Positions 1 to 43,881 of a stretch of DNA of 43,881 nt are shown here, one piece after another; positions within the stretch are counted from its first letter, which is position 1; each line of letters starts with the position of its first letter. The stretch comes from Thermoproteota archaeon. Its GTDB lineage: Archaea > Thermoproteota > Thermoprotei_A > EX4484-217-1 > JAPDJV01. The position numbers were made by a program, and so were the translations under genes. The notes under the pieces were generated by a model. The model ran no database searches. It saw nothing but the letters and a program-made list of their open reading frames with translations, and was not told the DNA's origin. Where the stretch lies: contig JAPDJV010000027.1 in the NCBI GenBank assembly GCA_029258925.1, positions 1-43,881 of the forward strand, in the 5' to 3' direction.

Positions 1-1
1 T

Positions 2-712
2 GTGGCCGCAACAACCTCAAAAATGCTGTACCTTGACGATGAGAGAATAGTGAATTCCGCTGGTGGCTGCTGCGACATTTATGGTGTCGGCTGGTCGCGC
101 GGGAATGGAAAGCCCGATGACGGACGGTTCGACAGGGTTCAGGAGGTTTTCTACGGTGTGGGCGGCGCCACATTAATCAAGAAGTCTGCTTGGGAAGACG
201 TCGGCCCCTTCGATGGACGCTACTTCATGTACGCTGAAGACTTGGATTGGTGTTGGCGAGCTATCATGCGTGGCTACAAAATCCTGTATGTTCCCACAAG
301 CATCGTATACCACAAGTGGCATGGCTCCTCAGAATCCTTACCTATAGTATATTTCATGGAGCGAAACTGGATGTGCAACCTGATTAAAAACTACTCTTTA
401 AAGTCTCTCTTAAAAATAGCTCCAAGATATTTTGGAATAAAGTTTTTCAAGTCAATGTGGCTTTTACTGCGAGGTAATGGGGAAGAGAAGCTTGCCTTCC
501 TTAAGGCGATGATCTGGAACATCACCAACCTTAAAGGAAGCCTACGTAGACGTTCTGAAGTACAGAAACGTAGAACTATTCCAGATAGCGAGGTTCAGGA
601 GCACATGTTTAAAAGTAGCTACGAGCTATTGCTGTGGAGAGGAATCGTAAAACACCCTATTCTTAAACGGTACGGTAAGGGACGTCTAAGCATGTCTTTC
701 TATCAGCCTTAA
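2..712 (+). CDS. Glycosyltransferase family 2, C-terminal part (5' end outside window)
   Basis: This is the C-terminal two thirds of a GT-A fold family 2 glycosyltransferase of the rhamnosyltransferase (WbbL-like) type. It should transfer a nucleotide-activated sugar to a growing glycan on the cytosolic face. The stretch GGATLIKKSAWEDVGPFD (residues about 53-70) followed by YAEDLDWCWRA (about 77-87) is the usual acceptor-side motif of this subgroup, where the ED pair carries the catalytic base. The donor-binding N-terminus with its DxD is missing, so the gene starts before the window and the first in-window GTG is not a real start. The C-terminal 100 residues are basic and probably membrane-associated. 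Its 3' end overlaps the convergent GT4 gene by 27 nt. Confidence 0.88.
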   Translation: MAATTSKMLYLDDERIVNSAGGCCDIYGVGWSRGNGKPDDGRFDRVQEVFYGVGGATLIKKSAWEDVGPFDGRYFMYAEDLDWCWRAIMRGYKILYVPTSIVYHKWHGSSESLPIVYFMERNWMCNLIKNYSLKSLLKIAPRYFGIKFFKSMWLLLRGNGEEKLAFLKAMIWNITNLKGSLRRRSEVQKRRTIPDSEVQEHMFKSSYELLLWRGIVKHPILKRYGKGRLSMSFYQP

Positions 713-1777
713 CCACTTGTTGTAAATCCTCCCTATGTCGAACTCTAACGCCCTCCTTCTGCTCTCTCTCCGCACCCTCTCACTATAGCCCTCCCTCCAA
801 ACCTCCATAGCCTTAGAGACGAGCTTATGGTCGCCTTCCACCAGCCACCCTGTTTTGTTGTGTATTACTGTTTCGCTTGGTCCTTGCTGGTTGTATGTTA
901 GGACTGGGGTGCCGCAGGCCATGCTCTCAACGGGAACATAGCCGAAGGGCTCAAAGTTGAATGGAAAAAGCGTGTAAAGCGCATTAGAGTATAAGTCGAC
1001 GAGCTTACTGTCATGAACGTAGGCGAATACTTCTACATTCCCATGGTTAACTAGTGACCTTGGAAGATGAACCGCTCTTGGCCCGAAAATTTTAACCCTC
1101 ACACCACTATCAACAAGCGTCTTTAACAGGGAAATTTTTGTTTCCACCCCCGCATAAGCCAGTACGTAATCTCCTGTAGGGCTCGTGGTTGACGGCTTAA
1201 ACACCTCACAATCTACAGGAGCATATATTACGTCTCGTACCATTACTCCTCGTTGACGGCATAGGTTAGCGTAAAAATTAGAACATGCGACAACCATTTT
1301 AGAGCAACCGACAAATCTTCTCACCAGTGAAGAGTCCATGCATTGAATTACAGGCTTAACGCTCTTATAGAGGACTCTATAGGTTAACGGGAAATCCCTT
1401 TCAGCATAATGCAACCTATCACTTACAAGGCCGAGAGCATACCATACGAGTGATGGCAAAGGCAACGTGTGAGAAAAATTAAGTGCGACGTAGCCATCCG
1501 CCGCTCTGTAAGCCTTAGAGTTCCTCCTGAAAAAGACCTCGCCAGCCCAGAGCTCCAGCCATCCAAGCGTGGACTGCATCTTAGAAATCGTCGCCACATT
1601 CAGGTTTAACACGGTAAACCCGTTTTTTTCGAAAAACAGTTGTAGCTGCGGTATAATTTGCGGGGTTACCAAGGCCACGTCGAACCCGTTTTCCATAAAT
1701 GTTCTACCAAGGAAAAACACAAGCCGCGTACCACCATAGAAACCATGTACTGCATCGCTGAAAATCACCACCCTCAA
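686..1777 (-). CDS. Glycosyltransferase, GT4/GT1 family (GT-B fold)
   Basis: A soluble GT-B glycosyltransferase of about 363 residues. The C-terminal half has the donor-sugar motif FEPFGYVPVESMACGTPVL, with the E-x7-E type pair that holds the nucleotide sugar, then GWLVEG. The sugar and acceptor are unknown. A GTG lies at 1792, but TTG at 1777 has the GAGGGGG ribosome site at a good distance and gives a start RVVIFSD, usual for GT4 beta-1, so I prefer it. The protein is paralogous over its whole length to the + strand gene at 3389-4510. Most of the two genes is clearly diverged, but 833-952 is base-for-base identical to 4235-4354, which points to recent gene conversion or recombination. It is transcribed divergently from the dehydratase gene next door. 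Confidence 0.9.
   Translation of the reverse strand: MRVVIFSDAVHGFYGGTRLVFFLGRTFMENGFDVALVTPQIIPQLQLFFEKNGFTVLNLNVATISKMQSTLGWLELWAGEVFFRRNSKAYRAADGYVALNFSHTLPLPSLVWYALGLVSDRLHYAERDFPLTYRVLYKSVKPVIQCMDSSLVRRFVGCSKMVVACSNFYANLCRQRGVMVRDVIYAPVDCEVFKPSTTSPTGDYVLAYAGVETKISLLKTLVDSGVRVKIFGPRAVHLPRSLVNHGNVEVFAYVHDSKLVDLYSNALYTLFPFNFEPFGYVPVESMACGTPVLTYNQQGPSETVIHNKTGWLVEGDHKLVSKAMEVWREGYSERVRRESRRRALEFDIGRIYNKWLRLIERHA
833..952 (-). repeat. Left arm of a perfect 120-bp inverted repeat
   Basis: Read on the minus strand, these 120 bases match 4235-4354 of the plus strand at every position. The arm lies inside the GT4 gene and covers the codons of the donor-sugar binding motif (EPFGYVPVESMACGTPVL through GWLVEG). 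Identity stops abruptly at both edges, where the flanking codons are diverged even at the amino-acid level. The two arms face each other about 3.3 kb apart. Confidence 0.95.
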
Positions 1778-1834
1778 GCAACGCCCCCTCACGGCGAGCA
1801 GCTAACCCTCACTTCCCAACCTACCATCCCTACA

Positions 1835-1910
1835 TGCTTATATCTTTCTATTAACCAGCATTCCATTAAGTTTTAACTTGCCAGGATGAGGGAACCTTAA
1901 GATTTAAATC
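1835..1910. promoter_or_regulatory. Divergent promoter region between GT4 and Gmd-like genes
   Basis: Two archaeal TATA-like elements lie back to back in the spacer. AGATATAAGC on the minus strand (about 1836-1846) faces the GT4 gene. AGATTTAAAT on the plus strand (1900-1909) faces the dehydratase gene. This fits one intergenic region driving both divergent genes. Assigned by eye from the A/T-rich box and its distance only. Confidence 0.45.
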
Positions 1911-1970
1911 CCCACATCTTAAACATTTACTAAACCCCATTCCCCCGTATTCTCCTTTGAGGTGTTAACG

Positions 1971-3218
1971 ATGAGGTATAACTGGGGTGAAGTGCGCGTC
2001 CTGATTACCGGGATAAGCGGCTTCGTCGGCTCTCTCATGGCCAAAAAGCTGGTTGACCTTGGCGCTGAAGTATACGGCATCATCAGGCGTAGAAATGAGG
2101 GGGTGGTCCCCAAAAGGCTTATAGACCTGCGCATAGACAAATGCGTGAACCTCATCGAAGGAGACATAACAGACATTACAAGCATATTTTTCGCCATAGA
2201 CCAGAGTCAACCGGACGTAATCTTCCACCTAGCAGCCCAGAGCTTCGTTCCCAGAAGCTTCAAAGACCCCCTTGAAACAATTAGAACCAACGTTAACGGA
2301 ACCCTAAACCTCCTAGAAGCCATCAGACTCAAAGACTTAGACCCCATCATTGTTTCCGCATGTTCAAGCGAGGAATACGGGCTCCAGATAATATCCGATA
2401 AGCATTATCAGAGAATGATCGAAAAATACGGGGTCATCCACCCTCAACCAGTAAGGATACCGGAACTTCCAATTAACGAGGAAAACTTCTTGAGGCCCAT
2501 GAGCCCATACGCTGTGAGCAAGGTCGCGGTCAGCTACCTCATGCAGAACTATTACTACTCCTACGGGTTAAGAACGATAATCTCAAGAGCGTTCAACCAC
2601 GAGGGGGCGGGGAGAGGACACAACTTCGTAACGTCAACCATCGTCAGGCAAGCCGTAATGCTCCGCTACGGGGAAACAGACGCAATCCACATCGGTAACG
2701 TTAACGCCTTCAGAGACTGGAGCCACGTTGAGGACATAATAGACGGGTACTTGCTCCTAGCAGATAAAGGGAAGCCGGGGAACGTCTACGTTCAAGGCTC
2801 CATGAGGACCAATAGTGTACTCACGTACATACTCCTCTCGCTTGAACAGCTAGGATACACTATACACGAAATTGAAACATTTAAAGGCGATAAGAAGATC
2901 AAGAACCCAACAGAGAGGAACATGGACGAATTCTTCGGTGTAAAGTTTGAGAAAACTAAGGTCGACGAATTAATGCTGAAAGAAGAAGTCAGCTATAAGC
3001 TTGAGGATCAGGGAATAACGGTGAAAACCGATAAAGGAGATTTGAAGGTGAAGTTCAACGGCGACCGCTTCAGGCCACTAGACGTACCAATACTCATGAG
3101 CGACACGGGGAAAATCAAAAAACTAGGGTTTAAAGTAAACAGAAAGTTAGACGACATCATAAAAGCACAGATAAACTACTACTTGAACCCAAACAACAGG
3201 AAAGGGATCCCGCCCTGA
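1971..3218 (+). CDS. GDP-mannose 4,6-dehydratase-like SDR epimerase/dehydratase
   Basis: An extended short-chain dehydrogenase acting on a nucleotide sugar. The NAD(P) loop TGISGFVGS is at the N-terminus. HLAAQSFVPRSF and the catalytic SPYAVSK (Tyr about 180, Lys about 184) follow. RGHNFVTSTIVRQ and NAFRDWSHVEDIIDGY match the substrate loop and RDW/H motif of GDP-mannose 4,6-dehydratases, and DRFRPLDVPILMSDTGKIKKLGF matches the family's C-terminus. It is about 415 aa, longer than the usual 340-375, because roughly 60 charged residues (about 300-360) are inserted before that motif. ATG 1971 is chosen because GAGGTG at 1959-1964 sits 6 nt upstream; GTG 1962 lies inside that site. The product would be GDP-4-keto-6-deoxymannose, though UDP-sugar specificity is not excluded. 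It sits between the two GT4 paralogues. Confidence 0.85.
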   Translation: MRYNWGEVRVLITGISGFVGSLMAKKLVDLGAEVYGIIRRRNEGVVPKRLIDLRIDKCVNLIEGDITDITSIFFAIDQSQPDVIFHLAAQSFVPRSFKDPLETIRTNVNGTLNLLEAIRLKDLDPIIVSACSSEEYGLQIISDKHYQRMIEKYGVIHPQPVRIPELPINEENFLRPMSPYAVSKVAVSYLMQNYYYSYGLRTIISRAFNHEGAGRGHNFVTSTIVRQAVMLRYGETDAIHIGNVNAFRDWSHVEDIIDGYLLLADKGKPGNVYVQGSMRTNSVLTYILLSLEQLGYTIHEIETFKGDKKIKNPTERNMDEFFGVKFEKTKVDELMLKEEVSYKLEDQGITVKTDKGDLKVKFNGDRFRPLDVPILMSDTGKIKKLGFKVNRKLDDIIKAQINYYLNPNNRKGIPP

Positions 3219-3242
3219 ACAACGGGAAAACCCAGCCGCCGC

Positions 3243-3294
3243 CCCCGTCCCCCTAAGGAAATAATTTTAACCCCGTCCCCGTCTCCCTAAGGAA
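3243..3294 (+). repeat. Short imperfect direct repeat in GC-rich spacer
   Basis: CCCCGTCCCCCTAAGGAA at 3243-3260 recurs as CCCCGTCTCCCTAAGGAA at 3277-3294, with one mismatch in 18. It lies just after the dehydratase stop and before the second GT4 gene. Function unknown; it may be a transcript-end or promoter-proximal duplication. Confidence 0.7.
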
Positions 3295-3388
3295 CAGCCT
3301 AAACAGGGAAATCTTAAAATAAAGCGAATCTCACTTTTCCCTTTTGACCACTAACTGTAGGTTTTCTCATTTAGTGAAGGTGGCTTTC

Positions 3389-4510
3389 ATGCATGATGTA
3401 CCAGAAAGGATCTGCATTATATGCGATCCGATGCTGAGCATGATGGGGCCGGCCAGACCAAGCTTCCTCATCGCAAGGGAACTAAGTAACATGGGTTTTC
3501 TCGTTGAGTTAGCCTCCGTGTGCATCCCATCCCCCCTCCGCGCTAAACTGGAAAAGTTCAACATCAACCCTGTAAATCTCGAAGTCAAACTTTTAACATC
3601 CAACTTCGCCCTAGCTTACTCGTGGCTTGAAGCATGGCTTAGAGAAGCCCTCTTCAAGCTCAACTCGAGGAAGCTTAAAAATAACATTAACAGCGACGTG
3701 ATACTAAACTTTTCTAATACTATCGCTTACCCGTCAACTATCTGGTACACGCTGGGCCCCCCTTCAGACGCCTTAAAAGACATGGAAGAAGAACTTCCCA
3801 AACACTACAACATCATCTATAAGATAATTTCACCATTAATCTTGCAGCTAGATGAGAAATTGATCAGGTACATGGCGTCGATCTCGGGAGCCATCATCGC
3901 AATTTCCACCTTCTGCGGATCACTCTACAAGAAAAGAGGGATAAAGGTAAATGGAGTGATATACGCCCCCCTAGAATGCGAGGTTTTCAAACCCACAACT
4001 GTAAAGCCAGAAGAAAAGTATGCTCTAACATACATAGGCAAAGAAACGGATTTCACCACGCTCAAGAAGGTTGCAGACGAAGGAGTTAAAGTAAAAGCCT
4101 TCGGCTCCAAAGGCCCCTTCATCCCGCAGAGGATACTCACACATAAAAACATAGAGTACCTAGGAAAGGTTAGCGACAGGCACCTTATAGAGCTCTACTC
4201 CAACGCCCTCTTCACACTTTTCACGTTTACCCACGAGCCCTTCGGCTATGTTCCCGTTGAGAGCATGGCCTGCGGCACCCCAGTCCTAACATACAACCAG
4301 CAAGGACCAAGCGAAACAGTAATACACAACAAAACAGGGTGGCTGGTGGAAGGCCGGGATGAAATGGTTGAAAGGGCTAAGGAGTTATGGGAGAACGGCT
4401 TCCCGTCCAGAATGAGAAAGGAGTGCAGGAGGCGTGCCCTAGAGTTCGACGTAAAGGTAATAACTAAGAAGTGGCTGTCCGTCATAAAAGAAAGTTTAGG
4501 GAATGTTTAA
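3389..4510 (+). CDS. Glycosyltransferase, GT4/GT1 family (GT-B fold), paralogue of the 686-1777 gene
   Basis: A GT-B glycosyltransferase of about 373 residues. Both halves align with the paralogue at 686-1777: shared NFSNT/NFSHT, VIYAPxxCEVFKP and YSNAL motifs, then an identical block EPFGYVPVESMACGTPVL to GWLVEG. An upstream TTG at 3344 gives 15 extra residues. ATG 3389, with GAAGGTGG just before it, matches the length of the paralogue better, so I use it. The N-terminal acceptor half differs most between the two, so they probably share the donor sugar and differ in acceptor. Co-directional with the Gmd-like gene 170 bp upstream, and possibly co-transcribed with it. Confidence 0.9.
   Translation: MHDVPERICIICDPMLSMMGPARPSFLIARELSNMGFLVELASVCIPSPLRAKLEKFNINPVNLEVKLLTSNFALAYSWLEAWLREALFKLNSRKLKNNINSDVILNFSNTIAYPSTIWYTLGPPSDALKDMEEELPKHYNIIYKIISPLILQLDEKLIRYMASISGAIIAISTFCGSLYKKRGIKVNGVIYAPLECEVFKPTTVKPEEKYALTYIGKETDFTTLKKVADEGVKVKAFGSKGPFIPQRILTHKNIEYLGKVSDRHLIELYSNALFTLFTFTHEPFGYVPVESMACGTPVLTYNQQGPSETVIHNKTGWLVEGRDEMVERAKELWENGFPSRMRKECRRRALEFDVKVITKKWLSVIKESLGNV
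4235..4354 (+). repeat. Right arm of the perfect 120-bp inverted repeat
   Basis: Matches the reverse complement of 833-952 over 120 of 120 bases, by manual comparison. It codes for the donor-sugar site of the second GT4 gene. Recombination between the arms would invert 953-4234 and swap the C-terminal tails of the two glycosyltransferases. Confidence 0.95.
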
Positions 4511-4533
4511 GGCTGTTCGCGACGGGCGCCTTC

Positions 4534-6171
4534 CTACGCTTTCTTAAGGAGAAGTATTCCATTAAAGTCGAATAAGGTTACGTATTCTCCAGAGGACATG
4601 AGCTTCGGGACGATTTTACTTGGAGGGAGGCGCTCGTAGAAGAGGGTGAGCTCACAGCAGCCGGGCAAATAGTACATGGGGGAGTAGCGATCTACAAGTA
4701 CATAGTCATAGTAGTCCTCGGGCATGAACGTGTAGTGTCCCAAATACACGCCTAACGTTGGAGTTAAATGCGGGAAAATATCACTTTGAGTTAGCACCGT
4801 GGAGTATGGTGGAATAGTCGATGCGAGCAGGGAGACCACGCTGTCACGGTAGCTTACGCCTTCAACGTATCTTACAGGGGTTAAAAGGTAGAAGCCAGTG
4901 GAGCTGCACGCCAGCAAAAGAAGGACTAAAAACGTAAGCGTCCTCCTGCGGCTCCATCCCTTTCCCTCCCTGAATAGTTTAGCCTTCAATCGTTCAGCGA
5001 TGCTTAAACACTTTTTTAACCCCATCACGGTGGCAAAGAAAAGAAATGGAAGTATGAGTGCGGGGTACTGCGTCCCGACAGCCTGATAGTGAACCGGGAT
5101 CGGAGACATTATGGTCAGGAAGAACCAGGGGAAAGCCGGGAGAAGCGCCATGGGAGAAAGAAGCGGGATGAACCCCACGGGGAATAAGAGGTTTAAAACG
5201 TATGCAGCCTTCCACGTGCTCTCGGTCAAAGAAAATAGCAGAAGCACGCTGTCTGGAATGTACTTTCCGAAGAGAACCTTTAAAATGGCGAACTTGGCTG
5301 GGTTCGGTGTAAGGCCGGCTTGAATGCTGTAAACAGGATTCGTAACTAAAGTTCTAAGTATGCTGAACATGTCAAACCCCAAGTAGCTCCAGTGAAAGCT
5401 GCGAAGGTTCAGCCAGGCGGAAGGAGGAGACGCCTTAAGAGAGAAGTAGAACCACACGGCAGCCATCACCATAACCACGCACGGGAAAGTAAAGTGTTTG
5501 TCGCGCAGAAGCTGCCGTGGACTGAGCAATTTACGCGCAATATGCCTCCTGTTAAACCACATAAGGTACAGTCCTAGGGCGATGACGGTGAACGCCGCTA
5601 TCTCCTTACACATCAACGTAAGAACCGTGAAAAAGAGAAACTTGCACATCCTCCCCTTCCTCATGTAGTACAATGCCGACAGGAAAAAGAAGGGGAAGAA
5701 GCAGTCCGGGTGGAAATCGTAGAGGTTAACGCCCTGCAGGGAAGGGTTCAACAGGTAGGCTGCGGCGATGAGAGACGCCGCAAAACCGGAACCCAACTCC
5801 TCCCTTGAAAGCAGGAAGAGGGGGATCGCCCCTAAACCGATAAAAAGGGTCTGCACGGCGAGTAGCAGAAGGGGGGAGGGAAAGAAAGAGTAGAAAGGCA
5901 GCATCAGGAAAAGGATAGGGTCAAAGTGGAAGATGAAGTGGGTTCCAGGGCCGATCGTGTCAAAGAAAAGCACCCCGAAGAAAAGGCTGCTCCACAAGTC
6001 CTGGTTAAACAAGCCTAGGTCGCACGCAAACGTATGAAACGAAAAATGATTCGTAAAAGACGAGTAACCCAAAGCCAGCAAGTAAACGCACGTAAAAGAA
6101 GTAGCCGCAAGGAATGCCCCATCCATCCTCGCATTCAAGGCAACCCTCTCCCGCGGCAAGGCTACCCACAT
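4534..6171 (-). CDS. DUF2079 family multi-pass membrane protein
   Basis: A membrane protein of about 545 aa with some 10-12 hydrophobic segments. The N-terminal part carries the DUF2079 signature: ACDLGLFNQDLW (about 49-60), GTHFIFHFDPILFL (about 76-89), then the stretch LLNPSLQGVNLYDFHPDCF near residue 150. DUF2079 proteins resemble GT-C glycosyltransferases (a loop Asp after TM1, many TM helices), but no reaction is established. The final 90 residues form a soluble tail with DYVLVDRYSP. A TATA-like CTATAAATT (6198-6206, minus strand) is centred about 31 nt before the ATG, which suggests a near-leaderless transcript. The neighbouring GT genes suggest a role in surface glycan assembly. Confidence 0.85.
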   Translation of the reverse strand: MWVALPRERVALNARMDGAFLAATSFTCVYLLALGYSSFTNHFSFHTFACDLGLFNQDLWSSLFFGVLFFDTIGPGTHFIFHFDPILFLMLPFYSFFPSPLLLLAVQTLFIGLGAIPLFLLSREELGSGFAASLIAAAYLLNPSLQGVNLYDFHPDCFFPFFFLSALYYMRKGRMCKFLFFTVLTLMCKEIAAFTVIALGLYLMWFNRRHIARKLLSPRQLLRDKHFTFPCVVMVMAAVWFYFSLKASPPSAWLNLRSFHWSYLGFDMFSILRTLVTNPVYSIQAGLTPNPAKFAILKVLFGKYIPDSVLLLFSLTESTWKAAYVLNLLFPVGFIPLLSPMALLPAFPWFFLTIMSPIPVHYQAVGTQYPALILPFLFFATVMGLKKCLSIAERLKAKLFREGKGWSRRRTLTFLVLLLLACSSTGFYLLTPVRYVEGVSYRDSVVSLLASTIPPYSTVLTQSDIFPHLTPTLGVYLGHYTFMPEDYYDYVLVDRYSPMYYLPGCCELTLFYERLPPSKIVPKLMSSGEYVTLFDFNGILLLKKA

Positions 6172-6197
6172 CCCCCTTTCAAGCTACACGCCACTCA

Positions 6198-6206
6198 ATT
6201 TATAGC
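6198..6206 (-). promoter_or_regulatory. TATA box for the DUF2079 gene
   Basis: CTATAAATT on the minus strand, with A-rich sequence just upstream. Its centre lies about 31 nt from the start codon, the spacing expected for an archaeal promoter making a very short or no leader. Confidence 0.5.
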
Positions 6207-6349
6207 TTTTCGAGGGCAACACCCTCCACCCGGAAAACTGGAAAGTTAAAAGACGTCCCAGCTTAAAACTATTTTTATTACACTACACTAGTTAAAAGCT
6301 TTAATAGGGAGGTTGAAGCGTTGAATCGCAGCGTAAGGGAGGTTGTCAG

Positions 6350-7042
6350 GTGGCAGTCAGAGAGAGTTTAAAGGAGCTATATGATGAATGGTACTTCGAG
6401 GAAAAGTACAGGTACTCTAAGAAGAGGAAAGCCATACGGCGGCACGCCCTCAACGTGATCCTATGGGCAAACAAGCAAGTCGACTGGAACATCACAGACG
6501 GGAAGGGCATGAAAGCGTTAGACGTCGGGTGCGCCTACGGGTTCGTTACAGACCTGCTCTCAGAAATGAAGTACGACGCTGTTGGAATAGACGTTTCAAC
6601 CTACGCCGTCAAAAAAGGACACGAATACTGTAAAGGAGAACTACTAGCATCGGATGCGTCACGCCTCCCATTTAAAAGTGGCGCATTCAACCTGGTCACA
6701 TGCTTCGAGGTGCTCGAACACCTGCCAGACCCCGCCATCACGCTGGCTGAAATCCACAGGGTTTTAAGGGACAACGGTTTACTCATAGCCACCACGCCAA
6801 ACGCAAACAGGGTAATCAACACGATCATCCACATAGCGGCACGTGAACGAGAAGAAAGGCACGTGTCCATCAAGCCGCCAGCCGAATGGATCAAAGCGTT
6901 TTCGAAGGCAGGCTTCAGCATCCTAGGGAAAAAAGCATTCTTAATCCTGCCCTCAGCACCAGTCCACCTGAAAAGATACTTCTCAATCACGGTGCCACCC
7001 CAAATCTCAAGCAACATCATACTACTAGCAGCCAAAAAGTAA
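6350..7042 (+). CDS. Class I SAM-dependent methyltransferase
   Basis: A 230-residue Rossmann-fold methyltransferase of the Methyltransf_11 type. Motif I is LDVGCAYG (residues 57-64). The acidic residue after beta-2 is in VGIDVS. Motif II/III is ASRLPFKSGAFNLVTCFEVLEHLPD, shown here by key residues. The post-motif KPPAEWIKAFSKAGF is usual in sugar- or lipid-modifying members. The start is GTG 6350, with GGAGGT at 6338-6343 and 6 nt spacing. A TATA-like GCTTTAATA lies near 6296-6304. Substrate unknown; its place in the glycan island suggests O-methylation of a sugar or lipid carrier. A 16-codon TTG frame (6321-6368) with its own GGGAGG overlaps the start and might be a leader peptide. Confidence 0.82.
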   Translation: MAVRESLKELYDEWYFEEKYRYSKKRKAIRRHALNVILWANKQVDWNITDGKGMKALDVGCAYGFVTDLLSEMKYDAVGIDVSTYAVKKGHEYCKGELLASDASRLPFKSGAFNLVTCFEVLEHLPDPAITLAEIHRVLRDNGLLIATTPNANRVINTIIHIAAREREERHVSIKPPAEWIKAFSKAGFSILGKKAFLILPSAPVHLKRYFSITVPPQISSNIILLAAKK

Positions 7043-7200
7043 AACAGACAAGGAAGCCAGAAACCCTGAACAGCCGCTTCCTCAGACGCCAATAAACCCT
7101 CGCCCACACGTGGAGGCAAAGCACACGCTAACACACGCCTCGCAAAGTGAAAGCCACCCCCAAGCCAACACCCACCAAAAAGAAGGTTTCCCCCTCTAAG

Positions 7201-9357
7201 TCATCCACTTGAAGCCCCACCCCTTCTAAAAGACATGGACAGCTCGACAGCATACGCTATGCAAACACCCGCAATCGCAGACCTCAATAAAACGTAAAAG
7301 AAGAACTGGTTCAGGAAGGAACTGTAAGCAGCTAGGAGAAGAGCATAAGACAACGTTTTAACTATCGAGTTAAAGTTAGGGACGAAGAAGAAGCTATTCC
7401 CCCACGAAGTAAAGTAAAAGCTGAAGAAGAAGACGCAGTAAAGGAACACGAGAACCACGAAAATCAAAGGATAAGCCTTCCTCCTCCCATTAACAAGGTA
7501 ATCCACCACCAGGAAAGGCATACACCAGAGGAGAAACTGAGGGTGGAAGTACGAGAAAGCAAACACCACCATGAGGAAGCCGAGAAGAGCCGCAGGCAAC
7601 CCCCCCTCATCATCCCTCCTCCACACACGATACACAACAAACAAGTAAATAGTACACAGAACCACCGTGACACCGACCTCCTGCCCGAAATGAGACAAAG
7701 TAGGCCCCAAGAAAAACTCGTAATCCTGCAAACCACCAATGTCAGGAACCAACGTGTAAACAAGCCCACGGTGAGCATGCAAAGGAAACAGCCTGGGGAA
7801 AGTAACCAAAAAGAAAGAAGAAAGAGATATTAAAGCAAAAGACCAGCTTAACGGGATTTTCATGCTACAATTAGCAAGTCTCCCAGGTAAAAGAAATCCC
7901 AACCTATGAAAAGACAGGCGAAAAACGCCCTTTCCCAGCAAGAATATTATGAAAAGAGGTAACATGACTATAGGAAAGAGGCGTACCCCAATAGCAAACC
8001 CAACAAACAAGCCTCCAAGCATGTAACGCTTACCAATAAAGTAATATATGCCTATCAGTAGGAAAAAGAGCATCACAACATCCACACTCGCAAACATTTC
8101 AACTATTAAGGTAACGTAAGGATTAACCATCCAGAGGAAAAGAGCAGCGTCCGCCAGCTCCCTCCTACCAGCAAGCCTCCAAACAATCAACCCAACAAGA
8201 AAACCAGACATAATGTCGATTAAAACATTAGGAAGCTTCATGCAGAAAAATAGAAGAAGCGTACCAGGCGTCAAAACCGGAGGAACATGCATAGTAAAGT
8301 AATTCCTAGTAGGAAAAATAACCGAGCCATAGGGGTGGTCAACGGGAAACACACGCCACAACCAGTAACAGAAGTAATAAACCACACTCCAGAAACCCCC
8401 CTCAGACGGGGGAAACCCACAATTAGGAAGCGGAAGAACACTCAAAACACCCCTAACAATGTTATTAAAATCATCACTCAACGGGGTCACATAAGCAATA
8501 ACAGACTTCACAGCCACCCCCAAGAAGCAAAACCCAACCAACCCCAACCCACCCGGAAAAGAAACACCACCAGCAAAACGCTCAGCATCCAGCCACCCCC
8601 CGAAAACACCCCTCCCAACACCAAAAGACAAAACAAAATATAGTAAAACACAAGACAGCTCAACAAGCACCAAAAACGACAAAACACCCGCCAAAACATT
8701 AGGCAAACCGAAAACCCCAGGAGCCGGTGCAAGCAAACTAATACCACTCAAACAAAAACCACTCTCACCAACATATCCCCCCTGCACCTCAAAGATAAAC
8801 TCCACAGACGAAACATGCCTTAAGGAAATCTCATCGACCCAAAGCGGGTGAGCCTCAACGCACGTAGCCCTAAGAGGGATCGAAATCTCCCTCCAGCCAA
8901 ACCAGCTCGCCCTACCCACATGCAAAGTCTTGTAAAAACCAAAGGAATCAACAAGACGAACAGAATAAAAACAATTCTCAGAAGGAAAAACAGGAGCCAG
9001 CCAAAAACTAAGCCGATCACACCACGAAAGATCCACAGAACCACTAAAATTATAAGCCAAAACAACCCTACCCCCAGAACCAAAACCCCCCCTCACAAAA
9101 ACACCAGGAAAACCAAAAAAAACATCGGACACCCCATACCCCAAATCAGAAACATTAAACGAAGAAACACCCCAACCATCAAAAGAACCACAAACCCCCA
9201 AACCAACATAAACAAAAGGAAAACCACACCACCTAAAAAAATTAAAAAAACCAACAACAACCAAACACAAAACACACACAAGAAAAACAAAAACCAAACC
9301 ACGAAACACACCCAACCTCACAAACAACCCAACAAACCCCCAACCACAAAAACACAA
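7201..9357 (-). CDS. Large membrane protein, GT-C glycosyltransferase-like with N-terminal lectin-like domain
   Basis: About 718 aa. An N-terminal hydrophobic anchor comes first. Next is a beta-rich domain (about 70-205) with SFWLAPVF, WREISIPLRA and VEFIFEV spacing, typical of a carbohydrate-binding jelly roll. Then come about ten TM helices with DDFNNIVRG after the first and GFAIGVRLFPIVMLP, which recalls GT87/PIG-M-like GT-C enzymes. These probably use polyprenyl-phosphate sugars outside the membrane. The start is a TTG with no good ribosome site, so the N-terminus is uncertain; a different frame is also open from 9436. The first kilobase of the coding strand is almost all G and T, giving a protein extremely rich in V, F, G, C and W and poor in K, N, Q and T. 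A decayed partial copy lies at 10393-10686. Confidence 0.7.
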   Translation of the reverse strand: MCFCGWGFVGLFVRLGVFRGLVFVFLVCVLCLVVVGFFNFFRWCGFPFVYVGLGVCGSFDGWGVSSFNVSDLGYGVSDVFFGFPGVFVRGGFGSGGRVVLAYNFSGSVDLSWCDRLSFWLAPVFPSENCFYSVRLVDSFGFYKTLHVGRASWFGWREISIPLRATCVEAHPLWVDEISLRHVSSVEFIFEVQGGYVGESGFCLSGISLLAPAPGVFGLPNVLAGVLSFLVLVELSCVLLYFVLSFGVGRGVFGGWLDAERFAGGVSFPGGLGLVGFCFLGVAVKSVIAYVTPLSDDFNNIVRGVLSVLPLPNCGFPPSEGGFWSVVYYFCYWLWRVFPVDHPYGSVIFPTRNYFTMHVPPVLTPGTLLLFFCMKLPNVLIDIMSGFLVGLIVWRLAGRRELADAALFLWMVNPYVTLIVEMFASVDVVMLFFLLIGIYYFIGKRYMLGGLFVGFAIGVRLFPIVMLPLFIIFLLGKGVFRLSFHRLGFLLPGRLANCSMKIPLSWSFALISLSSFFLVTFPRLFPLHAHRGLVYTLVPDIGGLQDYEFFLGPTLSHFGQEVGVTVVLCTIYLFVVYRVWRRDDEGGLPAALLGFLMVVFAFSYFHPQFLLWCMPFLVVDYLVNGRRKAYPLIFVVLVFLYCVFFFSFYFTSWGNSFFFVPNFNSIVKTLSYALLLAAYSSFLNQFFFYVLLRSAIAGVCIAYAVELSMSFRRGGASSG

Positions 9358-9418
9358 AACAACGAAAAACCAAACAAAACAAAAACCTTACGGTAACCAT
9401 TCCATCCAAAAATAACTC

Positions 9419-10329
9419 ATGTATCAGCCACAACACCCTCCAAAATCAAAAGTCAATGAAATAAAGTCTGAAAAGTTTCTGTTTAGTTTAACGTTCACGC
9501 TAAAAGGAACACAAAACAAGTTCACCGCATCCCTCGCAACGCTCCTAACAACAACCTCCTACTTCACAACACGCCTCTCAAGAGACCTCTTCGCAAACTT
9601 CCTCGCCACCTCAATAATGCTACTAGCACTAACAATGCTCATCCACGCAAACGAAAAACCAACAAAAAGAAACACAGCAACCACAGCAATCATACTAGTA
9701 GCACCTACCTTAATACACCCATGGACAACCATGATAACACTTGCAACAATCACAACTTACATAGCAATAACAATCCTAAAAAATGATCTGAAAACAAAAA
9801 ACAAGCACAAACAGCTACATTAACAATCACCCCTAATAGCACTCTTCACAACACTAACGATAATAAACCCCCATATTCATAGTCACAGTGAAAAACCTGA
9901 CACGAATAAGCCAGTTCATAAAACAACATGCAACATGGATAGACCAAACATTCAACAACACATGGAGAATAGTCACAAACACCCTGAAAGGACAAGCCTC
10001 AATCACAGAAAACCAGTTAACCATAACAATACCTCCAACAACAAACCCTAGAATGATAACAATAGAATACAAACCACCACAAAACACCATCACAACAAAC
10101 GGAAACATATACATAAAAGCAGAATGGAACCCCCTCAACAACAATAACAGTAAAAACCTACACAGAAGTATGGCTCACCCAACAAAAACAAATCAAACAA
10201 ACAACAGCACAAACATGGATCATAATACCAAACAAAAACACAACAACAATAAAAATACAACTAACAAACGACCAAACTATAACAAAACAAGAAGTCATAA
10301 CAATAGAATACGTAGCAAATCTATTGTAA
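9419..10329 (+). pseudogene. Decayed membrane/beta-rich surface protein gene
   Basis: Three pieces read as one protein. Residues from 9419 include SYFTTRLSRDLFANFLAT and two hydrophobic segments, as in archaeal GT-C-like membrane proteins, and end at an in-frame TAA (9821-9823). The same frame then continues PLIALFTTLTIINP. A shift near 9885 leads to a Thr- and Asn-rich beta domain, and a second shift at the C5 run 10130-10134 leads to the final frame, ending VITIEYVANLL at 10327-10329. Codons are strongly A/C-rich (ACA, AAC, ATA, CAA). It shares its A+C-rich plus strand with the oppositely oriented gene at 7201-9357. A more decayed second copy is at 10837-11195. No exact family recognised. 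Confidence 0.65.
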
Positions 10330-10392
10330 GATAAACTTTAACTTAAAAATTAATTTTTAAAATTACGTAATAGTTACCTAATCTAATAAAAT

Positions 10393-10686
10393 CTAATAAA
10401 ATAAAAGTAGATTGAGCAAGAAATAAAGCAGAGTAAAGCCTAAAAACCCATACTCCTGTAAAAAATAATAGACTTTATGGCCACCCAAAAAGCAAAACCT
10501 AACAATCCCAAATCTGCTCAGAAAAGAAACACCACCGGCAAAACGCTCAGCATCCAGCCACCCCCCCGAAAACATCCCTCCCAACACCAAAAGACAAAAC
10601 AACGAAAAACCAAACAAAACAAAAACCTTACAGTAAACCAACATCAAAGACACATACATCAGGGGGTTACAATAAACAAAAAACAC
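10393..10686 (-). pseudogene. Internally deleted remnant of the 7201-9357 membrane protein gene
   Basis: The open frame contains GGWLDAERFAGGVSF and FCFLGG, matching residues from the middle of the 7201-9357 product. DNA similarity runs from about 10461 to 10640. Its right part matches the extreme 5' end of the full gene (about 9356-9390) and its left part matches about 8495-8635, so roughly 720 bp in between are absent. The join falls on a short shared ACAAAACA-like motif present at both edges of the missing segment. It is a non-functional duplicate. Confidence 0.7.
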
Positions 10687-10836
10687 GACCGTTTAATTTT
10701 TCATTTTTCTCCTATGGTACTAATAGACCTACCGCAAAAGGAAAATATTTTCCCCACCAAAACCATAACAACAAAGATATAAGATATAACATTTTATCAA
10801 TGAAATGAAATAACATAAAGGCAACAAACGAAATGA

Positions 10837-11195
10837 ATAGCAGACACCCAACAATGCATGGAAAGCAGTCACAAACACCGTGAAACTCGAGTAACAATAA
10901 CGTAAGGATGATTAATCATCGTAGTATCTCCCCTGCAACGTCAGGAACACCGACAATAGAACATCAGCCTACCAAAAAACACCATGAATAACGGAAATAT
11001 AATATATAAAAAAGCGGAAATGGAAGTTAACCCTTAGCGATAGTAATCGTAGAGGCGTGTAACGGAGCTTGGCTCATTCACCAAATACAGCTCAAACAAG
11101 AAACAGCAGACATGTAAATCCTTACCTCAAGTAAAAGTGCAGCAAATATAAAAATAAGAATAACAAATCGGTCAAGCAATAATATCTCAAGAAAA
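10837..11195 (+). pseudogene. Second, more decayed copy of the 9.9-10.3 kb pseudogene
   Basis: Aligned by eye to about 9930-10310. Shared landmarks in order are ATGGA-AATAGTCACAAACACC, ACAATAGAA, CAAAAAACACCAT, GGAAATATA-ATAAAA-GCGGAA and TGGCTCA-CAA. Many stops and indels leave no useful frame. Together with the remnant at 10393-10686 it shows that the whole gene pair block was once duplicated in tandem. Confidence 0.6.
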
Positions 11196-11285
11196 ACCAT
11201 AAATTATCTATTCTCAACAACTTCGAAAAGAAAAATTCTAAATAAGTAAAAGCCAGAGGATAAGACATTATAGGGTGTATGAAAG

Positions 11286-12365
11286 TTGAATAAGCAAAAG
11301 GAAGTAGTGTTTGAGATACATAACGTATTAAGCCTGAATGTAAAAACTAAAAATAGAAAATTTTACCGGGTAATTAGACGTATTATGTTAGAATATGATT
11401 CTTTCTTAAGTAAAGAAACATTAATAAGAAAGGAACATGACATTTCCCTGATAATCGATAAAATAAACAATAATTATTTTAATTGCCTTCTTAAAAGCGG
11501 CGACTTCGTAAAAGTTGATAACAAAATAATTGCTGGACACGATTGGTTATATTGTTCAGACTCATACAAAATAGCTAAGTGGTGTCTTTACATCTCAGGT
11601 TTAGAGTCAAATAGCATGAGCTTGATTGTTGAACCTAATTTTTTCTCCTCTGAGATTATTCCTCCGATCATTTTAACACCATCTATTTCCTTTCAACTAT
11701 TAAAGAAAGGATACTCTTTAGTCCATGCGGCAGGCATAAGTGATGGTCACGAGGCGGTTTTATTAACCGGATTTGGAGGCAGTGGCAAGACTATGAATAC
11801 TCTTATGGCAATAAAAAATGGGCTGTATTTTCTAGGTGATGATCATGTAATTCTTCACAAAGGCAGGGTTTTAGCGTTTCCGACAGCAATTAGCTTATTT
11901 AAATACAATATGGTAAACGATGACAGAATAAAACCGTGGAAATTTGAAGTTAATGTTAAAAGTTTAATCCACAAACTTACACTAGGTTATCTTTACCCAG
12001 TTACTAAAGCTCCAATCATGCAGGCTTTTTCCGACCGTTTAGTCCAGACTGCAAGGTTAAAGGCTATTTTATTACTCGAACAAAGGTATGGTGATAAAGA
12101 GAAAAAACTTTTCGTAGAATACATCAACTTAGATGAACTCCTTGAAGCACTACTTCGTAACATGATAGTGGATAGCTTATATTTTTATAAGTATCTGCTT
12201 GGATATTCGTACGTTAACCCTCACTTTTCCATAAGTGGCTACCTGCATAAGCTAAAAACCACATTCACACGAAACCTCTCAAAAAGTAATCTTTTTTTAA
12301 AGGTGAGAATTCCAAGAGGAAAGTATATACTCGAAGTTTTAAATGATCTCCTACGGAATTTTTAG
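11286..12365 (+). CDS. HPr-kinase-like P-loop protein (first of tandem pair)
   Basis: A 359-aa protein. The N-terminal 140 residues have no clear family. The C-terminal part carries LVHAAG, a P-loop GFGGSGKT (residues 162-169), then FLGDDHV (183-189) and AFPT. That order of motifs matches the kinase core of HPr kinase/phosphorylase and the PEP-carboxykinase fold, in which the Asp pair after the loop binds Mg-ATP. HprK-like proteins without an HPr partner occur in bacterial capsule and peptide loci, where their substrate is mostly unknown. TTG 11286 is used because ATG 11279 runs into a stop. The next gene, 16 bp downstream, is a paralogue. The low-GC, A-rich codons differ from the genes of the first 9 kb. 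Function in a glycan island is inference only. Confidence 0.7.
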   Translation: MNKQKEVVFEIHNVLSLNVKTKNRKFYRVIRRIMLEYDSFLSKETLIRKEHDISLIIDKINNNYFNCLLKSGDFVKVDNKIIAGHDWLYCSDSYKIAKWCLYISGLESNSMSLIVEPNFFSSEIIPPIILTPSISFQLLKKGYSLVHAAGISDGHEAVLLTGFGGSGKTMNTLMAIKNGLYFLGDDHVILHKGRVLAFPTAISLFKYNMVNDDRIKPWKFEVNVKSLIHKLTLGYLYPVTKAPIMQAFSDRLVQTARLKAILLLEQRYGDKEKKLFVEYINLDELLEALLRNMIVDSLYFYKYLLGYSYVNPHFSISGYLHKLKTTFTRNLSKSNLFLKVRIPRGKYILEVLNDLLRNF

Positions 12366-12381
12366 CATCTAGGTGGTTCAA

Positions 12382-13446
12382 GTGGAGAGATTAGTGACAA
12401 AGAATTTCAACATCCATAACGTGTTAAAGTTTCGAATTAGCTGGACGCGATATTGTGCACTTCTAAAGGATCTGGACTTAAAATTCAGCTACTTTCAAGT
12501 TAAACGGTTAGAAGAAGACGATATAGATCTAGACATAAAGGTAGGTGCATTTTCTCCCTCATTAGATGGAAAGTGTAGAAAATATGAAAGGAATATATTT
12601 ATCCATGAGAATTTCATTTATTGCAAAGGGAGTAATCTACGGTCTACATGGGAGTTTCAAATATCCGATATATCTGGAAAAAGAACTAAATTTAACATAA
12701 ATATCAGGAGCAGGACTCTTCGGGGTTTTCTAGCCCCAAATTTCCCAGTTCACAACTTAGCTCTCCCACTAATGGAAATAAAAACTCTCGAGAAAGGCTA
12801 CCTATTGCTTCACTCAGCTGCCGTCAGTAAAGATGGCAATGCTTGTCTCATAGCTGGGAGGGGGGGCTCATTTAAAACCACGATGGTTATGAATTTGATG
12901 AGAGATTACGGGTATCAATATATGGGTGATGACAGAGTGCTAGTGACAACGGGTAAAGTGCTGAGCTTTCCGACGCACATTAAGATCTTTGAGTTCTGTC
13001 TTCGCAATTTAAAAACTGAAAAGATGACTCTTACTAAAAAGCTTTTACTGACATTTTACTTACTAGCCACCTCATCAAACACTAACGTGAAAATTGCCGA
13101 TGAAAGCAGGTTATGTGGCCTCATTTTTTTGAATCCTTCGAAAGAAACTAGGTTAGATATCATAGACTGGAGGCTTGCAGCAGAAAAAATGCTCTCTAAC
13201 CAATTAATGGAATACTTTGAAGCGTCAAATGCTGCTGGATTCATGATTCACCCACTTTTTGAATGCTTCAACATTTATGCATCAGCCTATCCGGACACTA
13301 AAATTGCAAAATTTCAAGACTTTTTCATTCAACAATTTAAAAAAATTTTTTCTAATATAAAAATCTATAATTTTTTCATACCTTTCAGCTACACTCCAAA
13401 AATAACGGAGCTTATAAGAAAGGTCATGGAGGAGATAGGTGTATGA
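12382..13446 (+). CDS. HPr-kinase-like P-loop protein (second of tandem pair)
   Basis: About 354 aa and paralogous to the gene before it. LLLHSAA precedes a P-loop GRGGSFKT and then YMGDDRV and SFPTHI, all at the same spacing as in the partner. The loop has Phe where the first copy has Gly (GSFKT versus GSGKT), so nucleotide use may differ. GTG 12382 is preferred over GTG 12373 because AGGTGG (12371-12376) lies 5 nt before it. The stop overlaps the next gene's start as ATGA, so it is translated with the GT4 gene at 13443. It may sense a sugar-phosphate or phosphorylate a partner; no target is visible. Confidence 0.68.
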   Translation: MERLVTKNFNIHNVLKFRISWTRYCALLKDLDLKFSYFQVKRLEEDDIDLDIKVGAFSPSLDGKCRKYERNIFIHENFIYCKGSNLRSTWEFQISDISGKRTKFNINIRSRTLRGFLAPNFPVHNLALPLMEIKTLEKGYLLLHSAAVSKDGNACLIAGRGGSFKTTMVMNLMRDYGYQYMGDDRVLVTTGKVLSFPTHIKIFEFCLRNLKTEKMTLTKKLLLTFYLLATSSNTNVKIADESRLCGLIFLNPSKETRLDIIDWRLAAEKMLSNQLMEYFEASNAAGFMIHPLFECFNIYASAYPDTKIAKFQDFFIQQFKKIFSNIKIYNFFIPFSYTPKITELIRKVMEEIGV

Positions 13447-14639
13447 AGATAGTTTTTGGAACAGATGTTTTTTACCCCATTCTAGAAGGAGGAGGAGAAA
13501 TCCACACTTTTAATGTAGCAAAGAAATTAGCAAAATTCGGCCATGAAGTAACAGTAATATCTGGAAAATCATCCCAGTTTCCTGATGATCCCATGAGAAG
13601 ACTAACAACTCTAAAGGATGAGGAATTTGTAGACGGGATACATATCATTAGGGCAAAAAAGCCTTATAGATTTGGTTCAACTCTTTCCTCGTTACCAGCA
13701 TTGTATGAAATGTACACGACTGTAAAAAACATGGTGAAAAAGGGAGAAGTAGACATAGTTAACTTCGTTCTTTACAGACCTGTCATACCTCTATACTTAG
13801 CCGCAAAAGGCAAAGTACCTACAGTTTTAACTGTACATTTACTTTCGTCAAGGTACGGGGATTGGAGAGGTTGGATGGATTATGATGGAGGAATCATTGG
13901 AGGAATAGCGCAAAAACTAGTAGAGACTCTTGTTTTGAAAATGGACTATGACTGCATAATGACTGTTTCTAAGAGTTTAGCTATGGAGTTAAGGAAATTC
14001 TATCCTAACAAAAAGAAAAAAATAGAGATCATATACAATGGAGTTGATTTAGAAACTTATGACAATGTCAAGGCAGGAGAGAAAAGCGAAAATCAATTGA
14101 TCTTTATTGGTGCATTAAAGAAAAGAAAGAATGTATTAGATGCTATTAGGGCTGTGAAAATAGCAAGAGAGAAAAGTAAAAGAAACCTAAGACTTATAAT
14201 TATCAGCGGTGGCGGTGAACTTGAAAGTGAAGTTTTAAGAATGAGAGAAAAATATGGGTTTATCGACTATTATAAGAAGGCAAGTGATGAAACTAAAATA
14301 AGACTACTAAAAGAGTCAACTTTAATGATTTTTCCTAGTTCCTATGAGAGCTTTGGCTTAGTATCTATAGAAGCTTTAGCATGTAAAACGCCATTTATCG
14401 CATATGATATCCCGGCTATGAAAGAAGTTCAAATGTTGACTTCAGGAGGAATTCTTGTACCTTACAAGAACATAAATGCGCTTGCAGATAAAATAAATGA
14501 TTTACTTGAAAACGCGCGGTTACTTAAGGAATTGAGAGAAAGAGGTAGGCAGAATGTAGAAAAGAAATTTACGTGGGAAATCATAGCTAGGAAAGTAGAA
14601 AGAATATTCAAGAGAGTAATAAGTGAGAGTAGTAAGTAA
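13443..14639 (+). CDS. Glycosyltransferase family 4
   Basis: A GT-B enzyme of 398 aa. The N-terminus MKIVFGTDVFYPILEGGGE is the usual start of GT4 proteins, with the Gly-rich loop binding the donor. The middle has YNGVDLETYD. The C-terminal half has FIGALKKRKN and FPSSYESFGLVSIEALAC, where the E-x7-E pair holds the nucleotide sugar. It probably transfers a hexose from UDP- or GDP-sugar to a lipid-linked glycan at the inner membrane face. It is translationally coupled to the HPr-kinase-like pair by an ATGA overlap. Transcription ends in an AT-rich spacer before the convergent GT4 gene. Confidence 0.92.
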   Translation: MKIVFGTDVFYPILEGGGEIHTFNVAKKLAKFGHEVTVISGKSSQFPDDPMRRLTTLKDEEFVDGIHIIRAKKPYRFGSTLSSLPALYEMYTTVKNMVKKGEVDIVNFVLYRPVIPLYLAAKGKVPTVLTVHLLSSRYGDWRGWMDYDGGIIGGIAQKLVETLVLKMDYDCIMTVSKSLAMELRKFYPNKKKKIEIIYNGVDLETYDNVKAGEKSENQLIFIGALKKRKNVLDAIRAVKIAREKSKRNLRLIIISGGGELESEVLRMREKYGFIDYYKKASDETKIRLLKESTLMIFPSSYESFGLVSIEALACKTPFIAYDIPAMKEVQMLTSGGILVPYKNINALADKINDLLENARLLKELRERGRQNVEKKFTWEIIARKVERIFKRVISESSK

Positions 14640-14731
14640 TAATTAATTAGTAGGAAAATCTAAAAACGTAAACGTTTATATGGGAAGTCACCACTAAGTA
14701 ATTTTTCTCAAAACTCTAAATTTATTAACCT

Positions 14732-15892
14732 TTAAAACCATAGCTTATTTAGCAACCTCCTGTATTTATCAACTATGTTGTTATAGGTGAACTTCTCTTC
14801 AATAAATCTCCTTGCATTTTTTACTATTTCTTCTAAGTATGGGTGTTCTAAGACCCTTATAACATTTTGTGCAATGCACTCGGGTGAATTATTTTCCATA
14901 ATAAATCCCGTTTTTCCGTCTTCTATTAAATCGGGAATGGCACCAACAGGTGTTGCAAGCACAACAGCCCCACATGCCATAGCTTCCTGCACTATACCAG
15001 GAACTCCCTCCGTATATGACGGCAAAACAAGTATTTTTAATTCATTTAAGTATTCTGGAAGCTCGTGATCTGGGATCCACCCCACGAATCTAACATTACC
15101 GCTAATCCCGTACTCTTCGACCTTTGTTTTTAACAATTTAAAAAGTGGTCCATCACCGCCTATCAAAAAATGCACATTTCTTTTTTTATTTAATATTAGT
15201 GGGATTGCATCCACAAAATTTGCTATGCCTTTCTCTATAGAGAGACGACCGATATATCCTATGATAGTCTTTCTGTCTTTCAAGTTTTTCATTATCCTAA
15301 ATGTTTTTATGTCTACGTATTTAGGTCCGTAAATGGCTATTTTGTTCCGATACTCACTTATATTTGAAAAGGCAATTACACTTTTAGATTCTACACCAAT
15401 CTGATCAGCTAGAGAGAAAATAATTTTTTCGAGAATAACCGCTAGGTAAGAGGAGTTACTTTTTCCTTTTATTTGTGAAATTATTTGTGAAAGTTTGGAG
15501 GAAGTGTTGAATGAAAACACAAGCACTCTTTTCCTTAATAACTTCGCGAGAACGGCCGATAACAGGTAAACTCTTGCACCTATATGGAAAACAACTATGT
15601 TAACACTTTTAGACAGTTTTAACAAATTAAAACTTATTTGTATATCCAATATCATGTATAGCAAAATTTTAAGCAATAAATTCCTTTTTTCAGCATTCCA
15701 ACTCTTTAACGTTATTATTTTTACATTTTCGCTAGAATATTCTGGAAAATTCCCGGTAATAACAAATAACTTCTTTGATGATTGTTTGAATATCTGAACA
15801 AAATTCCTTACATTCTGTCTTGCCGCTACATTATCACTACTAAACGGGTGCGTTATCAGTATAACATTAGGTAAACGAAAGTGATGTTCCAT
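14732..15892 (-). CDS. Glycosyltransferase family 4
   Basis: A 386-aa GT-B enzyme. It has YGPKYVDIKTF, the donor-domain opener IGYIGRLSIEKGI, FVGWIPDHELPEYL, and LPSYTEGVPGIVQEAMACG, with the E-x7-E pair, then ATPVGAIPDLI. The first 200 residues, which set acceptor choice, contain a hydrophobic helix near 105-125 that may dock it to the membrane. It converges with the GT4 gene at 13443 across a 92-bp AT-rich gap. The FkbM gene lies upstream on the same strand, 65 bp away, so the two probably form one unit. Confidence 0.92.
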   Translation of the reverse strand: MEHHFRLPNVILITHPFSSDNVAARQNVRNFVQIFKQSSKKLFVITGNFPEYSSENVKIITLKSWNAEKRNLLLKILLYMILDIQISFNLLKLSKSVNIVVFHIGARVYLLSAVLAKLLRKRVLVFSFNTSSKLSQIISQIKGKSNSSYLAVILEKIIFSLADQIGVESKSVIAFSNISEYRNKIAIYGPKYVDIKTFRIMKNLKDRKTIIGYIGRLSIEKGIANFVDAIPLILNKKRNVHFLIGGDGPLFKLLKTKVEEYGISGNVRFVGWIPDHELPEYLNELKILVLPSYTEGVPGIVQEAMACGAVVLATPVGAIPDLIEDGKTGFIMENNSPECIAQNVIRVLEHPYLEEIVKNARRFIEEKFTYNNIVDKYRRLLNKLWF

Positions 15893-15957
15893 AGGTAAAT
15901 TTTCTCTAAATTGTTTTTATATGTTTTTTCCTTTCAGTCCCGATTAGTAGTATTTTT

Positions 15958-16725
15958 TTAGTTTTTTCGTGCATAGACAATATCATTGTGAAGTAATGTA
16001 GTGAACCCATACTGATGTAGAATACGTGTAACTTGTGATACTGTTTTTGATCCGAATCTTTCTGATGAACAATCAATAGCCATTTTCCTTATTCTGTCTG
16101 CAACACCCTCAGCCCCTTCTAAAACTTCCGGTTCAGCCCCTTCTGCATCCAATTTTAGGAAGTCGATTTTTTTGATGTCCAGTTCTTCTACTAATTCATC
16201 CAAGCGAACACAGTATATTTCGATAGAGGAAATATGGGGAGTGCTCCCTTTACTTAGAAGCGTCGAGTCTGTAGGGTTAATACAGATGTTGAGTTTCATC
16301 TTTGTTGTCCGGTTCCAAAGAGCTTTCTGGATGACAACTACATTTTTAAGAGCACGGACGTTTTTGCACAGAAGGTTAAAAATAATTGGATTAGGCTCTA
16401 TAGCGACGACTTTGCTGGCTTTTGATGCTACTGCTAAAGTGAATCCTCCAATAAAACTTCCAATATCGAAAACGACATCACCTAATTCTATATCAACAAA
16501 TGGTTTGAAAGTGTACTTCTCAATCATACTTCGTTTGATATAATTAAAGTAGTGAGGATCTGGTGTCAGAAATCTCTGCTCCTTACATTTTACTAACCAG
16601 TAATTTTCGTAAGGGAGTATGGTTAGATTTTCACGGTTCGGATGTAAATGCCAGTAGATTGTAACCGCTAAAGCAAACAATGGATCAGGCAATTTTTCAA
16701 ACACCTTTTTAAATCTGTTAAGCAC
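15958..16725 (-). CDS. FkbM family methyltransferase
   Basis: A 255-aa SAM-dependent O-methyltransferase. GDVVFDIGSFIGGFTL is motif I, VVAIEPNP the acidic residue after beta-2, and DFLKLDAEGAEPEVLEGA the FkbM hallmark. Members O-methylate sugars or polyketides, and here a glycan hydroxyl is the likely target. The N-terminal 70 residues hold a short hydrophobic piece. It lies upstream of the GT4 gene on the same strand. A second, unrelated-length FkbM gene is at 29667. Confidence 0.88.
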   Translation of the reverse strand: MLNRFKKVFEKLPDPLFALAVTIYWHLHPNRENLTILPYENYWLVKCKEQRFLTPDPHYFNYIKRSMIEKYTFKPFVDIELGDVVFDIGSFIGGFTLAVASKASKVVAIEPNPIIFNLLCKNVRALKNVVVIQKALWNRTTKMKLNICINPTDSTLLSKGSTPHISSIEIYCVRLDELVEELDIKKIDFLKLDAEGAEPEVLEGAEGVADRIRKMAIDCSSERFGSKTVSQVTRILHQYGFTTLLHNDIVYARKN

Positions 16726-16808
16726 AGGATCCAGCCTCCTATGTTTTTGTTTAGTTAATTTTAAGTTTTTGCTTTTTAAATCGGTATTATCAACTTAAGG
16801 TTTATTTT

Positions 16809-16867
16809 GAGGAGTTCTCCGGTTTATGTTATGATATGCGTAACGTTTGAACGATGGAGAACTCCTC
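16809..16867. repeat. Perfect 12-bp inverted repeat beside IS6-like relic
   Basis: GAGGAGTTCTCC at 16809-16820 is mirrored by GGAGAACTCCTC at 16856-16867, with 35 nt between. The right arm overlaps the first bases of the transposase remnant. It could be an element end, a solo terminal repeat or a regulatory hairpin. Confidence 0.75.
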
Positions 16868-17515
16868 CGGAGATCATCATGTATTCCATCAATTATTTAT
16901 ATCTTGGGTTCAGGCTGAGCCTCCGCGACGTGAGGGGGCACCTCCTCGACGGGTGGGCTTCGAGCGCGGACACGAGGCGGTTCGCCGGTGGGTGCACGCG
17001 CCAACCGCGCCGCGAGGCGCTGCTTTCAGAGGCGCTGAGGCGCGTAAGCCGCATCGTCCTCGGCGAGTCTAGGGTTCGGGTGGGCGGAGGGCGGGTCTGG
17101 CTCTGGGTGGCCCTCGACCCCGGGGGCGCGTGGTGCTCGAGTGTACCTCTCGAAGGCTCGAAACGGGCTCATCGCCCACAGCTTCTGAAGAAGCTCGTGG
17201 GGGAGTACGGCGGGGACGTGGTCTTCGTGGCTGACGGGGGAGTGATACTCTTGGCCGCCGAGAGCTTGGGAGCTAGGTGGGTGCGGCTTAGGGGCGGGTC
17301 AGCGGGTGAAGCGCTGGCTCCGAACAGTGAAGGACGGGGTGAGGGTCTTCAACTGCGCCTTCCCCAGGAGCCCGAGGGGCTCGAGGAGCCCACACCTTCA
17401 TCAGGCTCTACGACTTCTACTACAACCACATCCCACCACTCCCTCGACAGCCATCCACCACCCTCAACCCCGGGAAAACCCGCACCCAGAGACTGCAAAG
17501 GGTACTAGAGGTGAA
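16854..17515 (+). pseudogene. IS6-like DDE transposase, broken by frameshifts
   Basis: No single frame is complete. One frame reads YLYLGFRLSLRDVRGHLL. The next has HEAVRRWVH, the HTH tail usual for archaeal IS6 transposases. Back in the first come RVSRIVLGESRVRVGGGRV, WLWVALDP and GGDVVFVADGG. The last frame has VKRWLRTVKDGVRVFNCAFP and SLDSHPP. At the first catalytic Asp (normally VDET) the text reads LGES, so it is lost, and the Glu region is altered (VKRWLR for VERWFR). At least three frame changes are needed. GC content is much higher than in the flanking AT-rich genes, which marks it as an insertion. It sits between the FkbM gene and the large LamG membrane gene. Confidence 0.72.
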
Positions 17516-17914
17516 AAACCCTTAAGTTGACAATAACTTTAAATCTTAACATATATTTTTTAATTGAACGTTTCCAAGCATCAACATATTCCTTCAAGGA
17601 GAAACTACGTTTAACTTAACCTTTAGCTTCCTGTATAACTGTGTGAGAAAAAAGAAGTTTCAAGAGAATTCATCGATCTTCTCATGGCTTTTCCTTGTTG
17701 TTTGAACTTAAAAAGTTAGAAGTCTAAAACCTTAAGGCTTTCAACTTATTGAAAGGTTGAAAGGATGTTTCATTTAGTTAAAGGTTCATTGCCGCAACCT
17801 TTCAGGACGTTGCCCACAGGTTTTAAGGCAGCCCTCTTAAGTAGCAATTAAGACCAGATGTGGCTCTCAACACTTTTCAAGAGAGCGCTCCCTCCCTTGT
17901 TTAAAACTTCTTAA
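17516..17914. other. AT-rich spacer with one small hairpin
   Basis: No gene seen. CTTTCAAC (17738-17745) pairs with GTTGAAAG (17756-17763) around a 10-nt loop. The rest is AT-rich and may hold decayed 3' flank of the transposase. Confidence 0.5.
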
Positions 17915-20900
17915 TTAAGTTATGGATAAAAATGTTTTAGTAAAGATTTTTTTAGAATTATATTCTATGCATTTTTTACAAGATATTATGGCGACAAATA
18001 AAAGTATGCTGAGAATGCCGACTATAGCTAGGGCGACTAAATCCAAATTAAGCATTGAAATATTCTCTTTAAAGAGTATGTTATTGTTGTCAAACAAGGC
18101 TACTTTACTACTTGTAAAAAAACGCCAGAGGTATTTCTGATCATTCCAAGAACGAGCTAATAAAACCGGAGGTGGAAGGGTAAAGTTCACGATAGATAAC
18201 ATGTCCTTTTCTAGAGAAAAAGAATATATTTTTGATGCAAAGTCAGAGGTGATGCAAAACGACAGGTTCTTAGAGGTTGTCGTGTAAGCTATGGCTAATA
18301 TTACCGGCGAAAGGTCTTTTCCGCTTATGAACTTTGTAAGTATTTTAAAATACACCTTTTCTTCAGGATTGTTATTTTTTCCAGTAGTCAATATCTTAAA
18401 AAAACTGGTTTTTCCATACGGTGTTAGAAGCTCGTATACTTTTAGTGCGTATTGGTTAAAATGATATGCCTCCAAAAGCCTTGTAAGGTTTAATTTCTTA
18501 TTGGAGACTTCTAGTTCATCAATTTTACCGATAAAGGAATTTGACTTTGAACCCAACCATAGATGAGGATGGAAACAGTATTCAACGCCTTTTTCTATAC
18601 CTTTTACTGCAATTAATGCACCATCAATAAAGATCTCAAGCCTATTTTCGTTATATGAAAAAATGAAGTGGTGCCATTTTCCTACATATTCTTTAATTGG
18701 GACAAAAATACAATTAGTTCCGTGAATTCTAAAGTAAAGTTTTCCGTCATTAATAAAAACACTAAAGATCTCGAACGAACAATCTTCTGAAGTGCAGTTT
18801 AGAAGTAGATGATATCCATTGATGTTTTCTTCCTTTATGAAAGTTAGAAGACTAATAGTTATACATTTTCCAAAGGTATAGTTTCCTCCAAGGATTTCAA
18901 CGTAACTATTGTTCTTAAAGTAAAGCGACAATCCATAATAACCTTGTACCACCTCCGCTCCACCATTCAATCCATCTGGCCCTCGACCATGATTTGGCAC
19001 TAAAGTCATATTCGCATCATCGAAAGTCATACATAATACTGCATCATCCGTACAGTTAAACAGTGGAAGTTTAGATATGTTTGTTGCGGGGGTTATAATA
19101 TCGGCTACAGCATAGCTCTTTATATAGTTACGGTTAGCATCACCATACCATGACAACGCTCCATCAGTAGTTATTAAGAGAATTGTATTAGATGGCAGTA
19201 ACTCGATACTTCTCAGGAATTCTTCCTTTGTCGAAGGAAAGTTAAGTAATAATCCGTTTTTCAAAAGGCCGTCATCGACGAAGGCTGTAAGATATAACCG
19301 GTTATTTGCAACCACGATACTTTTATCATTTGTTAATTGATATAAAATATTACTCATATGCATAATATAGTGTTCTTTGAAAAAATGCGTGTCTTTATTC
19401 ATAAATGTTGATGTAAAATAGATATTGCTGATAACAGAGAGAATTATAAGGAAAAATAAAATTTTTGGAACCCATCCTTTAAGTGTAAGTCTTTTACGAT
19501 ATCGATGTGTTAGGTGTCTGTAACGGGTTTTTTGGTGGACGATCAAAAATAACACTAAAAGTGAAAACAATAAAAACTGAGAAAGAATAGGATAAAACGT
19601 GTCCACATAAATAACAGAGCCACTATAACTCATCGCAATACCACCTATCGATGATAAATACATATTAACCCAGACAAAAATTAACATAGAAAGACATACC
19701 GCTCCTCCTATTATTATCCGTTTTTTTCTTCCATAGCTTTCATGAATCAATTGATTCAAAACAATCAGAGACAATATATAAAACAAAGGTATTCTCCAAA
19801 GAGAGTATCTGTTAATCTGATAAGTTGCTAGAAAGAAAATGCTTTGCAGGAAGAAAACGGTAATTAATACCAGCAGAAATAATGAAAATATTTTTATGTT
19901 AAGATGATTCTTCAGGTCTGTTAGCAACACGATTAATGGAGAAGTGACCACTAAACCTGAAACTAGAATATTTGTTAATTCAGGTGAGAATATTTCGTAG
20001 AAACGTTCAATATAGATGATGTTGTTTAAGGAGGAAGGGTTTGAAATGGCTATTTCCCATACCGGCTTTATAAATAATTTGACAGAGAAGTACATTAAAC
20101 TCTGATCTGTGAATGTAGGTGCTAGCATTATTCCTTCAGGGCTCTTTAACACCTCTAGCGTGAATGGCAAGTCGATGAATACTTCGTAGATTATAGGTAG
20201 TACTATAAACAATATAAAAAAGAGGAGCTCTTTTTTCCTAAGGCTACAGTATGCTCTATATCTTAACATAAAATAAATACTAGTAATCCACATTGATAAT
20301 GATATTAGCAAGAAAACTTTTGTTAATAACAGAATTATTAATGCGATAATGGCAAGTAGAAAATTAAACGTATTAAATGATAATTGTTTATTCTGCTCAG
20401 AAAAAGATTTGACTAGAAATGTTAAGGAAAAGAGAGTGTAAAAAGTAATTATTAAGTCGTTTAAACACATAGTTGCGAATGGAAGTAGAAGCGGGTTAGT
20501 AAGGATCAACATAACGAGAAATAAGGGTAACACTAAATTTTTCCTTCTTGTTAGCGTATTAAACAGTTCGTATGAGGTAAAGGAAATCATAATTAAAAAG
20601 GGCATCCCGATCAGACCGGAATTAAATGCAGGGATTCCTGTGGATGCTACAAAAGATGTGAGGAGGTAGCTCCAGAAAAATCTTCCATTTATAAGGCCAT
20701 AGATGTTTCCTCTAGTTGGTGGGACAGCTATACCATAAGGGTTTATGGTATTCTCCAAGATTCCTGTCCTTATTATAGAAATGTAAACGGCCCCGTCGAC
20801 GCTAAGGAGGCGGGGTATGTTAGTAAAGTAGAGGATCCCAAAAATGTAAAATAGAAATACGCTTGGAACAAGAAGCGCTTCTACTTTATTAATCTTAAAA

Positions 20901-21325
20901 AAAGTGAACTCACTATTTTTTCTTCTGTAAATAAGGAATATTGTAGGAATCATAATGAAAAGAAAAATTCCAAATAAATAAGTTAAGGGCGAAAGGGGAA
21001 GAGAAAAAAGCAATATAACACCAGTTAATAAACTACAGATGATTGTTGATAGAAAAAAACTCTTTATGAGCAATTCTAGGAAAGATTCTTGTTTGTTTCT
21101 ATTGCTTGTTATAGCAAGTAAAAGAATAAATCCTGGAGAGATGAGTGCAGAGGGGAAAAACAGAATTGCTCGTAGATATGATGAAACATTGAGTAAAGAG
21201 AAAAAAAAGTAAGAAAGATCAAGTGATAATAGTATCAGAATAAAATGCTTAAGGTTGACCCCACCAGTTGGGATAAAACCCTTTATCTCTATTACTTTCA
21301 CCTCTTTTTGATACGTTTTTCTCAT
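17915..21325 (-). CDS. Giant membrane protein with C-terminal LamG-like lectin domain
   Basis: An 1136-aa protein. Residues about 25-620 hold roughly 13-15 TM helices, with LLSVDGAVYISIIRTG in an early loop, like the acidic loop of GT-C glycosyltransferases. Residues about 640-760 are a soluble linker with a DDANMTLVPNHG stretch. Residues about 770-930 form a LamG/concanavalin-like jelly roll: GKCITISLLTFIKEEN, KWHHFIFSYNENRLEIFIDG, LWLGSKSNSFIGKIDELEV. A last TM helix (about 1105-1125) anchors the C-terminus, so the lectin domain probably faces outside. It may transfer or bind glycan at the surface; the enzymatic role is inference. It is AT-rich like the genes downstream, and its stop is 24 nt into an AT-rich run. 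Confidence 0.75.
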   Translation of the reverse strand: MRKTYQKEVKVIEIKGFIPTGGVNLKHFILILLSLDLSYFFFSLLNVSSYLRAILFFPSALISPGFILLLAITSNRNKQESFLELLIKSFFLSTIICSLLTGVILLFSLPLSPLTYLFGIFLFIMIPTIFLIYRRKNSEFTFFKINKVEALLVPSVFLFYIFGILYFTNIPRLLSVDGAVYISIIRTGILENTINPYGIAVPPTRGNIYGLINGRFFWSYLLTSFVASTGIPAFNSGLIGMPFLIMISFTSYELFNTLTRRKNLVLPLFLVMLILTNPLLLPFATMCLNDLIITFYTLFSLTFLVKSFSEQNKQLSFNTFNFLLAIIALIILLLTKVFLLISLSMWITSIYFMLRYRAYCSLRKKELLFFILFIVLPIIYEVFIDLPFTLEVLKSPEGIMLAPTFTDQSLMYFSVKLFIKPVWEIAISNPSSLNNIIYIERFYEIFSPELTNILVSGLVVTSPLIVLLTDLKNHLNIKIFSLFLLVLITVFFLQSIFFLATYQINRYSLWRIPLFYILSLIVLNQLIHESYGRKKRIIIGGAVCLSMLIFVWVNMYLSSIGGIAMSYSGSVIYVDTFYPILSQFLLFSLLVLFLIVHQKTRYRHLTHRYRKRLTLKGWVPKILFFLIILSVISNIYFTSTFMNKDTHFFKEHYIMHMSNILYQLTNDKSIVVANNRLYLTAFVDDGLLKNGLLLNFPSTKEEFLRSIELLPSNTILLITTDGALSWYGDANRNYIKSYAVADIITPATNISKLPLFNCTDDAVLCMTFDDANMTLVPNHGRGPDGLNGGAEVVQGYYGLSLYFKNNSYVEILGGNYTFGKCITISLLTFIKEENINGYHLLLNCTSEDCSFEIFSVFINDGKLYFRIHGTNCIFVPIKEYVGKWHHFIFSYNENRLEIFIDGALIAVKGIEKGVEYCFHPHLWLGSKSNSFIGKIDELEVSNKKLNLTRLLEAYHFNQYALKVYELLTPYGKTSFFKILTTGKNNNPEEKVYFKILTKFISGKDLSPVILAIAYTTTSKNLSFCITSDFASKIYSFSLEKDMLSIVNFTLPPPVLLARSWNDQKYLWRFFTSSKVALFDNNNILFKENISMLNLDLVALAIVGILSILLFVAIISCKKCIEYNSKKIFTKTFLSIT

Positions 21326-21519
21326 AAAGGGGGAGAAGTATCTTTTTTATGCCTAGCTCTCAAACAGCGAGAAAAAGGTAAAAAATAAATTTTTTGGTGA
21401 TGATTCTGGAGGGCGCGACACTGAAAGTGGGAAGCAGCAACCTTATTAGAAAAAGTAACAGGAAAGAAGTAAAACCATTTATTGGTGAGGTTGAAAGGCT
21501 TTCGTTGGGTTTCCAAATT

Positions 21520-22983
21520 TTAAGATCTCCTGCTAACATATCTTGTGAATATATATTGTATGAATGCTATTGCAGAACGCCAGAGTCTTTTTCCTTCGTC
21601 GAGAAAGTTTTTTTGGAAAAGTTGTTTTAGAGCAACAGGGATGTATGCTGGATAGAGGTAGTAGTCTTTTAGTATGGAGTCGACGGTTCTGATTATTTCT
21701 TCATTTGAAAGCCATGGATAAGAGACAATACTTTTCTGGTGACCTTGCTCATCGAGGTATTCGTCTGGGTTATCTGTTAGTAGGTATCCTTGCTTTTTGT
21801 ACCAGTTGTAAAGTTCCGTGCCAGGAAAGGGGGAGACGACGGAAACTTGTAGTTGTTCTGGTTTTATTTCTTTTATGAATTTTCTCGTTTTTTCTATAGT
21901 TTCCTTTGTCTCACCTGGCAAACCGATTATGAAGTCTGCGTGCAGGAAAATACCGGCTTTCTTGACGTTTTTCGCGAACGTTCTTGCCTGTTCAACCGTG
22001 AAGCCTTTCTTGATATTCCTTAATATTTCATCGTCGGCAGATTCAAAACCAACTATTAGAAACCTGCAGTTTGCTTTTTTCATCTCTTTCATGGTTTCGA
22101 AGTCTAGTGTGTCGACCCTTGCATTGCATGACCAGAATACGTCTAGGCCTTTCTCCTGGTATTCTTTGCAGAACTCCTTAACCCTTTTCTTGTTTACTGT
22201 AAATGTGTCGTCCTCAAAGAAGACTTCTTTAACTTTTGGCAGGTTTTCTTTTATGTATTCAAGCTCGTTTAGGATGTTCTCGATGCTTCTAACTCTGTAT
22301 TTTCTTCCCATGAACGTTTGAGGCCAGGAGCAGAAGGTGCATTGGTAGGGACAGCCTCGACCTGTGAATATTTGGACCATTGGATAAAGGGAGTAGTTAA
22401 GGAAGTAATCATAGATGTTTAAATGCTTCTTGTAAACTTTGGAAACGAAAGGTAATTCGTCGAGTTGCTTCGATGTTGACCAAGGCCTATCCGTATTGTG
22501 AACTATTCTGTTATTCTGTTTAAATGATATACCTAACACGTTCTGAATACTGATGCCTTTTTCAAGTTTCTCCGCGAGTTCAGCTAATGTAAAATCGTAC
22601 TCATATCTTGCAACAATATCAGCAACTTCCAGAATTTTTTCGGGAAACTGAGATGTTGGAGGTCCAACATTTACGACTATAGTATCAAGCTCTTCCTTTA
22701 TCTTTTTTGAGATAGTAAGATCATTTTTTAAACTTGTAAAACTTGTTTCAACAACTACCATGTCAGGGCTGAACTTTTTTAAATCTTCTAAAACTTTATT
22801 AATATTCCAATTCCAAGCTGGACAGTCAACAAGCCTAACGTTATGCCCTTTTTGTTCAAGTAAGCCAGTAGCGTAGGAAAGCCAGATAGGATAATAGAGA
22901 GTTCCACCTCTTCCAGTATCTTGCCACCTCATTTCTCTTCCGAAGCGGGGAAGATATGGTGGATTAAGCATATAAATTTTCAT
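21520..22983 (-). CDS. B12-binding radical SAM protein
   Basis: A 487-aa enzyme. The N-terminal third is a cobalamin-binding Rossmann domain (LNPPYLP, PDMVVVETSF, VNVGPPTSQFP). The radical SAM core has GRGCPYQCTFC with Cys 211, 215 and 218 holding the 4Fe-4S cluster, then FCSWPQTFMGRKYRVRS, VFFEDDTF, GFESADDEIL and FIIGLPGETKET. The CSWPQ.. and RYRVRS features recall the HpnJ-like branch of B12 radical SAM enzymes. It could methylate or rearrange a lipid or sugar carbon. The gene overlaps the upstream GT2 gene by four bases (ATGA), so both are made together. A modified glycolipid is the simplest guess. Confidence 0.85.
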   Translation of the reverse strand: MKIYMLNPPYLPRFGREMRWQDTGRGGTLYYPIWLSYATGLLEQKGHNVRLVDCPAWNWNINKVLEDLKKFSPDMVVVETSFTSLKNDLTISKKIKEELDTIVVNVGPPTSQFPEKILEVADIVARYEYDFTLAELAEKLEKGISIQNVLGISFKQNNRIVHNTDRPWSTSKQLDELPFVSKVYKKHLNIYDYFLNYSLYPMVQIFTGRGCPYQCTFCSWPQTFMGRKYRVRSIENILNELEYIKENLPKVKEVFFEDDTFTVNKKRVKEFCKEYQEKGLDVFWSCNARVDTLDFETMKEMKKANCRFLIVGFESADDEILRNIKKGFTVEQARTFAKNVKKAGIFLHADFIIGLPGETKETIEKTRKFIKEIKPEQLQVSVVSPFPGTELYNWYKKQGYLLTDNPDEYLDEQGHQKSIVSYPWLSNEEIIRTVDSILKDYYLYPAYIPVALKQLFQKNFLDEGKRLWRSAIAFIQYIFTRYVSRRS

Positions 22984-23990
22984 TTGAAAGCACCCCTAAT
23001 GAAACCTATTCCCCAGAAAAGGACCCATGCTATGATTAGGAGGAAGAATGTAATAACACTATCTTTTTTCTTATTATACTTAACGCAAAGGTAAACGCTT
23101 GATATGAAAGTAATAATACTTCCGACAGATAGCATTGCTATGGCAGACCAGAGAAAGATATTATTGATGAAAGATAGTAAAAGTAAAACGGAAATAATGA
23201 GTATAACAAGTGAAGGTAAAAAGTGAAACCATCTCCCCATATCCTTGTGAAGTTTTATTGCTTGCATTCTCCCAAGTCCGTAAGTGTAAGCCATTTTTAT
23301 GAATTTTTTCCATGTTGGCTTTCTGTAGTGATAAACTATCGCATAAGGCGTATACATGATTTTATACCCTTTTTTCCTTATTCTGTAGTCGAGCTCTTCA
23401 TCGTCAACTGTAATTAACTTGCAATTAAAGCCACCCACTTCTTCTAAAACTCTTTTTCTGTACATTACGTTACATGTTGGATTATGATGAACTTCTCTAA
23501 CCTCTCCTCCGATTAACCCATACCTTGCTCCAGCTTTGCTTAAAAATGATAATACTATTCCTACTCTCTTTGCAAACTCTGTATCGTCTTCTGGTGTTAT
23601 ATTGGGACCACCAACTGCAGCAACATTTTCATTAAAGTGTTTCATAAGTTCTTTAATCCATTTTTTATCAACCACGCAGTCTGCATCCGTAAAGGCTATA
23701 AAATCACCTTTAGCGTGTCTAAACCCAATGTCTCTTGCATAGCTTATCACTTGTTTATCTTCGAAAATAATTTTGCACCCATACCTTTTGGCTATTTCCA
23801 CTGTGTTATCTGTTGAATAACCATCAACAATTATTACCTCTATTTTATCTTTTGAGTAATCAATGTTCTTAATGGAAGATAAACACTTTTCCAATGTACT
23901 ACTGCTATTCTTTGTTGGAATTACTATTGAAACCATACTCGTCAAAGTAAATGCAACCTCCTCATTCACCCACTTTTTAAAGAGCATCAT
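22980..23990 (-). CDS. Glycosyltransferase family 2 with C-terminal membrane segments
   Basis: A 336-aa GT-A enzyme. SIVIPTKNSS opens the fold, VIIVDGYSTDNT follows, and FTDADCVVDKKW is the DxD donor-metal site. VGGPN, YRKRVLEEVGGF and DDEELDYRIRKKGYKI carry the ED catalytic motif. Two or three TM helices (about 255-330) anchor it. The annotated ATG at 23990 adds 18 residues before MVSIVIPT, and a start at that inner ATG is equally possible. The stop overlaps the radical SAM gene start as ATGA, so the two act as a unit. It probably adds a sugar to a membrane lipid. Confidence 0.9.
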   Translation of the reverse strand: MMLFKKWVNEEVAFTLTSMVSIVIPTKNSSSTLEKCLSSIKNIDYSKDKIEVIIVDGYSTDNTVEIAKRYGCKIIFEDKQVISYARDIGFRHAKGDFIAFTDADCVVDKKWIKELMKHFNENVAAVGGPNITPEDDTEFAKRVGIVLSFLSKAGARYGLIGGEVREVHHNPTCNVMYRKRVLEEVGGFNCKLITVDDEELDYRIRKKGYKIMYTPYAIVYHYRKPTWKKFIKMAYTYGLGRMQAIKLHKDMGRWFHFLPSLVILIISVLLLLSFINNIFLWSAIAMLSVGSIITFISSVYLCVKYNKKKDSVITFFLLIIAWVLFWGIGFIRGAFK

Positions 23991-24372
23991 TAATATTAAA
24001 TCAGGAAAACTTTTATGCTTAGTTATTAGTTTTTCTTTTTCGCTAATTTATAGCGTCTATTTACCATACTTAGGCACACATATTGAAATTAAGAAAAATT
24101 TCTCGGTTTTAATTCGTTGAACCAATGTATTTTTTATGAAATGAACAACAATGTATAAAAAAGTGATTTATCTCTGGAAACTGATTAATACTAAGAGAGT
24201 AGATAGAAGTTGCCCTTTCATGGCGAAAAATACATTTAACTTTAATATATTTTTATAAGAGAAAGATACTTCTCACTTTAAAGAAAAGTTAAAAAGAAAC
24301 TAAGAATGAAGTCAGTCTCCCAAATTATTAGATCTGGGCTGGAAGGAAAACGTAAAGGAGAAGTTTGGAACT
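23991..24372. other. AT-rich divergent spacer
   Basis: No gene seen. It separates the minus-strand GT2/radical SAM pair from the plus-strand genes that follow. A/T-rich boxes such as TTTAATATATTT (about 24241-24252) could serve as promoters. GGAG at 24357-24360 is a possible ribosome site for the next gene. Confidence 0.5.
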
Positions 24373-25071
24373 ATGAGGCGCGTCTCTATTGTTGTTCCGA
24401 CTTTGAATGAGGTGGATGGTATTAAGAGGACGCTTGATTCGATTTGTGTGGAGAGGTTGCGTGGGTTGGGTTATGATGTTGAGGTGATTGTTGTTGATGG
24501 TGGTTCTGATGATGGTACTGTGGATGTTGCTAGGGAGTGGGGGGCTCGTGTTGTTTTTGAGCCTGTTAGGGGTTATGGCCGTGCGTATTTGACTGGTTTT
24601 AGGGTTGCTAGGGGGGATGTTATTGTTACGGGTGATGGGGATGGTACGTATCCTTTTGATGTTATTTCTAAGATTTTGGGGTTTATGGAGGAGTATGGTT
24701 TGGATTTTGTTAGTGTGAATAGGTTTGAGAGGTTTGAGGAGGGGGCTTGGCATCCTGTTTACTTTTTTGGTAATCGTGTTTTGTCTTTTCTTGTTCGTGT
24801 TTTGTTTGGTTTGCGTGTTCGTGACTCTCAGTCTGGTATGTGGTTTTTCCGCCGTGAGCTGTTGAGGAAGATGCGTTTTGTTAGTTCTGGTATGGATTTC
24901 TCCACAGAGATTAAGTTGGAGGCTTGGCGTGCTACTAAGCGGTTTGCTGAGGTTCCGGTCTTTTATCGTAGGCGTCGGGGTGGGGTGAAGAAGCTTCACT
25001 GGTTTAAGGATGGGCTGCGAATACTCCTCTTTCTACTCAGAAAGAGGGTTTTAATGTGGCTTGGACTATGA
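24373..25071 (+). CDS. Glycosyltransferase family 2, dolichyl-phosphate mannose synthase type
   Basis: A 232-aa GT-A enzyme. MRRVSIVVPTLNEVDGI, VEVIVVDGGSDDGT, GYGRAYLTGF and VTGDGDGTYPFDV (the DxD site) match polyprenyl-phosphate sugar synthases, and DSQSGMWFFRRELL matches the D-xx-SGxRxF region. It should move mannose or glucose from a nucleotide sugar to polyprenyl phosphate for the GT-C enzymes. No C-terminal TM domain is present. Codons are strikingly G/T-rich: a hand count of 24481-24540 gives 80 percent G+T. Its stop overlaps a short frame at 25068. Confidence 0.88.
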   Translation: MRRVSIVVPTLNEVDGIKRTLDSICVERLRGLGYDVEVIVVDGGSDDGTVDVAREWGARVVFEPVRGYGRAYLTGFRVARGDVIVTGDGDGTYPFDVISKILGFMEEYGLDFVSVNRFERFEEGAWHPVYFFGNRVLSFLVRVLFGLRVRDSQSGMWFFRRELLRKMRFVSSGMDFSTEIKLEAWRATKRFAEVPVFYRRRRGGVKKLHWFKDGLRILLFLLRKRVLMWLGL

Positions 25072-25360
25072 ATGTGAAGAAATTATTGAAATTATTTAAT
25101 GCTTGGTTTTTTGATCTAGAGAGGTTTTCGCAGGTTATGTTAGTGAGGGTAGGAGAGGTTGTTGGAGGCGTGTATATGTGTTGGTGTTTGGGGTTTTGAT
25201 GTTATTGAGGATATATAGGAAGAATTTTGGGAAATCGTTAAAAGTTGAGTTCAGGGGGTGGATAGGGGGTATGTGTCCTCTATGTTTTTGGGTATTGCCA
25301 GATAATTTTTACTGTTGGTTATTTGGTGAAGAAAAAGGGGTGTATGCTGATAGTAAGTAG
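25068..25360 (+). other. G/T-rich stretch with two short frames, possible remnant gene
   Basis: A 43-codon frame begins at ATG 25068 (MNVKKLLKLFNAWFFDLE) inside the stop of the GT2 gene and ends at 25199. A second frame from 25178 gives 60 codons with a hydrophobic start. Together they could be a frameshifted small membrane protein following the GT2 gene, but neither resembles a family I know. The G/T-rich DNA makes chance open frames likely. Confidence 0.25.
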
Positions 25361-25514
25361 CATTCATTGGGTTAAATGCTTTTTGTCCGATGGATTTAAT
25401 TCACGCAGTTTTGGTGGGTATTTTGGCTGTGTCATAGATGTGATTTTGAAACGAAATTTACCTTTTTTATATTGGTTAAGGTATTATTTATATTGAGGAA
25501 AGGGGGTGTTTGGT

Positions 25515-26573
25515 GTGCGTTGTTTGGTTTTGAGTGGTGGTCGGGGTACTCGTTTGCGTCCTTTGACTTTTAGTTTGGCTAAGCAGCTTGTTCCTGTTGC
25601 TAATCGTCCTATTCTTGGTTGGGTTTTGGATAGGGTTGCTGAGGTTGGGGTTAGGGATGTTGGTGTTGTTGTTGCTCCTGATACTGGTTGGGCTGTTCGT
25701 GAGTTTGTTGGTGATGGGGGGGAGTGGGGTTTTCGTGTTGAGTATATTGTTCAGGAGCCTTTGGGTTTGGCTCATGCTGTTAAGGTTGCCCGCAGGTTTC
25801 TGGGTGATGATGATTTCTTGATGTGTTTGGGTGATAACCTTTTGGGTTCGAGTATTCGTGGTTTTGTTGATAGGTTTGAGGGGGAGGGGCTTGACGGGCT
25901 TATACTGTTGAAGGAGGTTGAGGATCCTAGGAGGTTTGGTGTTGCCGTTCTTGACGGGGAGGGGCGTGTTGTCCGTCTTGTTGAGAAGCCTAGTGAGCCT
26001 CCTAGTAATTTGGCTCTTGTGGGGGTTTATGTTTTTTCGAGGCGTGTGCATGAGGCTGTTGACCGTATCAGGCCGAGCTGGAGGGGTGAGCTTGAGATTA
26101 CTGATGCGATCCAGGAGATGATTAATATGGGTTGCCGTGTTGGGGCTGAGGTTCTTGACTCGTGGTGGATTGATACGGGTAAGAAGGATGATGTTTTGAC
26201 TGCTAACGCTGTTGTCTTGGACGAGTATGTTGTCCGTGATGTTCGGGGTGAGGTTGTTGGTAGTAGGGTTGAGGGGCGCGCCCGCATCGAGGAGGGGGCC
26301 CGCGTGGTTGACAGTGTTGTTAGGGGTCCATGCGTCATTGGTAGGGGCTGTGTTGTTGAGAACTCTTTTATTGGCCCTTACACTAGTGTTGGTGATGGGA
26401 GTAGGATTGTTAACTCCAGCGTTGAGTACTGCGTGATCATGGAGGGTTCTGTTGTTGAGAACGTTGAGAGGCTTGAGGAGAGTTTGATCGGCAGGAATGC
26501 TAGGGTTGCGAGGCGTGGGGGTCGGGGTGTTGTCAGGCTTCACGTTGGGGATTACTCGGAGGTGGAGGTATGA
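25515..26573 (+). CDS. Glucose-1-phosphate thymidylyltransferase-like nucleotidyltransferase
   Basis: About 352 aa. LSGGRGTRLRPLTFSLAKQLVPVANRPIL is the nucleotidyltransferase signature, shown here as its run of key residues GGRGTRLRP and KQLVPV. DFLMCLGDNLL is the metal site, and GVAVLDGEGRVVRLVEKP and WWIDTGKKDDVL are family motifs. The last 110 residues form a left-handed beta-helix (repeats such as VIGRGCVVENS), as in the long RmlA-type and archaeal sugar-1-phosphate nucleotidylyltransferases. It makes dTDP-glucose from glucose-1-phosphate. GTG 25515 gives the standard start RCLVLSGG and fits the ribosome site better than GTG 25506. It overlaps the next gene by ATGA. Confidence 0.88.
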   Translation: MRCLVLSGGRGTRLRPLTFSLAKQLVPVANRPILGWVLDRVAEVGVRDVGVVVAPDTGWAVREFVGDGGEWGFRVEYIVQEPLGLAHAVKVARRFLGDDDFLMCLGDNLLGSSIRGFVDRFEGEGLDGLILLKEVEDPRRFGVAVLDGEGRVVRLVEKPSEPPSNLALVGVYVFSRRVHEAVDRIRPSWRGELEITDAIQEMINMGCRVGAEVLDSWWIDTGKKDDVLTANAVVLDEYVVRDVRGEVVGSRVEGRARIEEGARVVDSVVRGPCVIGRGCVVENSFIGPYTSVGDGSRIVNSSVEYCVIMEGSVVENVERLEESLIGRNARVARRGGRGVVRLHVGDYSEVEV

Positions 26574-27094
26574 GTGGGCGTCTGCGTGAGCTTCCCCTTG
26601 AGGGTGTCCGGGTGTGGGAGCTTCGCGTCCTCCCTGATGAGCGGGGGTTCTTCGCTGAGGCTTTGAGGAGTGACTGGGGTGAGTTTGTCGATGAGTGGGT
26701 TGTGCAGGTTAACGTGAGCTACAGTTATCCCGGTGTGGTTAGGGCATGGCACAGGCATCTTAGGGGGCAGGTTGACTACTTTCTCGTTTTGGAGGGTGCC
26801 ATGAAGATCTGCGCCTACGATGAGGGGTCTAGGAGGCTTGTTGAGGTTGTTGCGAGCGGAAGGAAGCCTGTCGTGGTGAGGGTTCCCGGCAAGTACTGGC
26901 ATGGAACCAAGACTGTGAGTGACACTCCTTCGCTCACGGTTTACTTTGTGACTAGGCTTTACGATTACGGTAACCCTGACGAGGAGAGGCGTCCGTGGGA
27001 TGACCCCGGCGTCGTCCCCGTTGAAATTAATGGTAGGCGTGACGACCCCAGGTGTGGGAGGCCTTGGGACTGGTTTTACCCGCCTCACAGGTAG
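26570..27094 (+). CDS. dTDP-4-dehydrorhamnose 3,5-epimerase-like cupin
   Basis: A 174-aa RmlC-like sugar epimerase. VWELRVLPDERGFFAEALR opens it, PGVVRAWHRH places the catalytic His, GQVDYFLVLEGAMKICAYD is the cupin core, and VRVPGKYWHG and YDYGNPDEERRPWDDP match family ends. Normal RmlC has GVLRGLHxQ; here it is GVVRAWHRH, as in several archaeal homologues. It should epimerise C3 and C5 of dTDP-4-keto-6-deoxyglucose. It overlaps the thymidylyltransferase by four bases, and its stop abuts the next gene. It is less G/T-biased than the gene before. Confidence 0.85.
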   Translation: MSGRLRELPLEGVRVWELRVLPDERGFFAEALRSDWGEFVDEWVVQVNVSYSYPGVVRAWHRHLRGQVDYFLVLEGAMKICAYDEGSRRLVEVVASGRKPVVVRVPGKYWHGTKTVSDTPSLTVYFVTRLYDYGNPDEERRPWDDPGVVPVEINGRRDDPRCGRPWDWFYPPHR

Positions 27095-27103
27095 GTGGAT
27101 GCG

Positions 27104-28126
27104 GTGAGGGTTCTCGTGACCGGGGGTGCGGGGTACATTGGCTCCGTTCTGGTGAGGATCCTGCTGGAGCGGGGTTACAGGGTCAGGTGCCTTGACAGGT
27201 TTTTCTTCGGGTTTGACCCGGTTAGGGACGTTGAGGACGACGTTAACTTCGAGGTGGTTAAGGGCGACGTGAGGTTTGTCGACGGGTCTGTTATGGATGG
27301 GGTTGACGCCGTCTTCGACCTTGCGGCCCTTTCCAACGATCCCACCGGGGAGCTTGACCCCGAGAAGACGATGGAGATAAACTATAGGGGGAGGGTGAGG
27401 GTTGCCCGCCTCGCCAGGAAGCACGGGGTTGAGAGGTATGTTTTGGCTAGCTCGTGTAGCGTCTACGGCTTCCAGGATGGGCTGCTGAGGGAGGACTCGG
27501 AAGTTAACCCCCTGACGACCTATGCTAGGGCTAACGTGCTGGCTGAGAGGGAGGTTCTCCCCCTCTCCGACGGGAGGTTCACGGTTACCGTTTTGAGGCA
27601 GGCTACCGTTTACGGCTTCTCTTACAGGATGAGGTTTGACCTTGCGGTTAACGGCATGGTTCGTGGCTTCTTCAAGAACGGGCGTGTCCCCATTTTGAGG
27701 GATGGAACCCAGTGGAGGCCTTTCGTCCACGTCAGGGACACTAGCAGGGCTTTCGTAAAGGTTCTTGAGGCTGAGAGGGAGCTCGTTGACGGGCAGGTCT
27801 TCAACGTGGGGTCGAACGAGCAGAACTACCAGATTTTCAGGCTGGCTGAGACCATCGCTGACGCCATAGGTTTGCCCTTCGAGTACGAGTGGTATGGGTT
27901 CCCGGACCATAGGAGCTACCGGGTTTGCTTTGACAAGATTGCTGGCACGCTGGGGTTTAAGCCGGAGTACGATGTTAGGAGGGGGGCGAGGGAGGTGTAT
28001 GACGCCTTAAAAGACGGGCGCCTTGACCCTGATGACCCGCGGACGATAACGGTTAAGTGGTATAAGCATCTTTTGGAGATGCGCGAGTTCCTGAAGGAGA
28101 TCGAGCTGGATGGGGTGCTGCTTTGA
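27104..28126 (+). CDS. NAD-dependent epimerase/dehydratase (atypical SDR) in the rml operon
   Basis: About 340 aa. VLVTGGAGYIGSVLV is the NAD loop, VFDLAALSNDPTGELDPE follows, then YVLASSCSVYG with the Ser. The active-site motif YxxxK reads YARAN: Lys is replaced by Asn (codon AAC, one base from AAG). RDGTQWRPFVHVRDTSRAF and FNVGSNEQNYQI match sugar epimerases. It lacks the typical RmlB features (ADKLTYAG-like and HLAAESHVDRSI-like), so it is not an obvious dTDP-glucose 4,6-dehydratase, although it sits where RmlB would be expected. GTG 27104, with AGGTGG 5 nt upstream, is preferred over GTG 27095. It overlaps the next gene by four bases. Confidence 0.8.
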   Translation: MRVLVTGGAGYIGSVLVRILLERGYRVRCLDRFFFGFDPVRDVEDDVNFEVVKGDVRFVDGSVMDGVDAVFDLAALSNDPTGELDPEKTMEINYRGRVRVARLARKHGVERYVLASSCSVYGFQDGLLREDSEVNPLTTYARANVLAEREVLPLSDGRFTVTVLRQATVYGFSYRMRFDLAVNGMVRGFFKNGRVPILRDGTQWRPFVHVRDTSRAFVKVLEAERELVDGQVFNVGSNEQNYQIFRLAETIADAIGLPFEYEWYGFPDHRSYRVCFDKIAGTLGFKPEYDVRRGAREVYDALKDGRLDPDDPRTITVKWYKHLLEMREFLKEIELDGVLL

Positions 28127-28971
28127 AAGTCGCCGTTATAGGTTCAACGGGGCAGCTTGGAACCGACCTCGTCAAGGTTTTCAGGGGTGGACACGAGGTT
28201 ATTGCTTTAACGCACAGGGACATAGAGGTTGAGAACCCGGATAGCTGTAGGGTGCTTGAGGAACATGAACCTGACGCTGTCGTAAATACTGCCGCTTTTC
28301 ACCGAACAGAGGACTGCGAGTTATACCCTGAGAGGGCTTTTCTGGTTAACGCCGTGGGTGCGAAGAACGTGGCCGAGGTGTGCAGCAGGATCGGGGCGGT
28401 CTGCGTCTACATCAGCACCGACTACGTTTTCGACGGCTGTAAGGGGGCTCCGTACGACGAGGAGGACGTGCCTAACCCGATCAACGCTTACGGGGTGAGC
28501 AAGCTCGCCGGCGAGCTGTTCACGAGGAACTACTGTGAGCACAGCTACGTTGTCCGGCTGGCAAGCCTCTTCGGAGTGGCGGGGGCCAGCGGTAAGGGGG
28601 GCAACTTCGTTGAGACGGTGATAGGGAAGGCTAGGAGGGGTGAGGAGTTAAGGGTGGTTGACGACGTGGTCATGAGCCCAACCTACACGGTGGATGCAGC
28701 CTCAGCCATAAGGAGCCTGCTGGAGTCGGGTGCGGAGTACGGCGTCTACCACGCCACGAACGACGGCTACTGCTCCTGGTTCGAGTTCGCGAAGGCTATA
28801 TTCGAGATTCTGGGCGTGTCAGCCAGCGTAAAGCCGATAAGTAGCAGCGACTTCGCGTCAAGGGCTAGGAGGCCCCGGTTCTCAGCCCTGACAAGCGTAA
28901 AAGGGGTTAAGCTTAGAGGGTGGAGAGACGCGTTAAAGGAATACCTGAAAGAGAAGGGACATCTTACTTAA
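28123..28971 (+). CDS. dTDP-4-dehydrorhamnose reductase
   Basis: A 282-aa RmlD-like reductase. MKVAVIGSTGQLGTDLV is the NADPH loop, HEPDAVVNTAAFHRTEDCE and CVYISTDYVFDG are RmlD hallmarks, and NAYGVSKLAGE holds Tyr and Lys of the active site. VVDDVVMSPTYTVD and YHATNDGYCSWFEFA also match. It reduces dTDP-4-keto-rhamnose to dTDP-rhamnose. TTG 28123 overlaps the previous stop, with GGGGTG upstream. It closes the operon RmlA-, RmlC-, SDR- and RmlD-like, whose products work on the same nucleotide sugar. Confidence 0.9.
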   Translation: MKVAVIGSTGQLGTDLVKVFRGGHEVIALTHRDIEVENPDSCRVLEEHEPDAVVNTAAFHRTEDCELYPERAFLVNAVGAKNVAEVCSRIGAVCVYISTDYVFDGCKGAPYDEEDVPNPINAYGVSKLAGELFTRNYCEHSYVVRLASLFGVAGASGKGGNFVETVIGKARRGEELRVVDDVVMSPTYTVDAASAIRSLLESGAEYGVYHATNDGYCSWFEFAKAIFEILGVSASVKPISSSDFASRARRPRFSALTSVKGVKLRGWRDALKEYLKEKGHLT

Positions 28972-29666
28972 CGCCACCAGCCGCCCCCGCCAGCCTTCCG
29001 CCTCCACGGCGGCTAAAACCGTTTAAAGGACGAGCTTTAACACGGGTAAACCGGCACGATTAACATCTAAGCAATCGAAAAATCGTCTCCGCTAAGGGCT
29101 ATGATGGCAGCCGCCCTCCACCTTCCTCTCTACTCTCCAGGCTTTGAGAACGTTTAAGGCGGTTGGTGTTTCCATGGTGCTGGCGTGAAGCTAGTTTACG
29201 CTCACCGCGTCTTCCCTGGTTGGGAGCCCTCCAGTCTGCGTTGCCTCTCGATTTTTAACTTTCCTCCACCGATTCATCGTTAGTATACTTTCCCCTACTG
29301 TTGCTGGGGGCTCCTTACGTTTCCCCTTTATCCTCTTTGCCGTGATGGTTGAAGGGGTGCTTCCACCTGCCGCCTCTAAACCGTCTAAGCCGCTGGCAAC
29401 GCGTTAACGTCGCCAACACGGCTGTCCCCCCTTTAAACCCGCGTGATGACCTTATGTTCCCTTATGCTCTCAGGAGGACGCTTCACGCCGCCTAGAACCG
29501 AAACCTTTTTATTCGTTTACGGCGCTTCTCCATTACCCTTGAGGGCATTCGCCGCCTGCTGGTTTTGCAGTGCTCCTGTTTCTGCGTCCCTTAGCTTCCA
29601 TACTGTTCCTGGCTCTCTCACTTGCCTGTCAGCTTTAGGTTTCTCCCTTTTTCTGGGGGTGGGGGT
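28972..29666. other. Long GC-rich spacer without a recognised gene
   Basis: Nearly 700 bp in which I see no convincing coding frame or RNA gene. Frames present are short and lack any family motif. Boxes like CTTTTTATT near 29507-29515 could be promoter elements for the FkbM gene, but are distant. May contain decayed sequence. Confidence 0.45.
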
Positions 29667-30494
29667 TTGAGGTTTTTCTCGGTGAAGGTCGATGTCAGCT
29701 TCCTGGTGTCGCTCATGATGATTTCCCCCTTCTTGATCTTGGTGGGGGTGCTTGCCGCTGTGATGGGGGGAGGAAAGGGAAGGGTGAGGGTGCTCTCCAA
29801 TAGCGTCGCCCGCTTCATGCGGAGGTTTTCGCTGGGTAGGCTTAAGCTTATCGTCTCCCTCCAGGAGGAGGGGGTGTTCCTTGTGAGACCCTTCAGCGGC
29901 GACATAATGGTTCTCAAAGAGATATTCTTCGACGAGGTTTACGAGGCTTTCTACGAGTTGAAGAGAGGCGACGTGGTCGTGGACGTGGGCGCCCACATAG
30001 GGTGCTTCACGGTGAAGGCTTCGAGGACGGTTGGGGCCAGCGGCTTAGTCGTGTCAGTGGAGCCTGAACCCGAAAACTATCGCATGCTCCTGACTAATAT
30101 CTCCCTTAACTCGCTGGGGAACGTGACCCCCCTCAGGGTGGCGCTGGCGGACAGGAGGGGTGTAGCCCGCCTCTTCAAGAGCGACGACTCCGTAGGCCAC
30201 TCGATCGTCGCGCAGCCCACCGGCGACTTCGTCCCGGTCCCTGTAACGACGCTGGACGAGCTGCTAAGGGAGCTAAACGTTGGAAAAGTCGACTTCATAA
30301 AGATAGACGCTGAGGGAGCCGAAGCCCTGATCCTTAAGGGGGCTATGAAGACTATAATAGAGCATAGGCCAGCCCTGGCCATAGCCACATACCACTACAC
30401 GGAGGAGACGGCTGAAGTGGCAAGCATTCTTAAACGCTTAAACTTCAAAGTAGCCATCTTGGAAGACTACGTTTACGCAGCCCCCTCCAACTGA
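29667..30494 (+). CDS. FkbM family methyltransferase with N-terminal membrane anchor
   Basis: About 275 aa. The first 35 residues are hydrophobic (SFLVSLMMISPFLILVGVL), so the enzyme is probably membrane-bound. GDVVVDVGAHIGCFTVKA is motif I, VVSVEPEP follows, and DFIKIDAEGAEALILKGA is the FkbM signature, with YHYTEETAEV near the end. A frame open from 29622 adds 15 residues. TTG 29667, just after a GGGGGTGGGGG run, is preferred, and GTG 29682 is a further option. Its substrate is probably a glycan or glycolipid hydroxyl. It is longer than the FkbM gene at 15958 because of the anchor. Confidence 0.85.
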   Translation: MRFFSVKVDVSFLVSLMMISPFLILVGVLAAVMGGGKGRVRVLSNSVARFMRRFSLGRLKLIVSLQEEGVFLVRPFSGDIMVLKEIFFDEVYEAFYELKRGDVVVDVGAHIGCFTVKASRTVGASGLVVSVEPEPENYRMLLTNISLNSLGNVTPLRVALADRRGVARLFKSDDSVGHSIVAQPTGDFVPVPVTTLDELLRELNVGKVDFIKIDAEGAEALILKGAMKTIIEHRPALAIATYHYTEETAEVASILKRLNFKVAILEDYVYAAPSN

Positions 30495-30617
30495 TCACCC
30501 GCCCACCAACCTAGCTGCGTGTTTTCCCATTGCAGCTGGGCTGAACGAGTCCTCCCCACATCACGGTGCAAGGAAGCTTAAGCGTCAACCACCCTCTGAA
30601 GCCGATCCACGCTGCTG

Positions 30618-30631
30618 GTAAACTTTTAAAT
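30618..30631 (+). promoter_or_regulatory. Promoter motif shared by the two epimerase copies (truncated copy)
   Basis: GTAAACTTTTAAAT, a TATA-like box about 45-50 nt before the ATG at 30675. The same 14 bases recur at 32921-32934 before the intact epimerase, so the promoter was copied along with the gene start. Confidence 0.6.
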
Positions 30632-30674
30632 GCTAACAGTATCGGCTTTACATCGCATTGACGGAGGACGCGGC

Positions 30675-30902
30675 ATGAAAGTCTTGGTCACCGGCGGCGC
30701 CGGCTTTACCGGCTCTAACATAGTGTTCGACCTCGTCAAGCGCGGCTTCGAAACGTACGTTGTGGACGCCTTTCACACCGGCGGCGAGGAGGACTTGGAG
30801 GACGCGTCGGGCTCGGTGAGGGTTTTCAGGTGTTGCGCCGGTGACACCCACTCACTTGGCATCCCGAAAATGGACTTTCAGCGTACACTTTCGTTTAGGT
30901 GA
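30675..30902 (+). pseudogene. Truncated 5' copy of the epimerase at 32988
   Basis: MKVLVTGGAGFTGSNIVF, then FHTGG and SVRVFRCCAG, follow the intact epimerase at 32988 closely at DNA level for about 205 bp, including the GGACGCGGCATG start context. After IPKMD (about 30875) similarity stops and the frame ends within 20 codons. Only the NAD-binding loop of the SDR is left, with Thr in place of Ile in GFIGS, so no enzyme can form. A duplication followed by deletion explains it. Confidence 0.82.
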
Positions 30903-31180
30903 ACTGACTGGATGAGACGGTTTTACATGTGAATCGCCTAGGTCCCCTCTAATTTCTCCACCGTGCCCTTTCTCTTAAGGAGATTTTGCCTTTTAGTTTC
31001 GTATTCCTTTTCACTTGCTTTTACTTTCACCCATATGGCTAAGAGGGTTAATGTTCTTTCCATGATAGGCGCCTGCTTCTTGGGGTCTTTAGGTTGCCTG
31101 TTCCGCCTTAAACCTCTTTTCCCTTTTGGATCCGAAATGCTTAGAAGAGGCGTTGCTGAAACAGGAGTTGGGGGTTTATA

Positions 31181-31591
31181 GTGGTTGACGTGGATTATTT
31201 AAGGCTTCGCATGGGCGAGGTGTGGGAGGCTATTAGGGAGCTTGACAGGCTTTCGTCGAAGCCTTATGGTGAGATGAGTGTGGACGAAAAGTATTCTATG
31301 AGGTATCAGGTGGTTGTGCTTGCAGAAGCTCTTGGAGCAATCTGCTTGTACATAGCGATGGACGACCTAGGCCTCGAGCCGTCATCTTACTCTGAGTGCT
31401 TCAGCATTTTAGAGGAGCATGGAGTAATAACGTGTGCTAAGGATCTGGTTAGCATAGCCAGATTAGGGAACCTCCTCGTTCACAGATACTGGCTCGTAGA
31501 CGACTCTAAAGTTTATGAGCACGTAAAGAGGAACTTTGGCTGCGTGAGAGGGTTTCTTGAAAGGATTGGTGACCGTTATGGGATACGATGA
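31181..31591 (+). CDS. HEPN-domain (HepT/DUF86-like) toxin
   Basis: A 136-aa all-helical protein. The C-terminal RLGNLLVHRYW fits the R-x4-6-H-x-Y motif of HepT-type RNases, and RYQVVVLAEALGAICLYIA fits helix two. In studied pairs HepT is an RNase that the MNT partner blocks by AMPylation of the Tyr in that motif. The start is GTG 31181. It overlaps the nucleotidyltransferase gene by 14 nt, the usual order for these pairs. No promoter was assigned with confidence. Confidence 0.85.
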   Translation: MVDVDYLRLRMGEVWEAIRELDRLSSKPYGEMSVDEKYSMRYQVVVLAEALGAICLYIAMDDLGLEPSSYSECFSILEEHGVITCAKDLVSIARLGNLLVHRYWLVDDSKVYEHVKRNFGCVRGFLERIGDRYGIR

Positions 31592-31985
31592 AATCAGGTA
31601 CTATTCCTTCAGCGAAGAGGATAGGAGGCGGCTCATTGAAAGGTTGAGGTTGCTGCTTGAGGGTAAGGTGCGCCTAGCGTATCTCTTCGGTGGCATTACA
31701 AGAAGGAGGAGGGTTCGTGACGTGGACGTTGCCGTTTACGCTACTCCACCCTTCAGCCTTGAGAGGCTCTTGTCGGTTGGAGCCGAGCTGGAAATTTCCC
31801 TTAGGGTTCCCGTGGACCTCGTTCAGCTACAGGACTTAAACCCAAGCTTCAGGCTGAGGGTTCTGAGGTCAGGTATTCCGGTAATACTCGATAAGCCCCT
31901 ACACTACAGGTTAATCTCGCAGGCAATATCGGAAATTGAAGACGTTAAAATAAGCATCCGGCGATTCCGCCCATGCCCAAGCTAG
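31578..31985 (+). CDS. MNT-type nucleotidyltransferase antitoxin
   Basis: About 135 aa. AYLFGGITRRRRVRDVDVAVY is the MNT active site (G-G-x-x-R then D-x-D), in which GS of the usual GSxxxGxxxxxSDxDL has become GG. The remainder (PVDLVQLQDLNPSFRLRVLRSG) matches MNT partners of DUF86 proteins. It should AMPylate and silence the HEPN toxin. ATG 31578 lies within the HEPN 3' end; a TTG at 31557 in the same frame is less likely. Confidence 0.82.
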   Translation: MGYDEIRYYSFSEEDRRRLIERLRLLLEGKVRLAYLFGGITRRRRVRDVDVAVYATPPFSLERLLSVGAELEISLRVPVDLVQLQDLNPSFRLRVLRSGIPVILDKPLHYRLISQAISEIEDVKISIRRFRPCPS

Positions 31986-32920
31986 CACCGCCGAATTCCC
32001 GCAAACACCATGAGACGTCTGAGCCTGAGACCGCCTCCTCAACGCTTTCAGTAACGCTACATCCCTCCTTCCTCAGAGCCTCACGCTTCTCCTCGTCTAT
32101 GTCGTATAATACTGCTACCGTGCTTCCGGAACCCGAGTCCTGTTGCCCTGCCCCACCGCCAGCCTATGATCGCGATCCTCAACCACCTTCACCTACAGTC
32201 TTAACGGCTAAGGTTTATCTATTAACCGATTCTCTCCTTAAAAATTATTTACTAAGGCTTGATTGGCCAGCTTTAATCCACTATACCCGGTCTACGATAT
32301 GCTGGCGTTTAAGCGTTAAAGGCATCAGCAGCGGTTAACGTGGGCGTTTAAGGCGTCTGGCTGACCTCCGTCCGGTGGTTGGCTCGTGCCCCAGCCCTGC
32401 ACGTCTTCTCCACGCATCGCCCCCCGTCTTAAGAGAGCCGGAGCGAAAAGCTTTTTATTAACTTGATCCTCTCCTCCCTTCATTGGAAGGTTCACCTGAA
32501 AAACTAAAGGAAGCGTTTAAGAGGCTGCGTGGCCGTCTCACGGAGGAGCTTCCAGCCCACGGAGTGCTGAGCCGGTAAACCTCTAAGCCGTCTCCCTAAC
32601 GGCAATTTACATCCAAGTGCTTAAACGCTGGAAGCCCGGCAGGGAGGCTGGTGGATTTGGCTGTGGAGCCGCCACTACCCGGCCCACACGCCTCTAGCCA
32701 CTTCAGAATTCAGGATAATATTTCCCGTCAGCCTTAAGTTGACCTGCTCCTCCTCTGCAGGAAGCATCGAACACTTGGAGCTTTCCCATTTAAGCGTCTC
32801 AGCGCCATCCCTGCATGCACCTTAAATTGGACACTTAAATTGGCAGGTACTCGGAAGCGCGGGTGATAAGGGTCAACGCCAGAAAAGACCCTTGAGAATC
32901 CTGCTACCATTCCCCGCTAA
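31986..32920. other. Long spacer without a recognised gene
   Basis: About 930 bp. No family-like frame seen. A 31-codon frame starts at about 32482 (LEGSPEKLKEAFKRLRGRL) just after an AAGCTTTTTATTAAC box (about 32449-32463); it looks coding-like but short and may be a fragment. GC-rich blocks otherwise. Confidence 0.4.
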
Positions 32921-32934
32921 GTAAACTTTTAAAT
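32921..32934 (+). promoter_or_regulatory. Promoter motif of the intact epimerase gene
   Basis: GTAAACTTTTAAAT, identical to 30618-30631, about 55-60 nt before ATG 32988. A further TTAAATA follows, so the exact TATA box is uncertain. Confidence 0.6.
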
Positions 32935-32987
32935 ACTTAAATACTAGGTGGTGTTAGGTTTGCATAAACGTTAATGAGGGACGCGGC

Positions 32988-33920
32988 ATGAAAGTTTTGG
33001 TCACTGGCGGCGCCGGCTTCATCGGCTCTAACATAGTGTTCGAGCTCGTCAAGCGCGGCTTCGAAACATTCATCGTTGACAACTTTCACACCGGGAACGA
33101 GAGGAACCTGGACGGCGTACTGGACTCGGTGAGGGTTTTCAGGTGCTGCGCCGGGGAGATACCGTCGCTCAGCCTCCCGAGAATGGACGTCGTATTCCAC
33201 TATGGCATATACTCGTCGTCGCCCATGTACAAGGATGACAGGGGGTTGGTTGCGGAGGTGGTTAGGGATGCTATAGCGGTTTTCGAGTCCGCCCAGAGGT
33301 GGGGGTGCAGGGTTGTGCTTTGCTCCACGTCCAGCCTCTACAACGGGCTTCCAACCCCCTGGAGGGAGGACTCTCACCCCCTGGTGACGGACTTCTACAC
33401 CGAGGCCAGGATCGCCGTTGAGAGGCTGGCCGTGCTCTACCATAAGCTTTACGGGCTAAGCGTGGTCACCCTCAGGCACTTCAGCATATACGGTCCAAGG
33501 GAGGAGTATAAGGGGAGGTACGCCAACAACATCTCCCAGTTCCTCTGGTGTATGATGAGGGATAAGCCGCCGGTGATCTACGGGGATGGAACCCAGACGC
33601 GCGACTTCGTTTACGTGGAGGACGCCGTCGAGGCTGCGATGCTGGCCATGGAGGCCGACGTGGAGTGCGACGTCTTCAACGTCGGCACCGGCAAGGAAAC
33701 CTCATTCAACGAGGTCGTCGAGATCCTCAACAGGAAGCTGGGGAAGAACATCAAGCCAAAGTACGTCCCAAACCCAATAAAAAACTACGTCTACAGGACG
33801 CAGGCGGACCCAACGAAGGCCGAGGAAATCCTAGGGTTCAAAGCCAAAACAACACTGGACGAAGGAATAGAAAAAACCATACAATACTACAAGCAGCTAG
33901 ACTGGATACCAGACGTGTGA
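32988..33920 (+). CDS. NAD-dependent nucleotide-sugar epimerase
   Basis: A 310-aa extended SDR of the UDP-glucose 4-epimerase type. VLVTGGAGFIGSNIV is the NAD loop, CSTSSLYNG holds the Ser, and the YxxxK position reads YTEAR (Arg for Lys). LRHFSIYGPREEYKGRYANNISQF, shown by key residues RHFSIYGPR, and IYGDGTQTRDFVYVEDAV match archaeal epimerases. Related archaeal proteins may also have Arg here, so it may still be active. The product is likely a UDP- or GDP-sugar for the glycan island. A truncated copy lies 2.3 kb upstream (30675). Confidence 0.86.
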   Translation: MKVLVTGGAGFIGSNIVFELVKRGFETFIVDNFHTGNERNLDGVLDSVRVFRCCAGEIPSLSLPRMDVVFHYGIYSSSPMYKDDRGLVAEVVRDAIAVFESAQRWGCRVVLCSTSSLYNGLPTPWREDSHPLVTDFYTEARIAVERLAVLYHKLYGLSVVTLRHFSIYGPREEYKGRYANNISQFLWCMMRDKPPVIYGDGTQTRDFVYVEDAVEAAMLAMEADVECDVFNVGTGKETSFNEVVEILNRKLGKNIKPKYVPNPIKNYVYRTQADPTKAEEILGFKAKTTLDEGIEKTIQYYKQLDWIPDV

Positions 33921-34202
33921 AACACGTGAAATCACCCTCAGGCTTCTCCGCCCTTTGAAAAATGTTTTCATTTTGTTTATTAAGCGTTGGGAACGTGTTT
34001 TTCGTTAATTGTGCCCCTGTCGGCTTAAGAATAATGTTGCTGAAACAAGCATTCACATACCTAAAAGTGGTTTTTATACTAAAAAACCTTTTAACATAAG
34101 CCTTAGAAAATAAGAACCAATCCTTGAAAACCTTATACAAAACCAACCCCGGATCAAATTATAACTCATGTTTTAGTGATGAAACCTTTTTGTATTATTT
34201 TT

Positions 34203-35225
34203 TCATGGTTCTTGGGTGCTTCTGGAGAGTTTTGCTAGGATTTTTGTTGCGGTGGAGAGGGCGTTTTCTGCGTCGTTGCTTGTTGGTGTATATGTGGTGT
34301 GGTAGACGGCGTTTCTCATCTTGTTTAGTTCAATTAGGCTGTTTAGTGTGTCTTCGCTAAGTGGTTTTTTTAGTTTGGATAGGAAGAGGGGGTTGCTTAG
34401 TGCTTCTAGAAGGTATAGTGGTGCTTTTCCTGCTTCCTTGATCAGGTATCCTTTAACTGCTAGTTCTACTGCTGAGTGTGACATTAGGATGGAGGAGTCA
34501 GGGTCTCCAGAGTTAAGGTGCCTTTTAGCCTTGTCAAGGTATTTTTTTGCTTTTTCCATGTAATCTTTAAAGGCCACCTTGCGGAACCTCCTAAAGGTAC
34601 GGGTAACTTTTTTGAAGTAGGCTTGCACGTCATCCCTGCATGGCTCCTCTAAATCCGCGATCTTGTAAGAGTCGAACTTGACGCTTAACCGTATCGGTAT
34701 GCCTAGCTCAACGTGTAGAAAATGGAAGGTGTCGCGTTTGCTGCTTGGTATTTCTCCGCGTAGGAAACAGTATGCTGCCCCTATCCAGAAGGCTGCTATG
34801 GCCAGTCTGTGAGCTGCCTCCCTTAGGAATCCTTCTTTTAAGTATTCTCGGGATACCTTGAGGGTTTTCTCTGTTTTCTCGAGGCACAAAGAAATGGTAA
34901 GCGACGTGACCCCCTGATTTTGGTACATTACCTGTTTAAAGCTTCGTTTGCCGAACACGGCAGCTGCCTGTTTGCTTATTATCAGGATTTCGGGGACGCC
35001 TATCCTGATTCCCTCTATAAACGTCTCCAAGGGCATTTCATCTATTGAAGCATGCCCCTTGCATTTCTTTATAAGTGACATGTCATCCAGCGACTTCTCG
35101 CCATCGTATACATGCAAAAAATCATAATCACTATCCTCCCTCTCCCCCCCTACTGCCCGACTACCGAATAAAAGAAGAAATCCTCTACCTTTCCCTTCAC
35201 CGCTAAAGACACGCATGGAAACCAC
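34203..35225 (-). CDS. Fused MNT nucleotidyltransferase-HEPN protein
   Basis: A 340-aa protein joining two domains usually found as separate toxin and antitoxin. Residues about 15-45 carry LLFGSRAVGGEREDSDYDFLHVY, with the MNT motif GSR...SDYD. Residues about 110-180 are helical and look like a nucleotidyltransferase substrate-binding part. Residues about 215-340 are HEPN, with YMEKAKKYLDKAKRHLNSGD, HSAVELAVKGYL and MRNAVYH (RX4H). In cis the MNT part could modify or hold the HEPN RNase. GTG 35225 and ATG 35216 are both possible starts. Nothing recognisable is co-transcribed with it. Confidence 0.82.
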   Translation of the reverse strand: MVSMRVFSGEGKGRGFLLLFGSRAVGGEREDSDYDFLHVYDGEKSLDDMSLIKKCKGHASIDEMPLETFIEGIRIGVPEILIISKQAAAVFGKRSFKQVMYQNQGVTSLTISLCLEKTEKTLKVSREYLKEGFLREAAHRLAIAAFWIGAAYCFLRGEIPSSKRDTFHFLHVELGIPIRLSVKFDSYKIADLEEPCRDDVQAYFKKVTRTFRRFRKVAFKDYMEKAKKYLDKAKRHLNSGDPDSSILMSHSAVELAVKGYLIKEAGKAPLYLLEALSNPLFLSKLKKPLSEDTLNSLIELNKMRNAVYHTTYTPTSNDAENALSTATKILAKLSRSTQEP

Positions 35226-35787
35226 ACACTAAATCTGTCACCCTCTCAAACCATATTTCCAATACGATTATATAAATTAAATCGATTTAGATTCCAACTT
35301 TATTTGGTCTTTTTGTATTTTGAGCATTTCATAATTCGAGCTGGAAGGTGATTAAGGGCTGTTTACTTTATCCTCTCAGCTTTCTAACGAGGGTTAAACC
35401 TGTTAGCCCGGTCATTCCAATCCCTTTTCTTTTACTATTATTGGCTTAAAGACAGCCTCACACGGCTAAATAGAGGAAAGGTTGGCTCCCACTGCTAAAT
35501 GTTAAAAGCGAGGAAATGGCGTTTCTGTGACAGCACCTGATAGAGGGTTAGTTAAATGTGCTTCCCATGAGAAGTATAGGAACGGTATTGTTTTCCTTCA
35601 TGCCAAGTTTTCTTAAGTTCATATTTCACATCATTTTTGCATTTATTGTTAATATCTTTCCTCGGTAATTTAGGATTAACGGTGGCCTCTAAGCTAAGTA
35701 GGTTAGGAGTAGTTAGTTTGTGAAGCATCCATAGATTATTCGGTAGAGTGGTAGGGTCCCAGGTAAAGATTTCAAAATTTTTAGGAT
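35226..35787. other. AT-rich spacer without a recognised gene
   Basis: About 560 bp, AT-rich, with poly-T runs that could end transcription from either side. No coding family or RNA gene recognised. Confidence 0.45.
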
Positions 35788-35919
35788 TTATCGTCCTTTC
35801 TTAATTTTCACATTAAATGATTCTATTTTTTCCTTGTTTTTATCAGCAGGGGTTATTGCAAGGAGCGTTAGTATTGTAACCACCCATATCAGGATTGAAG
35901 TCATTATTCCTCCATGCAT
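35788..35919 (-). CDS. Possible small membrane protein
   Basis: A 43-codon frame from ATG 35919, MHGGIMTSILIWVVTILTLLA, has one clear TM helix and a charged tail (KNKEKIESFNVKIKKGR). The frame stays open to 36048, overlapping the PIN gene end. No family recognised; small single-helix proteins near toxin genes can be real, but this could be chance. Confidence 0.25.
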   Translation of the reverse strand: MHGGIMTSILIWVVTILTLLAITPADKNKEKIESFNVKIKKGR

Positions 35920-36008
35920 TAGGGCTAAGAAGCCTTCTAGGAGTCGCAAGCCCTTACTAAACGTTAAAATTCCCGTCTCCCATAAGGCTCCACAGCCATA
36001 AACCCTTC

Positions 36009-36484
36009 CTACATTTGCATTTCCCTTAGGGCTTCTCTGGGGTTGCAAACCTCTATGTAGTGCTTGACAGCCTCCTTAACCTCGTGCCTGAGCAGGTGGC
36101 GTTCATCCACTGTGACGAAGACATCACACTCCTCCCCTATCGCGGTTGCCAGGTGGTGGAAGTCCGCTGCTTCCACTCTAAACCTCCTCTTTAGGTCTCT
36201 CAGCTCGAACATTAAGCTGACAGCTCTCTCCACGTAAGGGTGGAATGGCATTATCCGCAGGTTGAACCCTTTCTGCACCGTCGCCTCAGCAACGTAAATT
36301 TTCTCTATCGGCATGGTGGTTGACGCAGCGGGCGCACCGGGGGAACTCGACGAGCACGAGCGCCGAGGCAACAGCTCCCTCCCCTCTCACAGCCTCCGCC
36401 AGCCTCACGGAATCCTCATGAAACTTCTCCCCCCTTCCTCTTCAGGGACGCTATGAGCACTCCGGTGTCGACTGCAACCTTCAA
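36009..36484 (-). pseudogene. PIN-domain (VapC-like) toxin, frameshifted
   Basis: The first part, from TTG 36484, reads VAVDTGVLIASLKRKG with the catalytic Asp, then EDSVRLAEAV and ASALVLVEFP. The second part, in another frame, reads VEAADFHHLATAIGEECDVFVTVDERHL, with the AxDxxxxA and FVTxDxxH signatures. The shift falls in a run of five G (36339-36343, C5 on the coding strand). Removing one C joins the two parts into a normal VapC of about 158 aa. It overlaps the HTH gene by 4 nt. Loss by slippage, phase variation or assembly error are all possible. Confidence 0.75.
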
Positions 36485-36804
36485 CCTCTTCTCTCCCTTC
36501 GAACCATCTCGAAAGCAGGCACATCCTCAAAGTATTCCTCCAGCTCGTCTGCCAGCTCCCTCAGCTCCCTCGGCTTAGCACACGATGGAACATTAAACCT
36601 TAGCCTTCCAAGCTGGTTGAGGAGGAACACGTTAACACGTCCTTTCCTGACATGCTTCACCTTACCTCTCCCAGCCAGCTGAAGCAGCAACCCATTGGCG
36701 GTAGCCCAAGACACGCCGAGCTGCCTAGCAACCTCATCGGTCGTCTTAGGCCCCTCCGAAAGCACCCTCAACACCTTCTCCACCATATCCATCCTGAACA
36801 CCAC
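36481..36804 (-). CDS. HTH antitoxin-like protein of the PIN pair
   Basis: A 107-aa protein. VLRVLSEGPKTTDEVARQLGVSW is a winged-helix DNA-binding start (ArsR/MarR-like), followed by a short wing KVKHVRKGRVNVFLL. The C-terminal 45 residues (PRELRELADELEEYFEDV) are probably the PIN-binding tail. It overlaps the PIN gene start by four bases, so the two form a TA operon and it may repress its own promoter. Starts GTG 36804 or ATG 36792. Confidence 0.72.
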   Translation of the reverse strand: MVFRMDMVEKVLRVLSEGPKTTDEVARQLGVSWATANGLLLQLAGRGKVKHVRKGRVNVFLLNQLGRLRFNVPSCAKPRELRELADELEEYFEDVPAFEMVRRERRG

Positions 36805-37019
36805 CGGTCACATGGTACATCTAAAGACCCGTCGAACCCCCCATCTAATGAACACATGCCAAAAAACTGATTTATCTATTATCTATTATGCTCCCCCTCC
36901 AAGTCCTGAGAGCCCCGTCTCCACCAGAAAAGGAGTGTGGGTTTAAAGTGAAGGAGTGAAGGTTTTTTAGCAACCTTCAACCTTAAATTATTCCTAGAAG
37001 CTCTTTGAGAGGGCCTCTA

Positions 37020-38414
37020 ATGCGGGTGAACGGCGGAGCCATCCTCCTAACCTTGATCGTTCTCCTCCTCCCAGCCATACTCCACCCTGCTTGCTCCAGC
37101 TACGGCGTAGACGCGTCACCCTCCCCGGAAGGCACCGTCATGGTTGCTGAGATTAAGGGGGAGATAACCCGGTCTACGGCCTACATGGTTCAGGAGGTTT
37201 TAACGGTTGCCCTTCAAACCGGCTCGAGGCTTGTGGTTTTCTACGTTAACACTCCGGGCGGCGAGCTCGGAGCTGTGAACGAGATAATGAACCTTTTCGA
37301 GCTCAGCGTGGTGCCGGTATGCGTCTTCGTCTCTCCCTTCGGGTCGGCGGCGTGGAGCGGGGGGACATACCTCCTCATGGCAAGCCACATTGCAGCCATG
37401 TCAAGCGGCACGATTATAGGTTCATGCCAGCCTGTCGTGGGCGGTCAGCCGGTTTACGACGCTAAGTACGTTAACGCCATGGCGGCGCTGATGATGGCCC
37501 ACGCCCGCCTCCACTCGAGGAACGAGACGGTTGCAGGCCAGTTCGTGTACTTGAACTTAAACCTGCTCCCCGAGCAGGCCAAGGACAGCGGCGTCGTGGA
37601 GGTGGTAGCGAACAGCCTCCCGGAACTCCTCTCTAAGCTTGAGGGGAAAACGCTGATCCAGTACGTGAACAATGAGACTGGAACGGTGGCGTGGAGGCTG
37701 GTTGACGACGCCGACGCTGAAAGATATAACCCAGTCAGGAAGATCCCCCTTTCAGGTGTAAGTGGAGCATACCCCCTATTCTACCAGAAGCCTGTCAAAT
37801 ACTATGTTCTGGACTTTCTAGTTAACCCTTACGTTGCGTACTCTCTCCTCATGCTCGGGCTCTTCGGCTTGATAATCGGGATAAAAACCCCGGGCTACGG
37901 GGCTGAAGTCGGAGGCAGCATATCCCTCCTCCTTTCCCTCCTGGGGCTGGGAGTTTTAGGGTTGAACGTCGCCGCCCTCCTCCTCTTCGCCCTCGGCTTC
38001 ACACTCCTACTGCTAGAGATTAAAACCGGAACCACGGTACTGGCCGTAGGGGGGATAACCTGTCTGGTCTTGGGCAGCTTGATCGTCGTCCCGGCAGGAT
38101 GGCTCTTCACCTCAACGTTCGTAGAATCCCTTAGAACACTCCTCCTCACAATCTCAGGCCTGCTAGCCGCCTTCTTCGCTCTCATAATATACAAGGTAGG
38201 GAAAGTCCAAAGGCTCAAATCCAAACTTGAACCCGAAACCCTCATAGGGGAGACGGGAACCGCAAAAACGACACTAAACCCGAAAGGTCAAGTCCTGGTT
38301 AAAGGCGAGGTGTGGTCAGCCCGCTCAGCCGGCAACACAACCATACCTGAAGGATCAAGAGTGAAAATCGTAAAGGTCACGGGGCTAACACTCATAGTGG
38401 AGGAAGCAGAGTAG
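37020..38414 (+). CDS. nfeD: NfeD / ClpP-class membrane-bound serine protease
   Basis: About 464 aa. A signal-like helix (ILLTLIVLLLPAILHPA) precedes the protease domain. EGTVMVAEIKGEITRSTAY and VVFYVNTPGGELGAVNEIM lead to the nucleophile region AWSGGTYLLMASHIAAMS, where Ser sits in W-S-G-G-T (commonly S-A-G-T). Lys is in DAKYVNAMAALMMAHA. Four to five TM helices (about 270-380) come next, and a C-terminal OB-fold NfeD domain ends the protein (IGETGTAKTTLNPKGQVLV to VTGLTLIVEE). It should cleave membrane or stomatin-type targets. ATG 37020, with GAGAGGG 7 nt upstream, is preferred to TTG 37005. No stomatin gene is adjacent. Confidence 0.88.
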   Translation: MRVNGGAILLTLIVLLLPAILHPACSSYGVDASPSPEGTVMVAEIKGEITRSTAYMVQEVLTVALQTGSRLVVFYVNTPGGELGAVNEIMNLFELSVVPVCVFVSPFGSAAWSGGTYLLMASHIAAMSSGTIIGSCQPVVGGQPVYDAKYVNAMAALMMAHARLHSRNETVAGQFVYLNLNLLPEQAKDSGVVEVVANSLPELLSKLEGKTLIQYVNNETGTVAWRLVDDADAERYNPVRKIPLSGVSGAYPLFYQKPVKYYVLDFLVNPYVAYSLLMLGLFGLIIGIKTPGYGAEVGGSISLLLSLLGLGVLGLNVAALLLFALGFTLLLLEIKTGTTVLAVGGITCLVLGSLIVVPAGWLFTSTFVESLRTLLLTISGLLAAFFALIIYKVGKVQRLKSKLEPETLIGETGTAKTTLNPKGQVLVKGEVWSARSAGNTTIPEGSRVKIVKVTGLTLIVEEAE

Positions 38415-38509
38415 AAACACCTTTCAACGTGAACGCCTTGCGAAGCAGTAACATTTTTCATAGGCATTGATGGACGCTCTGCGGCCGCAACACGTTTATA
38501 CCTCTCCTT
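38415..38509. other. Short spacer
   Basis: Nothing recognised apart from A/T-rich flank. Confidence 0.3.
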
Positions 38510-38709
38510 CCAGGCATGCTTAATTGGAGCCCCGTCTGCTCAGGAGCCTGGCTGCCCATCGGGGCAAGCACCTTCGGATGTGGGGCTCCCGGGGTCACCC
38601 GAAAGGGGACGAGCCCCTGAAGGATAAAAACCTTCAAGGGTGATGCGTCCCAAAGCGGACACACGTCTATAAAAGACTATATCCGCTGAACCCGCTCCCA
38701 CAGTAGCTT
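38510..38709 (+). mobile_element. Solo 3' end of a TnpB-type element (remnant)
   Basis: Matches the last roughly 190 bp of the TnpB element at 40563-42446, read on its minus strand. Both end with GTCTATAAAAGACTATATC, then YGCTGAACCC, and diverge right after. The remnant frame gives SQSGHTSIKDYIR next to VSQGGHMSIKDYIC in the other copy. The stretch GGGGTCACCC and AGGGGACGAG match GGGGTTACCC and AGGGGACGAG. This part holds the tnpB tail and the place where an omega-RNA is expected. No tnpA or tnpB body is nearby. Confidence 0.7.
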
Positions 38710-38787
38710 CTCTAAGAATCCGTTAAGACCGTCGGTAAGGCGTGCAACTTAAGCGTTTCACCGTTCCCCGTTGAAGCGAAGCGTTTC

Positions 38788-39108
38788 CTACCCGACTTCC
38801 ACAAGCTTCCCTCTTTTACCATAGAGTTTAAGCGTTCTCTCCGTGACTACGTGGACCTCGAACGGGTCCTTGATGCCTCTCCTCCACAGCTCTGAGAGGA
38901 CTATGCTTGGTGGGAGGTTTGTGACGACGAGCACGTCCACGTCGCTTGACATGAGGTTTCTCCCCTCCGCAACGCTGCCGAAAAGGTAAACCCTTGCCTC
39001 TTCGTCGAGGCGCTTGACGACCTCAGCTATCGTCCTCAAGTACCTTTCAAGGTTCCCGAAGACCTCAGCCCTCCTCCTCGCCTCGTCGACCAGTAGCTTC
39101 CTCAACAA
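38788..39108 (-). CDS. MNT-type nucleotidyltransferase
   Basis: A 106-aa protein. YLFGSVAEGRNLMSSDVDVLVV is the MNT active site (GS, then D-x-D); key residues are GSVAEG and SDVDVL. Short, like the antitoxin half of HEPN/MNT pairs. It starts within the HEPN gene end (44-nt overlap), so both are made together. Since its HEPN partner is frameshifted, it may be left without a target. Confidence 0.82.
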   Translation of the reverse strand: MLRKLLVDEARRRAEVFGNLERYLRTIAEVVKRLDEEARVYLFGSVAEGRNLMSSDVDVLVVTNLPPSIVLSELWRRGIKDPFEVHVVTERTLKLYGKRGKLVEVG

Positions 39109-39480
39109 CCCTCACCACCTCATCCACAACCTTCTTAAACCTTTCCACATCCTCCAACCTGTACTCCCTAGCGATGTACCTAGAGGTTATGTATGCGTCC
39201 TCCAGAGCACCGAGCTCCACGCTGAACCTGCCCATCACCTCCTCGACGCCGCCGTGCCCCGTGATCTCGTGTATGAGCTCCAGCAGCCTCCTCACACCAC
39301 GCACCTTAAGGTGGTCGACGCCAAGTTTGAGCAGGAACGCTTTAAGGTGGAGTTGAAGGGACTGCTCAAGGCTGAACGCTGCCAGGTCGTAGAAGCCCTT
39401 TCAACCTGTAGGGCAGCGGTCTCGTAAAAACGCCTGCTCCTCTCAACAAGATACTCATACTCTTCACGATGCGTCAACAC
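39065..39480 (-). pseudogene. HEPN-domain protein (COG2250-like), frameshifted
   Basis: From ATG 39480, MLTHREEYEYLVERSRRFYETAALQVER reads as HEPN helix one, shown here by its key residues. After a GGG run (39396-39398, GGG on the coding strand) the true frame moves, giving FYDLAAFSLEQSLQLHLKAF, the HEPN helix two signature. It then continues LLKLGVDHLKVRGVRRLLEL and TSRYIAREYRLEDVERF. One missing G would account for it; AGG-GGC-TTC would read R-G-F. Without repair the frame stops early. It pairs with the MNT gene at 38788. Confidence 0.75.
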
Positions 39481-39621
39481 TCGTCACTTTCTATAACCAC
39501 GTCGAAAGCTAAATGGTTTTTGGTTAAAGTTAAAGATTTAAAGGGCGCGGAGACAGGTCGAATCCTCACCCAAGAACTTGATTTCACCGGTTTCCGCAAC
39601 AGGTTTCCCGTCTGGTGTGCG

Positions 39622-40335
39622 TCAACCTTCCTCGGTGCACATGTACCTTCTCCCGTGTAGCAGCAGGTCCCGTACTTTCACCCCGTAGTACGCTATTCTT
39701 TCCGTTAGTTTGAACGGGTTTTCCCGCTGGATGGCGACCTTCCCCTTCCTTATGGCTTCCAGCACATCGTCCAGCGTCCTTTCATCAGCGGCTACACCCG
39801 TTACCCCGTTGCCTATCTCGCCCAGGGTGTGGGCGTCGCTGCCGGCTACGACCGGTATCCCCTCCCTTTCAGCCAGCCTCTTAGCCTTCTCGTTTAGCCG
39901 ACGTGAGGTCCTCGCGTTAAAGCCTTCCAGCGCGTCCACCCTAACCTCCCTGACGAACGTTGGAGGCCTCCTGCGCCTGTAGGGGTGTGGAACTACGACC
40001 ACACCCCCAACGTCCCTTGCGAAGTCCACAATCTCCCCCACGTCCATCCTTCCAGGATTAAAGTCCACCTTCTCCATCACGCCTAGAACCAGTATGTCAC
40101 CCCTCTTACTGCTTATCTCAACCCCCGGAATGACGACCACGCCGTTCCTCTCAGCCTCCCTGAGCCCGGCCACGCCACCCCTAGTCGTGTTATGATCGGT
40201 TATCGCTAAGCCGTCAAGCCCCTTCCTTGCAGCCTCCTCGACAACCTCACGGGGGCTGCCCACAGCGTCGTTCCCCCAGATGGGGTGCCTAGAACAGTAC
40301 GTGTGAACGTGCAGGTCGAACATGTACATGGACAC
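39622..40335 (-). CDS. PHP-domain metal-dependent phosphoesterase
   Basis: A 237-aa protein. All PHP motifs are present: DLHVHTYCS, LAITDHN, VIPGVEIS, VVPHPYRR and GSDAHTLG, which give the metal-binding His and Asp. The family includes phosphatases of small phosphorylated metabolites and nucleic-acid 3'-5' phosphoesterases, so the substrate is open. It starts GTG 40335 (ATG 40329 possible). It lies between the HEPN/MNT pair and the transposon without clear co-regulation. Confidence 0.86.
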   Translation of the reverse strand: MSMYMFDLHVHTYCSRHPIWGNDAVGSPREVVEEAARKGLDGLAITDHNTTRGGVAGLREAERNGVVVIPGVEISSKRGDILVLGVMEKVDFNPGRMDVGEIVDFARDVGGVVVVPHPYRRRRPPTFVREVRVDALEGFNARTSRRLNEKAKRLAEREGIPVVAGSDAHTLGEIGNGVTGVAADERTLDDVLEAIRKGKVAIQRENPFKLTERIAYYGVKVRDLLLHGRRYMCTEEG

Positions 40336-40413
40336 ACACCCGAAGAATCATGTAAGGATCACGCCACGAAGACGTGAAAACCCGGAGGTTAAAACGTTTT
40401 TGGAAGCGGGGTT

Positions 40414-40562
40414 TTGGTAACTCTTCGGGAGATAAATCATAAATTAGTAATTGTTGAAAGCAAGCATGGTAGGGGTTCTTCTACCTGCCCGATATGTGGG
40501 TCTGAGTTGGTGAAATGCCCGAACGGGCTGGTGGAATGCGGAAATCATGGCCTGATGAATAG
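40414..40562 (+). pseudogene. TnpB C-terminal fragment, left of the IS607 insertion
   Basis: Reads INHKLVIVESKHGRG and STCPICGSELVK, then VECGNHGLMNR: the end of RuvC plus the zinc ribbon of a TnpB protein. The ribbon's second half is CxxH rather than CxxC. Its next residues (VVACVN) are found at 42447 onwards, on the far side of the IS607 element, so the element cut this gene. The frame continues past 40562 only because it runs antisense into the element. The 5' portion of this tnpB is missing upstream of 40414. Confidence 0.7.
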
Positions 40563-40725
40563 GGGTTCAGCAGATATAGTCTTTTATAGACATGTGTCCG
40601 CCTTGGGACACATCAACCTCGACTCCCTCGGGGTTCATCGGGAGCAAATCATTGGTCTCGTCCCCTATCGGGGTAACCCCGCTCCTCCTCAGGATAGGCT
40701 CGATTAATTCGAGCCAAACCCTCAT
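40563..40725 (-). ncRNA. Possible omega-RNA (reRNA) region of the IS607 TnpB
   Basis: TnpB guide RNAs come from the 3' end of tnpB and the element end, and this region has the expected palindromes: GTGTCC and GGACAC around a 6-nt loop (about 40589-40606), and GGGGTTACCCC (about 40671-40681). The guide would be just outside 40563. No expression data, and the boundaries are guesses. Confidence 0.4.
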
Positions 40726-41819
40726 CGAAGGAGGGAAACCCTTCATCCTTAGGTATAGGTCTATGGATGCGTTTAGCTGCTTATTTATTCTCAGGTTACA
40801 CTTCCTACATTTCTAGAACCTGCCCCTTTCGGCGTTCCATCCTCCCGCCACATCTAGGGCAGGTCTTAGTCGAATTATGGGGATCTAATAATTTCACGTT
40901 AGCTTTATAGCCCATCAGAGCTATAATCTGCATCCAATTCTGCTTAGAGACAACCCTGTTATGTGTCCTACGTTTCCCAAACATTCCCTGCTTTTCCAGG
41001 TTCTCAAATCCATGCTCGTAATCTTTGAGCTCTTTAGCGAGCTTAGCTGTTAACTTGTGCAGATAATCTTTAACCCTGTTTCTGTATCGTTGGGAATACT
41101 TCTGCATGAGTCTCCTGGCAGTTTTTGGCTTGGTTTTACGCAAGCTCTGAATCTTCCTTCTCAGGTTCTCGTAGGTTGTGTGTAAGGTGTAGAGCCGTTT
41201 CAAGTCCAACTCTAATCCATCCTCTATCGCAGAATCCATCCATGCTAAGCAGGTTCAGATCCCAAGCGATTTTCCTTTCAGGCTTGGGTTCATTTACTTG
41301 CTTCCTGAACGTTATGATCAACTCATCCTCCTTGAGAATTAATTCTCCTAAATCACAATCATCAACTCTTTTCTTGAACCAAGCTTTTGAAAGGTCGAAT
41401 TCAAGATAAAGCTGACGGGGCTCTATTGTAATCACGATTTTCCCATCCCGAAACCTGTAAAGAGTTTCTTTTACTCTGATAAACTTTCTCTTTACTACGG
41501 GCTTGTTCCTTCCCCTTCAACCTTTGATACAATTCCTTCTCCATGAGTTTAAGATCGAGTAGGCAGTTTTTATCGCTGAATCCACATAGTGGGAAGCATA
41601 ACCCCAATCCTTTAGCAGTTTATTTCTTAAAGTTCTTTTAAATTCTCTCGACTTTGGAATTATCGGAATTATCCTTCTTCCTCTTTTATGCCATTCTATG
41701 CTTTCCCAAATTACATCTATCGCTCTTCGTAGAAGACATCTATAACTGCTAAGAAACTCGCTTACATCGTAATCATGTTTTATCTTGTAGCTAAGGATCC
41801 TGGATGAGCTTCTTTGCAC
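40567..41819 (-). pseudogene. TnpB (RNA-guided nuclease family), inactivated
   Basis: The body is nearly full length, about 415 codons. The N-terminus ([21 protein letters not shown]) is followed by an in-frame TGA at 41517-41519. The frame then resumes KFIRVKETLYRFRDGKIVITIEPR and AWDLNLLSMDGF (RuvC-I Asp). A one-base insertion near 41213-41217 shifts to DLKRLYTLHTTYENLRR. FENLEKQGMF holds the RuvC-II Glu, followed by TCPRCGG. A second insertion near 40811-40814 is needed to reach CRKCNLRINKQLNAS and the tail GHMSIKDYIC. The RuvC-III position reads INKQLNA, Asn where most TnpB have Asp. It overlaps tnpA by 29 nt. Confidence 0.8.
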
Positions 41820-42408
41820 CCTCTACCACCTTCTTGTATTTATGACTCCTCCTCCCGTACAATCTACCAGCAAAATGAGAAATTATCGTAATGAGGTCTT
41901 CCGCAAGCTCTTCTTGCGGAGTCTTCTTTTCCCTATTTATCACCACGATTTCAGTTCCATAACTTTTGAAAAATTGCTCAAGTGTTTTAAACCCAAATCC
42001 TGTCAATCTATCTGAATAAGCTACGATAACCTTAGAAACCTCTTTGTTCATGACAATCTTCAACAGTTTCTGGAAGTTTCTTCTATCCTCCTTTAACCCC
42101 GAACCAATATCCTTCAAGATCTCTACATCCCAGCCCCTCTCTTTAGCATAGTTCTCGATTAGCTCTATTTGTCCTTCCAAATCGTCTTTTTGAGTATGCG
42201 ATGAAACTCTTGCGTAACCTACTATCTTCCTCTCTTCGTGGATTCCCAAAATCCTCTTTATCTCGGACTCTGGAACTCTTCTCTTCCCTCCTACAGTTCT
42301 GACACACCTTATCTTACCTTCCTTGTCCCATCTTTGGATAGTTCTAACAGTCACCCCTAGTAGCTTCGACGCTTCCCTCATACTATAAAGTCGTCCCATG
42401 TCCATCAA
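41791..42408 (-). CDS. tnpA: IS607 TnpA serine recombinase
   Basis: About 205 aa and intact. [24 protein letters not shown] is the MerR-like HTH at the N-terminus, which in IS607 precedes the catalytic domain. [20 protein letters not shown] holds the catalytic Ser, and [17 protein letters not shown] and [12 protein letters not shown] follow as in all serine resolvases. It cuts and joins DNA for element movement without ITRs. The start could be TTG 42408, ATG 42405 or ATG 42381; a TATATATAG box (about 42411-42419) suits the last if leaderless. It could move this and related elements even though tnpB is broken. Confidence 0.9.
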
Positions 42409-42446
42409 TATCTATATATGTCTACCAAATATTTAACAGTTTCGCA

Positions 42447-42746
42447 AGACGCGTGGTAGCCTGCGTCAACCTACCCGGATGGGAGGTGTGGTTCGCCCTC
42501 GACCGCCCCTCACGTGTAGCCGTGAACAGCCCTAACAAGCCCTATGGCGATGAGGAAAGCTGGGTAAGCAAAAGAGGGAAGGTAACCACGTATCCCCCTA
42601 AGAGTTACCAGAACCGGAAGCGGCAACGAGCCAGCAGCGGCCGCAGCCACGAAAACCCCAATAAACCTGAGGGGAAGGTTAAACACGGGCAGGGCGGGGA
42701 AACGGCGGAGTCAACGCGGCTCCGCCCTAGTCGCCGTCCACCCTAG
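42447..42746 (+). pseudogene. TnpB C-terminal tail, right of the IS607 insertion
   Basis: Reads VVACVNLPGWEVWFALDRPS and on to a basic tail to 42746. VVACVN is what follows the DRD/MNR motif in TnpB proteins, so it continues the fragment at 40414-40562 after removing the IS607 element. The downstream tail (PNKPYGDEESWV) is low-complexity and charged, as in some archaeal TnpB ends, or already non-coding guide RNA region. Confidence 0.6.
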
Positions 42747-42820
42747 GGTGGAGGCGGAGGCCTGCTGAAAGCAATTTTCAGATTGAAGGGTGACGCTGCC
42801 GGGATGAGCGTTAACAGCCG

Positions 42821-43881
42821 CTAGGCAGCCTCCACCTCCCTCTTCACCTCCTCCTTCCTCCTCCCCTCAATCCTCCCCTTGTACCTTGCGACGCCCGTCC
42901 TTTCAACCCTAACAGTTTCGAACCCTTCAGCTTTCATCCTAGCCGGCTCATGGTGCTGGAGCACGTCGCCTTTAGCCCAGTACGCCTCCTCGAAGACCCC
43001 TCCCTCCCCTGGTATTATGGGGGTTCTCCACACGACCATCACCCCTTCCCCCGTGTCAACGGTTTCAGCGTTCCGAACGTTTACCTCGTGTCCCCGTGGA
43101 ACCAAGTCAACCACCTCAACATTCTCCAACGGCTCCCTTGAAAGGTTCCTCACCGTAACCTGAACCACGTACCTCCCCCCGCCAACCGGCTCAACAGCCT
43201 TAAGAACCCTGGCTATAAGCCTGCCATCTCTAAGCCTAACCTCCCTCTCGAAAAGTAGAGCCCTAGGCCTCTCCTCCAGAACGTAGCCAACCCTAACCCT
43301 CTCCCCCTCCCCAACCTCCCCAATCCTCCACCTCACAATGGTGTCATCCCCCTCCACAACAGTCCTATCAGCTTCAGGGAACATCCTGGCAATAGAGTAC
43401 TCCAATGGAATAACGTCTTCTAGGAGCAGGGTCCACCTCCCGGATGGAACCCTAACATCGGAGGAGGCCACCAGCCCCTCATCTCCCTGCACCACCGGCA
43501 GAAACACCTGGATAGCGTTGAGAACCCCACCCCCCACCAGGACGATGGTTCTCCCCATCCTCCTCGCCACTCTAACCCTAACCTTAACCATCCCCTCCTC
43601 AGCCAGCCCTCCAAGCCTAACCGTAAGCCTCACCCCTCCCTCCACCTCCTCCTCCTCGCTGCTCCCCCCCTCGACTCCCACCACCTCAAAGTACCCTGGA
43701 ACCATGCACTCCAGAGCCGCGTCGTCCACCGCCACACCCCAAGGGTTAACCGCCTCAACCTCCGCAACGTAGTAGCGTGGCTCCTCAGGGACGAACTCCC
43801 CCCTCATGTAAGCCCTAACCTCCCTCCCCCCGCTTCTAGCCGTCAAGGTGAAAGCCACCTTGTAGTCGACGCTAACCCTCA
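42821..43881 (-). CDS. Beta-rich surface or secreted-type protein (5' end outside window)
   Basis: The frame is open to the right edge: RVSVDYKVAFTLTARSGG precedes the first GTG at 43858, so the start is likely beyond the window. Many alternating hydrophobic strands with VNPWGVAVDDAALECMVPGYFEVV and VTVRNLSREPLENVEVVDLVPRG look like repeated DUF11/CARDB-like Ig modules, usual in archaeal surface proteins. No catalytic motif seen, and no membrane helix in the visible part. The end is very charged (RIEGRRKEEVKREVE). No precise family. Confidence 0.6.
   Translation of the reverse strand, partial: RVSVDYKVAFTLTARSGGREVRAYMRGEFVPEEPRYYVAEVEAVNPWGVAVDDAALECMVPGYFEVVGVEGGSSEEEEVEGGVRLTVRLGGLAEEGMVKVRVRVARRMGRTIVLVGGGVLNAIQVFLPVVQGDEGLVASSDVRVPSGRWTLLLEDVIPLEYSIARMFPEADRTVVEGDDTIVRWRIGEVGEGERVRVGYVLEERPRALLFEREVRLRDGRLIARVLKAVEPVGGGRYVVQVTVRNLSREPLENVEVVDLVPRGHEVNVRNAETVDTGEGVMVVWRTPIIPGEGGVFEEAYWAKGDVLQHHEPARMKAEGFETVRVERTGVARYKGRIEGRRKEEVKREVEAA

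Follow-up and report, generated by a model that had tools for sequence, protein, structure and literature searches.

Two glycosyltransferase genes of an uncultured Thermoproteota archaeon are well diverged over most of their length and share one internal block letter for letter, in opposite orientation. This arrangement raises the question of how such a patch came to be identical in both genes, and whether the DNA between the two copies can invert. The window, by which we mean the whole stretch of DNA that was analysed, comprises 43,881 nt of contig JAPDJV010000027.1 in assembly GCA_029258925.1, a metagenome-style draft of 1.75 Mb in 56 contigs. The features at the centre of the locus are the following.

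686–1792, minus strand: GT-A, a GT4-family glycosyltransferase of 368 aa (PF00534)
787–1012, paired with 4175–4400: wider homologous zone, the conserved C-terminal nucleotide-sugar half of GT4, 226 nt, 81% identical overall in a repeat search
833–952, minus strand: arm 1, the perfect 120-bp block in GT-A (codons 281–320), which opens with the first Glu of E-x7-E and ends in ...WLVEG, identical to arm 2 at 120/120
1962–3218, plus strand: gene between GT-A and GT-B for an NAD-dependent epimerase/GDP-mannose 4,6-dehydratase-like protein of 418 aa (PF16363, E 1.5e-72; PF01370, E 2.3e-51)
3344–4510, plus strand: GT-B, a GT4-family glycosyltransferase of 388 aa counted from TTG (PF00534)
4235–4354, plus strand: arm 2, the perfect 120-bp block in GT-B (codons 298–337), identical to arm 1 at 120/120

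The reverse complement of 833–952 equals 4235–4354 at 120 of 120 bases. Both arms start at codon position 1 and hold 40 codons each in the same phase, encoding EPFGYVPVESMACGTPVLTYNQQGPSETVIHNKTGWLVEG, a block that begins at the first Glu of an E-x7-E motif (EPFGYVPVE) present in both proteins, the GT4 donor-sugar motif. Identity falls at once at both arm edges, where the outer bases read ttt/..../gac in one copy and cac/..../cgg in the other, and the flanks are about 50% identical over 150 bp. Outside the arms, the two proteins are 38% identical in the N part and 44% identical in the tail, and the corresponding nucleotide identities are 48% and 54%. The preliminary description of this DNA, as a perfect inverted repeat at the donor-sugar site of two divergent transferase genes whose codons differ directly beside the arms, is borne out on each of these points. 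The transferases score 69.5 and 74 bits in a Pfam profile search with PF00534 (cut-off 26.4) and match solved GT4 structures by profile; translation of GT-B more probably begins at the ATG at 3389 than at the TTG at 3344. GT-A and GT-B resemble the retaining GT4 glycosyltransferases (PF00534; solved relative 2f9f, WbaZ-1) in E-x7-E and in the conserved C-terminal nucleotide-sugar domain, and are ordinary members of the family.

An identical block of a length close to the k-mer size of the assembly, in a metagenome-style draft of 56 contigs, is suspicious, as assembly or error correction could have merged two similar, non-identical blocks. Twelve pairs of contig ends overlap by exactly 127 bases (for example, the end of C29 and the start of C3), from which, assuming an assembler of the SPAdes type, we conclude that a de Bruijn graph with k=127 was used. 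With a repeat of 120 bp and a final k of 127, the presence of the two copies and their orientation rest on single k-mers rather than on scaffolding: each arm, together with both of its distinct flanks, is contained in six different 127-mers, and the window is without N. The block must therefore have been read twice, in two contexts, and between family members this far apart about 35% of the bases here are different, far more than error correction could have merged. The worry about an artefact, which had been voiced at the outset, is largely removed by the same argument that supports the orientation, and a merger of this kind is highly improbable. Contig-end searches detected no overlap of the window's own ends with other contig ends. 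Contig ends that share 127 bases are also a convenient check, in any draft genome, on whether short repeats are backed by reads; contigs C47–C56 have N at every end sampled.

The arms coincide with the conservation peak of the family (mean nucleotide identity of about 63–68%, versus about 37–58% elsewhere), and it could be argued that extreme purifying selection on both copies, acting on the protein plus a DNA or RNA function, has preserved this block, where the protein is most conserved, with no copying at all. However, silent sites are identical at 40/40 codons, and the probability that all 40 codons agree given the same residues is log10 P = -18.5 under the window's codon usage. Among 318 other pairs of family members from archaeal genomes, selected for an N-part identity below 60%, nucleotide identity in the block has a mean of 65% and a maximum of 77.5%, amino-acid identity has a mean of 72% and never exceeds 85%, and exact runs reach at most 23 bases within the block and at most 34 over the whole gene. 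Relatives thus vary freely here, with about 18–35% of residues differing, and the silent identity together with the ceiling of 77.5% in the control pairs indicates that protein constraint is insufficient; by these comparisons the perfect block exceeds both chance and protein constraint. Nor is the same DNA conserved in relatives: when the arm was sought in 398 genomes of the phylum, the best other match was 83% over 86 bases, which also argues that the arm is not a shared mobile sequence, and in the whole 1.75-Mb assembly it occurs only at its two positions in GT-A and GT-B. The probability that selection alone maintained the block is accordingly negligible.

The base rate of such tracts was assessed in two samples. 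In 425 kb of the same genome (the window plus 20 stretches), no other internal exact repeat of at least 60 bp with diverged, alignable flanks was found, contig-end matches aside. The second sample, 1.81 Mb drawn from 207 other loci, yielded only three exact repeats that passed the intermediate-flank filter, all of them direct and 50–62 bp long, and none of at least 100 bp. Because neither scan gave an equal, tracts this crisp are uncommon; the underlying process is well known, and the present tract is ordinary in kind and unusually crisp.

A tree built with archaeal relatives (Bathyarchaeota, Thermoplasmata, Vulcanisaeta and others) places GT-A and GT-B in different parts and not as a pair. 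These separate positions and the 38% identity of the N parts argue against a recent duplication, and on this evidence the two genes are best regarded as old paralogues. At strict cut-offs, close family members number two in the subject genome and one in every other genome among the matches listed, and orthologues of both genes together in one other genome were not found among the genomes listed. A scan of viral contigs returned distant GT4 proteins only (23–48% identity).

Since two old genes carry a single letter-perfect patch, recent ectopic, non-reciprocal gene conversion between GT4 paralogues is the best explanation and, in our judgement, a very likely one. Recent gene conversion had already been proposed from the sharpness of the identity, and it gains support from the perfect match with its abrupt edges, the codon probability, the 318 control pairs and the age of the paralogues. 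A distance of 3.3 kb separates the shared blocks, which are inverted relative to each other. Strand invasion of the RadA type (homologous recombination) may have paired GT-A and GT-B at the conserved patch, the expected site of pairing because the two genes would have been most alike there before the event, and short-patch strand replacement would then have transferred some 120 bp, or a little more, without crossover. This non-crossover form is a reading of a single genome, and a past crossover, that is, an inversion, would also be expected to leave identical arms. Zero differences in 120 bp place a 95% upper bound of about 2.5% divergence on the age of the event, and no close relative that carries both genes, and hence the unconverted state, was found. 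In a review of repair in hyperthermophilic archaea, Sulfolobus is described as undergoing short-patch gene conversion, with tracts that are multiple and discontinuous (PMC4471258), so the size of the present tract is unsurprising. The tracts of Sulfolobus acidocaldarius are likewise short, sharply bounded and non-reciprocal, in an archaeal host of a related lineage, whereas that evidence comes from transformation with marked DNA and the present tract is a natural one between old paralogues with about 40–46% protein identity (PMC4471258).

Copying most likely proceeded from GT-B to GT-A, because the codon usage of the arm resembles that of GT-B. The log-likelihood ratio (LLR) of the arm is 5.6 toward GT-B, and 40-codon windows give 5.0+/-2.9 in GT-B and -2.1+/-2.0, with a maximum of 4.0, in GT-A. 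GT-B is also closer to the family consensus. The usage of 40 codons provides moderate evidence that GT-B was probably the donor and GT-A the recipient of the block. Identical arms would permit either direction, and transferase islands are highly variable between Sulfolobus strains (PMC5554439), which leaves room for conversion from GT-A to GT-B, or for the block having come in from a copy of one of the genes in another cell. The codon usage and the excess conservation of the arms, slightly larger in GT-A than in GT-B, nevertheless favour a GT-B source over the reverse direction, and we regard reversal or import as unlikely. Whichever copy was overwritten, the functional effect of the conversion was probably small, in that one enzyme acquired the other's residues at a few positions of the donor site.

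The facing arms also led to the suggestion that recombination between them would flip the dehydratase gene, swap the tails of both transferases and so vary surface sugars. Two further features bear on this suggestion.

953–4234, 3,282 bp: segment that a hypothetical crossover between the arms would invert; geometry only, with no inversion observed in the assembly
40805–42408, minus strand: IS607-type element, consisting of a serine recombinase with MerR HTH (41791–42408) and an OrfB_IS605/TnpB fragment (40805–41239)

A crossover would create two chimeric genes of 372 and 386 codons including the stop, both open and in frame with no internal stop, and the exchange of tails therefore stands in principle. 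If crossovers were repeated, they would exchange the C-terminal tails, diversify surface glycans and keep the arms identical; the common codon phase of the inverted arms, the open chimeras and a neighbourhood of surface-polysaccharide genes are compatible with such a system, and continuing recombination would account for the perfect identity. However, the k=127 assembly, in which both 120-bp arms are spanned, holds one orientation only; a common second orientation would branch the graph at both arms, and the contig is unbroken there with no alternative junction anywhere in the assembly, which argues against one, although a minor variant could be pruned and would be dropped by the assembler. 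No cognate recombinase lies beside the segment. The genome has two tyrosine recombinases, both on other contigs, and seven serine recombinase hits (two with in-frame stops), of which the single one in the window is 37 kb from the locus, at 41.8–42.4 kb, and is assigned to the IS607 type because the MerR HTH and resolvase adjoin an OrfB_IS605 fragment. The arms, moreover, are protein-coding and coincide with the conserved block of the family, not with a dedicated recombination site, and no other genome among those listed has two such genes. A comparison of N-part and tail trees, which disagree with low support over a short region, gave no clear signal of a tail swap. Flipping itself thus remains unsupported, as does variation of surface sugars by switching, and we consider an invertible segment of this kind improbable. 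The phase-variation reading is now less likely than it first seemed, and a rare, RadA-dependent inversion is possible at low frequency. It is quite improbable, in our estimate, that the locus is a recombinase-independent switch, in which the conserved catalytic block itself would serve as inverted homology arms and low-frequency flips would swap the tails and keep the arms identical.

Known phase-variable loci offer a useful comparison. In invertible hsdS pairs, shufflons and invertons (PMC5903667, PMC11892184), inverted identical repeats likewise lie in two coding regions and a flip swaps the gene tails; the present locus differs in having no invertase, no second orientation detected in the assembly, and repeats that consist of a conserved catalytic block. 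In a glycosyltransferase island of Sulfolobus acidocaldarius, the reported strain variation arises mainly by deletions (PMC5554439).

With gene conversion as the preferred reading, the locus is a clean natural case, from an uncultured archaeon, of a short conversion tract in paralogues that have diverged widely, and the tract coincides exactly with the catalytic block. Only little conserved sequence may be needed for ectopic exchange in this lineage. The case further implies that the donor-site block of a GT4 enzyme can be overwritten from a neighbouring gene, by which motif-based trees and the transfer of functional annotation may be misled.

Several other features of the window were recorded. 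The region at 10000–25000 is a low-GC island (GC 0.32–0.41, with 0.495 at 17–18 kb, versus 0.45–0.58 for the contig) that encodes GT4 and GT2 transferases, an FkbM methyltransferase, a radical SAM protein and a 1136-aa LamG-domain protein, and probably represents a surface-polysaccharide island with an origin of its own. Strong strand asymmetry marks 7000–11000 (AT skew of about +0.5, GC skew down to -0.58), where A/C-rich, partly repeated stretches lie at 8519–10636; a 718-aa open frame in this region has no match in Pfam. A direct repeat of 210 nt (82% identity) pairs 30666–30875 with 32979–33188; the second copy makes up the beginning of an epimerase gene at 32988–33920, of which the first appears to be a remnant or duplicate. 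An inverted repeat of 60 nt (38634–38693 and 40563–40622), 90% complementary and with its copies 1.9 kb apart, surrounds a PHP-domain gene at 39622–40335.
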